A stretch of 37,920 nt of DNA, from the IMG/VR virus record IMGVR_UViG_3300006917_000065, positions 1-37,920 of that record; one strand, 5' to 3'. The DNA is from a virus. Positions 1-37,920 of this stretch are shown piece by piece (the stretch's first letter is position 1; each line of letters starts with the position of its first letter). The position numbers and the translations under genes are program-made. The notes below the pieces were generated by a model. That model saw nothing but the letters and a program-made list of their open reading frames with translations, was not told the DNA's origin and ran no database searches.

Positions 1-963
1 GCCAAAGTTATCCCCATCTCTTGCGGCGTAGAGACTAGCAACTTGTTTGACGGGACTTGCGGATGCGTTTGCTTGGTTGTTAAAGAACTTGACTCCAGCA
101 AATTCGGCATTAGATCCCGACTGGTCGCCCCACAGCGCAATGTAGTTATCAGTGCCCGAACCATTTTGCCCAATTTGCAATGACTCGCTAGGGGAAGAAG
201 ACCCAAGACCCAAGCGGCCACTGGAGTCCAGGCGCATCCGCTCTGAGTTATTGGTAACAAAGATGTATGGATGGTTGCTTGTTGTGCCCGAATAGCCTGC
301 AGCATCATCCGCGAGCACCTGCATGTCAACGGTGCCGCGAGTGTCTTTAATCGAAATACGCGGGCCACTTCCAGACGACAGGCTCAGAAGTTGACTTGGG
401 GATGATGCTCCAATGCCAACCCTTCCACTTGAGTCAATGAAGAGTCTCCCAACGGAAGAAGTCGAGATGGCTACTGCGTCTGCCCCGGAGGAGTAAATTC
501 CCGTATTTGGGTCCCCGTTGAAACTAATTGAGGGACTTGCTGCGGTACCGCTGGGGACAGAAAGGCTGGAATTAAAGACGCCTTGGTTGCCGCTGATGGT
601 ATTAAATAAACCAACATCACCAGAAATAGTTGCACCAGAGATGCTAGTAGTAAATACACCAGTTGTTGCAGTAATTGTTGTGAATTGACCAGATGTTCCG
701 GTTACCGTTGCGCCGGAAATTCGACTGGTAAACGTGCCAGAGACGCCAGTGATGTTGGTAAAGTTAACAGTGCCGCCAGTGATTGTGGTGAATTGGCCGG
801 CATTACCTGTGACAGTGGCACCAGAGACAACTGTCGTAAAGACACCTGAAACACCAGAAATTAAAGGTGAACCGGAAATTGCAATACCGCTGATTGCAAC
901 GCTGACATCACCGGTTGCGGTGTAGTATGTTAAGGTGTCAGCCTTAAGAATTCCGTATGGCAT
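1..963 (-). CDS. Tail fibre protein, N-terminal 321 residues (runs off the left edge)
   Basis: The frame is open from ATG at 963 to position 1, giving 321 codons with no stop, so the C-terminus lies outside the window. Residues about 25-150 are degenerate repeats of the type SGATVTGNAGQFTTI, the same repeat as in the neighbouring 660-aa fibre. After that come motifs such as RLFIDSSGRVGIGASSP and RMRLDSSGRLGLGSSSP. That pattern is typical of phage fibres that often end in a self-cleaving S74 chaperone domain; that end cannot be seen here. AAAGG lies about 12 nt before the start. It is the last gene of the leftward structural cluster visible. Role inferred: host recognition at the virion surface. 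Confidence 0.85.
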   Translation of the reverse strand, partial: MPYGILKADTLTYYTATGDVSVAISGIAISGSPLISGVSGVFTTVVSGATVTGNAGQFTTITGGTVNFTNITGVSGTFTSRISGATVTGTSGQFTTITATTGVFTTSISGATISGDVGLFNTISGNQGVFNSSLSVPSGTAASPSISFNGDPNTGIYSSGADAVAISTSSVGRLFIDSSGRVGIGASSPSQLLSLSSGSGPRISIKDTRGTVDMQVLADDAAGYSGTTSNHPYIFVTNNSERMRLDSSGRLGLGSSSPSESLQIGQNGSGTDNYIALWGDQSGSNAEFAGVKFFNNQANASASPVKQVASLYAARDGDNFG

Positions 964-990
964 CAGTAACTATTACCTTTTGTTTCTAGT

Positions 991-2973
991 TTAATCCAAG
1001 ATTTTCCAAGTTGAACCAGATGGAACTGTGACCGTAATTCCAGATTCAATTCCTACTGGTCCAACAGATAGTCCGTTGTAACCAATACCAATTGCATAGT
1101 TAATATCGATCAAGATTTTAGTTTCTGCAATTGCGTTGGTAACGAGTGTTCCGGTGGTTGTTGCAACGGTCCAGGTGGTTTGACCATTGCCCAACGTTGT
1201 TAGCACATAGCCTGATGTGCCAGGGGTGGCTGGGAAAGAAAATTGGTTGAAGGGGCGAATATCACCAGCGCCAGAAGCAAAGACAACGCCGCCTGCAACA
1301 TAAGTTCCGCCAACGATTCGGTTAAACGTACCTGTGCCAACGGTTAAGTTATTGCCTGTGATTGTGGTGCCCGACAGATTTGTGAATTGACCACTAACTG
1401 TTGTCAAGTTTGCAAATAAACCTGTGGCCCCGGTGACTGTTGCCCCGGAAACTTTGGTAAAGTTGCCAGTTTCTACTGTTTGAACAGTAAATAAACCTGT
1501 AGCACCAGTTACTGTTGCACCCGATACATAAACAAAGTAACCACTGACAGTATTTAAGTTACTGGCATTGACAGTATTGCCTGTAACCGTGGCACCACTG
1601 AGCAGAGTCGTAAAAACACCAGTGACTCCAGTAATAGAGCGTCCAAGAACAACATCTCCAGTTACGGTTGGCGCATAAACAATTGTGTTGCTATAAACAC
1701 CATTACCTGTGATGCTGTCAAAGAGTGCCGTTGCACCCGTGATAATAGATCCAGAGAGTGTGCCGCTGACCGTTAAACCGCTAACAACGGTGCCAGAACC
1801 ACCGATAAATAAGTTGCCACTGGCAGAGAGGTTGCCTGTGGTCGAAATCGTACTGACGTTGATCTGGTCAGTGAAAGTACCGGTGGAAGCTGTAATACTG
1901 GTGAATAGACCCGTAACACCAGTAATAGTTTGACCAGAAAGCCGGCTGGTGAAAGTGCCGGAGACGCCAGTAACTATTGTAAAACGAGCAGTGTCGCCCG
2001 TAATAACAGAACCCGAAACACTACTTGTGAACGTGCCGGAGACACCCTGTATCTCGTTGATGTTGCCTGTTAGAGCGGTAACAGTTGCACCTGAGACGCT
2101 GATTGCCCCTGTTACATAAGTCGCAGTCAGACTGGTGAATTGACCAGTACCACCCGTAACACTGGTACCAGATAAATTAACGAATTGACCAGTGACAGAA
2201 TTGAGTTGTGTGAATTGACCCGTAACGCCCGTGATGATGGCACCAGAGATGCGGGTTGTAAATGTACCAGAAACTCCTGTGGTGTTAGCAAATAGTGCTG
2301 TATCACCTGTAATGGTTGCGCCAGACAACCTCGTCGTAAAAGTTCCGGAGACTCCTGTTAAATTCGCAAAACGTCCTGTGTTTCCTGTAACAACAGCACC
2401 TGAAACACTGGTGGTAAAAACGCCCGTTACACCTGTAATGGATGTAGTGTTGACATTAATTGCGTTAACAGCATTGCCGGTGATTGTTTGACCGGTAATT
2501 CCACTTGCCGCAATTGTATTGCCAGTGATGGCACCACCACTGATATTTGTAGATGTAACGGAATCAAATGCTGCATTAGGCGCTTGCAGTGATACAAAAT
2601 ATCCGTTAGTGCCGTTTACGTTTAGACCTTGGATGCTTTGACCAGTAATTGTGTTGCCACTGATTGTTCCAGTGACAGTCAGATTGCTGATTGCAAGGTT
2701 ATTAAAAATGCCGGTGCCAGCAACCGTTAAATTTCCTTGTACGGTTGTATTGCCTGATACACCTAAATTATTGGTAATCGTTAACGAATTGACGGTGCCA
2801 CCCGTCAACTGCAGGTAGTAATTATTGAGATATGCCTTATGTTCTTGAACGGTAAACTTCTTATTTTTTAACCCTGGATCTACTTCTGCAACATGAACAA
2901 TAGTAAATAGATCGGCATCATTGATGTCGATCGAAGTGATTGCAGGTAAATCTGAGATCCGCCTATTGGCCAC
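991..2973 (-). CDS. Tail fibre / shaft protein with TG-rich repeats (660 aa)
   Basis: The N-terminus (residues 1-55, MANRRISDLPAITSIDI and following) resembles the virion-attachment region of cyanophage fibres. Residues about 60-560 are some 20 degenerate copies of a 20-25 residue unit such as VSGTFTTRISGAIITG, rich in T, S, G and V with aromatic residues at regular spacing; this suggests a beta-structured fibrous shaft. The C-terminus ends TVTVPSGSTWKILD, a common closing motif of phage fibre modules. It lies directly upstream of the partial fibre gene in the direction of transcription, and the two share the repeat, so duplication or recombination between them is likely. Fibre role is strong from composition; the exact receptor is unknown. 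Confidence 0.85.
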   Translation of the reverse strand: MANRRISDLPAITSIDINDADLFTIVHVAEVDPGLKNKKFTVQEHKAYLNNYYLQLTGGTVNSLTITNNLGVSGNTTVQGNLTVAGTGIFNNLAISNLTVTGTISGNTITGQSIQGLNVNGTNGYFVSLQAPNAAFDSVTSTNISGGAITGNTIAASGITGQTITGNAVNAINVNTTSITGVTGVFTTSVSGAVVTGNTGRFANLTGVSGTFTTRLSGATITGDTALFANTTGVSGTFTTRISGAIITGVTGQFTQLNSVTGQFVNLSGTSVTGGTGQFTSLTATYVTGAISVSGATVTALTGNINEIQGVSGTFTSSVSGSVITGDTARFTIVTGVSGTFTSRLSGQTITGVTGLFTSITASTGTFTDQINVSTISTTGNLSASGNLFIGGSGTVVSGLTVSGTLSGSIITGATALFDSITGNGVYSNTIVYAPTVTGDVVLGRSITGVTGVFTTLLSGATVTGNTVNASNLNTVSGYFVYVSGATVTGATGLFTVQTVETGNFTKVSGATVTGATGLFANLTTVSGQFTNLSGTTITGNNLTVGTGTFNRIVGGTYVAGGVVFASGAGDIRPFNQFSFPATPGTSGYVLTTLGNGQTTWTVATTTGTLVTNAIAETKILIDINYAIGIGYNGLSVGPVGIESGITVTVPSGSTWKILD

Positions 2974-3025
2974 CTACACGCTCGCAAACCTTATAACTAA
3001 AATTATAGTTTAGGTTTGTCGTATT

Positions 3026-3367
3026 TTATTTGACCCTTACTTCAATCTGAGGTAAGATACGTGATCCAAATCCCCAAAGGACTTGCACTCCAGTCACCAA
3101 GCCGCAAGCCAGTGAAAAAACAAGAATCAATTCGGCAACTGTTAAATTACGTCGCAAATAAATAATCTCGGGCTTGGGTTGCGGAATGGGCGGCTGGAAG
3201 GAAGAAGGGGGTGCAACCATTCGCTGAGGTTGTTGCAACGGTTCTGCTCCTGCTTGAGCAATGGCGCGTTCACGAGCAATCGCTTTCAACATCTCGACTT
3301 GTTCAGCCGAGAGCTTTGGAGGATTAGAAAATTCTGGCGGGATGCTTCCAGGGATTTGTTCTTGCAT
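3026..3367 (-). CDS. Small single-pass membrane protein, proline-rich N-terminus (113 aa)
   Basis: Residues 1-70 are Pro/Gln-rich with a short helical, charged stretch (about 19-42). Residues 76-99 form one hydrophobic segment (LTVAELILVFSLACGLV), followed by a short positively charged tail, so one transmembrane helix is likely. I do not recognise a family. It sits between the tail fibres and a divergent promoter region, which would fit a lysis accessory or minor virion membrane role, but neither is shown. The start ATG at 3367 is 53 nt from the oppositely oriented HTH gene. Confidence 0.65.
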   Translation of the reverse strand: MQEQIPGSIPPEFSNPPKLSAEQVEMLKAIARERAIAQAGAEPLQQPQRMVAPPSSFQPPIPQPKPEIIYLRRNLTVAELILVFSLACGLVTGVQVLWGFGSRILPQIEVRVK

Positions 3368-3420
3368 GGTCTAACAATTCTTTTGCAAATACCTTAGCAT
3401 TTAACCAAAACATTTGCTGT

Positions 3421-3906
3421 ATGAATCACGGAATTAGAAAAGGTTTGGAAGATGTTGCATACGAATTAAAAGGAATTCGCAACATTCTCTCCAGTATCTG
3501 GGCATTGCAGGACGGCGCAAGTCAGATGAATACCACCAATCCAGAGGTTTATGCCGATGAGTACATATCAACAGAAGAATGTGCCCGACGCCTTGGAGTC
3601 TCTGACCAAACCTTAAGGAATTGGATTGCCCTGGGCCGCAGGGGTGACAAGGCCAAAGGTTGGATTGAGGGTGTTCATTACGTCAACGTTAATCCAGTAC
3701 CTGGGACTAGGACAAAAATCCGTGTGCCCTGGAATCATCTGGTGAGATCCTTTGTCAAAAATCCAAAAATCAAGAATACTGACTACACATTTGCTCGTGG
3801 CGATAGGGCATATAAAACACAGCCTTATTCGATTGACGCCTACCTTGCTTCCTTAGAAACGGATACCGATGCAGAAAATGACGATACCCCTGGCGCATCG
3901 GTTTAA
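3421..3906 (+). CDS. HTH DNA-binding protein (MerR/excisionase-like, 161 aa)
   Basis: Residues about 49-65 read ISTEECARRLGVSDQTLRNW, a helix-turn-helix of the type found in MerR-like and excisionase proteins, followed by a wing-like stretch (WIEGVHYVNVNPVPG, TKIRVPWNHLVRSF). The N-terminal 30 residues look helical and may dimerise; the C-terminus is acidic. It is the first gene of a plus-strand block that leads to dCTP deaminase, so it could be an early regulator of the divergent 53-nt region upstream. No good Shine-Dalgarno precedes ATG 3421, and another start cannot be excluded. DNA binding is a confident call; the regulatory target is inference. Confidence 0.7.
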   Translation: MNHGIRKGLEDVAYELKGIRNILSSIWALQDGASQMNTTNPEVYADEYISTEECARRLGVSDQTLRNWIALGRRGDKAKGWIEGVHYVNVNPVPGTRTKIRVPWNHLVRSFVKNPKIKNTDYTFARGDRAYKTQPYSIDAYLASLETDTDAENDDTPGASV

Positions 3907-4357
3907 AACTTTTATTATCGATGAAGTGACGGTTGAAAACCATAAAGAGATTTTACCAATGTCTCTTTGTTTACAAATTGAGAATTTTTTGCCACCAGAA
4001 GGTTCTTTTGATGATGGGTGCTTGCGTCGCTACTTGGAAGTCATTAAGACTTATGAAGAAGAAGATGTCAATTCCAGTATGACGCTGGCCAACCGTTTAC
4101 GCGTTGCTTTCAGCGACATGCAGCCAGATACGATTTGCAGTAAATTTCCAGCTGCAGAACTGGCTTTAAAACGTAGGCTCCGGTGCGTAGCCGAGTACTT
4201 AATCCGTTCCGGCGAATTTGATAAACTACGAGATGAAAAAGGCAGACTTATTAAAAAACGCGGTATCCTTGGTAAATTAGTTGTGATTTATCAGCCGCTT
4301 CCCAAGCTCCAAGACGTTCTCCAAAGACAAGGATTGATACAAAATGAACAGACGTGA
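3869..4357 (+). CDS. Hypothetical protein in the early block (162 aa)
   Basis: I recognise no domain. The protein is mixed alpha/beta in composition with a basic C-terminal third (KRRLRCVAEYLIRSGEF, GRLIKKRGILGKL) that could bind nucleic acid. Its start overlaps the end of the HTH gene by 38 nt and an alternative ATG lies at 3878; its end overlaps the next gene by 14 nt. These overlaps on one strand indicate an operon with translational coupling running from the HTH gene to the methyltransferase-like gene. Confidence 0.65.
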   Translation: MQKMTIPLAHRFKTFIIDEVTVENHKEILPMSLCLQIENFLPPEGSFDDGCLRRYLEVIKTYEEEDVNSSMTLANRLRVAFSDMQPDTICSKFPAAELALKRRLRCVAEYLIRSGEFDKLRDEKGRLIKKRGILGKLVVIYQPLPKLQDVLQRQGLIQNEQT

Positions 4358-4730
4358 GAAATTAATTGCTCAAACAATCGGTCCTGATTTGGATGAGACT
4401 AAAGTAAGAATGCTGGATGCAACAGTGCGCGTCATCCTTGGGGACATGGGCCAGCAATATTGCAAAATGTGGGAAGTGGAGGGGCCAGGGGTGATGGTCT
4501 TTCAGCCTAATAACAAAGAACGTTCAATGTTCTTTTGGACATTAAAAGAAATTCACTCTGCACAAGAAGAGTGCGAGCGTAATAACGATGGCGATATGGC
4601 GGAAACGTTTCGACGTATTCTTTTAGCAGCACAAAAGATTGATCCAACTGAAAAAGCTGGTTACGTCATCAATGACAAAGAAGGAATCAGGTTTTTTGAA
4701 ATTGATTACAACAAAGCAACTAACCAGTAA
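4344..4730 (+). CDS. Hypothetical protein in the early block (128 aa)
   Basis: No domain is recognised. The sequence is acidic, with a plausible two-layer fold, and has no signal peptide or membrane segment. It overlaps the upstream gene by 14 nt and its stop overlaps the ATG of the next gene in the arrangement TAATG (4728-4732), so it is probably translated together with the methyltransferase-like protein and dCTP deaminase. Function is unknown. Confidence 0.65.
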   Translation: MNRREKLIAQTIGPDLDETKVRMLDATVRVILGDMGQQYCKMWEVEGPGVMVFQPNNKERSMFFWTLKEIHSAQEECERNNDGDMAETFRRILLAAQKIDPTEKAGYVINDKEGIRFFEIDYNKATNQ

Positions 4731-5317
4731 TGGCAATTACTAAAAGCGGCGTGCGCCGCGAAGATCTTGAGTTAATTACTAACGCGGATCTAGCGGCGGC
4801 AGCGCATGAACTGATGGGTCACATCGATCTGGATGTAGCCAGCTCAGACTTTGCCAATGAATACGTCCATGCTAAAAACTATTTCACACCAAGTGATGAT
4901 GGGCTAAACGACCAAGAGTGGTTCGGCAAAGTTTACTTGTTTCCGCCCAGTGGTACGTACTACTTTGATAAAAAAAATGAACGCTGGAAGATGACGAGGG
5001 CTTGTTCACCTACCTTGACATCGTCCCATGCCGTGTGGTTTAGGCGTTTATTTAAGGCTTGGTTCCATAACGAAATTGAAGAAGGATTGTATTTTTCCAA
5101 CTGCCCTGACATGTTTCGTTACGAACAACGTCTTTTTGATTTTCCTGTTTGCATCTTAAAGTCAGTGCCTACTTTGGTTGCCCGTACCAATGAAGAAGTC
5201 AGACAACATAACACATGCACTTCGTTCTTGGTTTATTTGCAACCAAAGCGTGACGTGGAGGAAGCAACCCAAAGATTTATCGACGTTTACTCTGAAAAAG
5301 GGCGTATTCTTTGCTGA
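4730..5317 (+). CDS. Phage N6-adenine methyltransferase-like protein with altered catalytic motif (195 aa)
   Basis: The order of motifs matches the phage DNA N6-adenine methyltransferase family (Dam_2 type): IDLDVASSDFANEYVHAKNY then FTPSDDGLNDQEWFG, followed where the family has NPPY by VYLFPPSGTYYF, and later the family-like YFSNCPDMFRYEQRLFDFP. The [DN]PPY catalytic motif is therefore FPPS: the Asn/Asp and the Tyr are both missing. From family knowledge this should weaken or abolish methylation, so the protein may bind DNA without modifying it, or use another residue. It starts on the TAATG overlap with the preceding gene and is followed 32 nt later by dCTP deaminase. Fold assignment is moderately sure; activity is open. 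Confidence 0.6.
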   Translation: MAITKSGVRREDLELITNADLAAAAHELMGHIDLDVASSDFANEYVHAKNYFTPSDDGLNDQEWFGKVYLFPPSGTYYFDKKNERWKMTRACSPTLTSSHAVWFRRLFKAWFHNEIEEGLYFSNCPDMFRYEQRLFDFPVCILKSVPTLVARTNEEVRQHNTCTSFLVYLQPKRDVEEATQRFIDVYSEKGRILC

Positions 5318-5349
5318 ATGACCTATATTGAAAAAGCTTAAAAAGGTCT

Positions 5350-5937
5350 ATGAGCGTTCTCTGCGATAAGGAAATCCGCCGCCTTGCGGAAGAAGAGGAG
5401 ATGATTGTCCCGTTCCAAGATCGTCTTGTCAGCGAAGAAAACGACCGTCGTATTCTGAGCTATGGGTTAAGCTCCTATGGCTACGATATTCGTTTGTCAC
5501 CAGAACAATGTTTGATTTTTGGACGCATTTCCGAAGGTGAGTGTGATCCCAAGGATTTTAAACCTGAGATTTTAAATCAAGCTGAACTCTTAGAGGACGA
5601 GAAAGGTAAGTATTTTTTATTGCCTCCTTATGGTTACTGCTTGGGCGTAGCACGTGAGCGCCTAAAACTTCCTCGTGATGTGACTGTGGTTGCAGTCGGT
5701 AAATCTACTTATGCTCGATCGGGAATCCTGGTTAATATTACACCAGCGGAAAGCGGGTGGGAAGGCTATCTTACCCTGGAAATCAGTAACTGCACTGGGC
5801 TTTTCAATCGCATTTATGCTGATGAGGGAGTGACTCAACTTCTTTTCTATCGCGGCAACCCGTGCGAAGTAAGCTACCAAGATCGCAAGGGCAAGTACCA
5901 GAACCAAGCCCCGGAAGTGGTTTTTAGTAAGGTCTGA
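5350..5937 (+). CDS. dcd: dCTP deaminase (195 aa)
   Basis: Full-length member of the dCTP deaminase/dUTPase superfamily, which converts dCTP to dUTP (or dUMP) and feeds thymidylate synthesis. Residues 42-50 (SYGYDIRLS), 117-124 (GKSTYARS) with the conserved Arg123, 130-145 (ITPAESGWEGYLTLE) with the catalytic Glu144, and 160-167 (GVTQLLFY) with the conserved Gln are all in place and correctly ordered. AAAAAGG precedes ATG 5350 at good spacing. It closes the plus-strand block and abuts the convergent gene 5938-6399 with no gap. Probable role: raising dTTP supply for phage DNA synthesis. Sure of family; whether it is mono- or bifunctional is not decided by sequence alone. Confidence 0.93.
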   Translation: MSVLCDKEIRRLAEEEEMIVPFQDRLVSEENDRRILSYGLSSYGYDIRLSPEQCLIFGRISEGECDPKDFKPEILNQAELLEDEKGKYFLLPPYGYCLGVARERLKLPRDVTVVAVGKSTYARSGILVNITPAESGWEGYLTLEISNCTGLFNRIYADEGVTQLLFYRGNPCEVSYQDRKGKYQNQAPEVVFSKV

Positions 5938-6399
5938 TCAACCAAAAGAATCGCGCCAGTTGTAAGGTTTGCCCGACCTTGGTTGAGGTTTGTTGGGGTA
6001 GTTGATACTTCCTCGTGCCCCAGGTGCTTCGCCAAGTGTGGGCAATATTACGCCTTGCCTGGACGTTGGTTCTCTTCGAAAAGAGCTACCGGTATTTGGA
6101 TATTGGATATCGGCTTGTTGTTTGTACTTATTGGCAATACGTGACGCACTTAAAAAACGTGCAACACGGTTTTGTTGGATTGAGTTTTCAGTGTCAGCAG
6201 CTGCTGCAGTTGCAGCATTGTCTTGACCAAGACGCCGAAGGTCAACGTCATATTGACGTTCTGGCGTAAGGTCAGTAACTTCGCCACCGGAAGATCCTGA
6301 ATCAACACGAGGATCGTATTGCGTGCGGCCACGAAAACCAACAGGCCCTTCTACCGGCTGGTCTTCTTGTCCAAAACGTGGGTTATAAAATCTTGCCAT
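5938..6399 (-). CDS. Hypothetical, probably virion-associated (153 aa)
   Basis: Low-complexity, polar and intrinsically disordered in appearance: the N-terminus MARFYNPRFGQEDQPVEGP and the C-terminus PQPRSGKPYNWRDSFG are rich in Pro, Arg and Tyr, with a helical Ala/Gln stretch in the middle (about 55-95). No family is recognised. Its stop touches the stop of dcd tail to tail. Orientation with the structural genes suggests a minor virion component, but that is weak evidence. Plus-strand reading frames across the same stretch have no ribosome binding site and look like shadows. Confidence 0.55.
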   Translation of the reverse strand: MARFYNPRFGQEDQPVEGPVGFRGRTQYDPRVDSGSSGGEVTDLTPERQYDVDLRRLGQDNAATAAAADTENSIQQNRVARFLSASRIANKYKQQADIQYPNTGSSFRREPTSRQGVILPTLGEAPGARGSINYPNKPQPRSGKPYNWRDSFG

Positions 6400-6440
6400 G
6401 ATAATATTGTAATCGAGGCAATTTAGGCCAAGATATTCAA

Positions 6441-6791
6441 ATGCATAACCTCGCAGACTACCACGACGGCCTTGGTCAAAGTATCATTGATGAGGTCATC
6501 TGTCGTTGCTTGAATCAGGCTACCTTCGGTACCGATCTCGACAACGAAGAAAACGATGTGCCATTATATGATCAGTACAATCGTGGTCTAACGTTATGCG
6601 AAGAGGGGATTCCAAGGCAGAGCCTGGAACTCGAGGGGGCACGTCCTGGAATGACGGGCTACATTCCTTCGATGGAGGAGGGATTAGCGATGGGAGCGTC
6701 GCCACGCCCGAAGGCACTGGTACTGGCACTGGAGGAGCCGGAGGAAATGGAACGGATGCTCTCGGCAAAACGTCGTGGTTTGCTCCGATAG
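6441..6791 (+). CDS. Hypothetical protein overlapping the DUF3310 gene (116 aa)
   Basis: Residues 1-52 (MHNLADYHDGLGQSIIDEVI and following) look like real coding sequence. From about residue 53 the same DNA is also read in the -1 frame by the DUF3310 gene that starts at 6596; the two share 196 nt. Either this is a separate small protein, or its N-terminal part belongs to the DUF3310 protein and is joined by a -1 frameshift (programmed, or an assembly error). The run GCAAAACG near the end of the frame (about 6765) is a possible slip site but not a classical heptamer. Confidence 0.45.
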   Translation: MHNLADYHDGLGQSIIDEVICRCLNQATFGTDLDNEENDVPLYDQYNRGLTLCEEGIPRQSLELEGARPGMTGYIPSMEEGLAMGASPRPKALVLALEEPEEMERMLSAKRRGLLR

Positions 6792-7081
6792 AAGAAATTA
6801 GTGATTGCCCTGGCGGCGTCTGCCCTGTTCCTTGGGCTGTCAAAGAAGAACCTCCTGTAATCAAGGAGGATGTAGTCAATCATCCTTCTCATTACACAGA
6901 TGGCGGAATCGAATGCATCGAAGCAATTGAAGCTCAACTGACTTTAGAAGAGTTCCAAGGTTATCTGCGCGCTTGCTGCGTTAAATATCTCTGGCGTTAT
7001 AAACTTAAGGGGAAACCGCTTCAAGATTTAGAAAAATGTCGGTGGTACCTAGAACGCCTAATGCAGACTTTAGAAGACTAA
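6596..7081 (+). CDS. DUF3310 family protein (161 aa)
   Basis: Residues about 93-155 match the phage DUF3310 family: VVNHPSHYTDGGIECIEAIE, then a helix ending GYLRACCVKYLWRYKLKG, then DLEKCRWYLERLM. The family is widespread in phages and sometimes annotated as nucleotide-kinase-like, but its function is not established. Residues 1-60 are a Gly/Thr-rich linker (EGTGTGTGGAGGNG) overlapping another frame. ATG 6596 has no Shine-Dalgarno, and the frame is open upstream only to a stop at 6569, so the start is uncertain and could lie later, just before the domain. The 3' end overlaps the HNH gene by 46 nt. Confidence 0.7.
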   Translation: MRRGDSKAEPGTRGGTSWNDGLHSFDGGGISDGSVATPEGTGTGTGGAGGNGTDALGKTSWFAPIEEISDCPGGVCPVPWAVKEEPPVIKEDVVNHPSHYTDGGIECIEAIEAQLTLEEFQGYLRACCVKYLWRYKLKGKPLQDLEKCRWYLERLMQTLED

Positions 7082-7506
7082 ATTTAGAAGGTCGTCCTTT
7101 TCGTAAAGGAGACGTACGAGAGGACGGCTTTATTTTTGCATGTTATGTTAAAACACAAATTTTAAGTAATGGATTTTACAAAGAAAAATGGCTTTCTCCA
7201 GAAGCCTACAAAAAACAAATGCAAGATCAACGTAAATCTGGTGATGAATGGAGAAAGAAACGCAGCAAAAACAGAAGGAAGTTAATTGACCAAATTAAAC
7301 TATCAAAAGGTTGCTTGCACTGTGGCTATAAAAGCCATGCTGTTGCACTTGATTTTGATCATTTAAATCCTTCGGAAAAAAGATTTAATATTAGCCAATA
7401 CTTTGTGTTTGCATCGACCAAAGATCTAATGAAAGAAATTGCAAAATGTCAAGTTTTATGTGCAAACTGCCATAGAGTAAAAACACAACAGGATTTAATA
7501 AATTAG
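7036..7506 (+). CDS. HNH endonuclease (156 aa)
   Basis: C-terminal HNH module with zinc-binding pairs: GCLHCGYKSHAVALDFDHLN then CQVLCANCHRVKTQ, giving the CxxC...DH...CxxC/H arrangement of small phage HNH nucleases. Residues 70-90 are strongly basic. It starts inside the end of the DUF3310 gene and overlaps the convergent NblA-like gene by 4 nt. Base composition is noticeably more AT-rich than the DUF3310 gene before it, consistent with recent insertion of a mobile homing gene. Likely a free-standing homing endonuclease; the target is unknown. Confidence 0.8.
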   Translation: MSVVPRTPNADFRRLNLEGRPFRKGDVREDGFIFACYVKTQILSNGFYKEKWLSPEAYKKQMQDQRKSGDEWRKKRSKNRRKLIDQIKLSKGCLHCGYKSHAVALDFDHLNPSEKRFNISQYFVFASTKDLMKEIAKCQVLCANCHRVKTQQDLIN

Positions 7507-7802
7507 AACGGCTGAAGATCTTCGTCATCATCCTCGCTGTCGTAGATACATGCGGCAGCGAGTTCTGCTAATTCCAAGTCGGTGGGGATGTCAAATTCAA
7601 TATTGACATTCTCATCGGCCATTAATGATTTAACGGCATACCATTCCATCAGCCGTTGGTGGTATAGGTTTAACAGTGCGCCATATAGTTGTTCCCATGT
7701 CATCTCCTGGGCCTGGAGTTCAGCCTTACGCATGGAGAATTGAAGCTCCAGGGGAAGCTCAAACTGACGAGGCTCGATAGATCTTTCCATTCCTAGCTGC
7801 AT
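7503..7802 (-). CDS. NblA-like protein with acidic C-terminal tail (99 aa)
   Basis: Residues about 14-60 (FELPLELQFSMRKAELQAQE, MTWEQLYGALLNLYHQRL) follow the NblA/Ycf18 pattern: E-L-x-L-E-x-Q-F-x-[IM]-R, a Q-x-x-M-[ST]-x-E-Q helix turn, then L-x-x-L-Y-x-Q. NblA is a roughly 60-residue helical-hairpin adaptor that directs phycobilisomes to Clp proteolysis in cyanobacteria, and some cyanophages carry it. Here the C-terminal binding residues of NblA are not clearly kept and a 35-residue acidic extension (YDSEDDDEDLQPF) is added. The alternative is an unrelated small helical cyanophage protein with similar spacing. It lies between an HNH gene and the lysozyme. Confidence 0.45.
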   Translation of the reverse strand: MQLGMERSIEPRQFELPLELQFSMRKAELQAQEMTWEQLYGALLNLYHQRLMEWYAVKSLMADENVNIEFDIPTDLELAELAAACIYDSEDDDEDLQPF

Positions 7803-7826
7803 GCTTCAATTAAAACCATTTTAGAG

Positions 7827-8498
7827 CTAAATGTCGCAGATGCCGTTTAGATCAAATTCATCCGAACTGTCGAATGGCGCATCCCAAGGATCTTCATCTA
7901 TTCTGAAGTCGTTAGCAAACTCCGACAGAGTATAGGGGTTAATGCTTTCCTCCAGTCGCCGAATCGCACGTACTTGATGGGTGGCTGCAGTGTAATTTCG
8001 GAATGCAGTCAACAAAATCTCAGTGGCCCGCCAGGGGCGGTCATTAGCTTCCCTGAGGAACAGGCTAACCTCTTCCTGACGCCTGTGGAGAAGAGAACCC
8101 ACCATTTTGTGATCTTGATCAAAGACCCATTTGGGAATCTCTTGACTTACGCCACGCCAGTTTTCTTGTTCTAGGCAATCAATGATGTTGCTGTACAAAA
8201 AGGAATTCCAGCCAACCGAATGGATAAACGACAGCAAAGCCTGGTGCATGGACTGATCTAAGCCTAGATTCAGCTTCTTGAGTTCTGTGTCTAATACTTC
8301 TAACTCGTGGTATAGATACTCCAGGGCTTTGCGTTTCGTGCAGAGATGTCCACGCCTGACCGGAGATCCGTCCGGGTAATACTGTGTCCCATAACCAATG
8401 GTGTACGGCTCACCACCAGTGGCCGGATCTGAGTATGCTTTTTCGTTATACCCTTCGTATTTTCTGATTAATTCAATTGCCGCAGAAAAATCAGACAT
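7827..8498 (-). CDS. Phage lysozyme (GH24-like endolysin, 223 aa)
   Basis: N-terminal muramidase of the T4/P22 lysozyme type: Glu15 in IRKYEGYNEKAY, Asp24 in YSDPATGG and Thr33 in YTIGYGTQY reproduce the Glu-Asp-Thr catalytic triad. The later AFRNYTAATHQVRAIRRLEE is where the family has its closing helices. It has no signal peptide and would need a holin. Residues 185-223 are an acidic extension beyond the usual length of about 165. The start ATG at 8498 follows a perfect 9-bp hairpin by two nucleotides and has no ordinary Shine-Dalgarno, so its translation is probably controlled by that structure. Role: peptidoglycan cleavage at lysis. Confidence 0.88.
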   Translation of the reverse strand: MSDFSAAIELIRKYEGYNEKAYSDPATGGEPYTIGYGTQYYPDGSPVRRGHLCTKRKALEYLYHELEVLDTELKKLNLGLDQSMHQALLSFIHSVGWNSFLYSNIIDCLEQENWRGVSQEIPKWVFDQDHKMVGSLLHRRQEEVSLFLREANDRPWRATEILLTAFRNYTAATHQVRAIRRLEESINPYTLSEFANDFRIDEDPWDAPFDSSDEFDLNGICDI

Positions 8499-8500
8499 AA

Positions 8501-8521
8501 GGGGGTAACTAAGTTACCCCC
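8501..8521 (-). promoter_or_regulatory. Perfect hairpin at the start codon of the lysozyme gene
   Basis: GGGGGTAAC (8501-8509) and GTTACCCCC (8513-8521) are perfect complements with a 3-nt loop. In the mRNA the 3' arm ends two nucleotides (TT) before the lysozyme ATG. No U-tract follows, so it is a poor terminator. The GGGGG of the 5' arm is sealed in the stem. It may restrict ribosome access and delay lysozyme synthesis; that role is inference. Confidence 0.6.
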
Positions 8522-8534
8522 AATCATACACAAA

Positions 8535-8660
8535 TTATTTACCTTGGCCGCGAGTTTTCTTGCGTCCATGGTTAGGCAAGGAGTGCAATCCCTGGCCCTG
8601 TCTCGTCTTTTTTGGCTTGGACTCAATCTTGATAGATGCGGTGGACTTGGGTTTTGCCAT
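8535..8660 (-). CDS. Small highly basic phage protein (41 aa)
   Basis: Reading from ATG 8660 gives MAKPKSTASIKIESKPKKTR, then a Gly/Arg/Lys-rich tail ending KKTRGQGK and a TAA at 8535. The KPKKTRQGQG-HS pattern with a KxRGQG end is one I recall from short conserved proteins of cyanophages and other phages, of unknown function. The charge and length suggest nucleic acid binding. It lies between the lysozyme and the 75-aa gene on the same strand. Confidence 0.65.
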   Translation of the reverse strand: MAKPKSTASIKIESKPKKTRQGQGLHSLPNHGRKKTRGQGK

Positions 8661-8686
8661 GATGAATTGGGTTTGGCATACGCAGT

Positions 8687-8914
8687 TTAGCGGTAGTTTT
8701 GCTGTGTGGCTGCCTGCAAGACCAATTGCTTGATCTCAGGAGAATACTCAGAATTAATCAAATCTTCATGACGGAATGGATACTGAAAATCAAGAAAAGC
8801 ATTCCTTAGCTCAGGATTTTTTGTTTGTGCCGCCATCACATGCATGACCCTTTGATCCGGAAAGATTTCTGGCGTATAACCAGTACTGTACTTGCCTGCC
8901 AATTTCATCACCAT
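8687..8914 (-). CDS. Hypothetical protein (75 aa)
   Basis: No domain recognised. The start overlaps the stop of the upstream DUF6321-like gene in the arrangement ATGGTGA (8908-8914), so translation is likely coupled; an internal ATG two codons later is also possible. The sequence is soluble and mixed in charge, with a helical C-terminus (SPEIKQLVLQAATQQ). Confidence 0.55.
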   Translation of the reverse strand: MVMKLAGKYSTGYTPEIFPDQRVMHVMAAQTKNPELRNAFLDFQYPFRHEDLINSEYSPEIKQLVLQAATQQNYR

Positions 8915-9210
8915 TTCGTTTTGTGACTCCAGTACCGTGCCGACATCTTATCTGGATTGGGATCTTGAGCGTTATGTCGGGCGTAATAAGAACGCTTTCG
9001 TGCTTTATCTTTGGCACTCTTTGGATGTTTCCCAGCGCCTTCTACACCTTGTTGACCAAACCTGATGATACGCTCCTCTCCTCCCTCGCAGGCTTTAACG
9101 ATATGGCTCTTAGTCTTATGCCCAGGCGTGCGTTGCGGCTTATTGCAAGCCATCTTATCCTTCTGGTATCGCTTGGCTGCAGCTACAGCTTTCCTTGGTT
9201 TGTCCGACAT
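8908..9210 (-). CDS. DUF6321-like basic protein (100 aa)
   Basis: The stretch SHIVKACEGGEERIIRFGQQ followed by GVEGAGKHPKSAKDKARKRS and ARHNAQDPNPDKMSARYWSH matches a phage family (DUF6321) known for conserved VKACEGG, IRFGQQG and KMSARYW motifs, with unknown function. It is very basic (Lys/Arg through the length). Its 5' end overlaps the upstream HNH gene by 56 nt and its 3' end the 75-aa gene by 7 nt, so this is a tight leftward operon. Confidence 0.65.
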   Translation of the reverse strand: MSDKPRKAVAAAKRYQKDKMACNKPQRTPGHKTKSHIVKACEGGEERIIRFGQQGVEGAGKHPKSAKDKARKRSYYARHNAQDPNPDKMSARYWSHKTKW

Positions 9211-9580
9211 AATTAATATGAACTAAAGAATGGTCTCCTTCTCTTTCCCAGTTCAATACTTGGAAGGGATCTTGGTCAATCCATCTTTCAATTCTATTGA
9301 GCCTAGCCTTGGAGAAGAAATCTTGTTGTAGATACCATTCGTGCAACTTATAAGAAGCTTTGGACGTATTACAACGCCGGCATGCTGGCACTAGGTTTTT
9401 ACGAGTTGTTTCTCCAGATTTATAACGTGGTACAACATGATCTAAACTCGTGGCATCTTCACCGCAATATGCGCATTGGTGGTTCCAGGATTTATAAATT
9501 TCGTCTCGAAAACGTTTCTTTGCTAGTTTTGGAGTGACTTCAACGAGTAAGGCGATCGGCTCATGCTCGCTGTAGTACAT
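9155..9580 (-). CDS. HNH endonuclease (141 aa)
   Basis: Classical HNH: QCAYCGEDATSLDHVVPRYK, then SGETTRKNLVPACRRCNTSK, with CxxC zinc pairs, the DH catalytic pair (SLDHVVP) and the final Asn (NLVPAC/N). It resembles the HNH domain of the cyanobacterial and phage 5-methylcytosine-specific McrA-like group in layout. Its 3' end overlaps the DUF6321-like gene by 56 nt. The start MYYSEHEP follows AAAGAG. It may be a homing endonuclease or a packaging-associated nuclease; position away from the terminase favours homing. Confidence 0.8.
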   Translation of the reverse strand: MYYSEHEPIALLVEVTPKLAKKRFRDEIYKSWNHQCAYCGEDATSLDHVVPRYKSGETTRKNLVPACRRCNTSKASYKLHEWYLQQDFFSKARLNRIERWIDQDPFQVLNWEREGDHSLVHINYVGQTKESCSCSQAIPEG

Positions 9581-9720
9581 ACTCTTTAGTTGCCGTTAAC
9601 TTATTCTAATTTCCTTAAGCTTTACATAAGTTCATACTACCCTTAAAAAAACATGAATACTCTCGGCCAGAAGGTTAAGTCCGTTACGGTACAAGAGTTG
9701 TTCACCCTGACGCCTACGTC

Positions 9721-9939
9721 ATGGCTCAAAACACAGGCTGGGTTTCCGTTGCTCGCGCAGAGGAACTTCTCGGAATAGATCGCAAGGAACTCTTCCGTAT
9801 GCGTGATGATGGAACCTTAAAGCTGGGTCCGCATTTTGCTGCTTTTCCTGAGACTCGTTCCAGGGATGGTTATCGCTGGAATGTGGAAGCAGTCAGGAAA
9901 CACCTGCATAAACAGGAGAAGCTGCCTGTGGCTGCTTGA
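9721..9939 (+). CDS. Excisionase-like HTH protein (72 aa)
   Basis: VARAEELLGIDRKELFRMRD is a helix-turn-helix like those of excisionases and small MerR-like regulators; the second half LGPHFAAFPET and YRWNVEAVRKHLHKQ matches the wing and recognition part common in cyanobacterial Xis-type proteins. The gene ends overlapping, tail to tail by 47 nt, the integrase-like gene on the other strand, recalling an int/xis pair. ATG 9721 lacks a Shine-Dalgarno; a 41-codon frame (9653-9778) overlaps it and could provide coupling. Confidence 0.65.
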   Translation: MAQNTGWVSVARAEELLGIDRKELFRMRDDGTLKLGPHFAAFPETRSRDGYRWNVEAVRKHLHKQEKLPVAA

Positions 9940-10315
9940 TAGCTTTGTAGTGGTTCTTGCGCATCTTATGTGCCAAGAGCAAATCAGTTACATTGATATC
10001 GATTGCCTGATGCGCCATTAACCTGTACAACTGAGACGAAAAAGGGGGAATACGGTCTTGCACTTCGCAAGGCCGTTTTTTTTGCAGGTTAAACAAAAAC
10101 ACCCACTGTGGATGCAACGGGTGAATAGGACGCTTTTTACTTGTAAGGACCAAGGTGTTCCCTGGTCCCCAGTCAAATGAAGCAAGGTCTTTTGCGTTGA
10201 TGCCGTAGGTGGCGATCATTCCGAATAACCAGGCCGCATCTTTATTGACACGCTGGGAATCCAACTGGAAAAACGCATTTACAATCCGCTGATCCACAGG
10301 GATGGGCTGAGTCAT
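9893..10315 (-). CDS. Degenerate tyrosine recombinase-like protein (140 aa)
   Basis: Residues 27-75 (AAWLFGMIATYGINAKDLAS, then RPIHPLHPQWVFLFNLQ) follow the catalytic-domain start of cyanobacterial-type integrases, where the usual text is W-x-x-G-M-L-A-T-Y-G-L-R-P-H-E and then a K-x-G-R-x-x-x-P-L-x-P-E-W strand. The catalytic Arg of GLRPHE is Asn here (GINAKDL). The C-terminal LLLAHKMRKNHYKAI resembles the G-H-S...Y end, but HxxR is not recognisable. The N-terminal arm-binding domain is absent. It probably cannot recombine DNA; it could still bind it, or be a decaying relic. Similarity is by eye from memory of the family. Confidence 0.5.
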   Translation of the reverse strand: MTQPIPVDQRIVNAFFQLDSQRVNKDAAWLFGMIATYGINAKDLASFDWGPGNTLVLTSKKRPIHPLHPQWVFLFNLQKKRPCEVQDRIPPFSSQLYRLMAHQAIDINVTDLLLAHKMRKNHYKAIKQPQAASPVYAGVS

Positions 10316-10390
10316 GGCTGAGGTGAGCTGCGTCCCCAGAATCTAAGAATCATGGATCACTGGTCGCCGCTTCTTAAGGAATTCCTAACA

Positions 10391-10404
10391 AGTCTTATAA
10401 GACT
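10391..10404. promoter_or_regulatory. 14-bp perfect palindrome (operator candidate)
   Basis: AGTCTTATAAGACT is a perfect inverted repeat in the 121-nt gap upstream of the integrase-like gene, followed by an AT-rich stretch with a second imperfect dyad (ATAAGTATACCTTAT). The gap also follows the stop of the 596-aa virion gene. A binding site for one of the two neighbouring DNA-binding proteins is plausible; nothing proves it. Confidence 0.4.
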
Positions 10405-10436
10405 CAAGATAAGTATACCTTATATGTAAATAAATA

Positions 10437-12227
10437 TTACGGATTATATGGCTGTCCGTTCTTATCAAACATGGTGAAATTCTCTACGGTGATATAAGAG
10501 GCTGGTACATTAAAAAGTTTTTGTAAAAATGGAAGCATGTTTGGAGACTGACAGTTATATGGTGGCACGTCCATCAAAGACAAAGATTTGCGTGTCATTT
10601 TTGCGGCTAACATTTCTTGCTGTTCTGTTTCCGTGTCTTCTACTAATTTTTGTTCCCATGCAACCATTGAACCTTCTTCTACCGGAAAATCAGATGGCTC
10701 TGGTGGGAATACGCCATCTTTAAAGCGCAACGCATAAATGTGTTTGCAATAACGCATTTCATCTAAAAGCGGCGTCCAGTTATCTGTCACAGATGTGATA
10801 ACAGATTGAGACGAAGAGTAATCTTCGTATGTGGGCATACTCTCTGGTGTTGATCCTTTAATGCCTGGATTTGAAGTGCTCCTTAAATAAGTAGCGCCAA
10901 ATTCTCTGTAAACCCCCGGATTGTCTCGATTGGAATTGCGTTTAGCAATGTTATTAACAGATGATTCCAACCCTGGTGCATAACCAGAAGGGTAATATAC
11001 ATTCAACGTATTTGACTGATCTGCTGGGACCATGGCACTGTTAAGTACACGAGCACGTGCCTCAAAGATTTTAGTGACTCCAGCGTTTAAAATACTGCCT
11101 ATACCTGCATCTCCTTCAATAGAGTAAGTAAAACTAACCTCAGGATTGACACTGGTGATCTCATAAAAACCATCACCTACAGCGCCTGTAGTTCCTTGTA
11201 CAGAAATAAAAGTATTAACTGCAGGAGGAACTGTTGTTGCAACAGTAATTGTAGAGCTGTTGGCTGTAATTGCATCAAACAAAACAGGTGTTGATAAAAC
11301 AACCGCAGTTGTTTGTTCAAAACGCCCAGGTTTAATAGAGGCAATGTTAGATCTTGGATAAGCCTTTTTATAAGATCTTTCAGTTGTGTTGTGAAGATAT
11401 CGATAATCCCTGTGGGTAAAATCTTGACAAGAACAAGAGAATCTAGCGCCAGTATTTAAAAACCGTCCAGGCTGAAATCCTATTACAGATGGAGTTCTAT
11501 ATTCTTTGTCAGGAGTTATTTGAACGGAGCCTGCTTTTTTAAAAGTTAGAATTCCATTAAATGGATCAGTGTCAATTAATACAGCTTGTACGTACCCATA
11601 ACGTTTTTGAGTATTTGGATTAATACTATCGGCACTGATTAACGGACCATCTGCAACAATAATTCTGTCTTCAAAAATTTCTGTATTTAAAGGTTTTAAA
11701 CCATTGGTCTGACCCGGAACAGGAATGTAAAAAGGCGGTGGCAATGGATTTGATGTGCTCCATGTACCAGAGAGAGTGACATACCAATTATTTGAATCTT
11801 CTGTAACAGAAGCAATGCCCAACTTATTGGTGCTTACAGGATCAGTTAGTTTATCGGTCCTGGCAGACCCCGCATATCTCCACACAGCCCAATGCATACC
11901 AAGATCTCTGTTGGTTGTAGGGAATCCCGCAAACACTCCTGAAATAACTGGGTACGGATTAACGTTTGTATCTACGCTTCCAGATGGTGTTGGAATTTGG
12001 TACTCAAATGGATATGAAAAATCATTGTCATAGAACGTTGCTGTAGCAAGTTCATAACCACGCCGCCAACGCGACCAGGCTGACTCCCTGTTAATTGCAC
12101 TTAAAGAATTAGGAATAGACCCTTTAGAAAACTCTGTTGTAATTGGTTTTAACTTAAAAGGATCTTTATCTCTTGCTTGTAAAAATTGATTGGAAGCACC
12201 AAAGCTATTTCCTTGTTTTGATGCCAT
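10437..12227 (-). CDS. Virion structural protein with split CxC/CxH motif (596 aa)
   Basis: Large soluble protein rich in Ser, Asn, Pro and aromatic residues, typical of tail or baseplate components. Residues 262-280 (RFSCSCQDFTHRDYRYLHN) and 491-501 (MRYCKHIYALR) together give the ligands of a SWIM-type zinc finger (Cys265, Cys267, Cys494, His496), but separated by about 226 residues instead of the usual 10-30. The insert (about 303-390: VLFDAITANSSTITVATTV, YEITSVNPEVSFTYSI) looks like a beta-sandwich module of the kind spread among phage virion proteins. It follows the 259-aa virion gene by three nucleotides. Exact place in the virion is unknown. Confidence 0.7.
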   Translation of the reverse strand: MASKQGNSFGASNQFLQARDKDPFKLKPITTEFSKGSIPNSLSAINRESAWSRWRRGYELATATFYDNDFSYPFEYQIPTPSGSVDTNVNPYPVISGVFAGFPTTNRDLGMHWAVWRYAGSARTDKLTDPVSTNKLGIASVTEDSNNWYVTLSGTWSTSNPLPPPFYIPVPGQTNGLKPLNTEIFEDRIIVADGPLISADSINPNTQKRYGYVQAVLIDTDPFNGILTFKKAGSVQITPDKEYRTPSVIGFQPGRFLNTGARFSCSCQDFTHRDYRYLHNTTERSYKKAYPRSNIASIKPGRFEQTTAVVLSTPVLFDAITANSSTITVATTVPPAVNTFISVQGTTGAVGDGFYEITSVNPEVSFTYSIEGDAGIGSILNAGVTKIFEARARVLNSAMVPADQSNTLNVYYPSGYAPGLESSVNNIAKRNSNRDNPGVYREFGATYLRSTSNPGIKGSTPESMPTYEDYSSSQSVITSVTDNWTPLLDEMRYCKHIYALRFKDGVFPPEPSDFPVEEGSMVAWEQKLVEDTETEQQEMLAAKMTRKSLSLMDVPPYNCQSPNMLPFLQKLFNVPASYITVENFTMFDKNGQPYNP

Positions 12228-12230
12228 ACA

Positions 12231-13010
12231 TCAGAAGAATCCACCCTGTGCGTAGACGTGAGCACCTGGTGTATAACCGGAAATGTTTGGACCTTCTGCA
12301 AAAACACCAACGTAAATACGATCGCCTCGCTCCAGGTAAATTCCTTTGTTCCGAAGGGGAGCGCTTGGGCCCAGTCCGTTAGTGTTTCCTGCTGTGGGCA
12401 TGGGCACAGCCAACTGAGGCATCACATCTGAGCAATCAACAACACCACTGTTTGCTGGGACTGTTTTGGCAAACAAGACACGGTAGTCGCCACTTGCCGG
12501 AATAGGAGTGGTGGTATTACGAGTCTGATAAAAAACAAAGGTTACGGCTGGCTGATAACCATAAGCCACACCTTGATACTGGAAACCACTTGCAATAGCA
12601 CCAGAGTAGTTTAATGCTGTATTGACACCAGTCAAAGTACCGGAACCGGTGTAAGTATAATAACCAACGCCGCTAGCAGTTCCATTAGTTAAGACAGCGC
12701 TGGATTGTATGTAAATAACTTGACCACTCGTTAAAGCAACAACAGTACCTGATGTGCTTGCGTTAACGGTGTAATCAGGATCGCGATAACGATCATTGCG
12801 AACAATGGTGATTGAATCGACAACACCACCGTTGTTGTTATCTTCGCTAAGAGCAGCGTCCATATCCACCAGGATAGATGGGGCCTGGCCCCCCTGGACA
12901 AACACTGTATTACTGGCTTGACTACCAACGGTCTGAGTAGTAACACGCACCGTATCGAACAATGGACGGTCGATAAATACGGGCTGCTTGTTCGAGCTGG
13001 AAGAACTCAA
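12231..13010 (-). CDS. Virion structural protein (259 aa)
   Basis: Thr/Ser/Gly/Val-rich, beta-type sequence without signal or membrane segment (for example TIVRNDRYRDPDYTVNAS and GDYRVLFAKTVPANSG). Composition and setting just upstream of the 596-aa virion gene, with a three-nucleotide gap, indicate a virion component, perhaps a tail or head-neck protein. I do not recognise a family. An internal minus-strand frame at 12731-12946 is a shadow. Confidence 0.65.
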   Translation of the reverse strand: MSSSSSNKQPVFIDRPLFDTVRVTTQTVGSQASNTVFVQGGQAPSILVDMDAALSEDNNNGGVVDSITIVRNDRYRDPDYTVNASTSGTVVALTSGQVIYIQSSAVLTNGTASGVGYYTYTGSGTLTGVNTALNYSGAIASGFQYQGVAYGYQPAVTFVFYQTRNTTTPIPASGDYRVLFAKTVPANSGVVDCSDVMPQLAVPMPTAGNTNGLGPSAPLRNKGIYLERGDRIYVGVFAEGPNISGYTPGAHVYAQGGFF

Positions 13011-13090
13011 AATAAACCTCCTCGATATAGCAGTTTTATCACTGCTTTTGCATACGTGTAGATAAATTCTAACGTAAAAAACTTAATGAA

Positions 13091-13113
13091 AAGCCTCACG
13101 TTTTGTGAGGCTT
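13091..13113 (-). terminator. Hairpin terminator after the lytic transglycosylase gene
   Basis: AAGCCTCAC (13091-13099) and GTGAGGCTT (13105-13113) form a perfect 9-bp stem with a GTTTT/AAAAC loop. Read leftward it stands 5 nt after the stop of the transglycosylase gene; the T-run (AAGTTTTTT) follows after a short spacer, so it is a probable but not textbook terminator, or an mRNA 3' end stabiliser. Confidence 0.65.
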
Positions 13114-13118
13114 AAAAC

Positions 13119-13739
13119 TCAAAACTGAGTTAAGGAATCAAGAAACGGCGTCCTTGGTGTATAAAGCGACGCAGCGGAAATGTCCGTTTCCAACTCAGTC
13201 ATTGGCTTTTTGAAAATGTCAGCCAATAACTGTTGGCCCAACGGAATTGCTGGCTCTTGTGTACCCATTAAAAGATTTTTAAGAAGGTATCCCTTCAAAA
13301 AATCTTGGACACTAGAGCCAGAACTCGCCTCTTGTCCTTGAGGTTTTGCTGGTGGCGGTGCCGCGCCTCCAAGGATGTTCTTCACATAGTTCTGTGTTTC
13401 CTTGAAAGGAGGAATTCCACCATACTTTTCAACATTACCCGGACCTGCGTTATAAGCAGCCAAGGCTTTGTCATAAGAACCAAAACGCTTGAGCTGTTGG
13501 CTTAAATAACGAGCCCCGCCCGTCAAGCTTTGGACGGGATCGTAGGGATTAGTTACGCCAAGACCTTGAGCAGTTCCAGGCATGAGCTGGACAAGGCCAG
13601 CGGCACCTGCACTACTCTTCGCCTGTGGGTTCCAGCCGGATTCTGCGTTTACAAGACGCAGAAAAATGTTTTCATCTACACCAAAATCACGGGCCTTTTG
13701 CCGCGCAATTTCTTTTAGTTGTTCACTGGTGTAAGACAT
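13119..13739 (-). CDS. Soluble lytic transglycosylase domain protein (SLT, 206 aa)
   Basis: Residues 16-120 are a complete GH23 SLT domain: catalytic Glu33 in [13 protein letters not shown], then [18 protein letters not shown], and [19 protein letters not shown]. The remaining 85 residues are Pro/Ser-rich and end in [15 protein letters not shown]. There is no signal peptide. In phage virions such domains cut the peptidoglycan locally during DNA entry, and the setting among virion genes supports that over a lysis role. AGAGG or GGAG precedes ATG 13739. Confidence 0.88.
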
Positions 13740-13749
13740 TGGCCTCTGG

Positions 13750-13866
13750 TTATTCTCCTACCCAATTTGAACTTGCCCTGAGACCGGGAATAAACACTGT
13801 TTGAAGAGTAAGTGCAACAGCCAGATGGGTCAGGGATCGTTTAACAAATTTGGGACAGAGAATCAT
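13750..13866 (-). CDS. Possible small hydrophobic protein (38 aa)
   Basis: A frame from ATG 13866 reads [20 protein letters not shown] and ends SSNWVGE with TAA at 13750. It has two basic residues followed by a hydrophobic stretch, like a short membrane peptide. It ends on the sequence that carries the ribosome binding site of the transglycosylase gene, which fits coupling. No Shine-Dalgarno precedes it and the 215-nt gap is otherwise non-coding, so this is a weak call. Confidence 0.3.
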
Positions 13867-13954
13867 GGTTTTAAAGCAACAACACTGGCCCCCGTGAATC
13901 AAAGATTCGTGTCCAGCAGGCTGGGCTTACATGCAAAGCAATGCCAGTTTTATA

Positions 13955-14995
13955 TTAACGTTTTTGCGCGTTTGCTTTATCCAGAAGGGCCTGGAATAAA
14001 GCAGAGCTATCGCGACGACGCTGCTCGGCGGGAGTAATAAAAGAAACGCCGGCTTGATCTGGAGATCCAATCGCATTCATCGGTGTGATATATTCACCCT
14101 GCTCTCCGCCGACAGCTTTAAGCATTGCCGCCTCGGTCGTGGACATCGGTGAATACGCAATGTTTGATGCACTGCTCATGGCAACATTAGGGTCAAAACT
14201 CATAGCAGCAAGAATCTCTTGGTCCGTCAATTGCTGATTAGGACGGAACTGACTCTGAATATTTTGAGTTGTTGTCAGAACAGTATTTGGGTCAAAGCTC
14301 ATGACGCCTAATACTTGCTCATTACTTAAAGCAGAAGGAGTGCCTGGGCCAACGGCGCCTTGGATCGCTTCGTAGCCTGTAGATCCGGGCTTGACATTGG
14401 CTGCCAAACCCCCATGTCTTGCGGCCCAAATACGCATGCCTTCATCACGAACAGCGTTCATTTCCTCCTGAGTCTTGGCAACTTTGCGTGCTGCTTCGTA
14501 ACGCTGCAGTTCTGGGTTCTGTGCTGCCAGCTGTGCAACCCGTGACTTTTCAGTTTGGTACGCACGTTCAGCGGCTAAGTCAGTGTTTGAAGGCAAATCA
14601 GGAACTGCTGGAGGTTGTAATTGATCTTTCGAAAGAACGCTTCCGTATTGACCACCAACATTGCCAGGGGCGCGTTTATAAATTAAATCCTGCCCACTTT
14701 GTGCGGGATACCAGGTTTGACCTCCTACATTAATGGGACCACTGCCAGCGGTCACTGGATTCCAACCTCCTTTGGCAACCAGTTGCTCTTGTCCTCGTTT
14801 AGCAGTTGCATAAAGAGTGGGAATAGCTCCAGCCCCAACACCAGTGAGAGCCTGGATTGCGCTTATGATTGGGTCGGCGGGACGAGCACCGCTAATACCT
14901 TGACCTGAACGCAGACGATTTAAGACTGCTTGTTGATCACGTGCTCGTTGCCGAGCTGCAGAAGCACTAATAAATGCGCCCGGTTGTCCTGGCAT
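13955..14995 (-). CDS. Virion-associated protein with duplicated MSFDPN motif (346 aa)
   Basis: The start is set at ATG 14995 because GGAGG stands five nucleotides before it; a TTG twelve nucleotides further up would place the ribosome binding site inside the gene. The protein is Ala/Gln-rich with a helical centre. Residues about 228-285 hold a tandem repeat: LSNEQVLGVMSFDPNTVLTT and LTDQEILAAMSFDPNVAMSS, about 40 residues apart. No known domain is recognised. Its place between capsid-region and tail-region genes and its composition suggest an internal or neck virion protein. Confidence 0.65.
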   Translation of the reverse strand: MPGQPGAFISASAARQRARDQQAVLNRLRSGQGISGARPADPIISAIQALTGVGAGAIPTLYATAKRGQEQLVAKGGWNPVTAGSGPINVGGQTWYPAQSGQDLIYKRAPGNVGGQYGSVLSKDQLQPPAVPDLPSNTDLAAERAYQTEKSRVAQLAAQNPELQRYEAARKVAKTQEEMNAVRDEGMRIWAARHGGLAANVKPGSTGYEAIQGAVGPGTPSALSNEQVLGVMSFDPNTVLTTTQNIQSQFRPNQQLTDQEILAAMSFDPNVAMSSASNIAYSPMSTTEAAMLKAVGGEQGEYITPMNAIGSPDQAGVSFITPAEQRRRDSSALFQALLDKANAQKR

Positions 14996-15047
14996 AATTA
15001 CCTCCAAACCTCATGTAAATAAAGACGAGAACCAACTGCTTCTCTGA

Positions 15048-15563
15048 TTAAAGACATTCTAAATCAAGACATGCAAACTCTCTGTAAAAGAGCTTCTGGG
15101 CATCCAGGGCTGCTTTTTTAGCTTCTTCCTCTGTTTTAAAATTCCCGACTGTAATTCGTTTACCTTCAAGCGTTACCCTAACTCTATATAACCCTGTGTC
15201 TTTTCTTTGTGAATAACCTACAAAAATTTTATTATAGTTATTTTCGGCTCCTTTAGCTAAACGCAGATTTTCCCAACGATTATCTTTTGGGTTTCTATTC
15301 TTGTGTTCAACTAATAAAACACCTGGATCCTCACCGGTCATAAGAAACCAAGCAATTCTGCTTACGTAGTAACTTTTCCCTTTATGTTTTATAACCCATG
15401 TTTTTCTTCTCTCCGGACCTCCTAAAGAGCCGATTGGTTTGTTTAATTTTTGCTTATCCGCTTTGCATCGTGATTTAATTAGAATTAAATCACCTGTATC
15501 CGGAAGATATCTGTAGTATTCTCTTAATTCTTTTAAGTCCGGTAACGGTGCCGGAGCAACCAT
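15048..15563 (-). CDS. HNH endonuclease with AP2-like domain (171 aa)
   Basis: The start is placed at ATG 15563; a longer frame from a TTG further up would run across a perfect extended -10 promoter. The middle (YYVSRIAWFLMTGEDPG, LVEHKNRNPKDNRWENLRLA) is an HNH nuclease of the phage intron-type (H-x-N...DN-x-x-NLR). The C-terminus (GLYRVRVTLEGKRITVGNFK, then TEEEAKKAALDAQKLFY) is an AP2/ERF DNA-binding domain, a known partner in homing endonucleases. It is free-standing between two structural genes, AT-rich relative to them, and appears to carry its own promoter. Likely a mobile homing gene. Confidence 0.85.
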   Translation of the reverse strand: MVAPAPLPDLKELREYYRYLPDTGDLILIKSRCKADKQKLNKPIGSLGGPERRKTWVIKHKGKSYYVSRIAWFLMTGEDPGVLLVEHKNRNPKDNRWENLRLAKGAENNYNKIFVGYSQRKDTGLYRVRVTLEGKRITVGNFKTEEEAKKAALDAQKLFYREFACLDLECL

Positions 15564-15584
15564 GCTTTTAATACGTGTATCAAT

Positions 15585-15593
15585 ATTATAGCA
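15585..15593 (-). promoter_or_regulatory. Extended -10 promoter of the HNH-AP2 gene
   Basis: On the minus strand the sequence is TGCTATAAT, a perfect TGn extended -10 element, with only a weak -35 seventeen nucleotides up. Transcription would begin near 15578, giving a leader of about 15 nt before ATG 15563. The same TGCTAnnAT pattern precedes the intron HNH gene and the MCP leader. Confidence 0.55.
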
Positions 15594-15605
15594 TACACGG
15601 ATCAA

Positions 15606-16067
15606 CTAACGCCATAACTCGTGAAGATATATCCTTGTTCCTACCGAAACGTCTGCAGGACCAGGTAATGCCTGGATGAATTCAGCGCCAGAGCGTTCGT
15701 AACGGTATCTGGCCTGGAACGGATCCTTGTAGTTAGGAACGTAAAGAATCCCAGCTAAACGGTTAGTTTCGTAGAGATAAATCTCATCCCAAACCTTTAA
15801 TGCCTCTTTGGCATTGCTGGAACGAATCGTGCGATCAACGTCACCGAGGATGCTTTCGATTCGTGTAGAAGGTGTTGATGCAACTTCTGTTTTCTTTTCA
15901 GCCGTATCACAACGACCAAGCTGGATAACAACCTTGTCGTAAAAGTATGAATCCGGAATGGTATTCATTGCTTCTTCCAAGCGAGCATAATCACCCGCCG
16001 GGACAGACACGGTAAAGTAGCCCAGGTGATACCTAACTCTACTTTTGTCAAAGTCAGATAACTGCAC
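15606..16067 (-). CDS. Virion or head-tail connector candidate (153 aa)
   Basis: Soluble alpha/beta protein without recognised family (RVRYHLGYFTVSVPAGDYAR near the start, LYVPNYKDPFQARYRYERSG and PADVSVGTRIYLHELWR at the end). Lengths and position, a few genes after the MCP in the leftward order, fit a head-completion or head-tail connector protein, but this is only context. The HNH-AP2 gene has been inserted directly after it. Confidence 0.55.
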   Translation of the reverse strand: MQLSDFDKSRVRYHLGYFTVSVPAGDYARLEEAMNTIPDSYFYDKVVIQLGRCDTAEKKTEVASTPSTRIESILGDVDRTIRSSNAKEALKVWDEIYLYETNRLAGILYVPNYKDPFQARYRYERSGAEFIQALPGPADVSVGTRIYLHELWR

Positions 16068-16106
16068 GTCTACCTTTCGTTATAGTTTAATTATAAAGTA
16101 ATCAAT

Positions 16107-16730
16107 TTAAACAAGTCCTGGCAGTGGAGCATTCATGTACTCCATGAGGAACTGCTGCGTCATGCTTGGTTTTGGAGTTAAAGCTTCTCCTAAAGTTTGT
16201 TCAAGAAGTGATTCTTGTAGTGTTTTTTGTTTTGGTTTAGTTAACTGCAGTAGAGATAACAAAGTTGATAAATCGTCAGTAGACCCACTTTCTTGTTGTT
16301 GTTGTTGAGCAGAAGCAACTAAATCTGCGCCGGGCATGATGTCGCTAAGTTTACCTTCAGCCGTTTTATAACGACCGGTAGCAAGCCATTCAAGCTGTGG
16401 GTCAGTAATAGATTTTTTGCCCGCAAGCGCCAGGTGAACATGGGTGTTGTGACCTGGATCGCCAGGGCCCAATACTTCGTTGAACAGGCCAAGCTGTTTG
16501 GCACGCCAGCGGAGTTCACCCGTCCGTTCCTTCCAGGACTTTGGTTTTCCTCCTTCGTATGCAGGCGCAATATCAGCTCGCCAATCACGTACGTCAATGG
16601 CTTGACCAACTGGGTGATAACCAGTGGGGGAATGGCCGCCACCAACACCACCAAATTCAGGGTGTTCACCAATATCTAATCCAAAATTCTTTAGATATCT
16701 ACCAATGTCCGCAATGGTTCTTTCGGCCAT
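16107..16730 (-). CDS. M15/LAS-type zinc peptidase (207 aa)
   Basis: Residues 30-100 carry the zinc ligands of the LAS/M15 metallopeptidases: GGHSPTGYHPVGQAIDVRDW with His39 and Asp46 (H-x6-D), and PGHNTHVHLAL with His97 and His99 (HxH). These enzymes cut peptide bonds in peptidoglycan. The C-terminal half has Gln-rich and Leu-rich helices and ends MEYMNAPLPGLV, probably a virion attachment region. There is no signal peptide. Together with the transglycosylase gene this gives a virion set for cutting both glycan and peptide bonds. An alternative is a lysis endopeptidase. Confidence 0.75.
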   Translation of the reverse strand: MAERTIADIGRYLKNFGLDIGEHPEFGGVGGGHSPTGYHPVGQAIDVRDWRADIAPAYEGGKPKSWKERTGELRWRAKQLGLFNEVLGPGDPGHNTHVHLALAGKKSITDPQLEWLATGRYKTAEGKLSDIMPGADLVASAQQQQQESGSTDDLSTLLSLLQLTKPKQKTLQESLLEQTLGEALTPKPSMTQQFLMEYMNAPLPGLV

Positions 16731-16755
16731 TATCTTTTTCTTTTTATTTTAAAAC

Positions 16756-16781
16756 GAAAAAACCCCTGGTTTTCCAGGGGT
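16756..16781 (-). terminator. Rho-independent terminator after the HhH gene
   Basis: On the minus strand ACCCCTGG (16774-16781 arm) pairs with CCAGGGGT (16762-16769 arm) across a four-nucleotide loop, followed directly by TTTTTT. This is a textbook intrinsic terminator standing about 20 nt after the stop of the HhH gene at 16800, and it would separate that gene's transcript from the M15 peptidase gene. Confidence 0.85.
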
Positions 16782-16799
16782 CTATTTGTGGTGAATAAG

Positions 16800-17210
16800 T
16801 CAAACCCTGATTAAGTCGGCTGCCAAGACGGCGTCCCAATCCACACGCTTAATTTGTTTCAATTGCTCAAGGCTATTAAACTTCTCACCCGATAAGGACA
16901 TCTGAAGATCTTTAATCTCACGAGCTGTCTTGACCCCGATACCTTTGATATGATCAGCGATCATCTGTGGGGTAGCGGTGTTGATATTTAAACGTGTTTC
17001 GGGTGGGAAGGTACGAGGCTCTTCCTTGGCTGCTTTATCTTTAACTTGAAGCGTAGCAACTTTTTTAGTTGCAACTTCATCAGGGGTTAATTCATTTTTA
17101 TAAGCGGTATAAAGGCGACCGTCCTGATCTTCGACCATGAACCATTCGCCATTATCCCATTCGCTTACAACCTTGACGCGAGCGCCAGTTTTGCGGTGCT
17201 GATAAAGCAT
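16800..17210 (-). CDS. Helix-hairpin-helix protein of the capsid region (136 aa)
   Basis: Residues about 73-136 form a ComEA-like helix-hairpin-helix pair: LNINTATPQMIADHIKGIGV, KTAREIKDLQMSLSGEKF, NSLEQLKQIKRVDWDAV. Such modules bind duplex DNA without sequence specificity. Residues 1-40 (RKTGARVKVVSEWDNGEWFM) look like a small SH3-like barrel. Its place directly after the capsid accessory gene suggests a virion or packaging protein that touches DNA, which is inference. A perfect hairpin ends one nucleotide before its ATG and a strong terminator follows, so its expression is fenced off from its highly expressed neighbours. Confidence 0.7.
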   Translation of the reverse strand: MLYQHRKTGARVKVVSEWDNGEWFMVEDQDGRLYTAYKNELTPDEVATKKVATLQVKDKAAKEEPRTFPPETRLNINTATPQMIADHIKGIGVKTAREIKDLQMSLSGEKFNSLEQLKQIKRVDWDAVLAADLIRV

Positions 17211-17211
17211 A

Positions 17212-17239
17212 AGGACCAGATGTTTTAATTTCTGGTCCT
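17212..17239 (-). promoter_or_regulatory. Perfect hairpin at the start codon of the HhH gene
   Basis: AGGACCAGA and TCTGGTCCT (17212-17220 and 17231-17239) are perfect 9-bp complements with a 10-nt A/T-rich loop. In the mRNA the stem ends one nucleotide before ATG 17210. There is no U-tract behind it. When folded it would bring an upstream TTAGG to about 8 nt from the ATG, similar in principle to folded initiation regions of T4 genes; or it may mark an mRNA processing point. Role is inferred. Confidence 0.55.
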
Positions 17240-17251
17240 AGTTTAACCTAA

Positions 17252-18058
17252 TCAGCTAACAGTGCGGCCGAGGATATACTCTTCGATATCTTCGTAGCCA
17301 GGAGCGTCATCAGGCTGGATGTAGCACACCTCAACCACTAAGTAACCCTTCAGGCCAGCGTTGTAATCGGCATCGGCCAGATATACGCCACCAGAAACGC
17401 CGGTGTCGGTGTTAGTGCCACGGGCAAACACCTTGAAGGTGGTAGCAGCAGTCAGAGACTTATACACGCCAGAAGGACCAACGCCGGTAGCGCCGGTAGC
17501 CGTCAGGAAGGGCGTAGTGCTGAGGGCCTGAGCACCAGCGGCAAACACGATCTTGGCAGAGGCGTCACCAGAGGTGGTGGAGGTGAGGTTGGCCTGAGCG
17601 ATAGGCTCGCCCACACCGGTCACAGCCACGGGGCCGCTGGAATCACGGCCGAAGGTAACGACGTTACCGGTAGCAGCGTAGATACCAGTAGCAACGCGAC
17701 CGTCACCCCAGCCAGAAGCAACCGAGATCGCAGCGCGATACACAAAAGCAGGCTGGGTGGAGTTACCAGAGATCACCATGCCGGTGATGTCGGGGCGGGT
17801 GTCGTCCTGGCGGTAAGGCGAAGGAACGATCACATCCATGGTCTGGCCCTTGGTGGCGGCATCGCCAGAGGCCCAAGACACTGGAACGTAACCACGCTGT
17901 TGGAAGTAGCGGTAACCAGGGACAGCCAACACCGAAGTGGGGCCGCCCTTGGAGCTATCGTTAGTACCGTCTTGGGTATTATCGATGTTCTTGTACCAGC
18001 CGTTTAAGGCGTTGGTCCAGTTACCTGGATAGATCTTCTTAGAAGATAAGTAAGACAT
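17252..18058 (-). CDS. Capsid accessory / decoration protein candidate (268 aa)
   Basis: Thr/Gly/Ala/Val-rich beta protein (KIYPGNWTNALNGWYKN at the start, LKGYLVVEVCYIQPDDAPG near the end) 34 nt after the MCP stop. GGAG precedes the ATG at good spacing (CGGAGAAATAA). Base composition and strict use of a few codons match the MCP and differ from the AT-richer genes around, as expected for a highly expressed virion protein. Decoration or head-stabilising function is inferred from position directly after the MCP. No family is recognised. Confidence 0.7.
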   Translation of the reverse strand: MSYLSSKKIYPGNWTNALNGWYKNIDNTQDGTNDSSKGGPTSVLAVPGYRYFQQRGYVPVSWASGDAATKGQTMDVIVPSPYRQDDTRPDITGMVISGNSTQPAFVYRAAISVASGWGDGRVATGIYAATGNVVTFGRDSSGPVAVTGVGEPIAQANLTSTTSGDASAKIVFAAGAQALSTTPFLTATGATGVGPSGVYKSLTAATTFKVFARGTNTDTGVSGGVYLADADYNAGLKGYLVVEVCYIQPDDAPGYEDIEEYILGRTVS

Positions 18059-18091
18059 TTATTTCTCCGTTAAGTTGTACTTTATTTCTTA

Positions 18092-19249
18092 TCAAATAGT
18101 GCCGTCATCGGAGACAAAGCTGAACGCGGTGGTCACAAAATCCTTATTCAGAATTTCAAAGCCAGCGTAAAGTTGCCAGATCAGGATGATGAAACGGCTG
18201 AAGTCATCGTTGTTGTTGATGAGCACCTGAGCATTCGGGCCACCAATGCCCACGCCGATTGCTTGAGGACCGAAGAAGTAACCTTGAGCAACTTCTTGAC
18301 TGGAGAAGGTATTTGCACCATCGCTTGCGAAGGTTGCAGACACATTCTTGGTTGGGAAGTTGGTCGACTCGAAGAACTTCACACCCTCAAACTGAACGCC
18401 AGTCGGCATCACGGGCTCACCAGCCAGGAAGTAACCCTGACCAGCTTGAGGACCCATGTAGAAGCTGGCGTTATTAGGCATCATGGGATTACCCATGTAC
18501 ATGCCTTGGCCAGGATTGCCGCTGTAGCGTGCGATCTCACGGAAGTCTGGGTCACGACGCAGATGCATCATGAAAGTAGGATCGCAAATGCAGCGATACA
18601 GACCATCAGCGAAGGTCGGCACGTTGCGCTTACGCAGATCCTTAACAACGGTCAGCAGGTCGGTACGCACCTGGAACTGCTGCACCTGAGCTGCATATTC
18701 AGCAGCGGTGTAAGCAATCGAACCGTTAGCAGCTTTGTTTTTGCCACCGGGGAAGTAGTAACCACCCTGGGTGCTGGAAGCTTCACCATTAGCTTCAGCT
18801 TTGGCAAGTTCGTCAATGAAGACGCGGTCGCGCCACCGGCGGTAGTCATCCAGCAGCGTCAGGCTACCGATGGACTGGTGGAACATGTTAAGGTTGCCAG
18901 AGTCCAGCAGCAGGCGCTGAGCCGTGATCAAGGTCTCGCGGGCAATCTTGAAGGTGCTAGGCTGGGTCGGATCACCCGGATCTGCAGGGCCAGTGTATTC
19001 CTTAAGCACCACCAGGACTTTCTCCTTGGTGATGTTACGGCTGTTAGCGGTACCGATGGTCTGATCGGCAATACGCTCACGGCTGTCCTTTGTACCAGGG
19101 GTGCCCCAGAACTTATACCTATCCAACTGGACCGTTTGACCAGGCTGACGAGTAAAGTCGTGAACGACCACAGGCTCGACTGCCATTTCTGCGATGTACG
19201 CAGGGTGGGGACGGTAAAGTTCCGCACCCAAGATTTTTGGAAAATCGTT
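18092..19249 (-). CDS. Major capsid protein, exon 2 (about 386 aa of the mature frame)
   Basis: The frame reads NDFPKILGAELYRPHPAYIA and continues for about 386 codons to FSFVSDDGTI. Motifs such as TLLDDYRRWRDRVFIDELAK and PTFADGLYRCICDPTFMMHL fit capsid proteins with the HK97 fold, near the N4 gp56 type; this is a judgement by eye, supported by position after portal and scaffold. The first in-frame start is a TTG (19231) with no ribosome binding site and inside the conserved-looking N-terminus. Upstream, the frame enters the P9 hairpin of a group I intron and a stop. The real start must lie in an exon on the far side. A long opposite-strand frame here is a shadow. Confidence 0.85.
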   Translation of the reverse strand, partial: NDFPKILGAELYRPHPAYIAEMAVEPVVVHDFTRQPGQTVQLDRYKFWGTPGTKDSRERIADQTIGTANSRNITKEKVLVVLKEYTGPADPGDPTQPSTFKIARETLITAQRLLLDSGNLNMFHQSIGSLTLLDDYRRWRDRVFIDELAKAEANGEASSTQGGYYFPGGKNKAANGSIAYTAAEYAAQVQQFQVRTDLLTVVKDLRKRNVPTFADGLYRCICDPTFMMHLRRDPDFREIARYSGNPGQGMYMGNPMMPNNASFYMGPQAGQGYFLAGEPVMPTGVQFEGVKFFESTNFPTKNVSATFASDGANTFSSQEVAQGYFFGPQAIGVGIGGPNAQVLINNNDDFSRFIILIWQLYAGFEILNKDFVTTAFSFVSDDGTI

Positions 19250-19473
19250 CTCCTGGTCTCTAGTTTCTTAGAGGGGTGGACTATCTCTTCATCCCTGTGG
19301 GATGCCGGACGCTAAATCTGGTATTACGTAACAAGGTCGTGTTACAGCCAGTAGTCTCTGCACCTTCCAATCACGCTTGACTGGCTTGGCTCAGGATTAC
19401 CCTCGTCTTTACGTTAGGGCTTCCCTGAATTCATCCGGTTTGCACTCATCGATTGCTCGGTGAGGTGACAACG

Positions 19474-19502
19474 TTGAGCGTTCAGTTGAGGCATGCTATC
19501 AT
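19474..19502 (+). promoter_or_regulatory. Promoter of the intron-borne HNH gene
   Basis: TTGAGC (19474-19479), a 17-nt spacer and TATCAT (19497-19502), with TGC just before the -10 box, give a good extended promoter on the plus strand. Transcription would start near 19509, only about 8 nt before ATG 19517. The HNH gene can thus be expressed independently of, and antisense to, the capsid transcript. Confidence 0.55.
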
Positions 19503-19516
19503 CTGGAAACTTGTTT

Positions 19517-20071
19517 ATGAACAACATGGATCCAAAACTTGTTCCCGGATTTGGTAATCTTTACTTAACAGAAGAAGGAAAAGCTTTTGAAAAACAACTT
19601 GATCCCGACAATCAAGAATATTTTTTAGAGATTCCTATCAGTTCAACCAGTGCTTATGACCGTATTTCAGTTCTTGTAAATGGGAAGAGGAGGCGTTTTC
19701 ATCTTCATGTCTTGATGGCTGTTGCCTTTTTGGGATTAGATCTGCGTTCTCATGGAACCAGTAACTTTTCCCTTCAGGTGGATCACAAGGATAATAACAA
19801 GAGAAATAATTGTCTTGATAATCTTGAGATCGTTACCAAACAAGAAAATTTAACAAGAGCCTGGAAGAGCGGTTGTTATATAAACAATGGCTTTGCCAGT
19901 AAAGGGAAACCGAAAAAATCTTTGAGAAAGTTTTCTTCGGATGACGTGACTCAGATTAAAGCTTTAAAAGAAGCGGGTCTTTCTTATCGAAAGATTGCTG
20001 AAAAGTTTAACTGTAATCACGGAGCTATTTACCAAATCTTGAAGGGTCATACCTACCAGGATCTGAACTAG
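19517..20071 (+). CDS. HNH homing endonuclease on the antisense strand of the MCP intron (184 aa)
   Basis: Start set at ATG 19517, downstream of a promoter-like sequence; the earlier ATG 19493 lies within that promoter. Middle domain: FHLHVLMAVAFLG, then VDHKDNNKRNNCLDNLEIVT, the HNH_3-type nuclease of phage intron endonucleases, followed by KQENLTRAWKSG. The C-terminus (SDDVTQIKALKEAGLSYRKI, AEKFNCNHGAIYQILKG) is a resolvase-like helix-turn-helix for target binding. The stop at 20069-20071 lies three nucleotides outside the paired arm of the intron. The gene reads opposite to the intron and capsid gene. Role: spread of the intron to intron-less MCP alleles. Confidence 0.85.
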   Translation: MNNMDPKLVPGFGNLYLTEEGKAFEKQLDPDNQEYFLEIPISSTSAYDRISVLVNGKRRRFHLHVLMAVAFLGLDLRSHGTSNFSLQVDHKDNNKRNNCLDNLEIVTKQENLTRAWKSGCYINNGFASKGKPKKSLRKFSSDDVTQIKALKEAGLSYRKIAEKFNCNHGAIYQILKGHTYQDLN

Positions 20072-20076
20072 CTATC

Positions 20077-20100
20077 AATGAACACTTTGGTTTATCCTCC
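20077..20100 (-). other. Putative MCP exon 1 and ribosome binding site
   Basis: GGAGG (20096-20100) is followed ten nucleotides later by GTG (20083-20085) and the codons TTC ATT, then a stop after two more codons in the unspliced frame. Joining GTG TTC ATT to AAC GAT TTT at the intron 3' end restores the MCP frame (M-F-I-N-D-F-P-K). U at 20077 would sit in a U.G pair with the guide strand, as group I 5' sites require. Spacing from GGAGG is a little long and other splice registers are possible. Confidence 0.5.
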
Positions 20101-20130
20101 AGTGTCAGTGTTTTTATCGGGTGAAAGATA

Positions 20131-20166
20131 AAGACACATGTGTCTTATCTAACAAAAATTTTAGCA
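20131..20166 (-). promoter_or_regulatory. MCP promoter candidate with 16-bp palindrome in its leader
   Basis: On the minus strand TGCTAAAAT (20158-20166) is an extended -10 candidate; the -35 is poor. Just downstream AAGACACATGTGTCTT (20131-20146) is a perfect palindrome with further pairing flanks (GATA/TATC). It could be an operator, a stabilising 5' hairpin of the capsid mRNA, or the 3' terminator of the preceding gene; the sequence does not decide. Confidence 0.4.
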
Positions 20167-20182
20167 GGTCGTAACTTAAAAG

Positions 20183-20824
20183 TTACATGTACTGCATAGT
20201 TGGCACACCCATACGTGCTAAATCCGTATTGTTGGAACTGTATCCTTCGGGATCAATTCCTTGTTGGAAGCCTGGGATGCCAAGTGCGCCAGGGATTGCG
20301 CCAGCAGCTACGCCACCGAGACCGGCAAGACCGGCAGCGAGAGGCACCCCAGCAACAGCAGCAGTTCCTCTAAGTGTATTAGCAATAGCTGCCTCTGATG
20401 GGACCGAGAGGCCTTGAATTGCCCCCGCCATTCCACCCAATGTGGCAGCACGCTTGCTTTCGCCCGCCCTTTGGGCACGTAGGCGATTGATATTTTCGGC
20501 AACAGCTGCTTCTCCAGCGGTAACCTGTCGCGCAGAAGTCTTGATAGGGGCGTAAATATTTTGAGAAGCTGTTGTTAAAGCGTCAACAGCACCTCGTTTA
20601 GCTGTTCCCATTAAATCAGAGACATTCCCCGCATATTTGCCAGCCAGACGTGCAGCACCTAAAGCGCCACGAGCGCCAAGGCCGGCAGCAAGTCCACCAA
20701 GTACAGCGCTACCGGGATCTTCGCCTTGTGCGGCAAGAGCCCCGCCAGCTACCAGACCGGCAGCTGCGGGAACTCCATATGCAAGCAAAGGACGACGTTG
20801 TCCTAATGGTTGCATTTGCCTCAC
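20183..20824 (-). CDS. Ala/Gly-rich membrane-active virion protein (213 aa)
   Basis: Starts at GTG 20824 (GTGA overlap with the scaffold stop) or ATG 20815. Residues 15-62 and 140-185 are Gly/Ala-rich hydrophobic segments with small residues at regular spacing (GVPAAAGLVAGGALAAQG, AAVAGVPLAAGLAGLGGVAA); the middle is helical and charged. Such sequences insert into membranes as oligomers. It resembles in style the ejection-type proteins at 29-33 kb. It is encoded between scaffold and MCP, so it is probably packaged in the head. No family recognised. Confidence 0.6.
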   Translation of the reverse strand: MRQMQPLGQRRPLLAYGVPAAAGLVAGGALAAQGEDPGSAVLGGLAAGLGARGALGAARLAGKYAGNVSDLMGTAKRGAVDALTTASQNIYAPIKTSARQVTAGEAAVAENINRLRAQRAGESKRAATLGGMAGAIQGLSVPSEAAIANTLRGTAAVAGVPLAAGLAGLGGVAAGAIPGALGIPGFQQGIDPEGYSSNNTDLARMGVPTMQYM

Positions 20825-21747
20825 TCCATCACGAAGAGTTTATTGGACACAACGTTGGGCTGAGCCTGGTTCAGAACGCGCCATGCATTCTGGGGGTCAC
20901 GAGCCATGATGTCGTTGAAGGTGCCCCAGAAGTTGGTGGGCTGCTGAGGAGCAGCTGCAGCAGGGGGAGCAGGGAATTCACTATAAGAATATGGATCCAC
21001 TTGCTCAGTTGGATAACCATAAGCTTCAAGGTCTCCCTCGCCTTCATGCACAGGATACGGACCTTCGGGACCAAAGAACCGAATGGTGTAATCGCTCAGC
21101 ACGTCAGGGTTAGTCAGAATCTCGTTATAAGCAAGATTCTCGGTGTGCTCATTAGTAGCAAATTCAACATACTGCTTGAGGGTATCGGTCATTTCCTGAC
21201 CCCAGGTAACAGCGCTATCCAGCAGACCTTCGAGTTGAAGGGCGTAATTATTTAGAATTGCGGGAGCTTCGCTTCCGAACGCTGCGATTACTTGCTGGCT
21301 TTCCTGGCTCAGACCCTCCGAGTAGGTTGGGGAAGAGCTGGGCGAGTAACCCTGGTTGGTTGACCAGGTCTGCGGAGCCGATTGTTGCGTAGCTGGGGCG
21401 CTCGCTGAACCGTAGTTGGCCGGGGCGTAGGTCGTCGTTGGAGCTGACGGTTGACCCTGGAACGGGGATTGAACTGGTGCGCTCAGTAGATTCACTACTT
21501 TGTTGAACGCCGATTCCCATGGGTTGCTCTGTACTTCCGCCGGTTGGTATTGGGGGGCGTACTGAGTAGGGCTCGAGGGTTGGTAAACCGGGGCCGCCTG
21601 AGGTGCTGCCACCTGGTAATTCACCGGGGCTGCTTGGTACGATACCGGGGCTTGGCTCGGCTGGTAAGACGGAGTCACGTAACTGCTCGGCGCTACTGCC
21701 GGAGTCGGGCTCGTCTGTGGGATCGATTGGACGGTAGCGTCCTGCAT
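20821..21747 (-). CDS. Probable scaffolding protein, overprinted on the portal gene (308 aa)
   Basis: ATG 21747 has an excellent ribosome binding site (AAGGAG, seven nucleotides before it), although it lies 500 nt inside the portal frame. Residues 1-150 are Pro/Gln/Ser/Tyr-rich with YQ-containing repeats (SYQPSQAPVSYQAAPVNYQV); residues 150-215 are helical (EMTDTLKQYVEFATNEH); the C-terminus is acidic with APPAAAAPQQ and a helix ending VVSNKLFVME. Disorder, helices and position between portal and MCP fit a scaffold. The overlapping portal frame also stays open through all 500 nt, so this stretch encodes two proteins. Scaffold function is inferred. Confidence 0.7.
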   Translation of the reverse strand: MQDATVQSIPQTSPTPAVAPSSYVTPSYQPSQAPVSYQAAPVNYQVAAPQAAPVYQPSSPTQYAPQYQPAEVQSNPWESAFNKVVNLLSAPVQSPFQGQPSAPTTTYAPANYGSASAPATQQSAPQTWSTNQGYSPSSSPTYSEGLSQESQQVIAAFGSEAPAILNNYALQLEGLLDSAVTWGQEMTDTLKQYVEFATNEHTENLAYNEILTNPDVLSDYTIRFFGPEGPYPVHEGEGDLEAYGYPTEQVDPYSYSEFPAPPAAAAPQQPTNFWGTFNDIMARDPQNAWRVLNQAQPNVVSNKLFVME

Positions 21748-23497
21748 AACTCATCTCCTTTTGTAAAGCCTCTAATGTTCGATACAGATATGGAGTTAAA
21801 TCCAACCTGGGATCGGCAGCCATCGGAAGGTTCGGTGACTGCGGGTGAGGGGTCTGCATCAGGCCACCCACCAGGCGAGAGAATTGAGCAAAAGCGCCCT
21901 GAAGTTCACTCACCATCCTGAACGGAAACCCAGATAACATCTCGGCCCGTTCCTCATCCGTTTTAGACGGGAAGAGGTATTTCAGTGCTTCAATGCTATC
22001 AACACCTAATTCTTGCAAGTTGCGTACCACAATGGAGTTGTTAAGTACGTCTTGCGTGGAGTCCTCATAAACAGGTCCCGTCCACCTCCACAGCATAGTG
22101 ACATCACCATCTGGGATGAGACCTGTCACTCCAGGGGGTACATCTTGAGCTTGGATACATGCATTGATTGCGTCTTGAACAAGTTGTTCAAATTGATTCA
22201 GTGCTTCTTTATATGCATCTTTTTCTTCCTGTGTAGCATTTGCAGAAGGCTCAACAGGGCGTTCGATGCCAAGTGCAGAAGCAAGAGACATACGGAACAG
22301 CTGTTCTTCCTGATAAATAATTAACTCCAGACAGCGGCAGATACCGTAGGTATAAATAGCAGTTGCTTTTTTCTTCGATGTAGCAGACACGCGACCAAAC
22401 AAAGACTTGTACTCGGTTGCGGTTACACCAGCAGAAATTGATAATTCATCAACACCACCAAGTGCTGTTCGAATTTCTTCCCTATATTGACGAGCAAAAT
22501 TATTTTGATCACCAGTGATTGCATCTGGGACAATGTAGCCAACACGGTCGTTTGGTTCCAGGTTTGCAATCACGCGTGGCACACGGATCTGGCCGTCAAC
22601 GCCACGAGAAACAGGATCAGATTTGAAGGTCGAACGACTCAGTGGGCTGGCACCGGCAAAACCTGAGTTTGCTGCAATGGATGGACGCTGAACAACTGAG
22701 TCCCCACCTGCCTCCATAAGGTCGGTCTTAGGACGAGATGACAACAGCGTGGGGCTACCAAAGAACTGCACGTTCTTCCGCATGGTGCGTACCAACTCAT
22801 CATGCGTGCAGATGTGATTGGCTAATGCATCAAATTCACCAACGCCTTCTTTTGCAAATCCCTTTGGATTATTAAAAATTTCAACGCAAGGAATAAATCC
22901 AAGAGAATTTTTAAAGTTTTTAGTGCGACCGGGAGACATGCCTGATGGCATGTCAAATGTCATCTCAGCATCTGAGTGAGTTTCCTCGATTTCATTTGCT
23001 TTAATTGACAAGCGAATATAACGTTTTGCTCCAGGCTCACCAGTAATTGTGTTGCCAGTTACGTTGGTAACGTTAATGCCGTCGTGAGCACCGCCCGGCT
23101 TGCGCACCTTATAGCTGTAGATGATCACCACCTCATCCAGCTCGCCATCTACGTTGTAGTAACTGCGATACTCATGTTCGCGGAAATAGTAAACGCGATA
23201 GTTTTGCTTGGTAGGCCGAATGTAAAAAATGCCCTTACCATCGCACAGGAAATAATCCCAGATGGAATCAAGGCGAACATCAATTTGATTATATTTAATT
23301 ACGCGATCAATAAAATCTTTGCGCTGTGCACCAAAATTGTCTTGGCCTGGAAAAAACTCAACTCCTTGGCGAATACCAAAAAGTTTCATCTGGGCAAGGT
23401 GTGACGCAACAACACCAGTGTCTACAACCGTACCCGAATCTTTCTCAAGGTACGATTCGACAATTTCGTTAAGCCTTGCTTTTGCGTCGACTGCCAT
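21248..23497 (-). CDS. Portal protein with long disordered C-terminus (749 aa)
   Basis: Residues about 60-200 (YFLCDGKGIFYIRPTKQNYR, YNVDGELDEVVIIYSYKVRK) and 330-420 (QYREEIRTALGGVDELSISA, GVTATEYKSLFGRVSATSKK) are typical of podovirus-like portal proteins; the last helix carries the clip/stem region. Context between the terminase and the scaffold/MCP supports it strongly. From residue 584 (MSYAGRYRPIDPTDEPDS) the chain is Pro/Ser/Gly-rich and ends with a basic stretch (KPASNRSVRKRSSRNSK); this tail is read from the same DNA as the first 166 residues of the scaffold, in another frame. Role: DNA channel at the capsid vertex. Confidence 0.85.
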   Translation of the reverse strand: MAVDAKARLNEIVESYLEKDSGTVVDTGVVASHLAQMKLFGIRQGVEFFPGQDNFGAQRKDFIDRVIKYNQIDVRLDSIWDYFLCDGKGIFYIRPTKQNYRVYYFREHEYRSYYNVDGELDEVVIIYSYKVRKPGGAHDGINVTNVTGNTITGEPGAKRYIRLSIKANEIEETHSDAEMTFDMPSGMSPGRTKNFKNSLGFIPCVEIFNNPKGFAKEGVGEFDALANHICTHDELVRTMRKNVQFFGSPTLLSSRPKTDLMEAGGDSVVQRPSIAANSGFAGASPLSRSTFKSDPVSRGVDGQIRVPRVIANLEPNDRVGYIVPDAITGDQNNFARQYREEIRTALGGVDELSISAGVTATEYKSLFGRVSATSKKKATAIYTYGICRCLELIIYQEEQLFRMSLASALGIERPVEPSANATQEEKDAYKEALNQFEQLVQDAINACIQAQDVPPGVTGLIPDGDVTMLWRWTGPVYEDSTQDVLNNSIVVRNLQELGVDSIEALKYLFPSKTDEERAEMLSGFPFRMVSELQGAFAQFSRLVGGLMQTPHPQSPNLPMAADPRLDLTPYLYRTLEALQKEMSYAGRYRPIDPTDEPDSGSSAEQLRDSVLPAEPSPGIVPSSPGELPGGSTSGGPGLPTLEPYSVRPPIPTGGSTEQPMGIGVQQSSESTERTSSIPVPGSTVSSNDDLRPGQLRFSERPSYATIGSADLVNQPGLLAQLFPNLLGGSEPGKPASNRSVRKRSSRNSK

Positions 23498-23531
23498 TAT
23501 TTGCCTTGTTTATTAATTAAATACTAGCAGC

Positions 23532-23867
23532 TCAAGAAACATATTTTCCATCAAAACCGAAAGAATATGGTTGCGCCATTAATCCACCCATGTTACCAAC
23601 CGCTTGAGTTCCTGGATAAAAAGAACCAATTAAAGAACTTGAATCAAGTCCAAAAGCAAGAGGCAATTGAGGCCCTGTACGTTGTAAAAAAATTTCACGT
23701 TCGTTAGGATTGTCGGTACCCATCCCCTTGTTATAGATTTTTTGTTGGCGAGCATCCCTTTTAAACGCCTCTGGATTAATGGCGCTGCCTTGACTGCCCA
23801 TAAAATTACCGCCTGCAAATAAATTGCCAGGTGCTCCAGGGACGTTAGATTCTCCGGCGTAATACAT
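23532..23867 (-). CDS. Small virion-like hypothetical protein (111 aa)
   Basis: Gly/Asn/Pro-rich sequence (MYYAGESNVPGAPGNLFAGG) with little predicted secondary structure beyond a basic helix (EAFKRDARQQKIYNKG). No family recognised. It lies between the AbrB-like gene and the portal gene with short gaps, so it is co-transcribed with head genes and may be a minor head protein. Confidence 0.55.
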   Translation of the reverse strand: MYYAGESNVPGAPGNLFAGGNFMGSQGSAINPEAFKRDARQQKIYNKGMGTDNPNEREIFLQRTGPQLPLAFGLDSSSLIGSFYPGTQAVGNMGGLMAQPYSFGFDGKYVS

Positions 23868-23892
23868 CTCTAAAGCTTTCAGTTTTTATATT

Positions 23893-24081
23893 CTACTCTT
23901 CTATAACCTCATACCCAGATGCATCATGGACTTTTGATAAAATAATCCCTTCGCTTCTAACGTCCCAATTAAGAATATCTCCTTCTTGCCAACCAAGCTC
24001 TTCAATTACCTCATCGGGAAATGTGATATACAACTCTCCGTTTTCGTCTTCTTCAATTTCAAGAATGTAGCTGCTGCTCAT
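23893..24081 (-). CDS. AbrB/SpoVT-like DNA-binding protein (62 aa)
   Basis: The whole chain is one swapped-hairpin domain: DENGELYITFPDEVIEELGW then QEGDILNWDVRSEGIILSKV, with the family's pattern of a Gly turn, a P-x-E-hydrophobic stretch, a GW-x-x-GD motif and a final strand. AbrB/MazE proteins bind DNA as dimers. Similar single-domain proteins are common in cyanophages, with unestablished function. Its start overlaps the upstream gene by four nucleotides (ATGA). A role in regulating late genes or as an antitoxin relic is conjecture; no toxin is next to it. Confidence 0.7.
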   Translation of the reverse strand: MSSSYILEIEEDENGELYITFPDEVIEELGWQEGDILNWDVRSEGIILSKVHDASGYEVIEE

Positions 24082-24371
24082 TTTGATAAAATCTTTTCCA
24101 TAAGCTTATCAAGCTTATTGTTGATTTCGCGAAAATTATCATGCATTTCTTTAATTTCTCTTAAGAAATCAACCTTTAAAACATACTCCATTGGCATGCG
24201 GTTAATTTGGTCTTCCAAAAGATCAATCCTTCTTTTTTGAGAATTTGTATAACTAAAAGCTTGTTGTATATCCTGGCTTTGACGAGCAAGAATTTTATTT
24301 GCCATCCAAGTGCCGCCGGTTACCGCAGAAATAAGTGCAGTTAAACCAATGGCTACGTACTCCGGTCCCAC
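24078..24371 (-). CDS. Membrane-anchored coiled-coil protein, holin-like topology (97 aa)
   Basis: Starts with GTG 24371. Residues 5-27 (YVAIGLTALISAVTGGTWMA) form one transmembrane helix, followed by about 65 residues of charged coiled coil (SQKRRIDLLEDQINRMP, REINNKLDKLMEKILSK). This layout, N-terminal helix and coiled tail, occurs in some single-span phage holins and in spanin-like or virion proteins. No other holin candidate for the lysozyme is as good in the window, but the distance from it (16 kb) weakens the idea. Confidence 0.55.
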   Translation of the reverse strand: MGPEYVAIGLTALISAVTGGTWMANKILARQSQDIQQAFSYTNSQKRRIDLLEDQINRMPMEYVLKVDFLREIKEMHDNFREINNKLDKLMEKILSK

Positions 24372-24400
24372 AACAAAAATGCTTTTTTCTAATTCTAAAA

Positions 24401-25927
24401 TTAGTAATCAAGTTGAAGTTGTCCTTTACGCGCCAAACCTGTTACGAGCCAGACGAGAGCGTCGACGCAATCGTCGTGACTGCTGACACCAAAATTTGTT
24501 AGCTCTTCAAACATATTAGTGAAGTTACGGTATCGATTAAAAATAATCTTGCGATCTTCAAACATACCCATAATTCCACGGAAGCGGGCCAACTTGTCGG
24601 CGCGGAATCCTTTAACAGGATGCCAAATCAAGTTGTAGAGGCTTTCTTGATTTAAACAGACACGCTTGAAGTCTGCCTCCAACGACGCTTGGTACTGAAC
24701 CGCCTCGCTCCAAATATCACACGTGGAATAAGTGGGAAAGTAATTATCGTTTGCATCCTTACCAAGGATGGACCAATCATTCAAAAGTTCTTTGAGGGCA
24801 TCTAATTTTTCAAGGTTGCCCATTACGCGCAACCGGCGGTAATCGATGATATGGATTCGATCACCAATACGGCCACCAAGAACCATCACCGTGTAATCGT
24901 TTTTCTCTTTAGTACCAGCAGACAGGTCAACCCCAACACCCAGTGTGTCAAACTCAGTTGCAATTTCGGCTTTAACAATCAGTTCAGGCGCAAGTGAAAG
25001 TTCATTCTGCCTGATGATTTGATTCATGTACTGGAAAGAAAAAGCAATCGGTGCCTGCCTCTTTTTTTCCTTTAAGTAATCCAATGACCACATCTCTGGC
25101 CAATATGAAATTTCCTCACCGGTTTTGGGATCGTTTTCAATTGCAGAAAGAACAATTTGTGTCCAGTTGTTTTGTTCGTTGAATGTCGTGGCATGAATAT
25201 CGTCATGGCGAAAGCGCGTACCAAGGCAAATGGCGCGGCCGCCCTCGAACATAGTGGGCGCAATCACCGCATTCCAATTGTCCTGCATCATTTTTCTGAT
25301 GTCAGGGTTAGAAATATCCGCAGCTGATTTGATGGCGTCATCAATCATGACCAAGTGCGAACGCTTGGAGGTCACCGAACCTTTGAGGCCTGCAGCGCAG
25401 AGCGTAAACTGTTCGTCACCAGTTACGTCAATACCAGCAAACTTATGATCAATGGACCAGTATTCGTTACTGGTAACGTTTTTTAAAAGCCGAACCTCAG
25501 GGAAAACTTCTTGGTAGCGTTTGCTTTCAATGATGCGTTTAATGGTTGCTGATTTAGAACGCGCAATGTCAACCGTATAAGACAAATAAAGAACTTGAAG
25601 TGGTTGTTTTGCTTGAGTGTGAATACCAATAGCCCAGGCAGTTAATAAACCAAGGACTGTGGATTTCGCGGATCCCCGTGGTGCAAGTAGATCAACGTTT
25701 GGACCAGCAATACGAAGAAGGCAACTGCTGTTTTCTTCGGTTATGAAATGGCGATGCCAGTTTTTATGGTGCTGAGCAGGAGGTTTATCAGCTACGTATT
25801 CACAAAAGAAACCAAAATCTTCTCGCGCCTTCTTGAGAGAATCAATATCTTTATGTGGTTTAATCGCATAGTTCTTGGAAGCAGCACGTGCGTTCCTGCG
25901 ATAAGCCAGATGAAGATAAGAAGGCAC
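24401..25927 (-). CDS. terL: Terminase large subunit (508 aa)
   Basis: ATPase part: Walker A LAPRGSAKST (residues 81-90), Walker B HLVMIDDAI (191-199, with Asp-Asp in place of the usual Asp-Glu), and the coupling motif GTRFRHDD (236-243). Nuclease part: GVGVDLSAG (331-339) with the first metal-binding Asp, and SSHDDCVDALVW (482-493) near the end, typical of the T4 gp17-like RNase H fold. Length is normal. The start is GTG 25927, without a clear ribosome binding site, and there is no other start for 200 codons. Role: ATP-driven DNA packaging and concatemer cutting. Confidence 0.95.
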   Translation of the reverse strand: MPSYLHLAYRRNARAASKNYAIKPHKDIDSLKKAREDFGFFCEYVADKPPAQHHKNWHRHFITEENSSCLLRIAGPNVDLLAPRGSAKSTVLGLLTAWAIGIHTQAKQPLQVLYLSYTVDIARSKSATIKRIIESKRYQEVFPEVRLLKNVTSNEYWSIDHKFAGIDVTGDEQFTLCAAGLKGSVTSKRSHLVMIDDAIKSAADISNPDIRKMMQDNWNAVIAPTMFEGGRAICLGTRFRHDDIHATTFNEQNNWTQIVLSAIENDPKTGEEISYWPEMWSLDYLKEKKRQAPIAFSFQYMNQIIRQNELSLAPELIVKAEIATEFDTLGVGVDLSAGTKEKNDYTVMVLGGRIGDRIHIIDYRRLRVMGNLEKLDALKELLNDWSILGKDANDNYFPTYSTCDIWSEAVQYQASLEADFKRVCLNQESLYNLIWHPVKGFRADKLARFRGIMGMFEDRKIIFNRYRNFTNMFEELTNFGVSSHDDCVDALVWLVTGLARKGQLQLDY

Positions 25928-25959
25928 GAATAATATTCAATCGGTTACTGAATACTAAC

Positions 25960-26121
25960 TCAACCTTCTTGTTCTTTGCGTTTTTTGTTTTGGTACTTCC
26001 GTGCTTTATCTAAAGCGGCCCGGCGTTTTTCTTTGTCACTCATCTCAGTGCCGTCCTCATTTTTTGCTTCTTTTTTCTTGAAATGTTCAAGAAGTTGAGG
26101 CGGCATTTTTCCTTTAGACAT
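25960..26121 (-). CDS. Small charged protein between terminase genes (53 aa)
   Basis: A frame from ATG 26121 reads MSKGKMPPQLLEHFKKKEAK and ends KYQNKKRKEQEG with TGA at 25960. It is nearly all Lys/Glu-rich helix. Similar short proteins beginning with a K-MPPQLLEHFKKK stretch occur next to terminase genes in phages, as I recall. Function unknown; its position suggests help in packaging. It was found by reading the gap between TerL and the small subunit candidate. Confidence 0.65.
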   Translation of the reverse strand: MSKGKMPPQLLEHFKKKEAKNEDGTEMSDKEKRRAALDKARKYQNKKRKEQEG

Positions 26122-26152
26122 AACAAATGTTTTTCTTTATTTTAATGTCCGT

Positions 26153-26707
26153 TTATTCTTCCAGCTGCATACGAGCCCAAACACTCATACTTGCTTCATG
26201 TAAAGGCGATTCAATTGGATCATCTTTGAAAATAAACATTAACTCACGAATGGCTCGATCAGCGCCAGCCATTAATAAACCTTTGCGATCTTTGGCGGAA
26301 GTATATTGCTCGACTTGATTAATTGTGCCGCGCAATTCTTTTTCCATTGCGGCAATGCGAGCAACGCCAGCATCACGTTTAACCGCATAATTTTCGATAT
26401 CATCACGTAGTTTACGAATGTCTTCTCTCATCTCCTCAATTTCCATGAGAAGCATTTTTCTGTGATCAGGTTTAGGGTATTTATTTTTGATCCAAGATTC
26501 ACATGAAACAATGTTACCCACATAACCAAGGAAGCGAGCGTAAAGAAAACATTCGATGAACGAATAGTTTTCTGCCGAAAAAGCATGAAAAGATTCTTGA
26601 ACCGCTTCAGGCTGTCTCAAAAACCATTCTTCAAAAACATTCCCGTCAAGATAAAAGGAATGTTGATTTTCTTTAATACTTGTAAGCTGCTTTTGCTGAA
26701 CGCTCAT
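26153..26707 (-). CDS. Probable terminase small subunit (184 aa)
   Basis: A mainly helical protein with a central coiled coil (residues about 90-140: LMEIEEMREDIRKLRDDIEN) and no recognised domain. Immediately upstream of TerL (with the 53-aa gene between) and of usual length for a small terminase, so that role is the best guess. The N-terminal region has no clear HTH, which the family often has, hence moderate confidence. Its start overlaps the end of the Gly-rich gene by 35 nt. Confidence 0.5.
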   Translation of the reverse strand: MSVQQKQLTSIKENQHSFYLDGNVFEEWFLRQPEAVQESFHAFSAENYSFIECFLYARFLGYVGNIVSCESWIKNKYPKPDHRKMLLMEIEEMREDIRKLRDDIENYAVKRDAGVARIAAMEKELRGTINQVEQYTSAKDRKGLLMAGADRAIRELMFIFKDDPIESPLHEASMSVWARMQLEE

Positions 26708-27620
26708 TCCATTCTTTTTGACGATATTTAGACGATTCTAGCTCGCCTAAAAGATTACGGAAAAGGTCAGGGTCAAATGCCCCGACATCTTGTTGTGATT
26801 CAAATGACTTAACCCAATCATCAAACTCACTTGTTCCTGCATCAGAAGAACTTTTTTGAACCGCGTTTTGAGCACTGTAGCTTGAAAGAGCTGTATCTAA
26901 ATCTTCTTGAGTAAGACCAGTTGACGTGATGTTTGCTAACGCGTTGTCTAAATCTTCTTGAGTAAGGCCAGGAGAAGAAGAAGAAGAAGAAGAAGCCGTT
27001 GCCTTGTCTAACGCGGCCTTGATGGCTGCATCTAATTCTTCTTGGGTATAGCCGCCAGGTTTATTTTGCAACGACTGTTTTGCAGCTGCTACAGCCTCTT
27101 TCTTTTTTGTTTGTAGATTTTCTACACGTGTATCTTTGCCAAGATCTTTTAACTTGCCGAGGATGTCTTTGAATTTACCTGGATCAGCAATACCAGAAGC
27201 AGTAGCACCTGAAATTAAACCTTTTGCTTTTTCCGTTAAAGATTGAACGCGCTCTTGTTTTTTTTCTTTTTGTTCTTGTTTGTTTTCTTTTTGTTTAGAA
27301 GAAGAAGAGCCAACGGAAGGGGTACTGGCTGATTGATAAGCTTTTGCTGCGGCTACTGCTTGACCAGCAGAAGAGGAACCGCCACCACTAGGGGAAGTTG
27401 GTGGCTTGGGGCCAGGAGTTGGCGCAGGGGGTGTAGGGTTGCCGCCACTTTTCCCACCGCCACCGCCACCTGACGGAGCGTTACCACCACCACTTTTCCC
27501 ACCGCCACCGCCACCTGACGGAGCGTTACCACCACCACTTTTCCCACCGCCACCGCCACCTGAAGGAGCGTTACCACCACCACTTTTCCCACCGCCACTA
27601 CTTTTTCCACCGCTAGCCAT
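26673..27620 (-). CDS. Gly/Ser-rich repeat protein (315 aa)
   Basis: Residues 1-60 are tandem repeats KSGGGNAPSGGGGGG; then a Pro-rich linker (PTPPAPTPGPKPPTSP), a charged helical part (SKQKENKQEQKEKKQERVQ), and residues about 190-260 with three related motifs (GYTQEELDAAI, GLTQEDLDNAL, GLTQEDLDTAL). The pattern of Gly spacer, helices and short repeats suggests a multivalent virion or assembly scaffold. GAGG precedes ATG 27620. The Gly-x-Gly-Lys-Ser strings are not a P-loop, since they lack a Rossmann-type fold around them. No family recognised. Confidence 0.65.
   Translation of the reverse strand: MASGGKSSGGGKSGGGNAPSGGGGGGKSGGGNAPSGGGGGGKSGGGNAPSGGGGGGKSGGNPTPPAPTPGPKPPTSPSGGGSSSAGQAVAAAKAYQSASTPSVGSSSSKQKENKQEQKEKKQERVQSLTEKAKGLISGATASGIADPGKFKDILGKLKDLGKDTRVENLQTKKKEAVAAAKQSLQNKPGGYTQEELDAAIKAALDKATASSSSSSSPGLTQEDLDNALANITSTGLTQEDLDTALSSYSAQNAVQKSSSDAGTSEFDDWVKSFESQQDVGAFDPDLFRNLLGELESSKYRQKEWNERSAKAAYKY
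27447..27600. repeat. 45-bp tandem repeat, three copies and a partial fourth
   Basis: Units begin at 27447, 27492 and 27537, with a partial copy from 27582 (ACTTTTCCCACCGCCACC at the head of each). Unit 3 differs from units 1-2 by one base (GAAGGA for GACGGA). They encode the KSGGGNAPSGGGGGG repeats. Near identity points to recent expansion by replication slippage. Confidence 0.9.
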
Positions 27621-27622
27621 AT

Positions 27623-27769
27623 CTATTCCTCTGAGTTGTATACAGGTTTTGCTTTATCCTCTTGCTGGGTTTTTGACTTTTTCAAAGTATCTAATAAATT
27701 TTTAAATCCTTGAATATCAAATGGAGCATCTTGAGATGACCCCTTTGGAGCAGAGGAATTAAAGTCCAT
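27623..27769 (-). CDS. Small acidic protein upstream of the Gly-rich gene (48 aa)
   Basis: ATG 27769 opens MDFNSSAPKGSSQDAPFDIQ, a short helix NLLDTLKKSKTQQ follows, and the frame ends NSEE with TAG at 27623. The last codons contain GAGGAATAG, which is also the ribosome binding site of the following gene, so the two are probably coupled. No homology recognised. Confidence 0.6.
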   Translation of the reverse strand: MDFNSSAPKGSSQDAPFDIQGFKNLLDTLKKSKTQQEDKAKPVYNSEE

Positions 27770-27801
27770 GACATTAACTAAAATTAATTATATCAGCAGC
27801 T

Positions 27802-28551
27802 TTAGAAAGCAGACGGGATTAAATTATAAAGATAATTAGCTTGTTGCATGCGTGCTTTTGTTAAATCAGCAGCCTGTTCCATTCTGGCACGACGTTCAGC
27901 GGATTTAGCTTGGATTTTATAGGGATCAATTTGTGCCATGTACTCAATTTCAGCAGGAGTCTTACCTTGACCTCCTGGACTGATACCTGCATAAATGCCG
28001 CTAACGGTCCCAGTGGTTACCGTTGTTATTTCAGGCGTAGCGCCTGTTTCCGTTACTGTAATAACAGGTTTTTTACCCCAGGCTCCTGTATTTGGGTCGC
28101 GGACATATTCGCCTTCACCCATAAATTTAGTGACTTGTTCATCTAACTTTTCTTGAGCAAAACCACTGGCAAGAATTTCACGTATATCTTTGGCGCCATA
28201 GCCAGCGGCTTGTGCTTTTCCAAGAACATCACCGGTGATAGCACCAGGTTTTACAAAATATCCACCTTGTTTTGTATAACCTTTTGTTTTAAATTTCTCA
28301 CGAAGATCTTTTGCTAGCTGGTCAGCAGCAAAAGTCCTGCCAACGGTAGAAAGGTAATCAGGAACATTTTCTGCACCTTTTGTAGAAGTTGTGTAATATT
28401 CTTTAGCTTTAGCAACTTCGCGTGCGGTAATTTTTTTACCTGCTTGGCCCGGTTTTTGAATTTCTTTTGTTAGTTCTTTTTTAGGTGCCCCAGAAAGCTG
28501 TACGCCTTTAATGCGCGCTTGTTCAATAAACGACTGTAGGGAATCGGCCAT
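27802..28551 (-). CDS. Hypothetical virion-associated protein (249 aa)
   Basis: Soluble, Lys/Ala/Gly-rich. The N-terminal half is helical (KELTKEIQKPGQAGKKITAR); the middle has GDVLGKAQAAGYGAKDIREI, the C-terminus a helix with Arg/Ala/Gln (QIDPYKIQAKSAERRARMEQ). No known domain. It belongs to a run of seven genes without standard names between TerS and the 1024-aa gene, all leftward and closely spaced; internal virion proteins are a reasonable guess. Confidence 0.6.
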   Translation of the reverse strand: MADSLQSFIEQARIKGVQLSGAPKKELTKEIQKPGQAGKKITAREVAKAKEYYTTSTKGAENVPDYLSTVGRTFAADQLAKDLREKFKTKGYTKQGGYFVKPGAITGDVLGKAQAAGYGAKDIREILASGFAQEKLDEQVTKFMGEGEYVRDPNTGAWGKKPVITVTETGATPEITTVTTGTVSGIYAGISPGGQGKTPAEIEYMAQIDPYKIQAKSAERRARMEQAADLTKARMQQANYLYNLIPSAF

Positions 28552-28590
28552 TTAACATCTATCCGTTACTTATCAGTATAAAAGATCTAA

Positions 28591-29325
28591 TCAACTGTAA
28601 TTTACAGTAGAACCCGGATTAAAACGGTAGGTTCCGGTAAACGTACCATCCTTTTGATATCCAACTCCATATTTACCTTCAAAAGGAAGATTAGCAGTAA
28701 AAGCAAGAGGATTTTTACGAATGTACTCAGGAGAAGACAACATCTTTTGACCTAAGAACTGTGAAAAAGCTTCCGGCGATGTCTTGCCTAAAGCACGCGC
28801 AGCTTCCTCTGTTGATTTAACATCTTCTTCTGTTAAACCAATTCCAAGGGCACGGGCTGCAAACTCCTGGAAAGGACGGTATTTTTCTACTGTTCCTTCT
28901 GGTGCTAAACCAGCTTTTAGACTGCCTAATTGTTGCGCAGTTTCAAACGCATTTGGAATGTTATACGATATTCCAAAATCTGCGTAAAGATCTGACGCCT
29001 CTATTGGGCTACGTTCACCACGTCCAACTTGAGCTGCAAGGAGGTCTGCATATTCATCAGCAGACTTTTTAGTTATTTTTTCTGTTTCCTGAATTTTTTG
29101 AACCGGAAAATTACCAATACGCCTTAATTCGCGTATTGCCGATTTTAAGCCTGAGCCTCCTTTCTTCTTGACTGGCTCTTCTTGTTTTACGCCAAAAAAA
29201 CTTCCAAGTTCAGTAACAGGCGCAATACCTAATTTTTCTTCAATTGCACCAAGGCGATCAGATACTTCGGTATCTCCTCCTTGAGTACGTTTTGTAAAGT
29301 AATCAAAAAAAGGATTATTTGCCAT
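28591..29325 (-). CDS. Hypothetical virion-associated protein (244 aa)
   Basis: Charged N-terminal part (IRELRRIGNFPVQKIQETEK) followed by helices and a C-terminal beta-like region ending GYQKDGTFTGTYRFNPGSTV. No domain recognised. GC- and gene-order context as for its neighbours. The ATG at 29325 follows AAAGGCACC, a fair ribosome binding site. Inference: minor or ejected virion protein. Confidence 0.6.
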   Translation of the reverse strand: MANNPFFDYFTKRTQGGDTEVSDRLGAIEEKLGIAPVTELGSFFGVKQEEPVKKKGGSGLKSAIRELRRIGNFPVQKIQETEKITKKSADEYADLLAAQVGRGERSPIEASDLYADFGISYNIPNAFETAQQLGSLKAGLAPEGTVEKYRPFQEFAARALGIGLTEEDVKSTEEAARALGKTSPEAFSQFLGQKMLSSPEYIRKNPLAFTANLPFEGKYGVGYQKDGTFTGTYRFNPGSTVNYS

Positions 29326-29355
29326 GGTGCCTTTAAATTATTTTTTTATTTTAAA

Positions 29356-29874
29356 TCACGCAAACAAAGCAGAGGGGGGCACAAAACCAGGCATTGCGTT
29401 CCTGAGGCGATCTTCATAACGTTCAACTGAACGTAACGTATTAAATGCAGGGTTATTTGCTTGAATATTTGCTTTTTGAACTAAATCTCTAGCTTCGTTT
29501 AAGCGGGCAAGAGCACTGCCCGTAGTTCCTTGATACCGAGAAGTAAGGTAGTCGTAACCAAAACCAGCTTGTTTTCCTCTTAATGATGCAACAGCGCCAA
29601 TTTCCGCAGCTTGCTTGGTAGAAGCAGCAGCAATTCGTGCGGCTTCTTCAGTTGCTTGGGCTTGTTCTTTTGCTGCTTTTTCTTGCGCAGAAGCACCAAA
29701 GATAGATGCTCCGATACTTGCAATACCTAAGCCAATTGAAAAAGGATCCATGCCAGTAGGTGTAGCTGATGATGATATTGGTGAACCAGTAAAGCCAGTT
29801 GATGAGACTGGAGAAGAAACGTTTAAATAACTAGTATTTGGAATACTACTTAACGGTGTGCCGAATCCAGCCAT
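29356..29874 (-). CDS. Internal virion protein candidate, T7 gp14-like layout (172 aa)
   Basis: Residues 42-62 (MDPFSIGLGIASIGASIFGA) are a short hydrophobic segment, followed by a long Ala/Gln/Glu helix (SAQEKAAKEQAQATEEAARI) and a Tyr/Arg-rich C-terminus. That order, short disordered start, Gly-rich membrane-like segment, long Ala-rich helix, resembles the small internal core proteins of T7-like phages that are ejected to line the DNA entry channel. Sequence identity to that family cannot be judged here. Confidence 0.5.
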   Translation of the reverse strand: MAGFGTPLSSIPNTSYLNVSSPVSSTGFTGSPISSSATPTGMDPFSIGLGIASIGASIFGASAQEKAAKEQAQATEEAARIAAASTKQAAEIGAVASLRGKQAGFGYDYLTSRYQGTTGSALARLNEARDLVQKANIQANNPAFNTLRSVERYEDRLRNAMPGFVPPSALFA

Positions 29875-29894
29875 GACTTAATTATATGTCAGTA

Positions 29895-30350
29895 TTAAAT
29901 AAAAGTTCGACCACGAGGAATATCAATGGCTGGCATTGAACCGTAAGCGGCACGCATTTGGTCTGGGATGTTTGCCAAGATCTGGAGGCGAGGTGCGTTG
30001 TAACGCATCTGCGCCAGGTTGCTTCCAATTTGAGTAATAGTTTGCGGAATGCTTGCCATTAAGTTGTACTGGAAGGCACGTTTGTCGCGCTCAGCTTGGA
30101 TCTTGGCGGCACCAGCAGCTTCTTCTGCACGGAACTCTTTCATTACCTTGAGAAGTTCACCAAAACGCGAAGGGTCATTATAAACGTCCTCGCGTTTACG
30201 GTTTAAAAGTAGAGCGCCCGCAATATCGGGACTCATTTTATTTAAAATTTCTTGCTCCCAGGGTTCATAAGCACCCGCTTGTGGTGTCATTGGATTACCC
30301 AAGCCAGCACCCGCTAATGAAAAAGCTCCGAACGAAGAATTGTCTGCCAT
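29895..30350 (-). CDS. Hypothetical virion-associated protein (151 aa)
   Basis: Helical in the middle (EPWEQEILNKMSPDIAGALL, EEAAGAAKIQAERDKRAFQY), with a Gly/Ala-rich N-terminus and an Arg/Pro-rich end (ANIPDQMRAAYGSMPAIDIP). No known domain. It lies 10 nt from the glycine-zipper protein gene and is probably co-translated and packaged with it. Confidence 0.6.
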   Translation of the reverse strand: MADNSSFGAFSLAGAGLGNPMTPQAGAYEPWEQEILNKMSPDIAGALLLNRKREDVYNDPSRFGELLKVMKEFRAEEAAGAAKIQAERDKRAFQYNLMASIPQTITQIGSNLAQMRYNAPRLQILANIPDQMRAAYGSMPAIDIPRGRTFI

Positions 30351-30360
30351 GATCTATTCC

Positions 30361-31281
30361 TCAACCAATAGAAATGTTTGGCGCACCAAGAGCAACCGTA
30401 TAAGGATTGCTGGCAAGCACTTGACGCATTGTTGCCCCACGCTCACGTTGTGCACCAAGAGCGAGGTTGGCTTGTGCACCAACCATCATTTGTTGAATAT
30501 AAGCGTTGTTCTGCGTATTAATCAGTGCTTGAGAGCGAGTTAATTGATCATTAGCAAGCTTCGTGGTAATTGGAAGCATTGCTTTTTGCATATTGATTTC
30601 TTGATCATTTTGGAATTGAGTTAAGTCCTTAAGATTGGACGTAGTCATCCCCATCATGGTTCCGTAATAATCCAGCTGACGTTTCTGGTTACGGTTCATG
30701 GCATCCTCCATGGATGCTTCCGCATTTAAGTTGATGCGCCCCAGGGGGGTGTCAATATAACGAGGAGGCTGAGCTACTTCAGTGCCAGCTTTACCCGTAG
30801 GTGGTTTACCGGTGTAAGCAGAGACTACTGCTTCTGCAGCACCACCGCCAAGCATGCCGCCAATTGCAGAACCAGCAAGACCACCAATAACGGTACCAAC
30901 AGGTCCAACAAAAGATCCGAGAGCAGCACCAGCGGCACCACCTGCTGCAGAACCAGCCAAGCCGCCAACGGCTTCAGCGGGACGACCTTCCATCAAGGAA
31001 GGAATTGCCATCAGTGCGCCACCGGCAAGACCACCGCGCAAGCCAGCTCGCATCGGCTTATTCTTAATGTATTCGCCTGCGCCAGCAGCTTTCTGTTTAA
31101 CCGTTTCAAAGGTAGTGCCAGCGCCAGTTTGAAGGTTTGTTACAAAATCTTGCAAACCTTGTTGAGCGCGTGCACGACGACCCTGGGGCTGAGCGCCGCC
31201 ACCCACCTCAATTACATCACCGGAGATTGGATCTCCCATGTAAGTTTTACCAGTGGATGGATCCGTAAAAATGCGAGCCAT
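30361..31281 (-). CDS. Glycine-zipper virion protein (306 aa)
   Basis: Residues 80-147 are a long glycine zipper (AGSAAGGAAGAALGSFVGPV, GTVIGGLAGSAIGGMLGGG), a membrane-inserting oligomer motif. The first 25 residues (MARIFTDPSTGKTYMGDPI) look like a short beta part that may dock to the virion. The C-terminal 110 residues are helical with Gln/Asn (LTRSQALINTQNNAYIQQMM). Probably ejected with the DNA to form a pore or channel through the host envelope; that is inference from the motif. Confidence 0.65.
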   Translation of the reverse strand: MARIFTDPSTGKTYMGDPISGDVIEVGGGAQPQGRRARAQQGLQDFVTNLQTGAGTTFETVKQKAAGAGEYIKNKPMRAGLRGGLAGGALMAIPSLMEGRPAEAVGGLAGSAAGGAAGAALGSFVGPVGTVIGGLAGSAIGGMLGGGAAEAVVSAYTGKPPTGKAGTEVAQPPRYIDTPLGRINLNAEASMEDAMNRNQKRQLDYYGTMMGMTTSNLKDLTQFQNDQEINMQKAMLPITTKLANDQLTRSQALINTQNNAYIQQMMVGAQANLALGAQRERGATMRQVLASNPYTVALGAPNISIG

Positions 31282-31303
31282 CTATTTGATTATTTCTTAT
31301 ATC

Positions 31304-32236
31304 TTAAATTTTATCAGCACTGATTTCGTATTCAGCAACTGTTGGTAGTTTTGGCCTATTGGCAGATGCGATTATTTCGTTTGTGATATTACCTGTTGTG
31401 ATGCCAGCGACGGAGCCTGTAAGCCCGCCAATAACACCACGGACAAAACGTTGTCTTGGAGTGCCGGCCATGCGAGCACCTATTGCCGCACCTGCAGAGC
31501 CACCGGCAAATGTTGTAACCATCGGAATATTGACTGGATAACCCAGCAGTCTGGCTTCTGGATGACCCTCAAGATTTTCTGGCGTTACTTTGAGTACGCC
31601 AAGCAAACCCTTGTCTTGATAATAATTACGCAAGAAATTACCGTAACGTTCTGGGGTTAAATCAGGAATATCTTTTTTAGCTTCTTCGTAAGCTAAAGGA
31701 CGACCGGTGCGTCCAAGGAAGAAGCGCTCAAATAGTTCCAGGGCAGGTTGATCTGATTTACGGCGATCTTCTGATCCTTCTTCTGCGTACTGCTGAGCAA
31801 AACCTGCTTGACGAAACTGTTCGCCAACATTAGTAATGTCATAAGCACCAGCAACTGCCGTTCCTGGTATAGCAACAGAAGAAACTAAAAGACCACGTTT
31901 TAGTGGTCCCAGCTCCTTAGCCGCTTCTTCGCCAATTGCTTTTTCTACAACTTTGTCAGCAATAGCTAAAGGATGGTTGTAACGCCACCAAAGACCACGT
32001 GTGCCATCATTGGTTACATCAGCGGCCAAACGTGCAGTATAAGCACCAAGGAATTGCACAGGCGTCTTGCGTGCTGTAACACCCTCTGCGGCAAGAGTTT
32101 TTTTGAATTGCGGAGAGCCAATAAATAAATCGTATTGATTTGTTTTATGCAAACGTTGTGTTACACGTTCACCTTTTTTAAGTCCTTCTTTGTAATTTTT
32201 AGGTACAAGAGAAGAGAGAAACTCAAGTGGGTTCAT
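31304..32236 (-). CDS. Membrane-active virion protein with C-terminal glycine zipper (310 aa)
   Basis: N-terminal two-thirds soluble and Arg/Lys-rich (LKKGERVTQRLHKTNQYDLF); residues about 238-295 hold two Gly/Ala segments (TTFAGGSAGAAIGARMAGTP, GVIGGLTGSVAGITTGNI). Its start shares an A with the stop of the 192-aa gene (TAATG), so they are translationally coupled. Fits the same ejection set as its neighbours. No family recognised. Confidence 0.6.
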   Translation of the reverse strand: MNPLEFLSSLVPKNYKEGLKKGERVTQRLHKTNQYDLFIGSPQFKKTLAAEGVTARKTPVQFLGAYTARLAADVTNDGTRGLWWRYNHPLAIADKVVEKAIGEEAAKELGPLKRGLLVSSVAIPGTAVAGAYDITNVGEQFRQAGFAQQYAEEGSEDRRKSDQPALELFERFFLGRTGRPLAYEEAKKDIPDLTPERYGNFLRNYYQDKGLLGVLKVTPENLEGHPEARLLGYPVNIPMVTTFAGGSAGAAIGARMAGTPRQRFVRGVIGGLTGSVAGITTGNITNEIIASANRPKLPTVAEYEISADKI

Positions 32237-32814
32237 TAGACAGCTCCTCCCATTGACACCATTTGCTCAATGTAGCCAGGGGGGAGATTAGGTAGCATTT
32301 TTGTTACCTGCGCACGGTAGCTATCAAGGAAGGTTTGTTCAATACCTTGAGCTTGGAATTGCGTGCCAGGTGCAACCGCTTGGGGGACTTGCAGTTCATT
32401 GATGCCTTGGCGTTGCATCATTTGCTGCATAATCTGTTGTTCTTGCGAGATCTGCGTTGGTGTTACTTGTGGTTGAGGCATCAAGCCTCCCATTAATGCT
32501 TCAGTTGCAAATGGAGAAATTAAGGATCCACCAAGATTAGCTGCGCCTTCCAAACGTGAATGCGCCATCTCTGGCTCGAACTTGCCAGGTTCTACCTCAA
32601 TGCGACGGCCTGTTGGTTTTGGTGGACGCATCCGACGTGCGGCCAGCGTTAAAGGAAGCGCTGTTACCAAGTCACCTAAGCCGTAAGCAAAACCTACCCC
32701 TGGCCCTCCTGCCATGGCACCAAACCCGCCAGCCAACGCGCTACCTGCTGCAACATTAGCAACTACGTCTTTATTTTTAGACGCATAATTAAGCAGGCGA
32801 GAGAACGGGTTCAT
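32236..32814 (-). CDS. Membrane-active virion protein (192 aa)
   Basis: Residues 19-60 are a hydrophobic Gly/Ala-rich stretch (AAGSALAGGFGAMAGGPGVG, then LGDLVTALPLTLAARRM), followed by a Gln-rich helical part (ISQEQQIMQQMMQRQGINEL) and a Pro/Leu-rich end (TKMLPNLPPGYIEQM). It overlaps the following gene by one nucleotide. Role in DNA delivery is inferred from the company it keeps. Confidence 0.6.
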   Translation of the reverse strand: MNPFSRLLNYASKNKDVVANVAAGSALAGGFGAMAGGPGVGFAYGLGDLVTALPLTLAARRMRPPKPTGRRIEVEPGKFEPEMAHSRLEGAANLGGSLISPFATEALMGGLMPQPQVTPTQISQEQQIMQQMMQRQGINELQVPQAVAPGTQFQAQGIEQTFLDSYRAQVTKMLPNLPPGYIEQMVSMGGAV

Positions 32815-32852
32815 ATTGTCTACCTATATTGTTTTATTTTAATTTGATTATC

Positions 32853-33383
32853 TTAAACAGATACGGAACCTTGAGGGTTTTCGTTAATAAGATCCGGTAG
32901 TTTTGGAATTTCCGTATTTGTCCCTTGACTTATCATGGCGGCAAGATAACCATTGGGATCAAGATTATCTTGGCGTGGGAAAGGGTTTTTAATTTTTTCG
33001 TTTGGCGGAATAACCGGACTTAAGCTATACGAATTATTCCACCCTGGATTGAAATCAGGTTGTTGCTCTGGATAATTTGGAGTGGACGGACGGCCAATCA
33101 TGAAATCGTAATCAGTTTCCATATTGAAACGCCCTTCGCCAGGAAACATTACATATTCATCTTGAGGCTCCCCTTCTGGAAGAAAATTAAGTTCATTTAA
33201 AGTCAAACGTTTATTTGCAATGCGTTTAGTTAAATCTTGCGGACCAAAACGGGACGTAATCCAGGGAGTTTCTTGTACAGCCGCTTTGAGATCATACTGA
33301 TCTTTAAAGTTTAATTTTTTATCTTGATTACCGCCAAACTTAATGTAGTCACTTGGCGAAGTGCGCGGCTTATCTAGTTTCAT
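32853..33383 (-). CDS. Hypothetical protein, disordered Pro/Asn-rich (176 aa)
   Basis: Polar, Pro/Asn/Asp-rich sequence (YPEQQPDFNPGWNNSYSLSP) without hydrophobic segments; the N-terminus is basic (MKLDKPRTSPSDYIKFGG). No family recognised. It starts on an ATGA overlap with the basic 70-aa gene and is probably a virion linker or scaffold-like protein. Confidence 0.55.
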   Translation of the reverse strand: MKLDKPRTSPSDYIKFGGNQDKKLNFKDQYDLKAAVQETPWITSRFGPQDLTKRIANKRLTLNELNFLPEGEPQDEYVMFPGEGRFNMETDYDFMIGRPSTPNYPEQQPDFNPGWNNSYSLSPVIPPNEKIKNPFPRQDNLDPNGYLAAMISQGTNTEIPKLPDLINENPQGSVSV

Positions 33384-33592
33384 TTACCTTTCTTTTTCTT
33401 ATGTAAGCCTACCAGGGTTTTACGGAGGTTTGCTTGTTTAACCGTTTTGGGATCGTATTTATCAGGATTAGATAAAACATTTTCTTGAAGTTGAGCTGTA
33501 CTGATGCCGCGAGATTTAGCTTTGGCGGTGAAGGCGCCTTCCTTCATATCCATGCCTTGGATCCATTTTTTGTCTTTCTTTTCTTTAGTCAT
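33380..33592 (-). CDS. Small basic KWIQ-motif phage protein (70 aa)
   Basis: KKDKKWIQGMDMKEGAFTAK and QANLRKTLVGLHKKKKGK recall a widespread group of short basic phage proteins beginning with a K-W-I motif, with A-F-T-x-K-A-K and an R-x-x-L-x-x-L end, that lie among structural genes and have no assigned function. About a third of residues are Lys or Arg, so DNA contact inside the head is possible. Overlaps the next gene by four nucleotides. Confidence 0.65.
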   Translation of the reverse strand: MTKEKKDKKWIQGMDMKEGAFTAKAKSRGISTAQLQENVLSNPDKYDPKTVKQANLRKTLVGLHKKKKGK

Positions 33593-33594
33593 GA

Positions 33595-36500
33595 TTAACG
33601 GTTACGACGTTTACCAGCGCGACGCCCAGCTTGAGCCATCAGTTGTTGAGTAACTACTTCTAAATTAGATGGAAGTGGTTCAGAAGAAACTCGAGGTTCT
33701 GTAGCTTTAATTTTAGCAAGCTCTTCTCTTAAAGCTTGAAGTTCTGATCCTGCTCCCGTGGTAGCCGGTTGTAGAGAACGTTGCAACTCACCAGGGCGCC
33801 TTGGAAGTAACGGGCCCATGCTTGCAACACCTAAAGGTTCATCGCCAAAATCTTTGCGTTGTTCCCAATCAATGTCACTTTCACCCATTCGAGCCCAATC
33901 TTCTAAGCTCTTAGGAGATTCGCGAATATCGAGGGAAGGAGGGCCAACGGTTTTACGTGCAAGCCTTGGTTCAACAACAGAGCCACCAGAGAATCCAAGG
34001 GATTGAGCTTCCTCTCTTGAAAGGTTATAAACTTCACCTGTTCTTTCATTAACCGTTACAAATGATTTGCGAGCGGGTCGGCTGCGTGGGCGACCAATTA
34101 CATTCTCAATAAATTCAAAAGCCGTTGGTGAATCAAGGACCGGTAATGTAATTCCTTTTTGTTCTGCTAAATAACGGTTGGCAATTTTACCAAGTTCAGA
34201 ATAATCTTTTATACCAGTACTGTCTTTTAAACCTTTTAAGAAACCGGACAGTTCATCACGCTTGATTTGAGCAAGAGAACTAATTGGCTCTCCAGTATTA
34301 GCATTCAGGACTTGAAGAGGAGCTTGTACAATTGTTTCAGCTGCTTCATATACGTCAGAGAGAAAATCATAAGGTTCGCCGGTTTTAGAAGAAATACCTT
34401 GTTTACGAATTTGAGCTATTGGTTGTGAACCAAAAGGACGCTTAACCGACATTGGTTGCGTCATGATGTACTCACGTTGCTGTGCTGGGGAGACATACAA
34501 TTCTGCTCCCGTTGGATCCTTGGCGACCCCAAGTTGATCCAGCTTGCGAAGAGTTGGAATATTTATTTCCATTAATTCACCTGATTCCGTGGGAACCATG
34601 GTTTTATTGATTAGTATTTCATCGCCAGATGCTTTTTTGTATGTGCCGTAATAAAGGTCATAGACAGGTTCACGTCCTGCAGGTTCTGCAGTTCCGCCAA
34701 CAAGCCGTCCTTTTTGAGAACCACGACCAAAAGAAGGTGTTACATCTGGTTCCCCACCAAGATTTTCTACAAGTTGAAAATAAGGTTGTTGCGTAGTTTC
34801 TGCAATGTATTTATCAGCCACGTATGGAGTAACAATCTTTTGATGGGCGCGTACCAAAGCGCGGCCAGTCATTTTGTAATGTTCTGCATCCAACCGGTTT
34901 TCAATTGTTGGATTAGCTTCTGCAACAGCAATTGCTCTATTTTTGTCGACCAAGAAAGGAACATCTAAATTCATACGTTCGCCACGTTGAATTGCTTCAA
35001 CCGTATCGGGAGGAAGAACATCGCGATAAAGGATGGTTTCAGTCCTGGAAACCAATTCACCAGCTTCATTGAGTCCTTCAACCTTTTGGAGCCGTACGGG
35101 CATATCAAGGTCAAACTCATCAACAATACGATTGCGTCGTGCTGGACGAGTAATAAAACTTTGATTGCCGGCAAGGTGAGAGCGTACCTGTTCATCCCAA
35201 TAACTACGGAAGTTATTGATAGCTGTTTCATATTGTTCAGACTGAGCCATAGGAACAGCTGCTGTACTTACGCCACCCGTTAAACCAGTCAGTGCTTGGC
35301 TAATTGGTTCCCATTGTTCTTCGTCTTGACTACGTGTACGAATAGGTTTTGGTTGTTGGGAAGCAAAAGCGGAACGTCTGATTTCTCCTTCGGGAAGAGT
35401 TTCGTAAGTTTCTTTGCCGGCGTAAACAGTACGTTGCCCACCAGCAAATTCACCTGCGATTAAGTTGCCAGAACGATCAAATTCAGGTTGAACAATGTCC
35501 AGGGTACGGGCAAAATTTTGAGCGCCAACAGTATTTGCGTTATAACCTGGGTCTAAAAATTCTTCTTTGCCATATTGAGCATATGCATTAATACGTGCAT
35601 TAACTTCAAAATCATCCAGTCCTGCCTCATACAGTTTTTGTAATGCAGGAGACGGCTCTCGCCGCCCCGCCCGAACACCTGATAGCGCCATTGTTTTGCG
35701 CCGTGCACGTTGCGCAACTTGATCTTCTCCTGACTCAACAGCATTAACTTGCTGTACACGAGCCTGTTCGTTACGGGCTTGATTAAGTAATTGGTTTTGA
35801 ATATCAGTTAATTCTGAAAAAGATCCAGGTTGAATTGCACGTGTGGGCAATGGTGTTGAAGGAGCTTCTATTACAGGACCTTGACCGGAGCGCAACTGTT
35901 CCAGGAATTCCGCACCTAAAACACGTTTTTCTTTAACATCCTCTGCTGAAACTAAACGACGATATAAAGTTTCGTTTTCTTCCAGGAATTTATCAACGTC
36001 TAATGGAATTGTTTGTTTTGCTGGCTCGGCACGAATTTCGTTAAGAAGGTTGTCAACTAGTTGTTCATTTTGTTTGGCAATACGAGATTGACGCGAAAGC
36101 TCTGCGCCATATTGGAATGGAGCAGCTCGTTCATAATCTTCCTTGTAACGTTGAATAAGTTCATCCGCAATATCGACAGTGGATTGAGGAATTGCCGTAC
36201 GTTGTACAGAAGACGCTGGAACCATGCGCCCATGACGACGCACCATACGTTCTGTTGGGGTTTGCTTGGAAATATCAACAGTTGCAGGAGCTACAGCCGG
36301 AATAGAAGGCGGAGGTGGCGGAGTGGAAGGTGCAGGTTCTTTAGCTGCACGGCGAACAGCCTCTTCCATGTCCGCAAGATTGACTTGGCGTACACCAGCG
36401 GTTGCGGATTTGGCTGGTCCTTTAGGAATTTGACGCCCACGACCCATTAATGCCCTGGCGCCAAAGCCTGCACCTAGTAATGCACCCAAGCCAAGGGCTG

Positions 36501-36669
36501 CAGTACCTAATGTGGCAAGTGGATTTGATTCTTGTTGTGGTGCTCTGAGTTGATTACGGCGAAATTCAAGAACTTCTGGCGCCATCTGCGCTCTTTCTTC
36601 CGGATCTTCTGGGATTGGCGCTCCAGTGGCGCGGCTGTAGGCGTAAAAATCAACAGGAGAAAGCGCCAT
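33595..36669 (-). CDS. Largest virion protein, internal or tail-type (1024 aa)
   Basis: First gene of the leftward cluster. Residues 51-75 are a Gly/Ala hydrophobic segment (LATLGTAALGLGALLGAGFG); the rest is soluble, mostly helical and charged with Pro-rich linkers (about 115-135, PAPSTPPPPPSIPAVAPA), containing no enzyme motif I can identify. It could be the large ejected internal protein of a podovirus-type virion, or a tape-measure-like protein. The short Gly-rich segment followed by long helices favours ejection. A perfect palindrome stands 8 nt before its ATG. Confidence 0.7.
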   Translation of the reverse strand: MALSPVDFYAYSRATGAPIPEDPEERAQMAPEVLEFRRNQLRAPQQESNPLATLGTAALGLGALLGAGFGARALMGRGRQIPKGPAKSATAGVRQVNLADMEEAVRRAAKEPAPSTPPPPPSIPAVAPATVDISKQTPTERMVRRHGRMVPASSVQRTAIPQSTVDIADELIQRYKEDYERAAPFQYGAELSRQSRIAKQNEQLVDNLLNEIRAEPAKQTIPLDVDKFLEENETLYRRLVSAEDVKEKRVLGAEFLEQLRSGQGPVIEAPSTPLPTRAIQPGSFSELTDIQNQLLNQARNEQARVQQVNAVESGEDQVAQRARRKTMALSGVRAGRREPSPALQKLYEAGLDDFEVNARINAYAQYGKEEFLDPGYNANTVGAQNFARTLDIVQPEFDRSGNLIAGEFAGGQRTVYAGKETYETLPEGEIRRSAFASQQPKPIRTRSQDEEQWEPISQALTGLTGGVSTAAVPMAQSEQYETAINNFRSYWDEQVRSHLAGNQSFITRPARRNRIVDEFDLDMPVRLQKVEGLNEAGELVSRTETILYRDVLPPDTVEAIQRGERMNLDVPFLVDKNRAIAVAEANPTIENRLDAEHYKMTGRALVRAHQKIVTPYVADKYIAETTQQPYFQLVENLGGEPDVTPSFGRGSQKGRLVGGTAEPAGREPVYDLYYGTYKKASGDEILINKTMVPTESGELMEINIPTLRKLDQLGVAKDPTGAELYVSPAQQREYIMTQPMSVKRPFGSQPIAQIRKQGISSKTGEPYDFLSDVYEAAETIVQAPLQVLNANTGEPISSLAQIKRDELSGFLKGLKDSTGIKDYSELGKIANRYLAEQKGITLPVLDSPTAFEFIENVIGRPRSRPARKSFVTVNERTGEVYNLSREEAQSLGFSGGSVVEPRLARKTVGPPSLDIRESPKSLEDWARMGESDIDWEQRKDFGDEPLGVASMGPLLPRRPGELQRSLQPATTGAGSELQALREELAKIKATEPRVSSEPLPSNLEVVTQQLMAQAGRRAGKRRNR

Positions 36670-36676
36670 AACTTTT

Positions 36677-36778
36677 AAATACGTATTTTTTAGTTCTTTG
36701 ATGGTTACATTCTAACTTTGGATAATTAAAAAATGTAAGTATCCTGTAAACTAAGGAATATAAACCGTTAACAACGGT
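36677..36778. promoter_or_regulatory. Divergent intergenic region with two dyads
   Basis: Between the 1024-aa gene (leftward) and the 70-aa gene (rightward) lie a 12-bp perfect palindrome AAATACGTATTT (36677-36688), eight nucleotides from the leftward ATG, and an inverted repeat ACCGTT-aac-AACGGT (36764-36778) fourteen nucleotides before the rightward ATG. The rest is AT-rich and holds promoter-like text (TTGGAT...TATCCT, 16-nt spacer, about 36718). These are candidate operators controlling the switch between the early and late arms. Confidence 0.45.
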
Positions 36779-36791
36779 AAAGAATACAAAA

Positions 36792-37004
36792 ATGGACGAA
36801 GCACTCAGGGAAAGGCGCGAAAACGTACGTCAAGTTATTGATCAACGCGCCAATGAACTGCGCGAAGGGGGTATGCATCCCTTTGAAGTCCAAAATCTAC
36901 GGTCAGCCGCGAACCAAGAGTTGGCTATGGCTGTGCCAGATACCGAAAAATACCAACAAGCGGTTAATTTAGCAACTCAGTACGTACAAAAAGGCGCCGC
37001 ATAA
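36792..37004 (+). CDS. Small helical protein (70 aa)
   Basis: Charged, almost wholly helical chain (MDEALRERRENVRQVIDQRA, NQELAMAVPDTEKYQQAVNL) with no known domain. It is a one-gene unit: an inverted repeat before it and a strong terminator 27 nt after its stop. Early regulatory or DNA-binding function is possible but not shown. Confidence 0.6.
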   Translation: MDEALRERRENVRQVIDQRANELREGGMHPFEVQNLRSAANQELAMAVPDTEKYQQAVNLATQYVQKGAA

Positions 37005-37031
37005 AACAACACTGTAATTTTTACGTTAAAC

Positions 37032-37055
37032 GCCGGGGTTACACCCGGCTTTTTT
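37032..37055 (+). terminator. Rho-independent terminator
   Basis: GCCGGG (37032-37037), a six-nucleotide loop and CCCGGC (37044-37049) followed by TTTTTT. This ends the 70-aa gene's transcript. Confidence 0.9.
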
Positions 37056-37279
37056 GTGTAAATTCTTGGGGTAAGTAGGGCATTTACATACAAATTAGGG
37101 AAAATAGTACATATTTATACAAAAAACGGGCCTATATAACTCTAAAAAAGGTACAAAATTACCTGACTCTTCTCCCACACCCCAACCGAGAGGGGATACG
37201 GAGAGAAAAAAAGAAGGAGGGGTATAGGTATCGGGGGCTGCGCATCCGTAGCACGCAGGAAACCATCGCGTTTAATTCA
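37056..37279. other. Non-coding stretch with purine-rich tract
   Basis: I see no gene here. After AT-rich sequence (37080-37155) comes a purine-rich strand from about 37190 to 37235 that includes CCCC/GGGG complementarity (about 37182-37197) and GAAGGAGGGG, a Shine-Dalgarno-like string without a start codon in range. A promoter for the 93-aa gene is probably in the AT-rich part (CTATATAACT near 37133). An origin or packaging-related role is not supported by more than composition. Confidence 0.35.
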
Positions 37280-37561
37280 ATGCAAACGAAACAGGCTAAG
37301 CGTTGGCAACACGACTGGCGTCAGCAGGTCGGGGAGCGCCCGACGCAACAGAATGCTGAGCTTTTCCACAGCTACGTGGAATTTGCTTATCAGATGTTGG
37401 AGGAGCTTGGCTCCGCCGACTTCGTTTATAGCGATCTGCGTCAGGTATGCCAACCCCAGTACTTATTCCAGGTGGTATGTGACATGCAAGGCGATAAGCT
37501 GAGCATGCGTATCCACCAGGATAAGGACGGACTTAAGGTCGTCGTGATCCACAAGATCTGA
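37280..37561 (+). CDS. Hypothetical protein (93 aa)
   Basis: Begins MQTKQAKRWQHDWRQQVGER and ends QDKDGLKVVVIHKI: a basic N-terminus, a helix and a beta hairpin, which could be a small nucleic-acid-binding or ribosome-associated type of fold. No family recognised. It is bracketed by the terminator at 37032 and another at 37574, so it is another single-gene unit. Confidence 0.6.
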   Translation: MQTKQAKRWQHDWRQQVGERPTQQNAELFHSYVEFAYQMLEELGSADFVYSDLRQVCQPQYLFQVVCDMQGDKLSMRIHQDKDGLKVVVIHKI

Positions 37562-37573
37562 CGGTTATCTATT

Positions 37574-37594
37574 CCCCTGGTCGCCCAGGGGTTT
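37574..37594 (+). terminator. Terminator after the 93-aa gene
   Basis: CCCCTGG (37574-37580), loop TCGC and CCAGGGG (37585-37591) followed by TTT and an AT-rich stretch. A good stem with a short U-run, 12 nt after the stop. Confidence 0.75.
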
Positions 37595-37813
37595 ATATAG
37601 CCCTCATGTAGTGAGTCTTCCAATCATTATTTCTCAATTGTCACGGTTTCCTGACATTTCGGTTGGATGTGGCGCTACGCTCCCCCGCGGGCGAGATAGG
37701 ACAGTGAGTTTTATGCAACTTGGTTAATCCCGATATCAAAGGTCGGGATTTAAGCAGTGTACTCGTCGAGCTGGACGTTAAACGCAGCAGACAACTTAGG
37801 TGGTAGGTCACCA
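37595..37813. other. Gene-free region (part of a 307-nt gap)
   Basis: No reading frame of note. It holds a stem AATCCCGA (37726-37733) / TCGGGATT (37743-37750) with a 9-nt loop, followed by TTAAG, which could be a terminator in either direction or part of a small RNA, and a GC-rich patch with CCCGCGGG near 37685. I find no tRNA. The promoter of the gene at 37869 must lie in this gap. Confidence 0.4.
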
Positions 37814-37868
37814 GGTGTTCTTGGCATCCACACTTCAGTGGTGTAAGCCCAAGCTACCGGAGAACACC
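37814..37868 (+). promoter_or_regulatory. Structured leader covering the ribosome binding site of the right-most gene
   Basis: GGTGTTCT (37814-37821) is perfectly complementary to AGAACACC (37861-37868), the eight bases directly before the GTG start at 37869. Inside, TGG/CCA (37822-37824, 37849-37851) and CCAC/GTGG (37828-37831, 37838-37841) pair, giving a nested stem. The GGAG ribosome binding site (37859-37862) overlaps the end of the outer stem. A translational switch (protein-bound, ligand-bound or temperature-sensitive) is possible; only the pairing is seen. Confidence 0.5.
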
Positions 37869-37920
37869 GTGACCATCAACCCCACCAAGCTGCTCTCTCG
37901 TGAAGAGGTTGGCGACAAGA
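37869..37920 (+). CDS. Start of a gene running off the right edge
   Basis: GTG 37869 opens VTINPTKLLSREEVGDK (17 codons in the window), preceded by GGAG at six nucleotides. Too short to assign. It uses GC-rich codons (CTG, CTC, CGT, AAG) unlike the AT-rich genes before it, as in the capsid genes, suggesting strong expression. Confidence 0.5.
   Translation, partial: MTINPTKLLSREEVGDK

Follow-up and report, generated by a model that had tools for sequence, protein, structure and literature searches.

The mRNA of phage lambda cIII takes up two alternative conformations, one of which hides the translation start. In phage T4, the genes e, soc, 49 and I-TevI have the Shine-Dalgarno (SD) sequence and/or the start codon within a helix, and 30S binding is reduced (PMC3014915). 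Conserved leader RNAs have also been described from cyanophages, namely the manA, wcaG and PhotoRC-II motifs, the named carriers of the first two being T4-like phages (PMC2864571), and intergenic CUUCGG/GUUCGG hairpins are found in T4-like and phiEco32-like phages (PMC8948821).

The leader analysed here lies at the extreme right end of a virus record of 37,920 bases (a 37.9-kb IMG/VR fragment, henceforth the window) and may work like the start-sequestering hairpin of T4 gene e; as in that type, its SD and/or start codon are predicted to be base-paired, with support from covariation. With lambda cIII it would share two mutually exclusive folds, one of them start-hiding, and we know of no sequence relation between the two RNAs. 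As far as the T4 hairpins are characterised in PMC3014915, the likeness is that of a phage mRNA with its SD and/or start codon in a helix, whereas the stem described here surrounds a separate conserved hairpin (P2), is common to several genes and has no known late promoter in the fold. Like the manA, wcaG and PhotoRC-II motifs as presented in PMC2864571, it is a conserved leader RNA in phages of cyanobacteria, but neither the window nor eight relatives gave an Rfam match to them. P2 resembles the CUUCGG/GUUCGG hairpins in being recurring, intergenic and phage-borne, and differs from the forms given in PMC8948821 in that it is defined by an internal loop (GGCA/GUAAGYCC) and variable stems and not by its loop sequence.

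The sole deposited-phage match found for positions 20000–37920 was Synechococcus phage S-EIV1 (22% of the stretch, 75% identity), and the viruses carrying the leader are a group infecting freshwater cyanobacteria, related to S-EIV1. S-EIV1 was rejected as the origin of the complete leader, there being no DNA match to the right end of the window and, among deposited phages, no protein match for the 93-aa upstream protein or the 76-aa protein found downstream of some leaders. The only Rfam 15 match in the window was a group I intron elsewhere (RF00028, 93.5 bits, 19257–19498, minus strand); ARAGORN also reported a tRNA-Leu (gag) at 21566–21658 on the plus strand, inside a 749-aa frame of the opposite strand and probably false. 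The preliminary description had placed the leader in a gene-free gap of 307 nt before the right-most gene, behind two other hairpins. The gap is there (37562–37868), and so are the hairpins, one terminator-like at 37574–37591 and the other formed by AATCCCGA and TCGGGATT at about 37726–37750; the terminator scan found two terminator-like sites against 0.3 expected in shuffles. Only 17 codons of the downstream gene precede the contig end, and these first 17 residues are identical to the 53-aa proteins of L017, L054, L090 and others (L-numbers denote loci compared with the window).

Table 1. Features of the right end of the window, in order of position.
Feature	Coordinates	Strand	Basis or remark
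Upstream gene, 93 aa	37280–37561	+	anchor for finding relatives
Terminator-like hairpin after upstream gene	37574–37591	+	terminator scan
AGGACAGT, candidate phage promoter motif (putative)	37698–37705	+	motif recurrence
Optional hairpin CCCGA..TCGGG	37726–37750	+	sequence; similar hairpins in part of the relatives
P0 element CGTCGAGCTGGACGTTAAACGCAGC	37764–37788	+	exact core in 40 viral stretches
P1 hairpin GGUG/CACC, competing; 3′ strand also in mask	37799–37812	+	folds; weak covariation
Mask stem, 5′ strand GGUCAC	37806–37811	+	predicted fold and covariation
Eight-base stem, 5′ strand GGTGTTCT	37814–37821	+	sequence; window-type leaders only
P2 hairpin CUUGG-CA-U-CCAC..GUGG-UGUAAGC-CCAAG	37820–37853	+	covariation and recurrence
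SD sequence GGAG	37859–37862	+	sequence
Eight-base stem, 3′ strand AGAACACC	37861–37868	+	sequence; eight bases before GTG
Mask stem, 3′ strand GUGACC (start codon and codon 2)	37869–37874	+	predicted fold and covariation
Start of downstream gene, cut by contig end	37869–37920	+	53 aa in relatives

Searches with the upstream gene gave three and then 16 viral loci (61–95% identity), some of them identical contigs. By inspection the leader is present in L133, L134, L139, L140, L141 and L143, the usual P0 being missing from L133, L134 and L139; in the stretches inspected it is absent from L002/L003, L004 and the L135–L138/L142 group (one sequence type), and L132 and L144 end too early for its presence to be decided. 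L003, the nearest relative by the upstream gene, has a different leader with a local-hairpin mask and a seemingly homologous small gene. A search with the conserved P0 core retrieved the stretches counted in Table 1, and from all loci at hand 35 distinct leader versions were extracted, a count that leaves out leaders not fitting the search expression. The search pattern GGAGAAYACCGTGACC was dropped as too common to inform, two of its loci being kept for other features. Known families were rejected for both the leader and P2, since no Rfam match reached the gathering score: Rfam 15 matched nothing in eight relatives, the leader region gave one chance-level match at E up to 10, and L343 gave none at E up to 1. 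A tRNA or tmRNA identity of the leader was likewise rejected, as ARAGORN reported none in the eight relatives scanned. Searches of open-licence PubMed Central papers turned up no title or abstract start describing the leader or P2.

The feature that first drew attention to this locus, a perfect complementarity between the eight bases before the GTG start (37869–37871) and a segment upstream, is exact (GGTGTTCT with AGAACACC). Of 75,560 window positions, counting both strands, 67 have an exact 8-nt complement at this kind of distance, and only one has the two-part 6+8 complement of this leader. The fold of 37800–37885 has an energy of −31.9 kcal/mol (z −2.97), equalled by none of 200 shuffles. 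In it the stem is predicted to be longer than had been described, GGUCAC pairing with GUGACC over the start codon; this start-codon stem, here called the mask, adjoins the eight-base stem, and both enclose P2. Two smaller inner stems had also been proposed: CCAC/GUGG (37828–37831/37838–37841) has comparative support, but in place of the second the relatives form CUUGG/CCAAG (37820–37824/37849–37853), which shares two bases with the eight-base stem.

That a fold covers the ribosome binding site and probably acts on translation is supported by covariation in relatives, which is seen in the start-codon stem and in P2 but not in the eight-base stem itself. The latter is no conserved feature: among the 35 versions it occurs only in the window, L054, L111, L164 and L368, where pair 46–98 fails in one of the five and pair 50–94 in three. 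In these five versions variation falls on two of the eight pairs, every time as an uncompensated mismatch; in the adjoining start-codon stem one change is compensated (the rows are few, and no measure stands out from its shuffles). We therefore place the comparative support in the start-codon stem and regard the eight pairs as a local extension of it.

Comparison of the leaders shows that the strands on either side of P2 are complementary, the later one comprising the start codon, the region preceding it and the first codons, and that compensatory changes preserve this predicted pairing. The start-codon stem appears as GGUCAC/GUGACC, GAUCAC/GUGAUC, GUUCAC/GUGGAC and AGUCAC/GUGACU, and in L202 and L233 quite different mask sequences are still paired over an AUG. 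For 24 rows hand-picked from the 35 versions and aligned with MAFFT (ATG types, some near-duplicates and L133/L139, which fell out of register, were excluded), 98.6% of the cells in the stem 37–42/106–111 are paired; two of its pairs show double changes, and L051 and L143 have one mask mismatch each (2 unpaired cells). For this alignment the covariation score was reached by none of 500 shuffles, a count that is not a probability, the rows being related, and slid versions pair 24–47% of cells against 92%. We also exchanged partners among one leader from each of the 11 start-region types, scoring each pairing of a pre-P2 strand with a start region (−8 to +15) by its duplex energy. Cognate pairs averaged −18.47 kcal/mol, permuted ones −13.50 (sd 1.03), and 0 of 5000 permutations were as good (20 of 5000 for the eight GTG types alone, and 3 of 2000 in an earlier run with a shorter core); as the leaders are related to each other, such permutations overstate independence. 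An energy of −15 or lower was found in 30 of 35 leaders and in 11 of 297 other SD-bearing starts of the same loci. Pairing of the start codon averaged 0.94 in 19 leaders versus 0.78 with the 5′ strand shuffled, and was not clearly higher than in such shuffles in L051, both L166 copies and L260. Taken as sequence comparison, this makes the mask well supported, and argues for a modular start-masking leader, common to several genes, that has been maintained by evolution.

In 14 of 15 leaders at least two bases of the mask strand also belong to the 3′ strand of a second hairpin, P1. In progressive folds, before the start region has been transcribed, the 5′ strand lies in P1 or in a hairpin containing P1; once codons 2–5 are present, the mask becomes the energetically favoured form in seven of eight selected leaders, and in the eighth (L260) P1 stays, with the first codons paired alongside. 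A true two-state switch between P1 and the mask is thus plausible in these models, and we go no further than that because P1 covaries almost not at all (its score was reached by 100 of 500 shuffles) and some leaders have only a weak form of it (in L139 and L197 it is weak or broken).

P2 is an uncatalogued recurring hairpin without Rfam match. It has an outer stem (CUUGG/CCAAG, elsewhere CUGGG/CCCAG and others) and an inner one, P3, together with the bases GGCA and GUAAGYCC. When the unpaired bases were the sole criterion, 39 loci (371,011 nt) gave 24 P2-like matches, a few of them clearly not P2; pairs 1–4 of P3 form in 23, 23, 22 and 21 of these, with several pair types, and pairs 1–3 of the outer stem in 23, 22 and 20. 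In the 24 aligned leaders two P3 pairs have changed on both sides, each in 11 rows. P2 also stands before many other phage genes, with several copies per genome, including starts whose following region is A/C-rich and open. Outside these leaders, an ORF start lies within 90 nt of 112 of 126 copies (median 28.5 nt), the copies coming partly from loci retrieved by P2 patterns, which also take in chance matches. S-EIV1 itself carries an unannotated P2 (KJ410740, about 40728–40785, minus strand), lying 16 nt ahead of AHV82193.1, whose start is annotated at 40711. Further copies stand directly before apparent tRNA genes, judged by eye, in L235 (8083), L205 (5649) and L155 (8005).

P0 is nearly invariant, with one double change (in L270), and also precedes genes without P2. 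It is a candidate RNA pseudoknot (CGUC/GACG plus GCUG/CAGC) or a candidate near-palindromic DNA operator; being near-invariant, pseudoknot-capable and near to a DNA palindrome, it could be either a promoter/operator or an RNA structure. Of 49 distinct regions, 20 have the motif A[AG][AG]ACAGT no more than 160 nt upstream of P0, against 0.4 in shuffles. A scan for promoters of the sigma-70 type found none, and the phage's own promoter type may differ. Inspection led us to reject P0 as a short-peptide frame ending in TAA, the upstream frame not being common to all. With up to three mismatches P0 was found in only six of 201 genomes of the family of a P0-holding picocyanobacterial genome, and it was rejected as a general host element. 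P0-like elements precede a conserved, apparently non-coding stretch in the picocyanobacterial genomes L380, L383, L385, L387, L388 and L389 (in L388 with a 6S RNA about 300 nt upstream), and L390 has two in one genome, 45 nt apart (1501–1569).

By inspection, the leader heads a family of 52–53 or 75–76 aa with a shared C-terminus and five other small proteins, hence at least six different ones. PHROGs and Pfam gave nothing reliable for eight proteins (six downstream, two upstream window genes). Small hairpins around the SD and start, such as ACAGGAGnnnCCTGTG, CACGGAGnnnCCGTG and CATGGAGnnnnCCATG, were seen in L129, L133, L135, L139, L140, L141 and others (15 distinct versus 0 in a shuffle; some may be intragenic). 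At the other end of genes, tRNA-like elements extend from a stop codon to just before the next leader, as in L002 (6699), L004 (6713), L139 (5818), L140 (6111), L143 (6330), L366 (4720) and others. They have an acceptor-like stem of 6–8 bp, a T-arm with a 7-nt T-like loop (e.g. TGCAAAC or ATCGAAT) and one small hairpin replacing the other arms. Nineteen distinct elements were found in 34 loci versus 0 in one shuffle, one or two seeming spurious. With 389 loci there were 76 candidates, 54 of them at an open-frame stop codon (300 of 3000 for random positions); under a strict definition none was found in S-EIV1 or the window. One speculative and rather improbable picture is a genome-wide post-transcriptional layout, in which many genes end in a stop-codon tRNA-like element and begin with P2/P0 about 28 nt before the start, host tRNA-processing enzymes could cut one long transcript into separately controlled messages, and the window's masked leader would be a switchable form.

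For the window we consider that this is probably a modular 5′ leader of a short phage gene whose default state masks the start of translation; a factor that opens or holds it would be likely to land on P2. In full-length mRNA, mask pairing would be the stable state and keep ribosomes off, and the gene would therefore be off or low by default; such repression by the mask would follow from general knowledge of initiation. During RNA synthesis, and if stabilised, P1 might be closed by the 5′ strand instead, leaving the start free. A phage or host factor could bind P2, the most strongly conserved of the modules, and set the balance, which is the least certain step.

A strong default-off structure such as the mask could also serve timing by transcript ends, in which long early transcripts would be masked and silent, and a later promoter or an RNA cut would yield translated forms without the 5′ strand, the T4 genes e, soc, 49 and I-TevI being known cases in the account of PMC3014915. 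However, the stretch from P1 to the SD showed no conserved promoter motif, and P2 fits a promoter poorly because it covaries as RNA; we hold this possible but unlikely. As long bulged stems are typical RNase III substrates, the 5′ structure might serve stability or RNase III processing, start masking being a side effect or relieved by cleavage. The position of P2 some 28 nt before many starts, even where the next region is A/C-rich and open, would suit such a role, yet stability alone needs no stem that tracks the start codon and codons 2–5 through sequence change, which leaves this reading distinctly unlikely. That the energy of the whole leader was unremarkable in four of six tested (relatives and window; z −0.52 to −1.50), and that GC-rich leaders form strong folds by chance, would agree with a chance fold; covariation and the partner swap contradict it, and it is the most improbable of these explanations.

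The preliminary description had offered a translational operator or a small riboswitch-like element. The invariant unpaired GGCA and GUAAGYCC, and the possibility of a second fold, would be compatible with a metabolite riboswitch having P2 (perhaps with P0) as aptamer, and glutamine riboswitches do exist in marine phages, being, as presented in PMC9004378, likewise phage-borne cis-acting RNAs. Of the riboswitch-like idea, the covarying fold over the start stands, but no Rfam riboswitch matched the leader, in which it differs from the glutamine riboswitches; P2 is also small, stands ahead of many different genes and has several copies per genome, features more in keeping with a protein or processing site. 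A riboswitch proper is accordingly quite improbable. Autoregulation by the downstream product is known in phages, with T4 gp43 and gp32 as examples given in PMC3014915, but an operator for the product of a single gene is unlikely here because so many different small proteins follow the same leader, and we give autoregulation a very low probability.

The masked leader adds a covariation-backed candidate for translational control in a little-studied group of freshwater cyanophages, and P2 a recurring RNA module that, lacking an Rfam match, is now open to searches and assays. A factor bound by P2, if there is one, could control many phage genes at once.
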